Part shown: piece by piece, positions 1 through 64,000 of the stretch | Layout of the letters: the number at the start of each line of letters is the position of its first letter | Position numbering within the stretch: the stretch's first letter is position 1 | Origin: Odontesthes bonariensis | Taxonomy: Eukaryota > Chordata > Actinopteri > Atheriniformes > Atherinopsidae | Length of the DNA stretch: 64,000 bases | Assembly: GCF_027942865.1 (NCBI RefSeq) | Contig: NC_134510.1 | Coordinates: forward strand, 9,148,001 to 9,212,000 | Reading direction: 5' to 3' | Made by a program: the position numbers and the translations under genes | Notes under the pieces: generated by a model | The model's input: the letters and a program-made list of their open reading frames with translations, nothing else | What the model was told of the DNA's origin: nothing | The model's database searches: none

Positions 1-1575
1 TTTCCCATTCCACAGTGTTAAACTAATGTATCTCAGGCAGGTCAAACACAGCAGTGGCATGTGGCTGAGTAACACCAACCTGATCTTAATGCCTGTCCAG
101 CTCTTTTAATATGCCAAGCTGAACCAAGCCTTTCACATTTCAGATGGAAGCATTTATTTGCTTTGACAACTGCAAGGTCCCTGAACACTGAGATGGGAGA
201 AGGCGTCTTAGCAGCACATGGTTACTGTAGAGTGGAATGGCATGCATGCCAGGGGATGGTACAGCCATGACCTCTTAAAAGAACCAATGAGCCACAGCAC
301 TAAGATGTTTGAGAGGCGTTTCCACTGAGATTCCTCCTAACCAGCAAAGTAAATTGAGCCTCCAAGTCAGCTAGAACAAAGCTGGTCCCCCAGATTTAAG
401 GCAATTCACAAACCACTATTACCCTCCAAACAGTCTGAGCTTCTATCTAGATCTTAATCTCAAAGTCATTCTAAAAGACATTTTGACTTTTCAACCTCTT
501 TGTCTGCAAAAAGAACAGCCCATTAATCAGTTCAATCTCAATGGATGTTATAAATAGCTTTATCATAAATCATATGTTCGACCAAAATACAGGTCCCACA
601 CAATACCCTTTACCCAAATAACAGAAACGAATGATCTTTTCACTTGAGAAATAAAACCCCTTAGAGTGAATGTAAAGCATATAATCTCAAGTAAGTACGA
701 ATAAATGTGTTGTTAAATGAACTGTGAGTATAAGGTGAAGGCAGTGTTTGAGTAAAGAAATGCTGCGCAATAATGGGCAAACTTAAGAACACGCTTAATG
801 AGCCGTGGCTTTCCCTTATATTAAAGTCGATAACAGGATTAATATGTATGCAATGTATGCATGTAGCTAACTCTGCTTCGCCGCATATTTCAAGATATGC
901 ATCTCGGTGCGCAGCACACAATTAAGTCACTTTTTCAGCGGTGTTAGTTATAAACTACGTTATTAAACTTTAAAGGAAAAATCCGCTGGCACAAAGACTC
1001 TGAAGTACAAATATTTGGCTTTGTCAAGCGCGTGGTAGCGAATTACCTAGCAAGCTAGCTATGGTAGCTAGCTATCAGTTAGCTGACGTTAGCTCCTTCA
1101 TTGATCATAATATCAACTAGACGCCCGCAAAACAGACCACGACACAAGTCAGAAGGGTGTATGTATTATGTATATATTAAAACACGTTACTCTAAAGGGT
1201 AGCTGAGATATACGACCTATATTCCCCATTCTTCCCCCCATCCCCCAACCCGCATTGTCTATCTCAACTTTGACTGAGAGCCAATCCTTCCAGAGAACCA
1301 AGGAAACGTCCTGCTAGTGTTAGCATACGATACACAGTTAACTGGTTAGCATATAGCACGCTACTGACTGTTTAGGTAGCAGCAAGCTAACAAGGACTGT
1401 TCAAAATGCCGGGCCTTGTATCAACCACGGAGGGGTCATTTTAATAAATTTAATCCAAATGCAAACCCATGACAGTGTCGACATCGACCACAAATACAAC
1501 CTCAAATACAATTTAGCGCAGCAAGTCTCTAAATATTTATTTCATTTGTTCTTTTCATGAGCCGTAACAAAATAC
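1..1575 (-). other. ubr5: ubr5 intron 1 (partial)
   Basis: This stretch follows the splice donor of ubr5 coding exon 1 (GTATTT read on the minus strand, starting at 1575) and continues off the left edge, so it should be the 5' part of intron 1. I see no further ubr5 exon in it. It is AT-rich with many GCTAGC-type motifs, including a small perfect inverted repeat at 1053-1073 (9-bp arms, 3-bp loop). Open frames here are short and resemble no known family. Confidence 0.7.
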
Positions 1576-1637
1576 CTGTCATTGAGCTGATCCTCGGTCC
1601 CAGGCAACGGGTGAACAACGAAGTGTATAGATGTCAT
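1576..1637 (-). CDS. ubr5: E3 ubiquitin ligase UBR5, coding exon 1 (partial gene)
   Basis: The minus strand from the ATG at 1637 reads [20 protein letters not shown] plus two bases of an Arg codon, then a GTATTT donor. To my memory this is identical to the start of vertebrate UBR5 (EDD1). UBR5 is a very large nuclear HECT-type E3 ligase with a UBA domain, a UBR box, an MLLE domain and a C-terminal HECT domain; it targets N-degron and orphan-subunit substrates and acts in DNA damage and transcription control. Only the first 20 residues are in the window and the remaining exons lie to the left. Identity rests on this short but exact match and on synteny: human UBR5 neighbours KLF10, AZIN1 and ATP6V1C1. 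The gene diverges from klf10 (head to head, about 5 kb apart). Confidence 0.9.
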
Positions 1638-1850
1638 GGGGTCAATCCAAAATCACACACAGATGCGTGGAATTTATAAAAATAGTTATTCCTTCGACTA
1701 CTGTATGTATGTGGTTTCACAGGAATCGTTTAATGGCGATAAACCTAGAGTTTGAATCCCATCCTCCTCACCCACATGCCGCCATCTTAACTCTACCAAG
1801 CTTCTTCTGTGTGTGTTGATTAGTGCACATGCAACCGCTCCGTTGGTTGG
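1638..1850 (-). promoter_or_regulatory. ubr5: ubr5 5' leader and probable core promoter with YY1 motif
   Basis: The region just upstream of the ubr5 start codon contains GCCGCCATCTT at 1778-1788 (AAGATGGCGGC on the gene strand). This is the classic YY1 site that often lies at or just downstream of transcription starts of housekeeping genes. I see no TATA box. The exact start site cannot be fixed from sequence, so the boundaries are nominal. Confidence 0.45.
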
Positions 1851-2158
1851 ACCTCGAACACAAACAGGAAATGTGTTAAATTGGATAGGTTTGGCTTCAA
1901 TAAGAAAAAAAAACAAACAAACAAGACTTTTATGACAAAAATGGTACAGTTTCATGAGAAACTCATTGTTTTAACACAGGTCGTCAACTCCATCTTGGTT
2001 TGGATACATTTACTGACAAGTTGCGGTATTGTATAGGTAAATTGCCTTTGAAGATAGGCACAGCAAATTGTACAATTTTGCGAGAATATATTTTAAAAGA
2101 CAAACACAAATAGCTTTCCCAAAGAACAATCCTAATGTAGTTTTTTTTTTTTTGGTCA

Positions 2159-2298
<140 letters not shown>

Positions 2299-5200
2299 CC
2301 TTCCATTGAAAACTTGAGTTTAATATCCTGCCAACATTTAAAGTCGGTGAAGCTCACAAATTATTGACCTTCGTGACAAGGAATTCAAAGGTATGAGAGT
2401 AAGAAAGGTAAGCTAGAAGGCCAGTTTAAAGATAACTACTTACTTACGTGGTTCTACTTACTTGAAAATAAAACAATTAAAGAATAAAAATGTCCTTAGT
2501 TATTCATATAAATTGTTGTCTTTTTCACAATAAAGTTTTGTTTTCTTTTGTTCTTTTCATTTTTTTTTTAAGGGGCTATAGGACTGAAACTGCTGAAGAC
2601 AGTAGATCAAGCTTGTTTGTCCGCAATGGCTTTACACAAGCGGGTTTGAATTTGGTCGGAAAAACTCTTTACCAGATGATTTCAGGCAAACTTTTAGAAG
2701 CGATTCAGGCAAAAGACCCTTAAGTTAACTCACATTGTGATGTAGCAGAATCTATTGTATTTTTTCCATCAGAGCTGATGGTTATTATGTTAATACTAAG
2801 AGAAGAAAAACTTCCTTGATCCTTTTATGAGTTTATTGCAAACCAGAAAGAAACCAGAAAGGCCTACTTTTTATACTGCCAAGATTAAACTATTCAATAC
2901 ACCTAAAACGAAATGTTGATACACTTTGTGTTTTTAAGATATGTCTACTTACACCAGCAGGTGGCATGGTTTGTCTTTCATAACAAGATGAAGAATAGCT
3001 CCTCTCCTGCACTGATCCTGTACTGTATTTGCAAATACAAATACTGCAGAACCATTGTCCGATACTTTTTCTTTAACATTAATAAGTGGGAATATCATAC
3101 ACAGCTGGTATTGAAACTGGAAAGAACATTTTGTATCTAATAAATATTCAGGTGAGTGTGTAAAATGGAATCAAACAATTTATGCATAGTTCTCCTTGAA
3201 GTTTTGTTCATTAAATCATTTTTAATATAAACCATATAAGATACATTTGTATCTTTATCGTAAGCATTGTCGTTTCTTGGAGCTCTGGTGTTTGAATGTT
3301 AAATGATTAAACAAGAACTTGAAATAGTTTAGACTTGACTGCTTTAAGATGAGGAATAGAAAAAGTTGAGATGCTCTATATTTGCTTATATATTCTATGT
3401 ATTTTTCTATTCTTTAATACATTCTTTACTCTTACTTTGTCATTTAAATGCCACATGTCATCTAAGCAGAGTTCAGTGCAAAGATTAATGAAGCCAGGGC
3501 CATTGCCCTCAAGAAAAAAAAAGCTGTTCCTTTTATATATATTTCAAAAGGAAAGTCAAACAAACTGCAGGGGGGAAGATCTATTTTTAGGTATGCGGGC
3601 AAGGGGTTATCAAATGACCTGCTGTTGTTAAACATGGCTAAAAAGGAGTTAGAGACAAAAAACTATGCAGTCTGAAAGAACATTCTCTGACGTTCGGTAA
3701 AAAGACCAAATTTCAGATTGAAATTCGTTTTTTAAAATAAAGCTGTTAATATGGATGAAGAGTAATCGGGGATAGATTCAATGGAACATGTTTTACTATC
3801 TCTTATAGAAATGAATTGATATGGTGTGTTACACCTTCAAAGAGAGCTTGAAAGAAACCATTTTCATTCATACAATAGATCAGTGGATCAGCACCAGCTC
3901 CTGTCAATTAGGCCAAAACCAGGAGTAGAAGTTATACCCACTGGAGTAACAGGATCACTGGCTGGTGGGTAAGATTTTAAAATAACTAATCTTGGTGATA
4001 GCAGAGACATATCCTCCAGGCCTGGGACAGGGCAGTTCCCGGGAGGTTTACTCTGCCTGTTAACACCGGGTCTATTCAGGTCTGGAGCACAAACCCTCTG
4101 AAACATTCACACACAGCCACTCACTGACTGCCGCACAGACTGAATGGCAGTGTGGGTCTCATGTACATAAGGCCGAAATGATCTGTTCTCAGCTTTTCAG
4201 ACACTGAGAGACATCCGTTTCTGTGACAGCAAAGAGGGGTAAGTTCCTCTCCCTGATTTCACTTCTCAATTCAACCTTGTATGAAAATGGACAGACATTG
4301 TAGAGCAAGCCACATGGCAAGCTTTAAAACAAACTCCATTGGCCCATTGCACAACACCACGTAGATCTGCTCTTGAGAGCCTGGCTAATGTCACTGGTTA
4401 ACACAGCCAAGAATAAGAATGTGGGTCTCCATTGCATCATGCTTCCAAAACCAGGCCAGCCTGATAATACCCAAAGAGCAGTACCATGGCACAGGATCTG
4501 TGAAAAAATGTGTTTTATTTTATAAGCCACAAGCACTTATTACTAATGTGAATTCTACTGAAACAGGCAAAAAGAACATGTTTGTTTTTCATAGGTCCTT
4601 TGTTTTGGTCATTAGTGTTTTTATGATGACAAAAGATAAAGTGACTGACATTAAAAGCATCACCTCAATTGCCCATCAGAGAGAAAACAAACACGCACCT
4701 CTTCTCAGTGATAGAGCCTTTAGTCTTTTTTGTATGGTACATTTTTTTTTAAAAGTTTTCTTAGATCATCAGAAGGGAAACTCTAGAAATTCAGCACAAG
4801 GTGCCTTTAAATATTTTGAATATTGCTCACGGAAGTTATAATGTTTGACATTTTATTGCTTTGTATAATATTAAAGTGCATTAGCCAAAGAAGCTCTCAA
4901 GCAGTTCATTACTGCACATCCATAAAGTTCTTGGACTTGGGAGAGAAAGAATCTTCATTTTCATATAATGTAAAACGTTTTACACAAGATCTTCCCTTCC
5001 TGATCAAATTCCCTTTGCTAGTTTATTTACAATATAACTTTCCTGTCAAACATTTGATCCTATTATCTGGACTTATCATGATATTCCTGATAACATCAAC
5101 TGGCTCCTTCTTGAGACAGTTTTCCAGAAGAATGAGTTTGCAACATGAAATAAAACGAACAAGCATTTGAATGTGGAAATTCAACTTTGCTATGTATTTA

Positions 5201-5977
5201 AATTTTATATAAAGCCAAAGAATTTGTTATTCTAGCATTGGCACAATGTTAGGACTCATCTTTGATTTGAGGGTATCTGAGACATCAGAAGAAGAGAGTA
5301 AGAACTACAGCTCTGTCATACCTTCTTTATGTAGGGCGCATATGTAATTGGACAAATGAACATACCCATAAACAGTGTTCATTTTTAATATTTTACCAAG
5401 AATTCTTCCGTGGGATCCAGAGACATTTCATAATGTTTTTAAGCAAAGTCTAGTCTGGCTTTTAATGCATTTTTTTTTTTACACAGTGGCCTGTGTTGCA
5501 CACTGTAACAGAGTGATAGGTATGTACTGAATAGCAGATAACTGCCTGTGACTTGAGAGAACAGACATTCTCTCAGAATAGCAGAAGTGCAAACATCACT
5601 TTTTACATGGCGAGAAAAGGGAGTCAAAATATTCAGAATGAATACACAATCGGTCTTTTTTTTTCTACCAAAGAGCTAAAGTTTTGTCTCTTGGAGCAAA
5701 CATGCTTTTGAAGAACATCCCACAGTTCCCAGACACAGCCAAACGCACTATGTGTCTGTGCGTGTACTTCTCCATTATGTGTCCACAGCTGGCCTTTTGT
5801 TCAGGCTCTCTGTGCTGTGCAGGAAGGTCTGGACAGCTGACACTTACCTAATCTACAGGGCTGCCTGAGGCAATCTCCTGTTGGCTGATGTCTTTCAACC
5901 ACAAAAGACAAGAGGGCTTCTGACTTAAATAAAGAAAAGAAAAGGAAAATTCAGTTTTGTTTTTTTTTTAGCCGTCA

Positions 5978-6095
5978 TGGACTGGCAGTCTGTAAAGGGT
6001 GAACCCTGCCTCTCGCCCTGTGACAGTTGTCTTAGGCTCATGCACTCTAAATGACTCCCAGGAGGATGAAGCAGGTATAGGAAATGGATAGATAA
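5978..6095 (+). repeat. decayed L2-like LINE 3' end
   Basis: The order of motifs is typical of the 3' end of very common teleost L2-type LINEs: a 'GGGTGAACCCTGCCTCTCGCC' -like block near 6000, a 'TAGGCTC' block, then 'GCAGGTATAGGAAATGGATA' near 6071. Point changes are frequent, so it is old. No coding part is attached. Assignment is from memory of the family's 3' tail. Confidence 0.55.
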
Positions 6096-6479
6096 AAGGA
6101 ATTTGAATCGTATAAGCAGACATGGTTCATGTTCTGGGACCAGCTCTCGCCCACGCTTGGTCAGGTTTCACATGTGTGGTCTCAGGATTGGCACATATTT
6201 GGACTCAATATTGGACCGTGTGAGCTGACCTGAATTTGGGCGATACACAAATCCAATTCAGATCTGGCACCTAGACTTGATCTACATCTTGTTGTACTTG
6301 TAATGAATATCAGCATTTACATGTCATCACTACTAAATGAATTAGTCCCAATATGGAGTGTGCCTCAGCACAGACAGAGGAATATGTAAATCATTCAAGG
6401 AGAAGGAGCATGTATGAGTGTGGGGGGAGGTAGATGGAGGGGTTATTTCACATGTCCACGATGTTGTGTACCATGCAGC

Positions 6480-6659
6480 TTCCACGGTGCCGTCAGGCCC
6501 CGATCACGCGCCGACTCCCCCTCCCATTGGTCGACGTATTAACACACCTTTGCGTCTTATTGGGCGCCGTGTTAGGCCGCGCCCATATTTTCCCCACACC
6601 GCATTTGAAACGTTGAATGGGAAACCGACTGAAGCCTAAACTTTTTATTCACTCCTTAA
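6480..6659 (+). promoter_or_regulatory. klf10: klf10 promoter / 5' leader
   Basis: A GC-rich island directly upstream of the klf10 start codon. It contains two inverted CCAAT boxes (ATTGG at 6526-6530 and 6559-6563), a GC-box-like CCGCGCCC at about 6577-6584, and an AT-rich CCATATTTTC stretch at 6583-6592 that resembles an imperfect serum response element. KLF10 (TIEG1) is a TGF-beta immediate-early gene, so CCAAT and SRE-like elements fit. The transcription start is not determined. A 74-codon open frame (6418-6639) crosses this region and would be an upstream ORF only if transcription begins before it. Confidence 0.5.
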
Positions 6660-9053
6660 ATGACCACTCGAAGACGAGAGGGTCCACTTAACAGTCAGTC
6701 TGGTTTCCCACAGGCTAACACAGCTGTAAGTAAATATTTGTTATTTTACCCGACGGCACACCTACTCTAAATTGAATGTATTTTCTTGTCTGGTAATGCT
6801 AAGTTGTGTGTGGACATGACGTTAAAATGTAATTATTTGATTTGATTTTCTTACGAATTATCAACGAATACCACTGGTGTTTGTTGGGTGGGGTGGGTGG
6901 TGGTTGGTGGTGTCTGCCTGCCCTGGTGGTCTGGTGTTGTGTGTCTCTTCTCGCGAGAAAGTAGGTGAAAGGGAAGCATGTTTAGAGCACCAGCTGATCA
7001 TGCACAGTTCACATGCTGGCTCCCATGTTCTGCACATGGTGATGGGTTGCAAAGTCAATAAAATTAAAAAAAACAAAACAAACAAACAAACATGGCGTGC
7101 CATGTATGGATGTTTATCAGTTCAGGACAAGAAGATGCTAATCATAAGGAAATTTTAAGAGGAATGTAATGGAACGTGGGAAAGCAAACAGAATGAAATA
7201 ATGCTCTTTATTGTCCTTACGCTTGTGTTTTTGCTCAATCAGAGCGGCAGTATGGAAGTTGAAGAGCACTGCACAAACATCCAGGTTGATTTCCAGCCAG
7301 GTTCTATCGGTGCAGGTGACTTGAGGGCTGTGGAGGCTCTGATGTCCATGACTAAGCATTGGAAGACAAGGAACTTAAGGCTAAGACCCCCAAGTCCCTC
7401 CTCAGACTGCTCAGAGGATGAATTTGTCCTCTCTGGTTCTGCAGTTCTTCAGGACTTTTCTCTTGTAAGCGAACCATTGTGCCAGCGTGGATGAATTTTT
7501 TACTGTAAATAAATCTTTTAGCTCTTGGCCAAAAATGTTTTCTTCCATAACCTGATTCATAGATTGTGTTGTGTATTATTTTCAGTTATCTATGCTCTTA
7601 TACTTGGATTTCAACTTTGGACTTGTATTGACACCATTGTTCAACACTTATATTAGATATGTTATTCAAACATATGCAGTAGGATTGAAAACTTCACCAC
7701 ATAAGTCGTTGATCATTTACCTACTTCTCCTTTCCCAGTGCCTGACACCACCATACAGTCCACCTCTCTTTGAGGCCACCCATCCAGCCCCAGTGCTCAA
7801 ACTACAACACCCCACAGAAGAGATTCCTCTGCACACTGTTTCTCCGAAGTTCCAGTGCACCAGTGTAATCCGCCACACTGCAGATGGCCTGCACAGTCCC
7901 TGTAAGGTTCAACAACTCTCACAGGAAGAAAGACTCAGTGGGGTTCATATGGAAGATTCTAAAATGCTTCTCAACTCTTACGATGGGCAGATTAGGAGAG
8001 ACTCTGGGGAGAGGATTGCAACACAAAAAGCTTTCACTGATATACCACCTGATTTACAAGCAGAAGCTAGTCAGACCCAGATGAGTCAGTTGAACCCGGA
8101 TGATAATTCAAACAAACCCCAGTCTGTTCCATCTGCTGTCTCTCCTGTTTCACACGCGCCTACCTGCAGCCGGATTGTTCCCATCTCTTCTCCGTCCCCC
8201 ACTGTTTGGAAGAACCCTGTCACGACTTCTGAGAGTCAGCAGCAACACCAACTGCCTGTCTCATTAGAGATCCCCACCATGCATGTGCCATTAAATAAGC
8301 AGGAAAACCAAGAATATAAATTATCACAACCACAACCATCTTCTCCTGCACAGGTCTTCCTTGTAGGGGGAGAGGTGGCTAAAGGTCCTGTAATGCTGCT
8401 TGTCCCTCAAGCATCTGTTCCTAATCTCTATGTTCAGCAAACGCTGGCGACCCCTGGTGGCACCAAGTTTGTGGCCATCGCACCCGCTCCTGCTCATGCC
8501 CTGTCAGAGCAAAGAAGCACCCCAATGCAAGCTGAGGTGTCACGTGTACGCAGCCATGTTTGTCCGCATGAGGACTGCAGCAAGACCTACTTCAAGAGCT
8601 CCCATCTCAAGGCGCACATTAGGACACATACAGGTAAGAGATGATGGATTTGATGCGTAATTTAACAAATCAATCAGTCAGCCTCGTATGCTCAGTCCCC
8701 TTGAGAGTTCTGAAACTAAATTAAGTCACTTTATCCACCCATTTTGAATTATATTTTAAACCTACAATACTATCTATGTTCAAACAGGTGAGAAACCCTT
8801 CAAATGCAAGTGGGAGGGCTGCGAGAGGCAGTTTGCTCGCTCCGATGAGCTCTCACGGCACCGTCGAACCCATACAGGAGAGAAAAGGTTTGCCTGCCCC
8901 ATGTGCCTCAGCCGCTTCATGCGCAGCGACCACTTGGCCAAACACGCCCGAAGACACCTTGCAGCAAGGAAGACACCCTACTGGGCGTTAGGGATCAGCC
9001 ACCCTGGAGCTGCTTCCACAACACTCGGACTGTGCTCCACAAACTGTCTGTGA
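6660..9053 (+). CDS. klf10: Krueppel-like factor 10 (TIEG1), complete, 4 exons
   Basis: Coding exons 6660-6725, 7243-7464, 7739-8633 and 8788-9053 join in phase to 482 codons. KLF10 is a nuclear, TGF-beta-induced repressor that binds GC/CACCC boxes. Residues 48-58 ([11 protein letters not shown]) match the Sin3-interaction helix of TIEG factors. CLTPPYSP (97-104) is the second repression motif, and a SVIRHTADG block also matches KLF10. A Ser/Pro-rich middle is followed by three C2H2 zinc fingers (first Cys at about 371, linkers HTGEKPF and HTGEKRF; DNA-contacting [29 protein letters not shown]). The intron between exons 3 and 4 splits the Gly of the first linker. KLF10 rather than KLF11 is chosen from these motifs and from synteny with UBR5 and AZIN1. 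The C-terminus after KTPYW diverges from mammalian KLF10. The first ATG has a poor context (T at -3); see the in-frame ATG at 7252. Confidence 0.92.
6867..6925 (+). other. G-rich tract in klf10 intron 1
   Basis: Runs of GG and GGG recur every few bases (GGGTGGGGTGGGTGG and following TGGTTGGTGG), enough to form a G-quadruplex in DNA or in the nascent transcript. Function is not known. Confidence 0.5.
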
Positions 9054-9546
9054 GATCAAACATGAAACAAGAACTTTTTTTGGGCTGAATTTGCACATGG
9101 GATCATCTATCCTATTATAGTTTATAAGCTGTCAGCTGGTAAGAGGGCAACTGTGCACCACTGCTGAATACCTGAAAGATGGGCTGCAGTTTACATCTGA
9201 CCACTAACCACTGTTGTATTTGACCAAAGAATGTTTCGTTATAGACCCTGTGAGATTTATTTTTTATTATTTTAAAACTTTCTGCACCTTGCCATTCTTA
9301 CTGAGATCACATTTTCTTTTGCAAACTTGAGTACACGGGATATATTATTGTGCAATAATTATTCAGGTGTTTGTCATGATTTTGTTCATGTGAAGTTGGA
9401 TCCAACAATTTTTTTTATATATACATCTATGTATATAATTATCTATATAGAGATGTATATTTCACATTATTCTGCATTTCCTTAATGGTTTTGACTGTCG
9501 TACATTTAATTCAAGACAAATCCAACATCTAAGGTTTATTTTTCAA

Positions 9547-9552
9547 AATAAA
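9547..9552 (+). terminator. klf10: klf10 poly(A) signal AATAAA
   Basis: AATAAA sits 494 bp after the klf10 stop codon, following an AT-rich 3' UTR with ATTTA-like elements typical of short-lived immediate-early mRNAs. Cleavage would be expected around 9565-9580. Confidence 0.6.
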
Positions 9553-9589
9553 ATGTAAAAAAGTTATTCACACTCAAGTCAGTAAGGTG

Positions 9590-9595
9590 TTTATT
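9590..9595 (-). terminator. azin1: probable azin1 poly(A) signal (minus strand AATAAA)
   Basis: TTTATT on the plus strand gives AATAAA on the azin1 strand, about 1.15 kb after the azin1 stop codon at 10744. It lies only about 40 bp from the convergent klf10 signal, so the two 3' UTRs probably meet or overlap. Other signals inside the UTR cannot be excluded without transcripts. Confidence 0.45.
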
Positions 9596-10743
9596 ACTCT
9601 CTACTTTGATAAGCACAGCTACAACTCAACAGCAGGCATGCGCCTGATAATTTATCATTCTGACACACCGACTGGGCAACAACTTCACAGATATGATGCA
9701 CGTTATGCAAATATATTTTGCACGGTCACGAAGTCCTGTAATATTCCTTCAATATCATCAAATGTTGAAAAAATAATCAAACAATTATAAATATCAGCAG
9801 ATATGGGAAAAGTTAACGTTCCTTGCAACACAAATGCCCTGCTTTTTTCTTTTTTTTTTTTTTTTAAATACAAGACACCATTCTATGTCATCTGACTCCT
9901 TATCCATCGACACTTCCCCTATTCTATCTGCAGCACATGCTGTCTGTAAATCCTGCTTTGCTATCTGTTGACGCAGCAGTTACCTGCTGGTCCTTTGCTT
10001 GTCTCGGCAGAAAGCTTTTCAGCACTTTATAGAATCACACAAACACCAGTTCACTGGTGAACACTGAACCTCAAGCTTTCAAGCCACGCCAGTGGCAGAC
10101 TTGGCTATTCACCGACAACACTGGCTTTACTTACCACATGAAAAAAGATGAGTAAATTCACCTTTTTATACATAATGGTGTGCTGAGAAACACTAAGAGA
10201 ACAGAATTTAAATGGAATAATGGAATCAAGCTCTTGTCGCAAAATAAACTATACAACCAATTAAAATCATAAATACACATCTTGTAGCAAAGCTCCGTAA
10301 AAGATATTTGAACTGTGTTTCTATTTAAAACACTGCCTCACTCAGTTATACATGTCTTGCTTTACAAGGCTAGTAACAGTAATGGAGATATAGATAATAC
10401 ATCTGTCACATATAATCATTTAAGGTTCTTTATATGCCTACTACAGCAGTGTGAACTGTAGTTCCATGGGATGCTAAAAGAAAAAACAAAGTATATCAGA
10501 ATCTGTATTTTCTGGAGTCATCCATTTTGTTGCACATTCACATCTACTTTGGTTTTCCAGGTCTAATCACATGTTGTACATGGGAGTTTGTGAGAATAAA
10601 AGCTCCGCTCAATCTGCTCCACATAATATATCAAAATACTATCTGCACAACCGGCTGAGGTCATCCCTGTGAAATGTAAAGCAAACGATGCTAGCAGCAT
10701 AAACCAATACGAGAAGCTAAAATTCTTTCCGGTCAGATGATTG

Positions 10744-13700
10744 CTAAGCTGGGACAGACAGCGCAGCCTCTGTTTGGCAGGAATTGAGAAAATAAGGGAC
10801 CAGTGAGAAGCTCTTCAGCGTAGTCTCATGGGTGACACCAGTGTCCTGCATCTCAAACCTGAAGCAGGAACAAAACAGAGTCAAGCAAAAAAGATTTCTA
10901 TAATAAGAGATTTGTTCCAAATGATACACAACATACTGAGATACTTGCCAGTCTCTAGAGGAGAGGATGTAATAGACGTGGGGTGGCGGTGAGTCGGTGG
11001 AGGTGAACGGTGACTGACTCAGATTGTAGGCCCCGGCATGTTTGAACACAAGCCAGTCTCCTATATTGAGCTCAGATAACAGACAGTGCTCGACAACCTG
11101 GTCCAGGTCGTCCCCAGAGGGGCCCCACAGGCTGCTGCTAAACACCGGAGCCTCCGCGGACGTGTTCTGCTTATGGGGCATCGAAATGAGTGTTTAGTCA
11201 TTGCTAATTGGACTGTTTTGTCAGCATAAATTAGATCTGTTTCCAGATATTGAAAAGAAAGAAAAGCGTAGCTTTGGCCACCTCTTTGTGCCCAGAGAAC
11301 CTTTCAGACTCACCTTGTGAACAGAGGGAGCAGCAATCAGTGTTTCAGAGAGTTTGCTGGAAAACGATCCATACACTCCCTCATTCATGTAGTACTGGAA
11401 TTCTGGCTCCTCATTGGGAGACAGCTCATCTGTTCAGAAATGTGGCAGACAGAAATCAATTTTACAATGTAACATTTGCACATTTTTGTACTTGGAAAAA
11501 GCTGTTAGCCTCACATTACATCATCTATGTGTAATACACAGTTGCATTATAAATTCCTCTCTTTACATTTTTCCACATGGTCCTACAGTATGTTGTGTGA
11601 AACTGCTGATTGCTTCTAAATATGCAGTGTCAAGAAAGCTTTAGAGTTTTGCTACCTCTGGAATGTAAAAGTTTTACATCACATGGTAAATACATCTAAA
11701 CATCTTTATCAAAATATTCGCTAGGTATCATGCCACTGACCGTGTTCCTGGTCCTTGCGATCACGGGCCACCACCTCCTTAGAGATGATGTTGACAGCCA
11801 GGGTGAAAGCAGACGACACAAAGAAGCTGCCAGGCTCAGCAATGATGGAAACTCCGCACGAAGAAGGGAAGTACATGTCCACCACAGACATGACTGTATT
11901 ATTAATCTGAAAAACAGGTGACAAGGCTTTTTACAAGTTGCATCGAAATGTTGCTTAGTGTAAAACTGGACCCCTCCTTTGGAGGACTAATACTGATTAC
12001 AGTTTAAACATATATGACGAAGCATTCTTAATAATGGATCCTCAAAGACTGATACTGACCAGTTCCAGTTGGGTCTCAGAGCCACTGAATCCACCTCCAA
12101 TGTCCAAAATGTTCATGTTGAAGCCAATTTCCTCCTGCAGAAGACAAAGAAAAAAGTATAAGCTAGGTACTGCAGGTAGATGTATAGAAATATTGGTGAT
12201 TATGACAGAAATAAATCTAAATATTAGTTACAGAAGTGAGGTAATTACAGAAAAACAAAATACAACAGCATTACTTACTCCCATATCAAAGACACAACGG
12301 GCATCAGAAACGGCGTGAACATACACCTGGTCATCCTCGCAAGAGCTAGAAATGTGACACCTGTGGGGGAAAACAGTTACTGCTCACACTGATTGCCTCA
12401 TAATGAATCGGATTTAGATCTGTTACAGATGGGCAACAAAATGTGCTTGAGATCGATGTGCCGGTCTTGTAATGCACAACCAGCAGTTGCTGGTTTTTCT
12501 GCAGGCCTTACCTGACCCCAACAACCTGCACACCGAGCTCTTTTGCACTCTCTAGGAGATGCCTGCAGTCCTTGAGAGAGCAGCCAAATGTCATGCTCAT
12601 CTCTTCACCTGGGTTAGATGCCTCTGTTGACACCTGTAGCAGCAGCCTGAATTAACACACAAACAAAAGTAGCTGGTTATTGTTTGGTTAAGAAAAAAAA
12701 AATCCTAGTGTTAATGGATCAGGGTCGAGTCGTAAAGCTTGTTTCTTCTCCCCCGTTTCCTTCTGGGCCTGAATTGGGCCCTTTCAGGTAGTGACGCTCC
12801 GATCGATCGGCTGCCGATCATGATCGGCCGATCAAGCCTGATCGGCGATCGGAAAAATATGCCGATCAAAAAACCGATCACGTGACATAAATTACTAGCG
12901 ACCACTTTCTAATGTGGTACGTGACGTGTGTACAGAACCGAACAGGCAAAACCTCTACAGTGCATCTCGACAACATGACCTCTCCTGTCTGGAATTTCTT
13001 CAGTGTGTCAGAAAGATGTGAAACTTACTGCGGTCACGCTATCTGCGCTTCGGAGAGGCACGGTCGCGCTATCTACACTTGAAAATCGAGTGCCCGTTTA
13101 CATCGCGTCGTACGGTAAAGCGTGTGAGCGGATTTATGGTGCATTCAAGTGCACCCTGTAAACTCAGAAATCTATATCGAAGTTGATTTTTCATTTGTTG
13201 GAATACATACACCTGTCATTACTTGGTTGTTTTTTTTTACTACATTCTTTTTAATGATTAAAACAAAATGATAGAACAAAATTATTGAAGCATATTCAGC
13301 ATCAAAATCATTTCTACATAGTCAGATTTGAAAACTTCATTTAGAACCAAATCAAAATGTTCTCTGCCGACTCCACCAGATTCTTGTTCTACATGTCCCC
13401 AGCTACCTCTGTGGTGATTTTCAAGTCATTCCACTGCATCATTGTTTAATAATCTGATGTTGAAATCATACCCAATGGATGATGTACATGGGCAGATTAA
13501 AAAAAAAAATTGTTTTCTGCAAACTCCACCAGATTCTTGTTCTACATGTCCCCAGCTACCTCTGGCGGTTTAATTTCTATAAATGGTGCACTCTCTGCTA
13601 GATGAAAGGCATGGAAATGTCCGATTCCTTCCGTGATCGGCAGTGATCGGCAGTGATCGGCAATCGGGCAGATCATGTTTTTGGTGATCGGTCCAAAAAA

Positions 13701-16338
13701 CTGCTTCACTACTTTCAGGGCAGGCAAAGCGGCAGAAATACAGCCACCCTTAATAGTTAGGATACAACAGATTATCAGGGTATCCAAAAGACCACTAACA
13801 AGTTACAATCCTTCCCAATACAGGTGACTCTCCTGAGGTTTAAGATAAGTTTGTGTTGTAATATGGGGGAAACTGTTTTGAGCCCTCTGTTCATAGGAAC
13901 CCAAGAATGATCAGAGCCTGTCCCTTCAGGGTGTTAGGGAAAACGTTAAAAACACACAAGACCACATGGAGTTACTGGGTGTCATGAATCCTCTGAGAAA
14001 GAGCCTCTGACGTAGGTTCTGTTTACATTAATTCATTTCACCATTTCTTCGTGTCGGCGTCTTGCAAACTATTTACATTTACACACAAAGTTGCTGTCCT
14101 CTCAATAAAAGCCTAACTGTTTACTCTGAAACGGGGATCGGCTGATTCGCTAGTCACATGACTAATCAGCCATCACATCACATGATCGCCCTTGCTTTAT
14201 TATTTATTATGCTTTATTATTTATTCTTCGCCGACAACAACTTGGTCCACGAAATTGTCCCACCATGCGCTGCTTCTTCCCGGTCTAACTCAAAAGCAGC
14301 GCTCCATGTACGGCTTGCGTTGCTGCAGTGGCTGGGTTCTCATCATAAAAGCTTGTTGAATCTGGCGCCTCCTTGCCACCTATTGTTGTGCACAGCGTAC
14401 TACCAGCAGTAGGACATGGAGCAGGCTCCCATGCTGATCGTGGTTGTCCATGATTTCCATATTCTTCTCGATGACACGAATAGAAAGGAAGTGTGTAACT
14501 GAAGTGAAGCACGCCTGTTTGTTTTTAGTTTCCCAGCACTCAAGTCACATGACCAACGATACCAGCCTAGCGAATCAGGGAGGAGTACGTCCGCAGTAGC
14601 TAGAGCTCAGCACTGCGGATCCTCGTTTCTCACCGTTTACAACTGCTAAAATCAGCATCGTATGCGAATCCTTACGTGGGCTCCGGCGTCTTTGAATCTT
14701 TCCACCTATGAAGTCGTATTCCAGTATTTTAATGTAAATGGACAGTGCATCCGCGATAGAAACGATATAGAAACAGATTAGTATAAATTTCCTCTTAGTT
14801 AGTGCTGCATCTTAGAAAGCATCCCCTATAACTAATCCTAAAGCAGGATAAAATAGGTTAGCAGTATACCAAAGTGTAGGACAGGCAGATTAAGTAACAC
14901 ATTCCTTCTCTTGCTCTTGTGAGTGCCTCGTGAAAAAGACTAATTGTCGGGGAACAGTGTAAGATATAGTACCATCCCACCAATCCATCACTGTGCGTCA
15001 GCAGAGAGAACAAAGTGACTCACAACACAGGGCACAGATAAAGGAGCCAGCTCGAGTCGATCACTCCCACAGCTCCAGACTAATGTCCTTTCTCAGACTT
15101 AACCAACATGGATTCAGAAAAGAACAGAACCGTGACAGGAGGACCAGGCCTGCAGCCAGGCCTTAAGCCTCCCCTTAGGTTGTAGACCTCATCCTGGCTT
15201 ACCACATGAGTTACATAATAAAGGCAGCACACTGAGGAAAAGCAATTTCACAACCAGGGCTCAATAGTTTTGTTTTAATTTGACGCAAGTACTTTTTGAT
15301 AACAATTTGAAATAAGTAAGGAAAAAAAAAAAGGTCAGTAGTGAGTGAAGACTAATGGTGTCAACAAGGTTGAAATGCTAGCTTTCAAGTCACTGGATCA
15401 CTGGCACATGAGCAATTAATCATCAAGCACTTACTTGGCATTGGGGTGGCAGCGAGAAATCTTGCGGAGTTCTGCTTCGTTATCACACACCAGGAGGTCA
15501 ATGCCGTTCTTAGCAGCGTATTTTATCTGGGAGACCTGTTTGCAAACGCCGCTGTAGATGATGTCTTCAGGGGGAATACCATGGCTCTGCACCAGCTCAA
15601 GTTCAGACTAAAATACAAAGAAACAAAAATCCTAATCTGTTAAAAAGAGTTATGTGAACTAGTGAACGGACATTCAACCCTTGTTTGGGTTGGTAAAAGG
15701 GGTGGTATAGGGCTGGAAAATTTAGGTGGTTAACATCTCTAAATAATACACAAAGCAATCTTCTGCAGACCATACAGGACTTAACAATGTACACAGTAAT
15801 GTTTCCAAACTAACTGACAGCAGTGCTCCAAAATGCTGGGAAAGGTTACCCTGTTGCTGCATGTGAATCCAGAGCCGAGGGCTGCAAGAACTTCAATCAC
15901 AGCTGGACTGCTGTTGCATCTCACAGCATAGTAGGGTCGAATTTGAGCCATGTGAGTTCGCCAGCGAACATGCTGCCTCATTATGACTCCCAGGTCTGCT
16001 ACAAAGAATGCATTTTTCTCAGACTGGGATAGGAAGACACATACATGTGGGTGAGTAAAAAAACAAACAAAAAAAAACCACACACTTTAACCAGTCTTCC
16101 ATAATGTCACATATCTTCAAAAAATGTGTGTGCATGTTACCAAACAATATGCAGCAAACAAGGCAATATAATACAATGACTGGTTCTGAAAGTACAGGTT
16201 TTTAGGAACGTTTGTGATGTTATAAAAAGCCCTTACAAGTGTTTGTTCATCAATGTGACTGTCAATCACGTCACAGAGGCCTGTGCCTCCTTCCAGAAGG
16301 CCAACAGAGTACTGCGGTTCATCAGCGATTCCTTTCAT
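10744..16338 (-). CDS. azin1: antizyme inhibitor 1, complete, 10 coding exons
   Basis: Minus-strand exons 16237-16338, 15850-16023, 15435-15607, 12512-12646, 12279-12360, 12060-12134, 11741-11906, 11314-11429, 10949-11166 and 10744-10858 join in phase to 451 codons (human 448). AZIN1 is a cytosolic homologue of ornithine decarboxylase (ODC) that binds antizyme, so releasing ODC and sustaining polyamine synthesis. It starts [18 protein letters not shown]. It keeps the ODC fold motifs [40 protein letters not shown] and the antizyme-binding region VSQIKYAAK...ELRK (about 117-141). ODC catalytic positions are lost: Arg69 for the PLP lysine (YYAVRCN), Gly359 for Cys360 (WGPSGDD), Thr for Asp88, and Glu in NEGVYGSF. 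So it should be inactive as an enzyme. The exon 9/10 intron begins with GC (10948-10947), the only junction that restores Trp-Phe-Glu-Met. 5' UTR continues to 16447 and into leader exons at 17667-17792 and 18342 onward. Confidence 0.95.
12781..12788. repeat. left target-site duplication of hAT element
   Basis: CTTTCAGG, exactly repeated at 13712-13719. An 8-bp duplication is the hallmark of hAT transposition. Confidence 0.85.
12789..13711. mobile_element. non-autonomous hAT transposon in azin1 intron
   Basis: A 923-bp element flanked by a perfect 8-bp duplication (CTTTCAGG at 12781 and 13712). It begins TAGTGACGC and ends GCTTCACTA, giving short terminal inverted repeats TAGTGA(C/A)GC. Both subterminal regions are crowded with GATCGG/CCGATC motifs (about 12798-12880 and 13628-13692), a likely transposase-binding pattern. 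At 12975 a short frame reads [13 protein letters not shown], which resembles the BED-finger start of hAT transposases; the rest of the coding region is gone. Inside, a roughly 50-bp block (around 13372-13412) is repeated at about 13518-13563. It sits within the 2.8-kb azin1 intron between exons 3 and 4 and does not touch the splice sites. Confidence 0.85.
13712..13719. repeat. right target-site duplication of hAT element
   Basis: CTTTCAGG, identical to 12781-12788, directly after the terminal GCTTCACTA of the element. Confidence 0.85.
14018..14755. mobile_element. possible decayed inverted-repeat (MITE-like) element
   Basis: Parts of the two ends match in inverted orientation: TTTACATTAA (about 14022) with its complement near 14729, GAAACGGGGATC (about 14128) with the complement of GATCCTCGTTTC (14618-14629), and CTGATTCGCTAG (14141-14152) with its complement at 14567-14578. 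No clear target duplication was found, so ends and class are uncertain. Confidence 0.35.
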
Positions 16339-16447
16339 CCTCTCAACCGTTTTCTTGAAATCCGACAGGCATAAAGAATGTGGCTAGTCCAAAGTTGTCT
16401 TGCTCGCTCCCCCTCGAGCCCCTGGGGTCCTAGATTTATGCAACAAA
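16339..16447 (-). other. azin1: azin1 5' UTR part of first coding exon
   Basis: On the gene strand a T-rich tract ending TTTGCAG at 16448 is a good 3' splice site, so the exon should start at 16447 and carry 109 nt of leader before the ATG at 16338. The intron upstream (16448 to about 17666) separates it from the uCC exon. Confidence 0.65.
16343..16372 (-). other. azin1: short AUG upstream ORF in azin1 leader
   Basis: In the leader part of the first coding exon, a 9-codon frame (MPVGFQENG, stop at 16345-16343) ends five bases before the main azin1 start codon at 16338. Its start context is weak (T at -3). It is distinct from the conserved non-AUG uCC further upstream and may be read only occasionally. 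Confidence 0.5.
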
Positions 16448-17702
16448 CTGCAAATAAAAAAAAAAGTTATCACAAATGGATAATGCACAATCCGTGGTCA
16501 TGTCAAGCTCCTTTTAGTTCAGTTTGCTGGAACTAAAACCTCTCGGAGATGCACAAAGTCATTTCCAGTCTGCATCCAATCAGGACAGGGAGTAGTTTCC
16601 ACATTACAGGGTGGGTTTGTAGAAGAGGCCTATTCTTCTAAAAAAAAAAAAAAAAACACTACAAAAACAGAGTCTGGGGCACAGGGTTCATTTACTTTAC
16701 CATCAATTACTCCCAACAATCACCATTAATTCCTGAGCTGGTGACCCGTAAATGTGCTTTTGAATGGCATTAACTAAGAAACAATACTGGTGGGGCCCGT
16801 GTCAAACATTTACCTTCTCTGATGTAACACAACATCAGAGAGTCCAGTCTGAACTGGACCAGATGTAAAATAACGGTGGTTTTGGAATGTGACACTGGGG
16901 AACAACTGATGTGCCTGAAATACCACAGTTTTTTTTTTTTTTTTTTTTTAAATAAAAGAGTGGCAAGGCTACAAGATACAAACAAATGAATCAACAGAAA
17001 GTGAAAGGCAAGTTTGCCATTTTTCATTTTGAAAGATACCAAATCACTGCAATCATGAAAACTCCACCACTGAAACACTGGTTAAATAAACACAGAAAGA
17101 TGACTGAGGACTTTAAAAATCAACCAAGACTTAGGTAACTAAGAAAATGCTTAACTGTGCCACCCGTACTGAAATAAGTGAGGATGTTTCTAGGGGGTAT
17201 TTGTAGGGTTAATGATCTGTATGTACTGCAGCAGTCAACTCACAGAAAATTAATATTATACATATTTGATGGGTTCATACCTACAACCAACTTATTTTCT
17301 CTTCTACTGCAGTTAAATCTAATCAGGAGAAAAACTACTGCAGATAAAAGCAGACCAGAATAGCATCCTGTTTTTTCAAAGTGCTGACAAAAGATCTGAA
17401 ACAATCAAAATTAAAAATAGACAGTTTATTATTCATCTGGGACATGCTGCTTGTTAATTCACTCCCTTTCCCTTCTGTCAAGAGCTTCCGTGGCGCAGTT
17501 TTTGTGGGAGTGACTTTAAAAGCAATGATATCATCCAATTTTAATACAAAGTGTACACTAATGTGAATACAAACATGTTTATATTTACCAATGTCTCTGC
17601 TATGAGAGTATGAGGGCTCTACTCACAAAGCAGATGCATAAATTCTGCAATTTACAGTTAATTCACCCACATGGATGAGTCCTGGGATGAACCAGTCCAC
17701 TA

Positions 17703-18395
17703 TCAGCTAGGGTCCCAAGGTGGCTCTGCGTTGAAGTCAAATGGCTCTCTGTAAAGAGCTGCCCCTAGATCCTCTGGGTAGTTGCTGTACACCTGCAAAA
17801 AGGCAGATGAGGACAGGACACAAATGAAAACCGTCCCTGACTGGAAAAAGAAGAACTGATTTCCCTTGCATGTGTTTCTGAGACGGAGGAAATTAGAGCT
17901 GCACACACGTAGAACAAGTGACATTTTATGTTGTTGCCTTTGAATAACATGATTTCTGTGTAAGCGGTTAATGTAAGTCAATCACGTATTGAATGCAATG
18001 TATTGTCTGCTACGAATTCAAAGCTTCATATAATATACAGCATCAATTCGTTTATAATTACGCTGTTACATAGTTTGTTATTCCAGTCTCTTCCATCGCT
18101 TCTATATCAGTCACGTTAGCGTAAAGCTAACTATGTAGAAGCGTACACTGTGACTACTGTCTCGCAAACACACCTTCTATTATCTTGAGTATCAATATCA
18201 CTGACAGTTACGTTAGGTTTGAGGTGTTTACATGACTAGCGTTAGTATCCTGTAAGCAATATCACGCCAGGTTACCCGTTAAGTTAGCTAAAAATGTGCT
18301 AAGGCTAACAGGGAGCTAACGTGTTAGCAAACGTTACTTACGTTGGCTGAAGACCCAAACGAGGGGACAGAACGCTTTTTCTTTTTAGGCGGAAT
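17703..18395 (-). CDS. azin1: azin1 upstream conserved coding region (uCC), non-AUG, two exons
   Basis: Minus-strand segments 18342-18395 and 17703-17792 join in phase 0 (donor AAC|GTAAGT at 18341; acceptor TTTTTGCAG before 17792) into 47 codons starting at ATT (18395-18393) and ending E-P-P-W-D-P-S-stop. The exon 1 part is IPPKKKKRSVPSFGSSAN; exon 2 begins VYSNYPEDLGAALYREPF. AZIN1 mRNAs are known to carry an inhibitory, AUU-initiated upstream ORF. High polyamines pause ribosomes at its Pro-Pro-Trp motif, with eIF5A involved; scanning ribosomes queue behind, initiation at the AUU rises and main-ORF translation falls. PPW is at 17723-17715, about 125 nt downstream of the ATT. The ATT has A at -3. 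There is no ATG in frame in this segment. This acts as a cis-regulatory peptide, not a stable protein. Confidence 0.85.
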
Positions 18396-18540
18396 TTTTA
18401 AAGAGTAGTGGGGTAACCAAGAGAGAAAAATACAACTGCCATAGACTATATTAAGTTATTGTCGTTTTGGGGTTGGGCACTGATTATTTGTTGCGACCGA
18501 GCAGAGGACGACGGCGGAAAAGCGGTGAAAGACTGACACA
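18396..18540 (-). promoter_or_regulatory. azin1: azin1 upstream leader / promoter region
   Basis: Sequence upstream of the uCC start. The reading frame of the uCC remains open for a short distance 5' of the ATT, but no in-frame ATG was seen. No TATA box or clear initiator stands out, so the transcription start is not placed. Confidence 0.3.
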
Positions 18541-21500
18541 CACAGTAACATTAAGTGCAACAAAATTAATGAATATCCGGTTCAAATATCAAAATAAAGT
18601 TGATATTAATCAAAATATCGAAAGTTTTTTTTATGTGCGCACGGGTTTGCAAAGCATTACCTGTTATATCAATATGATAACATACGTTTTCACTGAACCT
18701 TCTTCAATCTTTAAATTGATATGCATACTGCAAATTACATGAACAAATATTTCCGGTCCTGTCCTGATTTACTTCAGTTTGTGAAGCTTGACTCATTTAG
18801 GTGGGATAGCTGAGCTGTCAAATCCAGATGAAAAATATGCAAAAATGGGGAGCATTTACTCGCAAATCATAAATTGTTATAATATAAAATAATAAAATAA
18901 TAATGATGATAATGATAGCCATAACATGCTTATTACGCTGAATTATTTCCCATGAAAAAAAAACTGTACAAAAGGTCAAACCTTATTTACAAGTTGTATC
19001 TATAAAATCTACTATAACTTGTCCTGTCTGCTAAGCATTGTATAATTTCAAGAATTACCTGTGTTACGTCTTCATTGCATTTCCCATGGCTCAGAGATAA
19101 GGACAAAATGATGTCCAGTAAAGTTGACAGAATATTCCTTTTTTTTTCATACAATCAGTGGATGCACAAAATCCCATGATCGATTACTAGCCAAATGCAT
19201 GTATATTCCCTTCGAGTTCAAGCTCATACTGACTTTTCTGTCCCTAAGCCTGTGTTGTTGTGACTTTCAGAAGTTGCCACTGCCTCTTTTTTTTTCTCTC
19301 CAAGGAGATACATTTGCATGTCTCCCTCCTCAACAATGGAGGAGGAGGGTGCCAAGCAAAGCTCAGCCACTGTTAGTTAAACAGAGAAGAAATGTTTTCT
19401 CTTGGTCTGGTTTGTCTTCATAGCAATAGTCATATTATTCCTACTATTAAGTACAGTTTACATGGTTTGGGAAAAGAAGTGTTGTACCACTCATCGTCAC
19501 GATTAGAGAGCGTTTAGGAGTGCTGGCCATTTACAAGAAAATCAGTTTACTTGTGGGTATAGAAGTGTGTATCATTCATACAAGTGTGTTGTTATTGTTT
19601 GAATTGTAATGACCCAATACTATCTGCCTCCCACAGTCAAAGTCCATTTTGTCTGTGTAATGTTTGGCTACTTAATGTCCTCTTAACTTAGTGTTTCTTA
19701 GTATGGGAACACACAGTACTAACAAACCAACAAAAAAAAATGTACCCGTTGTAAGGGTACGCATACAAGCAGTTATGTTTTCACAGCCCACAATAAAACT
19801 TTCTAGGATCCAGTAAACAGCACCCGAGCACACACAGAAACCGTAATCCGACATGGAAATCCTGTATTATCCAAAAACAACAATATCCCTTTGCCAGACT
19901 GTTTGATCCGCATTATTCTATGGATTACTTAGCAGTTCATGTTGTATTGTTTTTATTATCATTATATTTTTTCCAAATAACTGTGAAAATCTTCAGATGG
20001 TTACATGAGCTCCTTGGGGGGAAAAAATAAACAATAGCAGCATTTGTTTCACTTATAAAACTGTTGCTGAGAGTCTATTGTGAAGGCTGGAGAGGCAACG
20101 TCCTTTCTTGGGACTGCAGCACAAAAAGCTGTTCCGTGTTTTGTGCCTGTTTTCTTCTACACTAAATGAAACTATGTATATATAAGGCTAATCACACATA
20201 GCATCTAGAGTGGCTTCCAGTAAAGCACAGTGTTTGATTTCCATTGTTTGGATCATAATAGGCATGGCGGTCGTCGGTTATGCGACAGAGGGACATGCGT
20301 ACCACCCACTGTGAGGGCAAATACTCCAGTGGCTGCATTGTGCAGCAGGAATTCTTATTTGCAAACATTGCAAACAGATTACATCAGTGCACTGAATTAG
20401 ATGGAGCAAAAGTCAACCCTGGCTGACCAAGACCCTCCAACTAGACAGGAAAAAACAACTTATTCCAACTAATTGAATGGATAAAACATGAAAAATAATG
20501 AAACACTTCTTACACGGTTGAATGCCTATATTCAGGTATTATGTTCTGTTTGTGGATATAGATCAATATTTGCAAGAATCTATCATATGTCAGAGAGACA
20601 AATAATTTCATAACAAGCCATGACACCATTATGCAAACATGAGTTACAGCATAAACCCTAAATAAACAAGTCAATGGGTTATGGTGTTGTTAAGTCACTC
20701 AGTGGAAGTTTCTCTTATTGCCAGAGAATGTTGCTCAGTAAAAAGGAACTCCAAACAAACTTGTCCTCATGCTGATCTGAATGTTAAGCAGGGAACTAAA
20801 AAGGCAACTGGCTCCGGAGGCAACGTTCCAATAAAACTAAATTATAACTGCAGCCTATTTAGAGGACCTGAAAGAAGAATCTAAATAATGAATGATAGAT
20901 ATCTGTCAACTTTTTTGTGCACCCCAAAAATGATCCGGAAAATGCCTCTTCCCTTTTTCTTCGTCTTCAATATGTCACCAAAAAGGAACAATCCTTATCT
21001 TTGTGCTCTCCGTGACATGTCATTTATAACAATGGTATCAAAGAGGTGGAGGGATACAGCAAGATATACCCTGACGGTCAAACAATGACACAGTCTAACA
21101 AATGATGCACAGTCGACCCTATTTCCTTTTTCCCCAAGATGGATTGGACAATATATTAGTTATATCATCAAATAACTCTGTCGGTGCATAAGATTAGGAT
21201 GAGCACAGTAAACTGGGAAATAAAACCTCATATCGTTCCCATGGATTAAAATTGATGCATTCTTTGTTTTTTTTAATTTTTGTTTTTTACAAATTTAAAG
21301 ATATTAACTTGAAAATGCCTTCAGTTTTGTGTTGCAATAGCTTCGGCACCGCATTAGATGTGTCCATATTTGAACACTTATGAGTACTGCCAGTGTGTAT
21401 GTGGGCGTATCAACGGGTCACCGTGGTCAAGTTAGTCTAAACAGGTGAAGTGCAGTGAGACGGTGTATACAAAGCATTTGGGGTGACCTTTTTTTGCGTT

Positions 21501-23080
21501 CCTGGAACGCACGAGTGATTCAACCACACACTTGTGCGTTACTTCACTGTGTTTTTTTTTATATTAACAGTGCAACAGAAAAACATTAATATTATTATTA
21601 TCATTATCATTACAAGTATACAAGTCTGTGAGAGCCCGTGTAAGCTTGCTGTGTTGATGAGATGGTGTAAATCATCTGTCTGTTCAGAGTTCTTTATTGC
21701 AGAGAGAGCACACATGTCTCTCTTATTAAATCTGAACAGATCACACACCAGATTCTTTATTAGCCATTCTTTCATTAGCCTGCCTTCTGCACACTGCCCG
21801 ACTGTGGCATGCGTGTCCTGATAACATCTCAGCAGACTGGCCTATTGCCAGCCACGGGCAAACTCAACCCTACCGTTTGAAGTCGAGGGTTGGCTCCAGA
21901 CAGACCAAGCATTGTGTCCCAAACAATGAACCCCAGACCCACTGAACTATAAACATGTCCTTTTGGGGGCGTTTTCCTCAGTTTCTATGCAGGAGACACC
22001 CAGAGTCAGGAAACCTGACCCGACTTTTCTAAATTTAGTAACTCTAAAGCCTCGAATGCTGCTGAATTGGCACCCATCATCGTCTGTCTTATTCTGTAAT
22101 AAGGTAATTAAAGATTTGGAATGTTGACCAAGGCTCAAGTCTGGGGTGGAGGTCTTGAAATTTCGGAAATTTGTCACGACAAAAAATGACCAAAAAGTTT
22201 CCTCACCAAAATTAACTTGTGATCAATTTACTGTGGCATGTAAATGTCAGCTCCTTTATTTAAAATAAAGTCATTATTCATGTATATTTCCCCTTATGTA
22301 ACACAGTCTTGATATGGTGACAGACAGTTTAACGAATGGACCCACCGGTCACCTGCCCAAGAGGTCAAGGAATCAGTGGGGCACTTGATCTTAATTCATT
22401 TAATTGTGACACAAGGTTATATCAGACAAAGAAGATTATAAAGTTATGCAAAGCAACATTTTTAAACAAAATTACTAAATCTGAATAGAGGCAACAACGA
22501 AAAATCCACCAATGGAGACACAAGACAAATATAATGATGCAAAATAACCAACTGAAAGGTAGGGTGACCAAACACATGTAATGAACAATAAGACACAATA
22601 TAAAACAGAAAAAGTGACACAAACATTGATAAACACATGCAAAACTACCGTAATAAGACAAACTGTCTGCAAATAGATGCAAAATGATCGAAATGACACG
22701 CATCCATTTATGTGCACGCACATAAACACACAGAAAAGACAAAAAATAGACATATAAAGAGAAGCAAGATGATGCAAAGTCTATACAAATGGATTCTGGA
22801 TGGCTTGTGTTCCTCTCTGTTGGGGTGTCCTGGTCACCTGCAAGGCAAGTAGGGGTCCTCATTCATGCCTGTGCCAAACCTGTTGTTTCATTACCTGCCA
22901 TGAACATGGGGCTTAGTATCTAGACCAGTATGGTTGAACCACAGAGTTGCTTAATGGCTGAGATCCTTCATTACATAGATTTTTTGAGGATGCGCATCTA
23001 CCCTAATGGTGTGTCTTTCAACAGAATACTGACTGGATTAAAATCTGATGCTGTAATTTCATCTACACTGCGGTACCACC
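18541..23080. other. intergenic region azin1 - atp6v1c1
   Basis: About 4.5 kb between the divergent azin1 and atp6v1c1 genes. It is AT-rich with scattered homopolymer runs. Open frames such as 22422-22862 minus (146 codons, Cys/Phe/Leu/Val-rich) have no recognisable domain and biased composition. I recognise no conserved gene, RNA or well-defined transposon. Confidence 0.5.
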
Positions 23081-23281
23081 ATGTCGCCAGCTGAGGTCAC
23101 TGCTGAGTTATCTCAGTCTGTGAGAGGCCTTCCGGTTCCTCAATCGGATCAGCTGACTCTGATGCTGCTGTCAGGAGACCTCACGATCTACACTGAATGG
23201 CAACTATGAAAATTAACAAGCCATAGGAACACTACAAGTATCTTTATTTTCACAATAAACGGACTCACCTTTAACACACGG
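23080..23281 (+). other. atp6v1c1: candidate atp6v1c1 non-coding first exon
   Basis: A good donor (ACACGG|GTGAGTG) falls after 23281, and the region before it carries an ETS-like CTTCCGG at about 23130. The coding exon downstream has a matching acceptor (TTTTTCTAG, exon from about 23815). This makes 23080-23281 a reasonable leader exon, but only transcript data can confirm it. Confidence 0.3.
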
Positions 23282-23647
23282 GTGAGTGAAACTGTTGACC
23301 AGTATAATTTACCACACCTATGTTATTGTTGTTGTTTTTGTTGTTAGCAAAGTGAGCTAAGTGGCTAACAGTAGCTAATCCCTGCTGGATGCTGCTTGAC
23401 CTTAATCATCTTTTTTTGCCAGCCACCGTTCGTGTATTTAACTGGTTAATTATTATTTGTAGCCATGGTTGGTAGTCAGGGAGTGGAAATATGCAGTGAG
23501 TGAAACAGTAACGCTTGGCTGTTATAGACATTGACTTTGAAAGAGCTCCTGTTACTACTGTAGCATCATTTCACTAGCCTGCCTATTGGTAAACAAGAGT
23601 CAGGACACTTGCCGCAGCACCAGCAAGGGCTAATATCTAACTACAAA

Positions 23648-23671
23648 CATATATATATATATATATATATA
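23648..23671. repeat. (TA)n microsatellite
   Basis: Eleven or so TA/AT dinucleotides in a row upstream of the atp6v1c1 start. Confidence 0.9.
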
Positions 23672-23833
23672 AAACAAAGCCCTTCAACTGCATTGTCTCT
23701 ATGAGTAGCTCTTATTTGACATGAGAATTATTCTTGTTATGAAATGTTGAGCTTATTATTAAGGCACAATACATAGTGATATTAGTACAGCTTTCCTCTC
23801 AGTTGTTTTTCTAGCTTCACCAGTGCTGTAAAC

Positions 23834-26800
23834 ATGACGGAGTTTTGGTTGATTTCTGCTCCGGGAGAGAAGACCTGTCAGCAAACGTGGGATAAAATGA
23901 TGGCAGCCACAATGCACACCAACAACCTGTCCACCAACCACAAGTTCAGCATCCCAGACCTCAAGGTTTGTATGGATCCTGCTTGAGTTCATGCAATGTT
24001 TTTTTTTTTTTCTCCCACGCTCTAATGCAGAGCCAATAGATGAATCTACTAATAAATAATTATAGTGGTATGATTTTCTTTCATGCACACATCAGAATTA
24101 TTTTACCCTGTTTCAAGAGCAGCGTCATGTGCTGTATTAGGTCAATCTGAATCCACTCACCTTGTGTATCCACTGTCAAGAATAAGCTGGTTGTCTGGTT
24201 GGAAAGCAGACTTGACACAGATTGCTTGCCTGCATGTTGAAAGGATGTTTAGGTGAAGTTTTCATCCACAGTGCAGTTCAACTCGACTGGTTCGGTTCCT
24301 CTTTGTGCTGAAGGTGAAGTAACCCTGCTGACCTTGCTTCCGCATGAGGCCGTCATGTCCTCCCAAAACAGTTAGCGATGCATGAGCAGCTCTGGACAAA
24401 GAGGCGCCAAACTAAGCACATAGAGGCCCCTGGGTGTAACTTTAGGCTAGTTGAACCACAGATGACACTGTTCAAACAAAGTCCCGCTCAACCCACTTGA
24501 AAACGACCCAAATACCCAGGACTAAGCAGTCACACGTCTGATGTCTCTTTGTTTGTTTTTATGTCCAAAACAGGTTGGAACTCTTGATGTCTTGGTTGGA
24601 CTGTCTGATGAATTGGCCAAATTAGATTCCTTTGTGGAAAGGTATGCACCTTGCTGTACTCTTCCTTTATACACAGTATTCCATACAGCTGTTATTATTT
24701 ACATCTGAAAGATAAACTAGTAAACACTCCTGACCCTCTGATGTAGCCGGCTAGCCATTCTCTAATCCCCTCCCTGACCTTGTAACAGTGAGGAATTTCG
24801 CACGGACCTGAGGATAGCGAGCCTCGCAGTCTAAACTTGGCAATTTACAGTTGGGTGACACATCAGCAGCTCTTTCTGTAGTCATATTTATGCCATATGA
24901 CTTATGTGCCATCACCATAGTCCTTTGGAAAAATTGACATCCAAAACTCACACACAGCCATTACTGCCTGAGCTAAGCTTTGCTTCCTTTGTGGATGTTT
25001 CCAAGAAAGACCAACTTGGCAACATGGTTTTGCTTGTTTGACTACAGTCTGCCGTTAATCTAGTTCCCTTTTGAAGTTTCTATTCAACATATCTGAAAAG
25101 TGAAGAAGAAGAAGAAGAAGAAAAAAAAACAACTTCGAATCGGGAGTTATGGCAAACATTTACATGCGCATTCTTTTTTTAATTTAAGGATTAAAAGCAT
25201 TTGTGCTCTCTTATGAAGCTTTTAGCCTTTAAATGGGACTTGGCTCCAGTTTTCATGGCCACTTTGATCTTTTATTGCATAGTGTTGTTGAAAATCTTGA
25301 CCTCTGAAAGTTGGCCCTATTATGAATAAGCTTGTCAAGAGACGACCTTAACAGGAATATGTGAGACTTTTTGATGTGTCCGTCTGTTTGTGTTATATTT
25401 AGAGCGATGAGGCTGTAGTGGTCAAGTGTGCTGGCAGAAAGTGTGCTATACAGTGGCTTTGTGCTTGCAGTTTGTGTTTGCACGGCATGTTTTGATGTCT
25501 CCTGGGTGTTCACAGTGTGGTGAAGAAGGTGGCTCAGTACATGGCCGATGTGCTGGAGGACAGTCGAGATAAAGTGCAGGAGAACCTGCTGGCCAACGGA
25601 GGTACAATGATGTCTTTAATACTCAGTGGCCTCATTCTGTCAGTAAGGACGTAGCTGTGATAATTATTTCAAAGCTAAAGTAACATTTAATGGGTTTTTT
25701 TTATGCACATCTGAAATCACTGTGATAAAAGTGTAGCTTTTTCCCATTTTTTTGTCTCGCCCTTATCTGATCTTTTGATGTCTATTTTTCAGTTGATCTT
25801 GTCACCTACATCACAAGATTTCAGTGGGACATGGCAAAATATCCGATAAAACAGTCACTTAAAAACATCTCTGAAATCATCTCAAAGGTAGGTCTCTCAG
25901 TTTAATGAGAAAACAAACAATGATTTTAGGTTTGTCTGTGTTTGTGGATATTATTCTCAATGTGTTAATTGTTTCCACCCTGATCAGAGGTATTTGGAGT
26001 TGCCATTACTCTCGCGCGTATGCTTCACATCCATACAGTCACGTTACTCCTAATTGTTTTTATGTAATGTATCCTGTTTTCTTTCCCAGTTAAAAAAAGA
26101 ATTAAAAAATCAGTTTCGTTTTTATGTTTTTGCAGCAAGTAACTCAGATTGACAATGACTTGAAGGCAAGAGCATCAGCTTATAACAACCTGAAGGGAAA
26201 CCTGCAGAACTTGGAAAGGAAGAATGCGTAAGTCTAATACAACATTTCTGTACTGTGATAGAACCTTGGAGGATCACAGACTCTCTCTATGATTTCGTTA
26301 GCATAGCCTGAAGAGTCTATTCTTCAAACTCTGGGAAACTTCCTCTTTCTCCGGGTCTTTGTCATTGTAATGTTCTAATATGCCACCAGGGGGAGCCTGC
26401 TGACCAGGAGTCTGGCTGACATTGTCAAGAAGGAAGATTTTGTACTTGATTCAGAGTACCTCATCACTCTGCTCATAGTTGTACCAAAGTGAGTGTAAAT
26501 GATCCAATCAGTCCCAACAAGCATTTCTGCAGTGAATCAACGGGTTGACTTAGAAAATAAGATTTGGGTACCGTATGATGTACTATTATGCTCTTACAGG
26601 ACAGCATATACTGACTGGCAGAAAACATATGAAACACTTGCTGAGATGGTGGTGCCTCGATCGACAAAGTAAGTCATGTCTACATAACAGAAAAAAAAAA
26701 CATTATGAGTATTTATAACCCAACTATACCAAAAAGATCATTTAGAATTTGTCTTACTGATGTCATCACAACACTTAAACTTAGAAGTATCCAACTTTTC

Positions 26801-29800
26801 TCCCAGTCTGCTGTTTGAAGACCACGACAGTGGGCTGTTCAGTGCCACTCTGTTCAGGAAAGCCATTGACGACTTCAAACACAAAGCTAGAGAGAACAAG
26901 TAAGAGTTTTTATTCTGTGTCATGACTTTGTGTCGTCATTCAACACTGTGTGAGTCACACAAACTTTGAGAAGCACCTCCGTGAGAAAATCTCAGCAGCG
27001 AGTCTGTTGAATGAATATAAATAGCCTAGACAAGTAAGTATATATCACAAGTAAGTGCAACTGGCTGTCCAAAGCAATGCTGCATTCTCACATCTGACCA
27101 TCTGACATTTTCATGTGTAAATAATACGAAGATACAAAGAATATGTCATCAAATCAAGCTGTTTTTTGTTTTTATCGTTGTAGGTTCACAGTGAGAGACT
27201 TTCAGTACAATGAAGAGGAGATGAAGGCTGACAAGGAGGAGATGACGCGGCTCTCCACAGATAAGAAGAAGCAGTTTGTAAGTGAAGGAATGCTGTAGAA
27301 ATGGATCAAATAGATTCAGTCGGTCATAATTTAAACTCTACTCAGAAAGACTGAAAGCAGTAATCTTTGTTTTTTTTAAATGTCCATTGTTAGATTTTAG
27401 ATGATAAAGCACCCTTTAAACACTTCCATAATTAGGAGTTGCAAAACAGCATCTGACATTTCATGTCAACAAAAATATAGAATAATATTTAGTAAACTAC
27501 TGTTAAATGAATTCAGCACCTGTTCCCAGTGGGCAGCTTGATGAGAAATGATTTCCCCCAGAAAATAACGAGTTCCACCCTGAAGCTGTTTAAAAAGTAC
27601 GTGCTGGATGGCTAGCAGCGGTCAGAAAATGCTGACCTCACTAAAGTTTTTCCACTTATCAGTTGTGTTGCATAAAATGTAGTTGCTGAAAGAGCCTCAA
27701 ATGGATAGTTACTCTGCCTCCTGTCTGCAGGGTCCACTGGTCCGATGGCTGAAAGTGAACTTCAGTGAAGCCTTTATTGCATGGATTCACATTAAAGCAC
27801 TAAGGGTCTTTGTGGAATCTGTTCTGAGGTACTGATTACACAATGCGGTCCCGCCACCCATGCCTGTATATAACAATATATGAGATGAAGCATTACTATT
27901 TCACACTGCTTGTGTAATTTTCAGCGACAGTAGTTATGTAAGCAGCATTATGTAGTCTCAGCAGGGCAAACAATGTTGATGTCATGATGTGTTCTTACAG
28001 ATATGGGCTGCCGGTGAACTTTCAGGCGATGCTCCTGCAGCCAACCAAGAAGACCATGAAGAAGTTGAGAGAGGTTCTCAACGATCTGTACAAACATCTG
28101 GACAGCAGTGCAGCAGCTGTCATTGATGTGAGTGCTTTGATAACATGCTGTCTGCTAACTCCTCTTCTTCATGGTTATCCAGAAGACAGCACAATGCATG
28201 TCATTAAAAAGAGAATTATTAGTTAAATCAAGTTACAACACTTTTATTCCTTTTTTCTAAATATGTTATACGATACATTGTTAGCAGTTACTCAAGATTT
28301 AGATCATTTGAGGACCATCATAGAAGAAAGATGTTGACCGACTATTCTAAACTGTTCATCAGTGAGCCATAGATTCTGCTAAACTAATTATCTGTATAAA
28401 GGTACATTTTGGTATTAAGTGCTACAATATTTGCACCTTTTTTTTATTTTTTAAGTTTGCATTTAAAAACTACACATAATGCGGGTAAACCTGACATTTA
28501 AATGACGTTCCTGAGGTGCAAAAACATGACAACACCAAAAAACAAATAGATCATAAAATTGGAGAAAGCACAAGAATGAAACACAAAACAACATAAGAAC
28601 ATTTCCTTTCAGACAAAAAAAAAAAGAAACTGAACAACAGAAACTAGAAAAATGGAAAACAACACGACAAAGATGCTTTTTTTTTTTTAAATGTTGTGAA
28701 GTGTCCTGTTTTCTTGTCATGTTGCTTTTCTGTTTTGTTGCATTTTCAGAAAGGTTGCTGTGTTTCCTGCTTTGTGCTTGTGTTTTCTATTTTGTCAACT
28801 CGTTCTCATTCCAAAGTCATCACATGCGGACACTTGTTCCGAGGGGTGCACCATGAAGCAAGTTCTACACAGCCAGGCTTTCTTTGTCTTAACTGGCCTG
28901 ACAAAACCTTAACCTCTTCTAAGAGATAACAGTACTATGACGGTGATCATGATCATTCTTTGTTAAATCAGGCATTCCTCTACAGTTTCCGCCCCCACTC
29001 ATATAAAATTGGCATTTTACGCGTTATTTGATGCTTTTCCGGCGCAAAATCCACCTGACACTTCATTCATAAAGAGAACGAGTTGTTTGAATGGAGAAGT
29101 TTGAAAAATTTAAAGATCATTATGGAAAAAACACAGTTGCTGCGGTTGAGAAAAGATGAATACAGAAATTTGTGCAAATTAGAAAGTTACATGACAGCTG
29201 CACAGAAAGCTCTTCAACTTTTAACTTGTTCAGAAGGGCTTTTAGTTCAAGCCGTTGACCAAATCAAAGCAAATTTTTATTGATTGAGTACTTTCTGATA
29301 TTTAAGCCTAAAGTAATTCATTTTCCAATCGGTTTTAGATCCGATATCAGCATTATAGGTTGGACTTTTTCAGTTGTGAATCGGGGCCAGATAAAACTCA
29401 CTCTGCATCACCAATTGAATGCGTCGTTCCTACATGTTTTTCCGTAACTGTCAAACGCCTTTGGTGGCACCGGGTCAGGTTAAATAGGTTTGGATTCTTC
29501 AGATCAGAATCTACATCGTTATTTGTTCACTGGAAACTGAGCTCTGGTCACAGGGGCTGATTTTTGGTTGGGATTCAAATCCATTGTGGATCAAATATTT
29601 AATAGATCACATATGATTTTGGTCACATTTGGCGAATGAAATGCCAAGATTAGTTATTGATTTTCTGTCAGCTCTTTCAAAATCTGACATTTGTTGAACC
29701 TCGATTGATTTATATTTAGTTATGATGTCAGATGTTCACTTTCAGTACTTGTGCGTGATGAGATTTAAATGTTTGCTGTCTGGGAAATCATCAGGACAAG

Positions 29801-30822
29801 AATTAGTGAAAGAACATTTCTGAAAAAATTCTGAGCAGAAACTACTCCGGAACAGTCAAAAGTTTTGCCTTACCATGGTGATCTAGCCATCGTGACAATG
29901 AAAACTCTTTAAGGTCCACGCAGCTTGCTAGCCCACTAATCTCACTTCATAGTGAACCCCCGACCCCGCAGGATCCAGCTGCAACGGTTTTGGTCACAGC
30001 GAGTACCCCCAAAGTGTCACTTTTGTAAATGCAGGTTTTCCATAGGACATGTCGCCATGGGAACGTGGAAAATCTTGGCAAAGTTTTCCAGAATGAAATG
30101 CATTTTCATGTCATTTTTAATGCCTAACTTTGATGTTATCCAAACTTAAACCAAGTACTTTTTCTGCCTCAATATAACCGCGTACTCCTAATGTCTAAAC
30201 TTGTGACAATAAAGACAAGAGAAAAGATGGTGGAAAACAACACCCTAGATGTTGGACTTGAATGTGAATTCCATGTTTGAGAGTTGGGTGTCTTTTTTTC
30301 TAATCTGCAGATCTGTGTTACTTGTTGGCCAACACAGGTGACATCTTTCTGTCTGGGTTTCATTTTGGCACAGCCGGTGTTCCACAGAAGGACAACTGGC
30401 AACACGCATGTTGAAACTTGTACCACAAGCCTCTTGTGGCGATATTGGAATGAGAATGAGTGTTGGTTTTGTTGAGTTCTGAAGAAGCAACACATGATTT
30501 TCTGAAATGTCCCGCTTTCTAAGATTTTGGTGTGTTTTTGGGATTTTAGTGTTTTTAGAGTGTTTCGTTCCATCCAAACAAACCTCCATTGTAAACATTG
30601 ATTCATTAAAAGTCGACCGTGGCGCAATGCTTATTTGAAGTGATAGCAGGTGAGATATTACGCAGATGTTCAAACAGATGATACCTCACACTAACATTGT
30701 TTCAACTTGTTTGTCTTCTCCAGTCTGTGATGGACATCCCAGGCCTAAACCTGAGCCAGCAGGAGTATTATCCTTACGTCTACTACAAGATCGACTGCAA
30801 CCTGTTGGATTTCAAAGCTTAA
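23834..30822 (+). CDS. atp6v1c1: V-type proton ATPase subunit C 1, complete, 12 coding exons
   Basis: Exons 23834-23965, 24574-24641, 25516-25601, 25793-25887, 26136-26227, 26390-26488, 26600-26668, 26807-26899, 27184-27277, 27731-27828, 28001-28127 and 30724-30822 join in phase to 383 codons (human 382). Subunit C is a peripheral-stalk subunit of the cytosolic V1 sector. It links V1 to the membrane V0 sector and is released when the pump is disassembled. The protein starts [19 protein letters not shown] and nearly every exon matches human ATP6V1C1: [71 protein letters not shown] and [20 protein letters not shown]. It ends DFKA, one residue beyond human. The last intron (28128-30723) is the longest and holds no exon I could find. 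C1 rather than C2 is chosen by similarity and synteny. Confidence 0.96.
25104..25130. repeat. (GAA)n short repeat
   Basis: GAAGAA repeats followed by an A run inside atp6v1c1 intron 2. Confidence 0.85.
28128..30723 (+). other. atp6v1c1: atp6v1c1 intron 11
   Basis: The 2.6-kb last intron. It contains several ORFs up to 152 codons on the minus strand (30169-30627) with no recognisable domain. Blocks near 28840-28870 (GTGCACCATGAAGCAAGTTC) resemble dispersed fish repeats, but I could not find paired ends. Confidence 0.45.
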
Positions 30823-31115
30823 ACCTTTGCCCCGTTTTTGTCCTCATGCTGAGTGTTAAGTTATGTGTCCCTGGTTCAGGCTTCCCCTCCTCCCATGCTT
30901 TCCGCCTCCTCATTGTCTCCCCTCCCAGTCAGCTGCTTGAATGACAGTGCTGCATGTTCATTCCTTGTGGTGAAAACGCTCTTCAACAAGCTTCTACCAC
31001 CTTTTGCAACAAATGAACAACAAAAAAACACTTTTAAACATTGTTTTTGTTTTTGTTTACAGTTTATTTTTCTTCTTAAGCCTCACAGATGATTAGGTTT
31101 TTTTGATGTGAAATG

Positions 31116-31121
31116 AATAAA
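31116..31121 (+). terminator. atp6v1c1: atp6v1c1 poly(A) signal AATAAA
   Basis: AATAAA 294 bp after the stop codon in an AT-rich region; a second AATAAA lies at about 31380 and could give a longer 3' UTR. Confidence 0.55.
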
Positions 31122-32180
31122 GAAATAATAATGGAGAGTTCTATATTTACTGTGTCATTCCATGTGTGCTGTTGGGTATTATATTGATGTTCACAGATTT
31201 GTGTTTTATGTCAGAGCAGTTTCATGGCAACCACATCTGGAATGCATTTCTGAGACTATGTGATCACTGCAGATGTTGTGAAACAAAGATGTTATCTGAG
31301 TGTAAGTTGTTGTGTCATGTTGTGTATATTTGCTGTCAAAAAGAGATCTCTACCTGAGTATTGTGTAAACCAATGATTGAATAAATATGATTAAAAAAAA
31401 CTGTTGTGAACTGATCAAAGACAGAAAACTGCAACCTGTACACAGATTTATCTTTTTCTTCCTTTGATTCGATGGTTGATGCCAAACTTTGGCTGATTTT
31501 ATATTCGGGACTTGGTCTGTACGTTGGATGAGTATGTGCATGTGATTGAAATGAACATGAGCATAAGCACCGTTTGGGTAGATGATCAAAAAGAGAAGCC
31601 TTGTGAGCACTGATCATGTGCAGAGCCTTTGGCAGTTTCAATGAAACCTCTTCTTTGAGAAGAGCCCATTGAAAATGCTCCAATGAAATACTTCAGCTTC
31701 AATATCAAACCTGACTGAACACAACAGCAGAGGGCACCAAACAGACACCTCTCTGTATGTTAGGATGTTACAGGTGTAGTTTTTTTTTAGCCTGCTAAAT
31801 GTAAGTTGACAGATCCTATTGAAGCCAAGAAGTTAAAGATGACACATTACCTTAATATTTCAAGGAGTACTTTTTAGCAACTACTGTTGCTGATTTATTT
31901 TCATCTTTTATCGTGTCAGAATAACAAAAAGTGCTGTTTGGGTGCCGTGCATGGTCGGTATTGATTAACAACCCCTTGAGCAGGTATCAAGCTTTAATTT
32001 CTGGTTTCAGACAGTTCTGTCCAATCAACTAGCAGAACACTTCAAGATTCTTCAATCAGTTGACTGAAATCTCATCTGTGCTCTTGGGTGCATCAGAATC
32101 CTAAAGCATACCTCATCCAGCCCCGTGTAGCAGAGGAAGATGTGTTATCTTAGTAAAGTTCTCTTTTTTTTCTTTCAACC

Positions 32181-32344
32181 TACACCAGCAAGCCATTATG
32201 ACATTATGACCACTCGAGTAATATTGAGTAGGTCCTACTCATGTCGTTAAAAAAGCCCGACCAGATGATCTGAGGGTGTCAGGGCATATACTCTGACATC
32301 ACCACCAGATGTTTTAGGCCATAATGTTAGGACTGGTTGGTGTA
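32181..32344. mobile_element. short DNA transposon remnant with inverted ends
   Basis: The left end TACACCAGCAAGCCATTATG (32181) is the approximate complement of the right end at about 32319-32344 (ending GGACTGGTTGGTGTA). The internal ATTATGACCACTCGAGTAAT and GAGTAGGTCC match a fish repeat family whose ends read TACACCA..CAGCCATAACATTATG. It is an internally deleted copy. Target duplication not resolved. Confidence 0.55.
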
Positions 32345-32454
32345 TGCTGACTGTGGCAAAAAGTTGTATTCCATCAGTGCAAAGAACATGTTTGTCAAAT
32401 GCATCGGGCCCGTTTCGATGCTGAATTTAGAGGACATAGACATGCCTATCCCAG

Positions 32455-32600
32455 TTATCTTTGGGTGAGTTGAAGGGTATACCCTGAACAGGTCACCACT
32501 CCATCAAAGGGCCAACACAGAGTCAAACAAAATGACTCAAAATGAACAACCGTGCACTCAGACGAATCAATAATCAACCTAACATGCATGTTTTTTGGAC
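32455..32600 (+). repeat. dispersed teleost repeat remnant
   Basis: The order 'TACCCTGAACAGGTCACCA', 'CAAAGGGCCAACACAGAG', 'CAACCTAACATGCATGTTTT', 'TGGACTT' matches a repeat very common in fish genomes (consensus close to ACCCTGGACAGGTCGCCAG ... CAGGGCCAACACAGAGACA). A related fragment is at 37300-37372. Exact class not assigned. Confidence 0.5.
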
Positions 32601-33289
32601 TTTTTTGTGCTCATGGTAAAAAAAAGTGCTAGAGTCACAAGCAGAAATCAACATCCAAACCCCAAACCAGCGCAGAGAATGCTACAAAAATCTGTGTTTT
32701 CACAAACACACACAAAAAAAGCTTGGTAGAAAATGTCAAAAAGATTCAAAGAAACACACTGTATGTTCAGAGCTACTGCAGAAGGCTGAACATTCAAAAG
32801 ACAGTCCTGAAGACAACTGTATGCATAACAGAATAGATATGTTGAAACAGGTGAATATATGTTTAAATACCAAATTAAATGAAAGATGGTCAAAGAAACA
32901 AAAAGACAAAAAAATACTCATTTTCTGTGGGAATTACAAGGTAACAAAAGATAAATTTAAAAAAACCTGCAGATTATTGAAGCATTACATTATCCTGTAA
33001 CAGTCTCCCCCCATGTCTGATGGGGTTGAACTGCGTGTGCGTGTGTGTGTGCAGGCGTGTGTCTTCGTCTAGTGTTTTGTTAAGAGGACAGAAAAAAAAA
33101 AAGGTAAAAGCCGTTTTAAGGATATCTCGAGGTTGTGGTTAAGGTGCCAGACAAAGTCTCCAACAAATGAATGTAGACAGAGAAAGAGAGAGAAAGAGAG
33201 ATCATGTGATGGAGTGAGCCTGCTGGGCTGGGATGTGAGACACACATCCTCACCCTCTCCCTCACGCGCACATTCAACGTTCAGGCTCG

Positions 33290-33515
33290 AATCACAAAGG
33301 CTACAGAACGCACGCACGTCTTGTGACGTCTGGTACCCAAACCTGAGCGTCTGGCGGGCGGGCGGGCGGGGAAACAGCCACCGTTTACTGTTTCACTTGC
33401 CTGTGCTGCTGCGCGAAGGAACAAGAGCCAAGCATCAATGCCTCCAGATTTCTTCTTTCACATCGGCCTGGACTTATTCTCGTCATCGGGCCTCCTGCGC
33501 TGAGAGAATGAAAGG
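33290..33515 (+). promoter_or_regulatory. spire1: spire1 promoter / GC-rich 5' leader
   Basis: Upstream of the spire1 start the sequence turns GC-rich. It carries TGACGTC (33324-33330, a CRE-like core) and four GGCG repeats (about 33353-33371) able to form a G-quadruplex. An ATG at 33508 opens a 15-codon frame (stop 33553-33555) that overlaps the main start at 33516 in another frame. The transcription start is not defined. Confidence 0.45.
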
Positions 33516-36500
33516 ATGGCCGAGCAGCGATGCGGCGGGGACCACGGAGGGCTGACGGATGCTGCTGCAGCGGATCGCCGGGATGAGCAGCAGCATCAGA
33601 ACGCGATGAATTCATCGGAGGAAGCTGGAGCGGAGGGCCTGTCTCTGGAGCAGATTCTGAAGCTTTATAGTCAGCCCATCAACGAGGAACAGGCATGGGC
33701 GGTTTGTTACCAGTGCTGCAGGACGTTGGCGAAGGCACACCGGGCCAGGAGGAGCCCCACCGCCGCCGCCGCCACCGGAGCTTTATCAGCAGCTGCTCCG
33801 CGGAGGATATCGGGACCGGGGGATGTTAGGATGCAGAGAGATGGGTCTGTGAGGGTGGACCACCAGGGCTGTGAAGGTAAGATATTACATAAGACTGCTC
33901 ATATCTTTCACAGGCCACTTGAATTCCGCACAAGCCTCAGATAATTTTCCAGATTTAAAAAAAATATAAATAAATCTCAGAAAGGCAAGAGAACCGGATA
34001 TAATCGTGGTGTAAAGTGCGTAAATGGCGCAGGTTGAATAATATAATAGTTCCACTGCTATCTATGTTGATATGGAATAGCTTAAATTAGGCTCACGCAA
34101 AGCCTTCAGCTCATAAAAGGGATTTTTCATGTTCTTGTCTTATTCAGGTATTTAATCTATTCTTTCGGATTCTTCTGCCGTGGGATAACAACAGCCAGCA
34201 GTTAGGGTCCCATCACACATCACCTGACCACTGATACACAAAGGAATGCCATTTCAAGACCCCTGCTGCTCTCACCCTTGCGTTTGATTTCCACTAGCCT
34301 GTTTCCTCACCACGTGTGCGTGCACATCATGTGATTTTATCTTTTATTAAGAGCGTCTCAGTGTGTTTTGCCACCTCATATCAGATCAGAGTGTTCGTTC
34401 GGCTTCATCTGATGAAAGCATGTGATTACACGCTGAAATGTGGGCACTGATTGGATCGAGGAGGACTGACACGAAGCGATTCCTCCCCCAAAGCACATTC
34501 TTGCAGCTTATCTCGTGGGCCTTATGTGCAACTGCTGCTGGTCGACATGGAATTGGTTGGTCATAATTAAAGTGCTCCTATGAAATATATAACAGAAAGA
34601 GTGTGTTTAAGATATTAAATGACTGTAATATTCTCTGAACGTCCCTTTAGACATGTCCAGAATGTATGGGGCCATGTGGGGCTGCATACTGACATAAATG
34701 ATCTCTATTAAGTTGCAGTGTTTTCAGAATAATCTTGTAGAGCTGATCTGTCTAATAAGGGATAAACCAGGATTCACATCAAAACAAAGCAGATGGCATA
34801 GCAGGATGTGTGATGGCGTGGCCTCTTCTGATGGGTGTGTCTAATATTCAACCACACAAACACTTCACTTTATCTTGCTCATGTTCATCGTCTCATATTA
34901 TCAAATTTTCTCACAGAGTGAAGAGCAGACTGAGTAAAAGCCTATCTGTCAATCTCAGTAATGGTCTACCTGATGACCTGAGGGCCTTAGGGATGTGCTC
35001 TCAACCCATCAGCGCAGACACGCACTACACAACCCACTGCTGAGTCAATGTGCTGGCCTTTGATTTGATAGACGCACCACATGCTTTGTGTAATCAACTT
35101 GTAAGAGCAAATCTGAAAGGCACATCTGTGATGATGATGTTGTGATCCGATCAGAGTCTATATGGTTTGAATGAATGGGTTATTTTTAGAAGCATGGAAG
35201 CAACCATTCGAGGGGGGGGGGGCAATCATTCATTTCTCTGTGTTACGGGTAATGTCACATCATGCGAAAATTGTCATTGAACAACTATCATTCAGATATT
35301 TTATTATGATAATCATTTCTATTCATTTTTGATTTATTTATTAGGTATTTGTTTTCATAAGATGCCATGTCCCGTTTTTGTTTGTCTTGTGCTACTTCAC
35401 AGATAAAAATGCTGTCAGCCTCTTATCGTTTCCTTTGATTAAGATCAGATTTATTTGTCATGCACACAAAAGTTGTCCTCTGCTTTTAACCCATCCAGGT
35501 TGGCATCTGTTGACACACACACGGTCACACACTCATAGAGACAGATGCCAACCTGGAGCAGTGGGCAGCCATTGGCAGCACCCAGGGAGCATGGTGCCTT
35601 GCTCAAGGGCACCTCAGTCATGACAAGAAGGTGGACTGACACCCCTCCAGCAGTCAGTTCCACCAATGTTTATGTGTGGCGATAGTGGGTATTGAATCTG
35701 CCAACCTTCTGGTTATTGGATGACCGACTCTAACCACTGAGCCACGGCCACCTTTGGTGATAGTCAGTCATGTGAAAAAGAAAATACACCATTTTTCACG
35801 TCTAAGGTTTTACATATCAGGAGATAATGAATCATCTAGTCCTCACCAGCCCCTAAAATTAGGTAAATTAGGTAAAGATGAAGATTTACACATGGCATGT
35901 CACCCCATGTCACTAAACAAAGACTGAAAGAAGTGTGTGAAAAACTAAGTTTGAGAAATATGATTCCGCAGCTTGCAGGGCCACTTTTAGCAGCAATCAT
36001 TTGAAGTAACTGATTTCCGTATGATGTTATCAGTCTCTCTCGTTGTTGTAAAGAAATGAGGACAAACTGTGCTTTATAATGTTGATTCATTGAATTGAGG
36101 TTTGTAGGTGTTCTTCTATTCACAGCTCTCTTAAGGTCCCATCACAGTATTTTAACTTATTACAAACTTTTGAATCTGAACATTTTCAGCTATTCTGTTT
36201 CAGATTAGCTGCTGTGCTTGAGATCATTGTTCCGTTATTACCCAATTTCAACCAAGCTTTAGCTTTCACAGAGATTACCTTACGTTTGGCTCCAGAATAC
36301 TGGAGAATAATGGTGTACAGAGGAATTTAAGGTCAACTCAATGACTGCCAGGCGTCTAAGTCCTATAGTTGCAAAACAAGCCCAAATCCTCACCCTTCTA
36401 CCACTGTGCTGACAGTTGGTAGCCTGAGTGTTTGTGATGATATGCACTTTTTAATTCTCACCAGATACACCAGAATACACTCACTGTTATACGCTGTGTA

Positions 36501-39500
36501 TTACTGTCAAACATTTCCACTTTGGGCTTGTATGTCTAAAGGACTTTGCTCTTGAAGTCTTGTGGTTTGTTCAGATGCAACTTTGCAAACCTAAGTCGTG
36601 TTCTTTTAGAAAGAAGAGGCTTTTCCTGGAAACACTTCCAAACAAGCTATACTTTCTTCATATTGTACCATCACAGACTTGAACATTTAACATGCTAACT
36701 AATGCCTGTGTTGTTAATTACCATTTAGATGAGAGAAGGGGGTCATGTGGAGGTTAGCTACTTTTCAATACCAATAAGTAGCCTTTCATTTTCTGTACTT
36801 TAAATTAGCTCAAGCTACTCCTTCATAATATTGTCCCAAATGCCTTAATTTGATCTTACTTGGATGCTATTAAACACAATTAGTCACGCTTTATAAAAGT
36901 GATGATATAACATTTGTGACAGTGATTTTTCCATTTAAGTGCTGTGTTATTGTTTAACTTAAATTGTTCAAGCAGTCAGAGCTCTGTGTTTCATTTCGTC
37001 CATTAAATTGAACTACTTTACATTCAGAATTTAAGCCGTATTCTAGGATTCTGTTGCTACATTTAGGTCAAAGCTGCACATTGTATCCATTATTATTGTC
37101 ACGATTATTTCTACATTTCATTTTCTTTTTTGGTATTTCAACGTTTTTATCTGTTATGTTGAACCAGGTCTTAGCTAAGCTAGTTTATTTTTTTTTTCGA
37201 GCCTGGTTGTGTGTTTTTTTGTTGCAATTAGCCACTTTAGCTAAATAGTTGACCATTTTCATGAATTACTTCTGGATTTTAAATTCTTACTAATTTGCAC
37301 CCTGGACAGGTTGCCAGTGCATCACAGGGCCACAGAGACAAACGAGACGAACAACTACACACACGCTCACACTCTACTTTTAAACACATTTTAGAAAATT
37401 AAACTCCTTTAATTTAGTTTTTTTCTTTCGTTACATTTAGCTACTGTCATTTTTGACAACATTTCTTTCATTTTTGGTTTGTTTATCCCCTCGTCCAACA
37501 TTTAGCTACTTTTAGGAATCTGTTTTTCTCAATTTTATGCATTATAGCTATTCATTAAACTACACATCATTAAATGATGGATAGTATTTGATCTATCTTT
37601 GAATAATCTTTAAATGATTGGAGCTAATGTCTTTACACATATCTTCTGATAATTGCAGAACTACTCTTCTGATGGGAATTACAACACATTTGTTTTTAGT
37701 CATTTACAAGGTGTTTTGTTCAGCATTGACTCCTTCTCCATGATGCCTAAACTTTGCTTGTCAGAGTCATTCATAGAAAGATAAATCAATGGAAAACGCG
37801 TTGAGAATTTAGAGTTTAAAGCTTTCATCTGCTTAATTGACTTCAAATTAAATACAGTTATGGTTAGTTTAAGACCTTGTTGTCAGGAAATATCCCTTCC
37901 CTTCCCTTGGTGGTCTTTTGCCACAACAGTATATCTGGATTATCTGACATTTTGTATAATGTCTAGTCCCATCCTGAAAGCAGGACCCTTAGCTTTGTAA
38001 ATATCATGTCCCTGAGGAATACATTTATCTAAGGCTGGTACCTCCTCAAACTTTTAAAGGATCATCAAGAAGGCCAGTTTGATGAGCTGTTTTTCCTTGT
38101 TTCTCAGCACTGCACAGAGACACGTACATTTTGCATCCTCTCCTTACAGCTTCATCGCATTCAAATCTGCTGATTCAAGTTGAGGTCACGATGACGTCAC
38201 AGTTGATGTTATGTCGCATTACTGTGCTACAATACAAAACAGCTTTTGTTAAAGGGGGTCATCTTTCAGCTGCTTAATTTGGTCATGAAGTAAAAGCCTG
38301 GCTGATGTAGCCTGCAGAAACATTAAACTAGGTCTTCCTTTTGAAGAGAGTACATTCATGCGGCCATGGCTTCTTAGAAAGAGTGTTGTGACGATAAGTC
38401 ACAAGTAACTCACATCGATAAAATTATTAAAGAGAACTTTTATTTTATTTCTTATTGTTTTATTAGTGTTTGCCGATCTGGAACATGCTTAAAGCTGTAG
38501 TAGTTGCACATATTTATTTATTATATATTTATATGTATGTATTTATGTGACACGAATCAACGATGTTGCTTAAGTTTCCATGTATTTGCATGTGTAAGTC
38601 TGTTATTTCCTGCTTATTATGACGCTTCCTTCTTGTTTCTCTACAGGTAAATTCAGCCCTTGCACAACAGCTGAGGTGAGTAACTCCACTGCAATCCTGT
38701 TGTAGAAATTTTATTTCACGGTTATACACATGCAGAAGTTTTATAACAATATTAGGTCAGCATATTTAATTGTGTAAAGTTTCAATGCATCTGCTGTGGG
38801 TGGTGGTGAGAAAAGAGAAGAGAAAAGGAAAAAAGTAAGGAGATAGATATTTGATGTAAGTGTTTGACCACAGAAAGGGGTTACTTTGGGGCACTTTGCT
38901 TCTGGAATATTGTTTGCAAGGCTTTTATTGATTACATCAAAGATTTCCGAAAATACACATTTCCGGAAAGAAAGCAATCTGTCAATTAGCAAGGTTTGTT
39001 GGGAGATATAATGGCTGGCTTAACCACTAATGGAATGATTTCTTTCACAAATACCCTTCAGGTTTAGTTACACTAGCTAGTTACAGTAAAAAAAAAAAGA
39101 AAAGCCAGTCCTGCCAACAGAGGTTTCATTCAGAATAGAGTGGGTACCCTGCAGGATTAATTCAAGTGCAACCACCGTCTGACAGTCTCTCTCTGTTCTC
39201 CTACCGCTTAAGCTAAAACCTTCAACACAGGAAACAAGCTCAATTTTATTTCTCTCCAGTATGCAACAAACAACATAAAAAAAGAGTGTTGAGAAGCAAA
39301 ACGAATGCCAGAAAATAAGCCTTGGCGCAGTTATACTGTATGTGAATTGTTTAAACTTATTGTAAAGAGCCAATTGTCCATTAAAGGTATAATGGAGATT
39401 ATAGCTTTCTCTAACGCACAGACATGAAGGACATAGCGCTTTCCTCATCTAACACTCAAGAAAAAACATAGTACTCGCAAACTGTTTTTTAACACTACAA

Positions 39501-42500
39501 TAGTGTGCCATACAATCCAAAATGGGGGCAATCCAAAACCACAGTTTTGTTAAACCTTTGTTACCTTGTACATACCAAAAATGTCTAATCCTCAAATTTG
39601 TTTATTCATTGTTATAAATCTGTTAACCGAAAGCCCAAGCTGATCGAGGTCATTTTCTCACGACTTAGAACTCTTTCTGAGCCACAGGACGTATACACAG
39701 GATGAATAGGATTCATACAGAGAAATGCAGCCTTTTATTGTAAAATTGACTCACTGCCCTTCTAGCATATGATGCATTTATAAGTAACAGATATTAGGGC
39801 TGCTTATTTGACCTGGTCATTTCCTCATTCAGAGCCAGAGCTCCCAGCTGGCTGCACTGATTGACTGGTTTGAAATGTCCCCCAGCAAGTCCTCCTGTTT
39901 GATGAGAGCTCCGGGAGAAATTTCAGACATAATTAAAGGGCTTCGTAAAATTATCCTTCCTCCACAGCATGCATTCTCTGTTACTATAATCAGCTGCTCT
40001 AATGAATATAATAAAAGCTTCAGAAAAGACTCTTCGGTGTGTAGGGGTAAGGGTGTCTGCTTTTTCTTTTTAGCAATATCTAAGGAATGTAGAATCAAGA
40101 TGAGTTCCCAGAGGTTTATAACACATATTCAAGACGTAGTCTTGTCTATGCTGCTCACAAAAACATGGAATGATTTTACTCCGGTAGTGATCTCTTTCAT
40201 CTCACCTCAGTTAGCAGGAACTGTCAGTATTTTTTGATGGATCTGGTTGTGCATTGCTGTGTAATAGAGCTGTGATAACAGATGGAAAGTCAGTGAATGA
40301 CTTGAGCGCATACAGTTCACTGGAGAAGCAGTGAATGTGTAACTGTATAGACAAATCCCCACTAAGCAGCTTTGCACCTAGATCAGTTTTCACAATACAG
40401 ATTGTGGCAGAATGGATGACAAAACTACTGGCAAGTTTGCAGAGCTGCTTGATGCTTGACAGCATTAAAGGCATTTGGCTGGCATATAGTATGGAATTAA
40501 CCCAAAGCTCGATGAACAGGAACACATGTGTAGTCATAGCTGACATTATCTGCGCATGGCTTATAGGAGCATGAACTCTTCCAAATGATGCAGCTGTATA
40601 TGTCAGATGATGCTGTTTTTCATTGCCAATGAGCTGGGTTCAGCAGGCTGTGACATAAGGCTATTTGTGCTTTATGTGAAAAATGATTTTAAATCTGTTT
40701 TTAGTTTCGTCACATTTGTCACATTTGAACGACTACATGTCGTTCAAATGTGACAATTCTGGTTGCTGGATTTAGCCTCGAATTTGTTGATGACTTTGTA
40801 GACCAACCTACTTCCTTGATGTAGCGTAACCTCAGACATTAGGCTTTATCACTTTCCCCTCAGATTTTAACTATGTATGCCCCTTGCTCTCTTAATGCCT
40901 AAGCTTTAAAGTCTATAAAGGTATTAGAATTTAATGTAAACAGAAAATTCAGTCAGTTTTGAGCCTTTTCTTAACTTTTATAATCTTTTTATGTAATAAC
41001 TGATGTCCCCTACAGGCTGTGCATGATGGTTTACATGAAAAAAGAGACAAAGCGGTAAAAGGCAAACTGAGAACGCAGATATGTTCTTTAGTTCAGAAAA
41101 ACAAAAGCAACTGTGACCAGTCATATGACAGTGGGCTGTGGCAGCAAAGTCAGGCGGTGGAATCTCAGAGAGCAATAACTTAGACTTGTGTATAGCATAT
41201 CATCATGTAGTTGTTAGATGAAGGATTGCTTCTGTTTCATTAGGAGGTTTAAAATCCCAATTCCAAACACAGAAAGCACATTGAGCCACATTCAAGAACA
41301 TTTTCGCATTCTTATTCTAAATTTCTCTTACTTTTTTCGTATGAAGGTCTCTTACGAACACGCCACGTCAGATTCAACAAACGCTCTTAACTTCGGAAAA
41401 AGTGTGTAAACGACCTGCGTAATGAATGCCACCCGTGCGTATTTAAGTGCATGTGCATGAGGATAGTAAAGTTGCATAATCCACGCCCAAAATAATACCA
41501 TATAAGGCTACGCTTCGTCTCTCCTGTGCCAGAAAGTGTTGAGTCATGAGAATGGGCCATCAAAGGGGCAAAAAGAACAACTTTAAGGGCTCTGAGATTG
41601 AAGTTCTGCTTTCAGAGATCCAAAAAGGGAAGATTTGTCATTTTTAGCAGTGTCAGCAGTGGAATTACGGGACCTGCTAAAGCGAAGAAATGGGAAGCAA
41701 TTACGAGTGCTGTTAATACCGTGTCACTTGTAGTTCGTAATGTCTCCGAAATAAAGAAGAAATGGTTTGATATGGAAATGGCCTAAAAATGCGCTCGATG
41801 ACTGCAACTAAAGCCGTGCAATCAGTGGTTGCCTCATCATGATGGCACTTTGATGGGGCGGTCCATGAGGGGGGTCTTCTGGCACCACACCTTCTGGTCT
41901 GCCTGGGCTGGTTCAGGGAGTGGGAGACCCTCGTTCATGGCAAAATTGTGCAAAACGCAGCATGCAGCTGTATCGAGACACACCCACCTGGCCTTCAGTT
42001 CACCAATAGCGCGCTCCACAACAGCACGGGTGCTTTGATGCGTATATGTGTGTAGTCTATGGCTGGGTGGAATTGGTTTTGATCGGCGTGTTTCTCTCTG
42101 GAGTTGTGGCTCTAGCAAGCTGCATATTTGCAGCAGCACAGTCCTTGGCAATCTAAATTGCGATGTCAGCCATTCGTCTGTCTCCGCAAGGATATCTACA
42201 CGGTCTCTTCCAAAAGCCTGACGCACTAAGGCATCCAAAAGTAACAAGTCAGCCGCTGGTTACGCTTCCCATTGACCTTGTTATATACAGAGTCAAATTA
42301 ACCTTCAATTAGTGCATCATTTAAGTCAAACAGATAATGTCAGCATCATTATGGTGTATAATGTATATATTTATTTATGTTTGCTTCAAAGTAATTAAAT
42401 ATACAATCCATTAGTCAAGCAAACTTGATTTGAATAACAGCGGACTATTTTACGAAAACGTAAAATAAGAAAAAATTTGTGAATGTGCAAAATCTCTTAA

Positions 42501-45500
42501 ATCACTTGTACGCTCGACTTAAGAACAAATCTGTGCGTACGAATGGTTGTTGCATGAGGCCCATTGAGTGTTAAAACTAAGACATTTTACTGTTGAGTAA
42601 ATATGAGAAAAATTTGAGCTCATCTTGAATTTGATGGCAGCACCACATCTCATAAAAGTTCCGGCGGGGACAACAAAAGGCTGGAAAAGTTAGTTGTACT
42701 AAAAAGAAGCTCCTGGAGGAACATGTTGCAATTGATTAGATTAGTTGTTAAAATTGGTCAGTTACATGATAGGGTTTAAAAAGAGCACTTTGGAGAGGCA
42801 GTCTCTCAATCTGCAGACAAACTGTGTCTCCCAGTTGTGGAGCACCTTAAGAATTAAAAAATAATGTCAAAGCAAACTTGTGAAGAGTAGTCCATCATCT
42901 AAAGCAAATATTTCCATAAAAAAATTGTGAGAATCTGTAGACATCTCTGTACGCAAGGGACAAATTATGCCTGTGATCTTCAAGCCCCATGGTGGCATCG
43001 CGTTAAAAACTTAAAATGAAAATAACTGTAACTCAGGAATACTCCCAGAAATCATTGTCACATGTCTTTCACCGACTGAAACCATTTGGCTAATCGTAAA
43101 ACATAATATATGACAAAGAAAACCAGGACTGTTGAGCAGCTATACGTCTTTATTAGACAAGAATAAGACAACATTTTGTACTGAGGATTGATCAGGTGTT
43201 ACATCAACTCCTTTTTGGATCTAGAAGACATTTCACCACTCATCCAAAAGGCTTCTTCAGTTCTGAACTAGATGGTGGGGAGTATCAGCTTAAGCAGAAA
43301 GGGTCGTGAGAGACACATGTGTCACTGAGCCCCCTGACCGATGTGGAAGTTGTAAAGTCATTATCACCTCTGAATTGTCTACCTGCCTGACAGGGTGAAT
43401 TTTGGTCACAGGATCCAAGGTGTGAATGATTGTGAAACTTCCTGGGGAGGAGAGACAATGCTGTATTGTAGGTGCTGGGAAGGTGATACCTGACACCACC
43501 TCCTCTGTTCAAAGATGGAGTTTCCAGTTTAACATATGGCTTCCTTGACTCCTCTCTCAAACCATTTATCTTCGCTGTCCATAAGAGGTGGCTCTCCTAT
43601 GTTGTGCCATTCGATTGTGGAACTGTTGTTTGGACCTATATAGAGGTCAGCACACTTTTCGCTGCACTGCACTGCATACAGGACACCACTCAGTTTTTGT
43701 TTGGGTGTTTTGTCCTTACGGTGCTGTTCTTGGGTTTGAAGGACACTGGAATGTCATGTTTAGAGAAGATCCTAAGTTTCTCTGAGACTCCTACCACATA
43801 TGGAATTATAGTATGTTTGTGTCTGTTCTTCTTAGCTTCTCTACAATGGTTTTTCCATTTGTCTTTGCTGATTTGATAAAGGGTATCCACAGGTTTGAAG
43901 AGCTTTCTTGAAGTGCTGATGTTCCCTTTGTTTTCCCTCAGCCTTGGTAGTTACAATCTCCGCCCGGTGGTGTAGCGTTCTGATGACAGCCAGTTTGTGT
44001 TCTAGTGGATGATGTGAGTGGAAAAGTAGTATGTGCCCGACATGGATGACTGAGAATCTTTATCAACATGTTACACCAACTAATTCTGTATTTGCAGGCG
44101 CTTGCTCTTTGGCATAGCCTCAGTGGATATGTCAGCAACACATAGACATTACTTTACAACTGTTTTTCAAATTCTGCAATTAGTAACAGTTTTTAAGCTA
44201 GTGATTTTACATTCCATATCCTTAAAAGTCCAGGATGGCTGGAAATGAAGCTAGAACTGAGCTCACAGATTCCACTATTTTTTTTAACCGGCAAACTTAG
44301 AGCTGGTGTTCTGCACAGCAAATCCATATATGTTAAGCCAGTGTGATTTACAAGCTCCAACATCTAATTGCCACATTCTTGTATTTTTACTATCACCCTC
44401 CCATAGGCCTTGTTGACCTTCCTCCATCAAAAAATGTTGTCATTAACCAAAGTTTTGTCACATCCTGTCATGCATTTATTAATTTCTTCACTAGTTTTCC
44501 AATGGGTTACAGAGCTAGATTGGATAATGTGCATTCATTTCTGGCATTTAAATGTTTTTTGATTAATTTGTCAGACATTAGAAAATTAATGGAGGGCAGT
44601 TGGATGACAGATTTAAACTAATAAGAGTTTTATTAACAGGGAATACCATACTGCCCCCCCCCTGAAAGGTGTATCCAACAGATCAAAAGAGAATAATCCC
44701 TTTTTAAGCTTTTGATCAGAAAGAAATCATTCATATACCATTGTATTATTCAGTTTCGTCTGTGATAAATTTTTGAACCAATACAAAGAGGAAAAGGGGC
44801 AGATATGGTCTAAAGAAGAGCTCAGCTGAGGTCATGATGTCTTAAATTCACTTTAGGATAACCAGTATAATACATTTACTGGTGCTTCAGAATGCTCTTT
44901 ATTTTTAGCATTCCACTGACTTGCCTCCTCTTTGTGACAGGCATCCTGTTACTGTAGCCCATCAGTTGCTGCTAATCTGCAATTTCGCCAAATCTACTTT
45001 GGTTAATATCCTTATCCAAGTCTTTTTTCCTTTTCCAGTTTTGTGGTTTTTCTTTTCTTCACCCGGCCCTCTTTTCTATCCCATCATTCCGCTTGGTTGC
45101 TTGGAAGCCAGGGAATCAATAGACATGTTTACTTTTGGAAGAATATGGAGAAACGTTTAGCTGTATCTGCGATAAATGTAAGCCTTTTCCTGATTAACAC
45201 CTGCCAACAGGGAGTTCATGATTAGGACACAGCACATAGGCATTTCGTATACTTAGTTGCTAACAATTAGCTGAAACCCTGCATAATCTCCTTGCTGAGA
45301 TTGAACAAAATGTTCTTTTACTAAGTACCACACTTGATCTCTTGACATCCCTTGATGTTTAATATCGACATTGATCCATAGCACAAAACAGTGCAGTTTC
45401 ACTGAAAAGGCTAAAAAAAAGATAGGACCATGACCACATTTTCCACGCTCATCTCCCTTTTTCCTCACGGACATGCATTGTACATTACAACACATATGTT

Positions 45501-48500
45501 CAACGTCCATTTACTCTATGTGACAGCATGAAACTGCCACGCACCACTGCATGGTGACTATGTCCACCTGCGACAGACACGATATACTTTTGATTCTTTT
45601 GAGTCACTTATAAGAATCTCTTGGTCTCTCATGCAACACACCACAGAATCAAAACCCAACAGTTCTTGTAATTCCAGCACTGCTCCATTTTGGACATGGG
45701 GTCAAACATGCCTACTACACATTTGCTCGTGAGACTGGGCTGACTACACAGATGCTGGCTTAAACCAAACAGAGGGTACAACAAGGGTCAATAAGATTTT
45801 TTAAAAAGGCTTTAATCTTAACAGTGAAAAAAAAGTTCTGCTGCAATTCTCCATCTCCCATTTAAATTCTTATAGCGGATCATACTTCAACCCTTGATTG
45901 AACTCTTAAAGGCAGGGTTTTAAGACAGCAAAGCTAAACTGCTGAAAGGAGCCTGAAAATCTCTTAACATCATTCTCTACACTGGGCAGGGCAACCTAAC
46001 CCATATCTGTCATATTCTCTACAACATGCTGTGACTATCTGCAGATGAGGATTTCCATGTGGTTACCTAAAGTTATAGTAGGTCCCTGGAGCAGCTTGTC
46101 TGTGTGTTTGTGCATGCTTGCACCGTGTCATGTATCAGTGGGTGTGGATCTGACGGGAGCTCAAACAAAGAGGCTACATTCAAGCTATTTCCCCCCTGAG
46201 GAAACCCAGCTCGAATGCAGATATTGGGGAAGAGGAACACAGATCTCTCCTATGAATCCTCCTCCTTCCAGTGGTGTCAATCAATCTGCCCTTGGTCTTC
46301 ATGTGTGAACATTCATTCTTTATGATCTTTGTTATCTTGATGTGTCACATCTGCAGTGTTGTATAAAGTACTGAAATCTCACACTCAAGTAAAAGTATAG
46401 GTACCCATCCAAAATATGACTTTGGTAAAAGTCCAAGTCACTGACTGAAATGTTACTTGAGTTAAAGTCTTAAAGTATCGGAAACGTCTTGTACTTAAGT
46501 ATGAGAATTACTGTAAAAATAAATGTACTTAAGTAATGTGATGAAAAGTATAAGTAAAAAGTAAACAAGGCAAATGCAGTTTGGTAAACTTTGAAGGTCA
46601 AATACACTTAAAATCTACACACAACCAAGAGCAGGCAAAATTTAGACCAGGTTTAGACAGAAAATACAAACTTTGTGAACCTTTAACTTTTTCTTCTTCA
46701 AGTAAGTTCAGTGCTGAAAATGAGGCGTACATTACACCATTAAAGGATAAGACCGGTTTTTTGACATTGGGCCCTTGATTTCACATTATAGCATGATGTT
46801 CTACTCACCCCTGCTTGTTGTTTGTCATTTGGAGCTGTTCCGAAGATATTCGCGAGGCGTCTGGCTGCTCTCTTGAGATATTCGGCCATGAAACGGTTTC
46901 CTATGGGCAAGCTCATACAGGCACAAACTATGCTGTTTATAATTTATTAATTACTCTACACTAGCACTGATAACGTGGAGGTGCGTCGCTTACTTAAAAA
47001 AATCCGGGTTATTGTAATTTTGATTTTTTTGTCGTAAAGTGGGTGTTACTGACGTCATCGTCGTGCTACTGCCACAGACAGCCCACAGACCTGCTGACTA
47101 TTTATTCATTCGGCTAAAATTCAAAATTAGTAACCCGGATTTTTTTAAGTAAGCGACGCACCTCCACGTTATCAGTGCTGGTGTAGAGTAATTAATAAAT
47201 TATAAACAGCATAGTTTGTACCTGTATAAGCTTGCCCATAGGAAACCGTTTCATGGCCGAATATCTCAAGAGAGCAGCCGGACGCCTCGCGAATATCTTC
47301 GGAACAGCTCCAAATGACCAACAACAAGCAGGGGTGAGTAGAACATCATGTTATAATGTGAAATCAAGGGCCCAATGTCAAAAAACCGGTCTTATCCTTT
47401 AAGAAAAAAATGAAAAAATAGGAGAAAACTGAAGCTTATCTGGCATCTGAATAGGGAGTCCAGTTTGAAACCCCTTTTGTACACCTTTCTAAAAAATAAA
47501 TAAAATAACTCAGTACAGAAAATGCGGCCAACATCACCAAGAAAAAAAGCTGTTACAATTACTGTACTTCACAAGCTATAGGAGGTGCACACACAACCGG
47601 TCATTGTACAAAAGAAAAAAAGAATTGGGAGGGAACTGCAGCTTATCTGGCATCTGAAGAGGAAGACCTTTTTTGTAAAACTACCTTAAAACCTAAAAAA
47701 AGGGAGTTTCTGTAAGATAGAATTTCCACGTCTTTGGGCAGGCATAACATGCATGGGGTCAAAACACTGTTGCGTTTTTTTCTCTCTCTCTCTTTTTTTT
47801 TATAACGAGTAACTAAACCGAACAATGAAAATGTATTGGAGTAAAAGTATGCAATTAAGTTCGGAAATATAGTGAAGTAAAAGTGAAAGTTGTCAAAAAA
47901 TTTTAAACTCGAGGAAAGTACAAAGTATTCCAAAATATACTTAAGTACAGTAGTGAAGTATTTTTACTTCGTTACTATACAACACTGCACATCTGTCCTC
48001 CTTGACCTGTCTGATCCTTCCATTTATTCTCATCATTTTATTACCTGTCTCCTGATATGTTTATACTTCTGCTCTATGTTTTCTCCCCCTCTCCCGCTCC
48101 CATCCTATCACTCATTCTAGTTCTCTCTTTCTCACTTTGCCATTTCTCTCATTCGTGTATACGCCGTCTCTCCCCCTCTCAGTCTTTTCTTAGTGCTCAG
48201 GGCTGCAGAATAATCCCCTCAGTGATTTCCCAGTCTTGTCTTTTGTCTTCTCTGGCAATGCAGGCTTTATTCAACATAATTTTCAAATTCCAGACCAGAC
48301 TGCTAATAAACAAGCACATCTCCTGACCAACATGCATCAGACTTTGGACTAAGAAATAGCAATTGTGTTTGGAGTTTATTTTCTGTGTTTTAATGATACA
48401 TCCTGTGAAGCCTCACAGTTTATCCCTTCTTATTTTACCAACAAAAATCATTACAAAAATGTAACGCTACACAGTCAGTAATAGATTGGAAGCCTATATT

Positions 48501-51500
48501 TTTATTCTGCTATTAGCTATACTTTGGAATGGTATGTTCGGTACCTCTTACATTAGTGCTCATTATGTCATAATGTTGCTGTATACATCTGCTGGATGTA
48601 TTAATAAGAAACTGTTTTCCAACAGTTAGCCATATGACTCAAAAGTGAAAGCAGTGAACTGGATTGCTCTGGAGAAGTGGTTCAACTGGAATTTACTTGA
48701 AAGGATTTTGCAGCACATTTAATGTGTCTTATGAAATATTATAATGGAACTATACAAGGCTGTATGCTGACAACAAGATGCCTCTGGGACATTGTAACAG
48801 GAGCAGTTGCTTTACAGTAAAGAAATGCATCATTTGGCACGTTTCAGGAATTACAGCTTCAACAATTCCACAGACTATTCACCAGATCAGTGATAATACA
48901 GAGCGGTTTTGCCTCCCTCTGTGGCTGAAAAATGTGGTCAAAACATCAACATGTTGAAAACATATTGTCACTTTGTTCAGTTGTGAGTAGAAAAAGAGAT
49001 GATATCGGATATCGGATGAAATACAAATTGGGAGTTACACAGGCTGTGTGTTAACAATAAGATACTTTTAGACAACGTAAAGGCAGCTATTGAATACTTA
49101 AACATAAGTAAACTGTAAAGATTTGGACTTATTTAGGATTACCACCTCTAACTATCCCAAAAAAATGATGTTATGTAGCCCTGGTGCCCAGGTGGGAATG
49201 TGGGTCTGTTGGCAAACTAAAGGTCAAGTCGATTCAAGTCGAGATGGTTTATATCGAACATTAAGGTGAAATCTTGGCTAACTGTGAACGTTGAATAAAT
49301 GTCTTTAGTCAAACCTACAGTAGATGTCTACAAAACTTTCACTCTTAAACCAAATTTAACCCAAATTTAGACAAGACTTTCCTTTAACAACGTTAAAAAT
49401 TTAGACAAGACGGATCCTTTAACATCTTTACGAGGTATTTTCAATCAATAACTGCTGAAATTTATTATTCTAAATGATGAAATTTACAAAACTGAAAATG
49501 TTGCTTAATGTAAATTGCAATAAAAGATTGCTTAATATTTTGCTGTCAATATTCAGGATTTTTGTTTTGTTTAACATACTGGTCTACACAAAGACCTAAT
49601 TGACGCTGGGTTGGTCTTTTTGTTCATGTGTCAGTTAATCGCAAGTTTAACAGTAAGTAAACATCTCCCAAGGTCTGCGTGTCAGTGAGTATCTGTGTGT
49701 AGCTGTAGAGTGAATGGAGATCCCTGGGCAGGGTCATGTGGTCACCATAGTACAAAGTTCAGCTGAGGCCTAGCAAAAGGAGGATGGCATTGCATAACAA
49801 AAACACAAATCCATATTTATTTTCATCATGTGGCAGATTAACAGCAAAACTGTCCGAAGTCAGTTAAATAGTGCATACTTAATACGTAGTATAAGATGTA
49901 ATTATTATCATACATACAGTATATTTATAATACATACTTTGTCTATTACAAGGATACCACTTCTCAGGAAGGACTTTATATACAGTATGTTCACCATGTG
50001 TGCCCTGTGGACTGACAGATGGAAGTAACATAATGATCAGGGATAAAAGAACATGATTGTTTTAAATGTAATAACTAAAGATGGATAGAGCATATAATCG
50101 AATATTATTGTGACCTCTGCACTTGCAGGTGATCGAATCTCTGGGCATCATGATCTACAAGGCTCTTGACTATGGCCTGAAGGAGAATGAGGAGAGAGAG
50201 CTAAGTCCTCCTCTGGAGCAGCTCATTGATCTCATGACCAATATGGCTGAGGCTGAGAAGGACGCCTGCCCCGACGAAGGTTATGAGGCTACAGAGGAAG
50301 AGGATGAGGCAGAGGATGACCCGGACAACATATCTGGAGTTCACAGCTACAGAGATATCCTCAAAGTAGGTTGCGAGGGAATGTGACTGATTCCAAATAA
50401 ATCTTTCTAAATGTCCTGTTTTGTGGTAGAATGAATTGTTAATTGCTTTGCGCACTGTTTTGCGCTTGCTCCCTGCTACAGTGGATATGTACAGATACAT
50501 GCAGTACTCATATCAACGCAGCAAGGAGCCTCATCTGCTATTCTCAACATGTTGTAAACAAAACACAGAGATTTCCGCAGCATAGTTTCTACATCACATG
50601 CTGTCTCCTGTGTGCTCTACACACCCGTTCTTCAACACCACTATTCTTCTCCCTCGCAAGAGCACATATCCAGCCAAAAGCCTCCTATTGGGATGTGCTT
50701 GTGGGTATGTCAACTGCCTCTGAAAAATCAAGCCAGTTCTAAACAACAGATGAGACTGGGCCTTTTTTTGGGGAACAAGCTTCCCTGCCATGTTGTTGTT
50801 TGTGCCTGTGGGAAATACATGCAGAGCGGAGGGCAATAAGAGTTTTAATTCTTGGAGGGATTCCAGTAAGAGTTTTAATCAGGGTAATTCAGGAGAACTG
50901 TGGACGTGCGAGTATGAAAATGCTAAAAAAATGGCTGTGGACACAGATTTGAACCGCTTTGCTGCCAGACTGCAACGCTCATCTTCCCTGGGAGTGTATC
51001 TCTGTTGTCCACTGGAGCAGAGAGTCACTGTGTCAGACCTCACATAGACTCACACTGTTTGCATAATGACCGCCTACCCAGTCACAAAATACACAACAAT
51101 CCTGAACAAGGAAATGTACTGGAGCAACATGGCAGTCTGTCTGGCCCGATGGCAAGATAGCTGTCGTTTTGAATTATTGTATGTGTGTATTTTTCCCAAA
51201 GACTATTTGCTCTCCTCACTTTCCCTTTCGCCCTACTGTAACTCTCACCCTAAGTGACACTCTAAATTGCTTTTAGCTTTTAACATTTCTTCAGTTATTT
51301 TAACAGTTTGCACTTACATGTTAGGGTAGCAAACGTTTTTTCGTGTGGTGTAGGCAGCATGAAGTACATAAAGACATTGTTGTCTGGTGTTGTTTGTTTT
51401 CAGTGAGATTTTTGCAGTCTGGACAAATAGATGCCAAGAGCATGCCGGGAAGTAAGCAAAGGTACCTTCTGTTCCTCTGAGAGAAAACAGCACATACATT

Positions 51501-54500
51501 GTCATCTCTGTTGGTGTGTTTGTGTGTGTGTTTAGCAGCTCAGGCAGAGCTGTCTTGTTTTTTGTGAGTTTTATTCAGCAGCAAATCCGAGTTATTTATA
51601 GATGTTTTTGGGGATATTTTGCTTTTGTGAAATGTCACTATGTTCCTGCTTACTGTTAAAAAAATTAATTAGGGACCGAGCAGTGAAACTGCAAGGACCC
51701 TATTGTATCTGTAAGGTTTATTATTATTATTATTATTATTTTCTTTCTTTCTTTCTTTCTTTCTTATTCTTTGCAAAAGGTATGCGAAAACTCAGGAAAT
51801 TTTGCGAGCGCCACGTGCTAGTCGACGACATGAAAGAATCTAAACATTATATCTTTGGGAGTCGCTCATTGGCTCTGTAGCGCCCCCTATGATGCATAAA
51901 AATGATCCCCTTAATAGGATTAGTTTCGCGTGGGACGACGAAAGTCGGAACACTCATTCATCATGCCCAGATGCACAAAAAAGTCTCATGCCGCCATGGT
52001 CCCACGTACACAGGAAGGTGGCCATTTTGGATGGAAAGTGCGTTTTCGAACTCGTCCTACAGATTTAATGCTACAGACTTCAAACTTGGCCAGGTTACTC
52101 TTAAGACATGGGGGGGGGGGAATTCATGGAGAAACTTTTTCAAAACTTAAAGGGCGTGGCCGTGGCAACGCCTCAAAGTTCGATGACTCGCCATCACTCG
52201 CCACAAAAAATGAAGTCGCTTATAACTCCCACATACATTATCCAATCTGTTCCAAACTTCATACGGTGAATGCTGGACCCAGCCTGAACGCGCACATGTA
52301 AAATAGTGACATCCACCTATAGCGCCACCTGCTGGTGGTTGGAAATGTCTTTTTCTATCCACACCTCACATTTGATCGAACTCGTCCTACAGATTTAATG
52401 CTATAGACTTCAAACTTGGCCAGCTTACTCTTAAGACATGGGGGGGAAACACTCATGGAGAATCTTTTTCAAACCTCAAAGGGTGTGGCCATGGCGACGC
52501 CTCAAAGTTATGACTCGTCATGAAGAATTAAGTCGCTTATAACTTCCACACACATTATCCAATCTGTCCCAAACATCATACGGTGAATGCTGGACCCAGC
52601 CTGAACGCGCACATATAAAATAGTGACATCCACCTACAGCGCCACCTAATGGTGGTCGGAAACATCTTCTTTTTTTTTCACACCTCGCTCTTGATCAAAC
52701 TCCTCCTACATATTTCATGCTAAAATCTTCAAACTTAGCCAGGTTACTCTTAAGCAAGGGGGGAATAAAAATCTTGAGAAACTTTTCCAAACTCTGAACG
52801 GTGTGGGCGTGTTCAGGCGGTGAAAATCGTGTCATGGCGTTATTGATTTGAAAGCCTTATCATCATCGCAAAGTCATGAAACTTGGTACACACGTCCGCC
52901 TTGTCGACCTCGTACGTATGTAAAGAGTATTGTGTGTGGGCGGTGCTAAATGGCTCAGTGGCGCCCCCTAGAAATTTTCATAAAACCCGCTCATACGTAC
53001 GCAGAGGATATCGTGCGTGTGGGCAGAGCTGCAGCCCCAGCGTCCAGCGCATGCCCCAACGTACGCACATCCCAACGTACGCACACCTCGGTCCCGCTCA
53101 CAGCTGCTTGCAGCTTTCTAGTTAATTTTATACCCCTTTTTCAGAAGTTTACACAGCAAACTGAGTTCTGGATGAAATGTCTGTGATGAAAGGATGAAAA
53201 GCTCTGTTGTCCACCATAAATTTACGCCTCCTTTCAGAGCTGTCAGTTTCAGGGAGTAAAGTGAACCACTTGACTCTACTTCGCCCCTCTCTGCAGGGTC
53301 TTCCTCTTTTGAGACTGGAAGTACTCAATAACTCGTGAAGCATGATAGAACACAGTAAATAGCCTGAGAGTTCACACCAGCACACACAGCAATGCAAACT
53401 CAGACTGCTGTGTTGGAAATCTGAAATAAAGACACTAATGAGTTCCAATGTGACAGTACAAGAAGGCTGAATAACAAGTATTCGCAAAAGAGTCGAACAA
53501 CACAGAATACAACAGCAGTCTGTAAGGTCCGACAAATTCAGCAACAGTGCGGAATTCCTTTTTTCCTTGTTTGTTTGAACACAACCTGGAGACGGCCATG
53601 TAATTCATCTTTAAAGCCTCATAATAAAAAAACATAAAAAAACCTGTATGGTTTATCAAAGGCCTAAAAGCTGTGAGAAGCTCAACAAGCATTTTGCACT
53701 GGTATACGTATCATCTTGAAACAGACATTACAGGCACGAAGCAGGTCAACATATGTGTATTAAGACATGTTCCATTACACTACCATGCACCAAACTGATA
53801 TTTGAAATATAGTGGCATTAGGCACAACATCATCATCAGACACAGGTAGAGAAATGTACCACTCTGTCGGTTATTTTGGCTGGATATAACCAAGTCTTCA
53901 CAGTTGGTCTAAATCTCTGTTTTTATTTTTTTATTTTTGTAATGGCAGAATGCTGTCCCTACTGATGGTGGAGTCAATGACCAGTATAATCATTTCCACC
54001 TTCTAACTGGGAAATAAGGTCATATTTCCTTGTTGGGATATAAAACATTCAACAAAGCACTGAAAGAGCATCGGCTGGTTTATTTTCTTAACTGAACTAT
54101 GTAATCGCTGATAAAAAGGTTCCAAGTTACAGCCAATGCAGTATGATTTGAATTTGAATTTAGGAGATCAACAATAGGCTGGATAATTCTACTCTGATCT
54201 GTGATTGGGACATATACAAATCCCTTCCTCATCTTAGCAGCTCACAGAATTACATATTTCAAACCCAGGTGGCCTCAAATAAAGTGCCAAAGCTGTGCTT
54301 TGTTCTTGTTTTTTTAATTGGTAATGACACCAGACACCAAAACATATCCTCTTTAGAAAATAAAAATATACCTATAAAACGTAGATGTGATATAGACAGA
54401 TTTCTTCCTGATAACTTCTTCTAGACTCATACTCTTCCTGCTATTGGTTATTGGAGCAAATGCACTGCTTCGTCTTTTGCCTATTGACCTATTACGGTCA

Positions 54501-57500
54501 AGGACAAAATAATTCAATGTAATAATGAATGACCTGATCCCAGATATGATCATTTAAAAAACACAACATAAAATCTTGAATCCACATGAGGTGAACACAA
54601 TAAAATGCATTGTAAACTGTCAACTTTTTCCTCTGTCATATTTGTTTAACAGTTTCTTCCCATCCGCTACTGGCCTTATCAACAAGCCCCCCTTGACACT
54701 GACTCTCTCCCTCTCCCCTTCCAGACCTACAAGCTACATTAACGTAGCATCTTCAGACCTTCTGCGTTACATTAACGCACAGTCTCTATTTGTATATATA
54801 TCTAGATTCTGTATATATATCTATTGTCTGCACCAACTAAACCAAGTCAAATTCCTTGTAAGTGCAAACCTGCTTGGCAATAAACTCGATTCTGATTCTG
54901 ATGGTGTTATGTCTTATGAATAAATACAGCTGTACAAACTGTACTCTGAATATGTTCATTCCCTATTTTCTCCTTTGTAGCTGTGTACAGCTCATCTACC
55001 CAGTTTGTCAGATGCCCCCAGTCACTACCAGGCAGTGTGTCGGGCGCTGTACACTGAAACCAGGGAGCTACGCACATTCCTGGAGAAGATAAAGAGCGCC
55101 AAAGAGGTGAGTCCTTATCTTTTCTCACCTTAGCCATGAGGTCATGAAACTCAGGCACATCCGTTGCAGTTTAAGCCAGCAGATAGCCAGATGACCTCAC
55201 AGCTGTGACAGTGAAGACACAGTACAGCTGAAATGTGAAATCATTTTGTGGGCATGGTGAACGCATTAACTCAAGCTGCAATAAATGGTCACATGACGAG
55301 CTCTGAACTTTATTTTTCCCACAAAAGACAGGACTCGACAGTTCTTCAGCACTTTGAGCTTACATGCCCCAAACTGAAACTCGGTCGCTCCATGAATTGT
55401 AATCCTGAAGCTTGTGAGAATGAAAACAAAATTTTGTATAAGTAACAAAGAAACAGCTCAAGTGACTGTAGTTACTGTATAACACTGCTCTTGTTTATTA
55501 AATGTTCAAGTAAGGAAACCAGCCATCATTTCTGTCTCAGTAATAAACCATCACTGATGTGGGTTTACAGCAAGCAGAAGTGACTGACATATCAGAGACT
55601 TGAGGACAAAGTCAATGATGACAGCTGTTGCCAGGCAGCCATCTGATGTAGAGAGGTAATCTGAGGCAGTGACTGTGGATAAGAAATTAATTTGAATGTA
55701 CACATGAGCTTACTTGAACAAAATCATGTTTACAATCCAGTGGAAGACAGATTTCCATGAATTTGTAAGATTTGGTGAGTGGTCTCATAAATAGGAAATG
55801 AGTGTAAAGGGGGGTGCTTTGTCTGGTCCACTGTTACAGTTGTTATAGCTCAATGGGACACTTCTTATGACTGTACCATCATTCAGTCTCAAAACGTCTG
55901 CGGGACACTTTCTATGAAGTGTGCGGATGACAGACTTTACTCTCGGACCCCGGAGGCTGACAGGTTTAAGTGGGCCGCTGCAGAGAAATTGTGACATGTC
56001 TGATGTGCATGTCAGACATAGACGACAATATCTGCAGACATACTGACTCTCATTCCGACAGAAGTGCAGAGTTCAGGTTCTAGTAATTCATTCAGTCAGA
56101 CATGATTAAAACAATCATTCATGACCGCCGTTTGTGTGTGTGGCATAATGTTTTCACAGCTTGGCTAAAGAACTCCAAAGGATTCACTTTGCCTGTAACA
56201 GGTCATGAGTCAGAATTGAGGTTGGGGGCTTGCAGGTGTTTTCCCAGTATGTGCCTTAGCTACCTGAGATTAGCTGTCGCTGTGTTATGTTTTATACTTG
56301 ATGAAAAGGCTTGACAAATGAACATGAGTTAATAATGGGATTCTTTCATCACAGAGGCATTATCAAATCATTCTAATTTGCCCCAAGTTCACGCTCAAGC
56401 CAACATTCTTCTAATCACAAAGTTATGTCGTATTGTTTCACATGACCTCTTGGTTTTTTTGCAGGAGTCTTTGAACCTTGTTTCTCCTCAGGAGCGATTT
56501 GGAGCTCAGCTGTGGGTTGGAACGTTTCCCATTAGGAGATGTGTGTGTCTGTGTGTCTGTGTGCTCCACCTCAGGGTTCCTTCCTGCCATGCACTACTTC
56601 TGCTGCCCTTTTGGTGTGTGTAATGCATCTGAATGAATTGAGGGGATTTGGATGGTTGCGTAACTTGCTGAGAAAGAAGCTTTATAAGGAGAACATTTGG
56701 GGACTGCAGTAATTGTACACTGGAGGAATCAACATCGCAACACTCGCTGCACCTCATAAATCCCAGCCATGTATTTCTAGTGCGGTATTTTATACTATGA
56801 ATGTAATATGAATAAACTACAGTCCAATTTCCTTTTCACATTTCAGTGTCAAATATTTGGTTCAGTTTATGTGATTATGGTTCTTTGTTGGGTAATACAC
56901 AGAATAAGAAAGACATTAGAAAATAAGATTCTTTATCCCAAATGTGTGTATGTTTTCACTATGTGAAACCATGTTCATGTTTTTTCTGAAATGTCTTTCG
57001 GTGCGTGCAGATGCTTCTTTGTGTGCAAAGCGTCTGCTGACCACAGCTTGTGTGTGTTAGGTGCCCTCGTGCCCTAGTCCATCCATCTATCTTTACCCAC
57101 CACTTGCAGATTATCATTGTCAGAGTTGCTTTGTGTCTCTACAAACAAGCCTCCTGGCTGGAAATTCATAGAAAAGCAATTGAAGTCATGATGTTTTATA
57201 GAAACAATTCCATCTTCTATTCACTCACAAATAGGGGCTTCTTATCGGCAGAAATACTTAGATTGTAGATATAGTAGGTAATATTACGATTATTTCTGTG
57301 GGGTTGAAAAAGATGAAAAACTTTGGTCACATGACGCTGACATATCGTGATTTCATTCAAATGCATCACATGCAGATTATACTGCTCAATCAACCTTTTG
57401 AATTTGTAATACGGGGCTTTGATGTGATTTGGAATTGTACACCTCATTATAAATGCGATTAATGGTGTTAAAAGCAATTGAACTAATCTTTCCTTATGCT

Positions 57501-60500
57501 CTTCACTGGGTAGATTAGCTGTGTTTTCATTTGATGAGCTATTATAAACCACTAAGCACTGCAGTGTTACCCTGTGCCACTGAAGTACACTGTTGATAAA
57601 CTGACTCGTGAGGCAGAAATCTGCGTGTTGACTGACATTATGTAACCAGTCAGTCGAACAGCTGTTTTCTGATAGGATGATGAAGAATTGTAATTTTCCC
57701 GGTGGATTGAGGTCTTCACGAAGCAGTCAGCAGGGCAGGCTCTTGTGACTGTCTTATCTACATTTGATGTGCTGTGACGTGAGCAGTCTTGCCACAAATA
57801 TTAACCAGAGGGAACATATTGTCTGTCTGCCTGCTGCTTTAATATGCTCACATACTTTTGTGCCTTTTCTTTGTCTCCCTTTTTCTCTTTCACACACACA
57901 TACAGGCACACAAACACGTCTCCTCTTGAGAAATGCAGAGGAATGCAGGTTAGCTCCTTGTTTCGCACAGTATGGCTGTCTGCCAGGCTGTTTTACAACA
58001 TTGTAATGACTTCACACTGTGCAGATTCACACAGATGTCAGAATGGAAGAGGACCTTGCTGCATCGTTCACTGCCTGAAAGCACAGACCAACTTAATTTC
58101 ATGTGTTTTCACTTTTTACTTTAGCCTTACCTATAAAGGGATGTTTATTCCTGGGAAGAGTAGCAACTGTCTTGAATCTTTTACACTGGTGAATAATCTT
58201 TTTATATGTACAATAATGGACCTAAAATTCTTTGGAAATAGCTTTGTAACCCTGATGGGCAGCAACAATTGCTTTTCTGATGTCTTTCCTCTTTCGCATT
58301 GTGTTAACAAGGAATGTTACGCCAAACTGCTAAAACATCTGCCTTTATAGACTTACTAATGATCGATTATTCAAATGCATTTGATTATCAGCACCTGACT
58401 GCAACTTATCATATTATTTCTTATGGAAGCAGTAAGGATGCTTCTGCATTTTGGCTTAAGTTTTGTTGAATAAATTATGATACAGGGTAATACAACGTAT
58501 TGTTTGCTATGTAAGGATGTGGTAATTTAGTGCTAGGACATAATGCTGCTATTGATGTATCTATAAACAACAGAACATAAGAAATACTATGAATGTATGA
58601 GTGAGTGAGAAAACACTCTATAGAATACTTTATGGCACCTAGATAAAATAAAAAGATGCAATTTGACAACACTAAAATAGTCACAGGTGCAAGTGCTCAC
58701 AGGCTGCATTCTGAGCCAATCTTCTCCTCAACCTAACCAAGTAGTTTTAGAGCTTGAACGTAGTCAATTTTGTTGCCAAAACCAAACCAAAGAGTTAAAG
58801 TGGATAGGACATGCTCGAGAGTCAAACCAGGTTATCAAAAGTGAAACAATAAGCATTAAAGTTTTCACACAAGAATTATTAATGGGTCCCCAAGATGAAA
58901 GTCTCAGGCCTTATTTCAGTACCAGCTCTCGAACCACCCATTATACACTTTGTAGCTGGTTGATATGGCACACACTCTGCACTGGCTTATAACAAGTTGC
59001 CAGAGCACTGAGCAACATTGCAAATATGTGTATTCATGGCTCTGAGACAGGAAAAGGGACAATTTAAATAATTATCGGTTAGGCAGGATTCACGAGGATG
59101 CAATGTCTTAAAGCTTAATAATTACCTCACATTTGGATCTGTAGTGACAATAAGTCAGCATTTAGCCACACAGCCATTCATTCATCAGCCATGCAATGAA
59201 ATAGATTGGCTGATGCCTTTACTGCCTCTTGAAAATTCAAACTTTAACTGAAATATTCACTGCAAGCAGTGGTAGCAAAGCGAAGTAACAACCCAAATTC
59301 AATTTACTCAGTGTTCCTCATTAAAGTGAATGAGAAAGGGAAAAAAAGAATGAAGCAGCTAACAGCTCTTAATGGCACACACACTAGCTGGCTGTAAATG
59401 CTCTGGAGCATCTGCTTCTGTATTCACATATGGCTGCACTCGCTGATCTTCCTGACTTCCTATGTGGCTGGCCTGAATAGAAAACACATTTAGGCCTAAT
59501 CTGGGCTACTTTTAACACTTATGGTGCAGGCAAGTGTTATGTGGGCCAGATGTGGCCCAAGGGTTATAAACTGTCTTTGACATTGGTTATAGCAAGTGTT
59601 GTGAAGGCCAGAAAGGGCCCAGAGTCCCCCAAAAAATTAAGATTTGGACATTTCTGGTGGATATGTTGCTGAGTCTAGGCAGCCAGACTCACCCTGAGTC
59701 AACACCATTAATCGAAGCCAAATTTTGGCCAAAAATTACTTGCATTCTGGCATGATAATCTCAAGAAGTGACAAGCTAATGTAGCAGACATTTGAGTTCA
59801 TACATGTCACTTATGTATGAAAATGAGTTTAGTTTAGCATCCCAGCTAGCTAATGCTTGATGATATTTAGATCAGGCAAAGTACAAAGAGGCTGATGTAA
59901 TTGTTGTGAGAGTGTGTTGCAGTGACTCGTGCAGCCGAATGTTGATAGCTCCCTTTAACTGTCTGTAAACTGAACATAAACAGCAACTGTGTCTCCGGAA
60001 CCAGCACAAATTTTTTCTTCAGCTGAAGGTTAACAACATGCCACCTTAAGTGGAGTCAGAGCTGTGACTAACACTGACCGTTTTTCTTTCTCTACCAGAA
60101 CCTCCGGAAGATGGAGGCGGAAACGTCAGAGGAGCCTGGCGGAGACCTGAATGAGCTACAGAATGCTGACTGGGTATACAACCACACCTCAAACTTCCAG
60201 CATAAACTGATCATTTCTTCTTAGTGGTGTAGACCCCTTTTGATGTAATCGGATAGATTTTTCAATACTGCATGTTCACATAACACAACCTCTATGAAAC
60301 CATGCACCACTCTAAACAGTAAGTTAATGCTGATTTGGATGGAGCCACCCCTCTCCCCTTAATTTTGCTGCACAGAGATGTTAGCTCACAGATTAGAATC
60401 AAATACAATTTACTACTGTATTAAAGGGTTTGTGCTATTTTCTACATCTATATCGTTGTCCAATTTCAATGTTTGCTTTCTTTGTCAGGCACGATTCTGG

Positions 60501-63500
60501 GTTCAGGTGATGAGGGACCTTCGTGATGGAGTCAAACTGAAGAAGGTGCAGGAGCGTCAGTACAACCCTCTGCCCATCGAGTATCAGCTCACTCCCTATG
60601 AAATGCTCATGGATGACATCAGGTCCAAACGCTACAAACTGCGCAAAGTCATGGTGAGTGTCTAAAAATGTTTTGCAGCCCACAATATAATAATCAGTGA
60701 AGTATGTTTGGATTAGAAATGTTCATGCCTTCTGTTTACTACACAGTTTTTTTTTCATCTTGTGGGAAAATGCTTTGATTGACTCGAAAATCCATGTAAA
60801 TGACAATACTGAGGCCAGGGTTGGTTTAAATGGGAGTACTATAAAAATATTTTAATGACAGTTCTCTTCCTAAAAGTAAGAGTTGTTGTGCTTGCTGGAT
60901 ATCATTTTAGCAATAGGTAAACTTTTAACACAGTCTGTAATTTAACATGAGCAATAATAAACAAAAGTTGGTCAAGAACATTATAAACACATTAACACAC
61001 AATTTCAAGCTTTTTTTCATCAAATTCAAGATGAGCTAATGTGTTTTGATTTTGAGTAAAATGTCTCACTTTCAACATTTGACTTCTTCTATATACGATC
61101 ATGAATAAAATATTGTGTTCACATGTTTTTTTTAATGTGGGTTGTAGGTGACCTCCTGAAACAATCAAACAAAATTTTGTTCAGATTACAATCTGCCCCC
61201 TAAAGTTGAATTTTTGAAAGCCTGAGTACCTCAAAAGCTGGGACCTTGACACCAAACATGGCTGCCCGCCCTGCACATAAAATTCTCTTGGTAAAAAAAT
61301 GTTTCCAGTCCCACTCATAGTACTGTCCAAAAATGTATCAGTGAACAAATTACTAAGGTGTTTTTACCAAAATGCAGTGTAAGGAATGGTTATCAGCTGG
61401 TATGTTTCGTCTGGTCTGTGAGCACAACAGTGGACAAATCTTAGTTCTGTCAGAACCACTCTCGTCAAAATGAGACGAGAAACAGATATAAATTTCAGAA
61501 GCTTATTCTGAATGCATACAATTTATGTTTGGTGGTATGGCTCTGTTCGGAGGAAGTTCCCAACTTTTCCATGAGCTCCATGGAAGCCAAGACAGGGAAC
61601 AGCAGCATCCTCAGGTGGAGTGCCTTCCATTTGCTGTAAAGGCAACAACCCCCTAGAACAGAGCAAGCAACAATGAACAACAGAATGACATTGTTTGGCA
61701 ATGCGAAGTGGAGGTGATGGGTGCAAGCAGAAAGCAAAAAGAGCAGTGACAGCAAACCAAGTTTAAATGAAGCGCCCCGAATGCCAGCATCCAATTGCGA
61801 GCAGCAGCTGATTACCCATAAGCACAGTTGGTTTGTGGACAGCCATAAGGGTTGGGTCGGCGTCAGCCAATAGGCAAAGGGCGCGTTGACTACGTGGCCT
61901 GCCAGAACTATCGCGGTGCTCCATTGATGGTTCAACTTGCAGCTGGAACTTGATCAACCTGAGTGTGACATTGATGCCAGCTATGAATTCCAACATCCAA
62001 AGCTTCTTCATATTGAACTCTTTGTTGTGACTTCCAGTTAGTTTTAGAATAGAATTTTAGATTGTGTTTGTTTCTTTCATTAAAGGGATAGTTCACCTCT
62101 TTTGACATGAAACTGTATGACATCCCATACTAGCAATATCGTGCATGAACATTGGCCCCCGCTGCGTCCTGTGAGCCGAGTTCCGGCCACATTTTGGTGT
62201 TGACGAAGGTAGTCCGGCTAGTTGGCTGGGGTCAAAAAAATAAAGCGTTTTGCTTCTCAAAACAATATGCGTTCAAAAGAGTAATACAATTGAATCACAA
62301 AATCGTTCTCCAGGAAAAAGTAAGACCTCACAATCGATTTTGTGATGCAATTGTATTGCTCTTTTAATTTTTTTTTATATTGTTTTGAGAAGCAAAACGC
62401 TTTATTTTTGTGACCCCAGCCAACTAGCCGGACTACTTTTGTCAACACCAAAACAAGGCCGTAACTCGGCTCACAGGACGCATTCTGGGGTAAGCCAATG
62501 TTCATGCTGCTAGTATGGGATGTCATACAGATTCATGTGAAAAGAGGCGAACTATCCCTTTGAATGGTTTTCCTCTCTGACCTTTTCACTTTGCACATTC
62601 CCATGAGATTATTAAAATCAGCTGACCAGAAGCTCCTGGTTGTCCCGTGGATATCAGGCCTTTGCTTTAGCTTCTCCTAAACTTCTGGTTTCTTTAAATA
62701 TGAACAGTGAACATTATTAAAAAACAAATAATTTTGTGCTTTGACTTTTAAGCCAGACCTCTTATCACACTGAACATGTTTATCACACATTAAACATGCT
62801 TATACATGTAGGACTAGACCCGACTACTCATGGAGTCAAACCCTTTCTCTCTTCATGTGTAATCAGGTGAATGGAGACATCCCACCCAGGTTAAAGAAAA
62901 GTGCTCATGAAGTTATCCTGGAGTTCATCAGGTCCAGACCGCCTCTTAATCCCGTGAGTACAAATAAATATTGTAGATTTAAATCTAAAACATGTCTTCC
63001 CTTTAAACAAATGATCTCTTGCTTCAATCTCTGTGACTCTCTCTAGTTTTTGTTGTTCCTTTGTAAATTTTAAAGCCAAAATCATGATAATTACTTTATA
63101 GTAACACATATCACCTGATATGAATTGGTGTTTAAGTCTCAAAGATTTATATAAGAATGTAAATTGCATTTAAAACCTTTTTCTGTAATAATCTGAATGT
63201 TTAAACTGTCTAATTTGAGTTTTATTGACGTGCAAATTAATTGGAAAGCAGTGTCCATCTCTCCTGTATTGATAGAAATCTTGCAGCAGGATTAGCAGAC
63301 GCTGTTTCAGCAGGGCACTCATTTCTCAGAAATCAATCAGTCACTCACAAGAGACATGAGGGGAGTGGCGAAGAGCAGGCCTGCTGGCTACAGACCATTC
63401 ATGTCAGTTTTTGCACTCCGTTTACACTCTGTCACCCACCATCAACCTGTGCTAGGTATCAGCTCGGAAGCTGAAACCTCAGACTCAGCTTCCTCCCACC

Positions 63501-63585
63501 CTGCATGAGCGGATCCTGGAGGAGATCAAGGCAGAGAGGAAACTTCGCCCTGTGTCACCCGATCAGGTCCGCAGGGGAAGACTGG
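33516..63585 (+). CDS. spire1: protein spire homolog 1, N-terminal 8 exons (continues past window)
   Basis: Exons 33516-33876, 38647-38675, 50129-50365, 54981-55106, 60099-60173, 60489-60653, 62867-62953 and 63456-63585 join in phase to about 403 codons; the frame is open (phase 1) at the GTACGG donor after 63585. Spire nucleates actin filaments by aligning monomers on tandem WH2 repeats and works with FMN-type formins on Rab11 vesicles. Residues about 42-235 are the KIND domain ([43 protein letters not shown]). Four WH2 repeats follow, each ending in a L-x-x-V motif: LKKV (293-296), LRKV (327-330), LNPV (358-361), LRPV (390-393). The expected spire box and FYVE-like zinc finger lie beyond the window. 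[20 protein letters not shown] fits SPIRE1 better than SPIRE2. The start has a strong context (A at -3, G at +4). An Ala-rich stretch (82-94) is in the KIND region. Intron 2 is 11.5 kb. Confidence 0.93.
35441..35753 (-). mobile_element. tRNA-derived SINE
   Basis: Read on the minus strand from 35753, the head is GGTGGCCGTGGCTCAGTGG followed by TTAGAG, a good pol III A box (TGGCTCAGTGG). A degenerate B box (AGATTCAATACCC, 35687-35700) is about 30 bases further on. The body has the block complementary to CCTTGCTCAAGGGCACCTCA (35597-35616), found in many teleost SINEs. A 16-bp perfect inverted repeat lies inside (35495-35510 and 35541-35556). The tail runs into AT-rich DNA near 35441. The changed B box suggests it is no longer transcribed. 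Confidence 0.7.
37300..37372 (+). repeat. dispersed teleost repeat fragment
   Basis: CACCCTGGACAGGTTGCCAG followed by TGCATCACAGGGCCACAGAG and ACAAACGAGA..ACAACTACACACACGCTCACAC. This is the same family as 32455-32600, with fewer changes. Confidence 0.55.
40716..40756. repeat. perfect 18-bp inverted repeat (hairpin)
   Basis: TTGTCACATTTGAACGAC (40716-40733), a 5-base loop TACAT, then the exact reverse complement (40739-40756). An extra direct copy of the CACATTTG core lies immediately upstream (40711-40718). No transposon ends or coding context explain it. Confidence 0.9.
41547..41786 (+). pseudogene. Myb/SANT-like protein of Harbinger element, frameshifted
   Basis: From the ATG at 41547 one frame reads [27 protein letters not shown], then hits a stop at about 41646. 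The next frame continues [20 protein letters not shown]...[12 protein letters not shown] to the stop at 41784-41786. Together they follow the Myb/SANT-like DNA-binding domain of Harbinger accessory proteins (E-x-x-x-LL near the start, conserved K-x-x-W and KKWxD at the end). The frame change near 41625-41640 disables it. Confidence 0.7.
41837..42247 (-). pseudogene. Harbinger transposase, internally deleted
   Basis: The minus-strand frame has an N-terminal block ([20 protein letters not shown], then [20 protein letters not shown]) of the HARBI1-like transposase. It runs straight into the C-terminal block [20 protein letters not shown] ... [18 protein letters not shown]. The DDE catalytic middle, normally about 150 residues or more, is missing. 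The frame is otherwise open, so the deletion is a simple internal loss, as in non-autonomous derivatives. Confidence 0.8.
43160..44130 (-). mobile_element. Penelope-like retroelement 3' fragment (RT C-terminus and GIY-YIG region)
   Basis: On the minus strand, frames with shifts give [20 protein letters not shown] and [12 protein letters not shown] (about 44010-43885), then [54 protein letters not shown] and CADLYIG (about 43810-43625). After a deletion follows [40 protein letters not shown]. This is the order in Penelope-type elements: end of the reverse transcriptase, linker, GIY-YIG nuclease (LYAVQC...LYIG), C-terminal tail. Frameshifts and a deletion after YIG show it is dead. The 3' flank (about 43195-43275) carries the CTGAAGAAGCCTTTTGGATG block often linked to these elements. 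Confidence 0.7.
46346..46353. repeat. left target-site duplication of hAT element
   Basis: CACATCTG, repeated exactly at 47988-47995. Confidence 0.9.
46354..47987. mobile_element. non-autonomous hAT element (1634 bp, contains nested insertion)
   Basis: It begins CAGTGTTGTATAAAGTACT and ends with the matching inverted GTTACTATACAACACTG, giving a 12-bp-class terminal repeat (CAGTGTTGTATA), and is flanked by the perfect 8-bp duplication CACATCTG. The body is rich in AAGTA/TACTT motifs (AAGTAAAAGTA, TACTTAAGTA) near both ends, a signature of a very common fish hAT family. It has a partial internal duplication (GCTTATCTGGCATCTGAA at about 47433 and 47640). Without the palindrome inserted at 46744-47398 it would be about 975 bp. 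Confidence 0.88.
46744..47398. mobile_element. 655-bp palindromic TTAA-flanked MITE (Kolobok/piggyBac-like) nested in hAT
   Basis: Two arms of about 280 bp (46744-47023 and 47121-47398) are nearly perfect inverted copies around a spacer of roughly 100 bp. Ends read AGGATAAGACCGG and CCGGTCTTATCCT, each bordered by TTAA (46740-46743 and 47399-47402). A TTAA target and ends starting AGG suggest the Kolobok superfamily; piggyBac also uses TTAA but normally begins CCC. It carries no gene. Confidence 0.85.
51718..51764. repeat. (ATT)n and (CTTT)n microsatellites
   Basis: ATT repeats at about 51718-51740 followed by CTTT repeats at about 51742-51764, inside the element at 51671-53121. Confidence 0.9.
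52047..52800. repeat. tandem array, about 2.3 units of approximately 320-330 bp
   Basis: The anchor CGAACTCGTCCTACAGATTT occurs at 52047 and 52378, and a changed form (CAAACTCCTCCTACATATTT) at 52696, giving spacings of 331 and 318 bp. Each unit goes on with CTTCAAACTTGGCCAG, GTTACTCTTAAG, a G run and AATCTTTTTCAAA-type sequence. The first two also share TGCTGGACCCAGCCTGAACG. Divergence grows from unit 1/2 to unit 3. Confidence 0.85.
55107..60098 (+). other. spire1: spire1 intron 4
   Basis: A 5.0-kb intron. ORFs up to 168 codons (57844-58350) show no known domain. No well-defined repeat recognised. Confidence 0.5.
60654..62866 (+). other. spire1: spire1 intron 6
   Basis: A 2.2-kb intron holding the palindromic MITE at 62084-62559; the rest is unremarkable. 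Confidence 0.55.
62084..62559. mobile_element. palindromic TTAA-type MITE (476 bp)
   Basis: Ends read AGGGATAGTTCACCTCTTTT and the inverted AAAAGAGGCGAACTATCCCT. The arms (about 62084-62304 and 62336-62559) match over roughly 220 bp with some changes, around a short spacer. The left flank is TTAA (62080-62083) and the right flank TTGA (62560-62563), so a TTAA duplication with one later mutation is likely. AAAGGGATAGTTCACC ends are abundant in fish genomes. Confidence 0.8.
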
Positions 63586-64000
63586 GTACGGAAAACTTGT
63601 TATTTTGTATTTTTAGTTGTACTGTTGTTGCGCACACACAAGCAAACACTCTCACACATACAATCATACCTCACTCTGCAATGATTACTTACAAACTGTG
63701 CTGTAGCTTCATTATTTCGAGCTGTTTTAGTTCCTTTAACACTTTACGACACTATTATTTGTGCCTCTGCTCTTTGCTGTTGTAGCTGATGCTGCCTAAC
63801 CTTTCATATTTGTGTTGCTACTAATGCCTATTAATATTTTGTTCAACATATTGTTTGCAGTGAGTGAAAGTTGAACACAAAAAAAAATGCTAAGTGTCTG
63901 CATTTCTTTTAACATCAACTACACTAAAACCAGTGCTGCATTTTTGAATGGCATTAATCTGTCACCGTTCGGCTGTGGCTTATTTCCCATCATAAAAGAG
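63586..64000 (+). other. spire1: spire1 intron 8 (partial)
   Basis: Sequence after the GTACGG donor. No further spire1 exon is visible before the window ends. Confidence 0.6.

Follow-up and report, generated by a model that had tools for sequence, protein, structure and literature searches.

A putative AUU-started upstream frame in the azin1 leader of Odontesthes bonariensis, with a duplicate copy and a possible relative in odc1

The azin1 gene and its leader frame

The window, by which we mean the whole 64,000-nt stretch of Odontesthes bonariensis DNA that was analysed, carries on its minus strand a complete azin1 gene and, in the leader of that gene, a putative upstream frame of the type known as the 'upstream conserved coding region' (uCC) of AZIN1 (Table 1). 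The main protein matches Pfam families PF02784 and PF00278 and resembles antizyme inhibitor 1 more than ornithine decarboxylase (ODC): of the solved structures, antizyme inhibitor 1 matches it best (E 2e-175, 586.9 bits), whereas the best ornithine decarboxylase reaches 427.8 bits. In the window protein, arginine replaces the lysine of the ODC motif FYAVKCN and glycine replaces the cysteine of GPTCDGLD, two residues regarded as catalytic. The AZIN1 chains 4zgz and 3btn, recovered in the solved-structure search, retain both residues; the R/G pair is therefore a trait of the fish protein, and membership of the family does not hang on these positions. The last azin1 intron (10859-10948, minus strand) has a GC donor, GACTG/GCAAGT, where the duplicate copy of the gene described below has GT.

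Table 1. Features of the azin1 leader and gene, with the related leader frames elsewhere in the genome. Positions are those of the window unless a contig is named; a slash marks an exon border.
Feature	Position	Strand	Remarks
azin1 main coding sequence	10744..16338	minus	10 coding exons, 451 aa
Coding exons 1-5	16338-16237, 16023-15850, 15607-15435, 12646-12512, 12360-12279	minus	
Coding exons 6-10	12134-12060, 11906-11741, 11429-11314, 11166-10949, 10858-10744	minus	
Exon 3, non-coding start	16339..16447	minus	Reaches main ATG at 16338; acceptor and TTTGTTGCAT conserved in duplicate
9-codon AUG uORF	16343..16372	minus	MPVGFQENG-stop; ends 4 nt before main ATG
Leader exon 2	17671..17792	minus	Donor TCCAT/GTGGGT; from comparison with duplicate
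uCC, parts joined	18395-18342 joined to 17792-17703	minus	47 codons, from the window sequence; IPPKKKKRSVPSFGSSANVYSNYPEDLGAALYREPFDFNAEPPWDPS
uCC part 2	17703..17792	minus	VYSNYPEDLGAALYREPFDFNAEPPWDPS-stop; 29 codons and TGA
Asp-Pro-Ser-stop ending (PS-stop motif)	17703..17714	minus	Residues identical in duplicate
Pro-Pro-Trp codons	17715..17723	minus	CCA CCT TGG; eIF5A-dependent pause expected by analogy with mammals
Leader intron 1, predicted	17793..18341	minus	GTAAGT...GCAG; phase 0 in uCC
uCC part 1	18342..18395	minus	ATT (18395-18393) and 17 further codons, IPPKKKKRSVPSFGSSAN; end of leader exon 1
25-nt block around ATT	18388..18412	minus	CCCACTACTCTTTAAAAATTCCGCC; identical in both azin1 copies
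Candidate AUG uORF	18398..18442	minus	MAVVFFSLGYPTTL-stop; real only if transcription starts upstream
azin1 duplicate	C23:12741830-12742858		Loci L004/L005
odc1 PPW leader exon	C22:8899011-8898863	minus	Locus L016, reverse-complement index 6989-7137

The initial annotation had proposed that a 47-codon frame runs from ATT to PPWDPS-stop across an intron in this leader, and its coordinates, its stop and the phase kept across the intron were all borne out when the sequence was read again. Like the AZIN1 uCC, the frame comprises about 50 codons, with an AUU near the 5' end and no in-frame AUG, belongs to the leader of a complete azin1 gene, where it precedes the main AUG, and ends in PPW followed by Pro-Ser-stop; its predicted intron falls at the same codon as in the duplicate and, by deduction, in human, and its peptide is homologous to the mammalian uCC. 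In the six frames of the whole window there are two places where a stop comes within eight codons after PPW, the uCC being one of them. Reading back from its ATT, the frame runs through 20 codons to a TAA, and none of these is an ATG. One of them, 12 codons before the ATT, is a further in-frame ATT (18431-18429), and the sequence by itself therefore does not single out one start codon. A Pfam search with the uCC peptide gave no match.

The predicted intron is bordered by AAC/GTAAGT and TTTTTGCAG/GTG. When the AGs from 18341 to 17701 were scored with an approximate splice-site matrix, the acceptor that opens the exon at 17792 ranked first (9.33), followed by sites at 7.55 and 7.12. The last of these, 48 nt upstream with an exon start at 17840, also keeps the frame, giving 63 codons with 16 added residues, and this longer form scores 147 against the human peptide where the 47-codon form scores 152; the 47-codon form is thus a prediction, though the best one. 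An acceptor at 17836 was rejected, as the 44 nt it adds are not a multiple of three and break the frame.

Comparison with the duplicate and with human AZIN1

A search of the genome with the uCC peptide located a counterpart of exon 2 on contig C23, together with the exon-1 part and another azin1 gene around it. In both copies, exon 1 contributes 18 codons, a phase-0 intron follows the same codon, the frame closes with PPWDPS-stop, and the ATT sits in the same 25-nt block. Within the 945-Mb genome, allowing up to three mismatches and skipping simple repeats and very common words, a search for this block reported only two matches, which are the two azin1 copies, while the reversed block used as a control gave none. 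Unlike the window copy, the duplicate has a predicted 54 codons, using an acceptor that fits human, and an extra out-of-frame ATG in exon 2; an acceptor that would give it 47 codons was set aside because the 54-codon acceptor matches human residues and scores 6.63 versus 5.48. When compared with viral contigs, the duplicate's uCC peptide showed no relative.

A V-ATPase C-subunit gene and a KIND-domain gene, which we take to be atp6v1c1 and spire, adjoin both azin1 copies with their order kept, and the copies therefore belong to a duplicated segment, which we infer to stem from the teleost whole-genome duplication. In the window, these neighbours occupy 23786-33941 on the plus strand and are collinear with the C23 segment in inverted orientation. 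On the left of azin1, a zinc-finger gene, presumably klf-like, matched 3 places at E 1e-8 or better, none of them close to the C23 copy. The stretch at 41390-42571 resembles C23:12761236-12762632 in many frames and is perhaps a shared mobile element, with an open frame that looks transposase-like.

Between the two copies, 33 of 47 uCC residues agree, with exon 2 (25/29) contributing far more than exon 1 (8/18), which is the weak part of the conservation; for the main proteins, the figure is 256 of 431 aligned positions. These residue counts and the pN/pS values start at the shared 17792-type position, the duplicate's seven extra codons being left out. For uCC exon 2, pN/pS is 0.107/0.41, and for its last 25 codons 0.043/0.40, compared to 0.26/0.71 for the main frame. 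Residue changes are fewer in uCC exon 2 than in the main frame (4/29 versus 175/431, p 0.005), whereas over the whole uCC (14/47) they are not significantly fewer (p 0.16). The uCC ending encoded in exon 2 is thus better conserved than the main protein that it is expected to control. On synonymous-site constraint, which the initial annotation had named as a check, the comparison of the two copies gives a first answer: third positions are more constrained in the uCC, having changed in 15 of 47 codons there and in 241 of 431 main-frame codons (p 0.002). When 34 uniformly random changes were placed in the 141 nt, as many residues were kept in a fraction of 0.00015 of 20000 simulations.

The human AZIN1 uORF peptide is given in a supporting-figure legend of PMC9648851. 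In an end-to-end gapped alignment, this printed peptide agrees with the window uCC in 32 of 46 columns (score 152, against a maximum of 30 in 2000 shuffles) and with the 54-codon form of the duplicate in 40 of 52; all comparisons between copies and with human thus draw on one duplicate and one human peptide. The two uCCs, human and window, belong to the same gene and share the IPPKK start and an ending of the form YPE.LG..LYRE.FDFNAEPPW.PS-stop. The human and duplicate peptides both open with IPPKKRRR. The basic start to which the initial annotation had drawn attention, IPPKK(K/R)(K/R)R, is accordingly present, and yet it is common to the human peptide and the duplicate rather than particular to the window copy.

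The sequences of two primers for human AZIN1 are given in PMC11831846; they include TTTAAAAATTCCGCC and, as its reverse complement, GGGCCGTTATCTCACGTGA. As TTTAAAAATTCCGCC is part of the fish 25-nt block, the AUU context, AAAAATTCCGCC, is the same in human, with A at -3 and C at +4 in both. An excerpt of PMC9082881 states that non-AUG starts need G at +4, and the C at this position is poor for a non-AUG start. The printed primer and peptide also bear on the human splice junction: GTG cannot encode the glycine that follows human PLSH, from which human exon 1 is deduced to end CCGTTATCTCAC/GTGA, with the border at CAC/GTGA after codon 18, at the same codon as in the window. The residues that follow this junction in the human peptide, GELSDQ, have a counterpart, GSPVSAQ, in the duplicate and are absent from the predicted form of the window copy, which has 47 codons versus 52 in human and is without the six to seven residues that the other two have. 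The window acceptor sits where the human glutamine codon would be.

The distance from the AUU to the second, P-site proline codon is 126 nt in the window, 141 nt in the human peptide as printed and 147 nt in the 54-codon form of the duplicate. The initial annotation had taken a spacing of about 125 nt, close to four ribosome footprints, as suited to ribosome queuing. Since the spacing differs among homologues, this near-fit is not a conserved feature and does not count as evidence, and the three predicted spacings argue against a need for a whole number of footprints. A passage of PMC9082881 places the AUU about 30 codons before PPW in mammals, at odds with the 46 codons that precede the first proline in the printed human peptide. 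Similarly, the motif is given as PPWxxPS-stop in an excerpt of PMC10855120, with two residues between W and PS, whereas the printed human peptide has one, as does the window.

Identity, expected regulation and alternative readings

Homology to the human peptide, a host gene encoding antizyme inhibitor 1 and the duplicate all support the proposed identity, and the window frame is very probably the azin1 uCC, a weakly initiated, AUU-started inhibitory upstream frame. Its presence in a fish is no surprise. As related in a passage of PMC4458265, Ivanov et al. 2008 found a uCC of ~50 codons, its AUU conserved, in every vertebrate antizyme-inhibitor mRNA then available, and mutation of the AUU or of the last ten codons abolished polyamine repression of a reporter. 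The element is therefore already known, and the frame described here is a copy in another species. Excerpts of PMC9082881, PMC11058473, PMC11550727 and PMC8705083 describe the PPW pause, eIF5A and queuing in mammals, and a conservation plot of the AZIN1 leader from alignments of 46 vertebrates appears in PMC4383229. PS-stop is described as a polyamine- and eIF5A-sensitive termination motif in parts of PMC10855120 and PMC11550727, the former naming the PS-stop of HOL1 as related. The yeast HOL1 uORF (MLLLPS-stop) resembles the uCC in its Pro-Ser-stop end and in being acted on by polyamine and eIF5A, according to the same excerpts, but it is AUG-started, very short, without PPW and in an unrelated gene. 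The exact string PPWDPS was not found in the literature searched. For this fish, we provide the frame itself, its predicted phase-0 split by an intron, its homology with human, and the finding that the two copies differ by fewer amino-acid than silent changes.

By analogy with the mammalian work, translation of the frame, pausing on it and a response to polyamine would be expected in Odontesthes bonariensis as well. Most scanning ribosomes would bypass the poor AUU, and the few that translate the uCC would need the help of eIF5A to form the Pro-Pro-Trp bonds. High polyamine would interfere with eIF5A, such that a ribosome would pause at PPW and perhaps again at Pro-Ser-stop; scanning ribosomes would queue behind it, and initiation at the AUU would rise. 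Ribosomes reading the uCC would then fail to reach the azin1 AUG, and less antizyme inhibitor would leave more free antizyme, less ornithine decarboxylase and, finally, less polyamine. If so, a non-AUG regulatory frame that is invisible to an ATG-based gene finder has been retained in both azin1 duplicates.

The alternative that survives best, although we consider it unlikely, is that the ATT is fed by reinitiation, with post-termination subunits delivered by the candidate AUG uORF that ends 2 nt before it. An AUG frame is found at this place in both copies (in the duplicate it reads MAKTVLFLSFIIVPTTL-stop and likewise ends 2 nt before the ATT), in each case starting with MA and ending with PTTL, with lengths 9 nt apart, and the letters TAA stand at the same place in the human primer printed in PMC11831846. 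Set against this, the pyrimidine-rich stretch between the ATG at 18442 and the ATT could itself be a transcription start, and such an ATG arises in a fraction of 0.155 (window) and 0.152 (duplicate) of 5000 shuffles each, which makes the uORF suggestive at most. The other leader uORF, of 9 codons, has a counterpart in the duplicate, MIVGFVKYC-stop, which ends 1 nt before the main ATG; M.VGF is common to both, and in both copies the ATG has a weak context with T at -3.

We regard as less probable still that the window copy is decaying, with regulation left to the C23 duplicate and the residues at the junction lost through a shifted acceptor. The duplicate is indeed nearer to the printed human peptide, by the column counts given above, and keeps the post-junction residues, but the window copy retains the open frame, the ATT block, PPWDPS-stop and an intact main frame of 451 codons. 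It is highly improbable that the conserved entity is a DNA or RNA element, such as a core promoter, a transcription start or a structured leader, with the open frame as its by-product. The identical block extends 17 nt upstream of the ATT and third positions of the uCC are also constrained, so some constraint does act on nucleotides, and an excerpt of PMC6067879 reports a polyamine-responsive long-looped quadruplex in the human AZIN1 leader; on the other side, the changes in exon 2 avoid the encoded residues, as its pN and pS values indicate, the 18-codon length and phase of exon 1 are kept, the peptide aligns with human, and an Rfam search of the whole window gave no family at gathering score. 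A chance open frame was rejected on the retention in the duplicate, the 25-nt block, the human alignment and the simulation.

A related PPW frame in the odc1 leader

The genome matches listed include at least one other PF02784 gene, on contig C22, which retains the lysine and cysteine motifs and is hence odc1. One of its leader exons reads NPHSRKSHSGCSTGPGLESYLKGFNFTGEPPWLLCT-stop, and the portion GLESYLKGFNFTGEPPWLLCT-stop may be a diverged homologue of the azin1 uCC ending, with uncertain splicing and a possible AUG start, which we consider worth a closer look. In a post hoc shuffle test, none of 3000 dinucleotide shuffles of the exon was as similar to the three azin1 uCC endings, and the same similarity beat 1000 of 1000 shuffles of the 1278-nt upstream region. 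By tblastn, the frame is found with E 0.006 and 0.010 in 10 kb, whereas the 25-residue azin1 ending, searched as protein against the whole genome with an E limit of 10, yielded only the two azin1 places and not odc1.

At the predicted junction, which relies on a weak acceptor (2.77), an AUG opens a 40-codon frame; with a stronger acceptor upstream (8.43), the PPW frame would be closed and would lack an AUG. Like the azin1 uCC, the odc1 frame contains GLESYLKGFNFTGEPPW, lies in a leader exon and would have phase 0 if joined as predicted; unlike it, it has no Pro-Ser-stop and no IPPKK start, and it would begin with AUG if spliced as predicted. Among the titles and opening lines of abstracts that made up the literature scope, which lay outside the original 2008 and 2018 uCC papers, we recognised no description of this frame.

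It is a tentative suggestion, which we hold to be possible rather than probable, that odc1 carries a diverged paralogue of the uCC, perhaps AUG-started (MLFKNPHSRKSHSGCSTGPGLESYLKGFNFTGEPPWLLCT-stop), which would put both enzyme and inhibitor under one polyamine/eIF5A pause. Were this the case, the odc1 and azin1 frames would share the pause while differing in start codons and spacings, and odc1 and both azin1 copies (126 and 147 nt) would form a natural series on whether queuing needs a set spacing. A functional odc1 frame would mean that one mechanism carries polyamine feedback to the enzyme as well as to its antizyme decoy. In exon 1 of odc1 (L016, reverse-complement index 6166-6195), a second AUG frame, MGKLFVNAF-stop, lies in a different phase and overlaps the beginning of the PPW frame.
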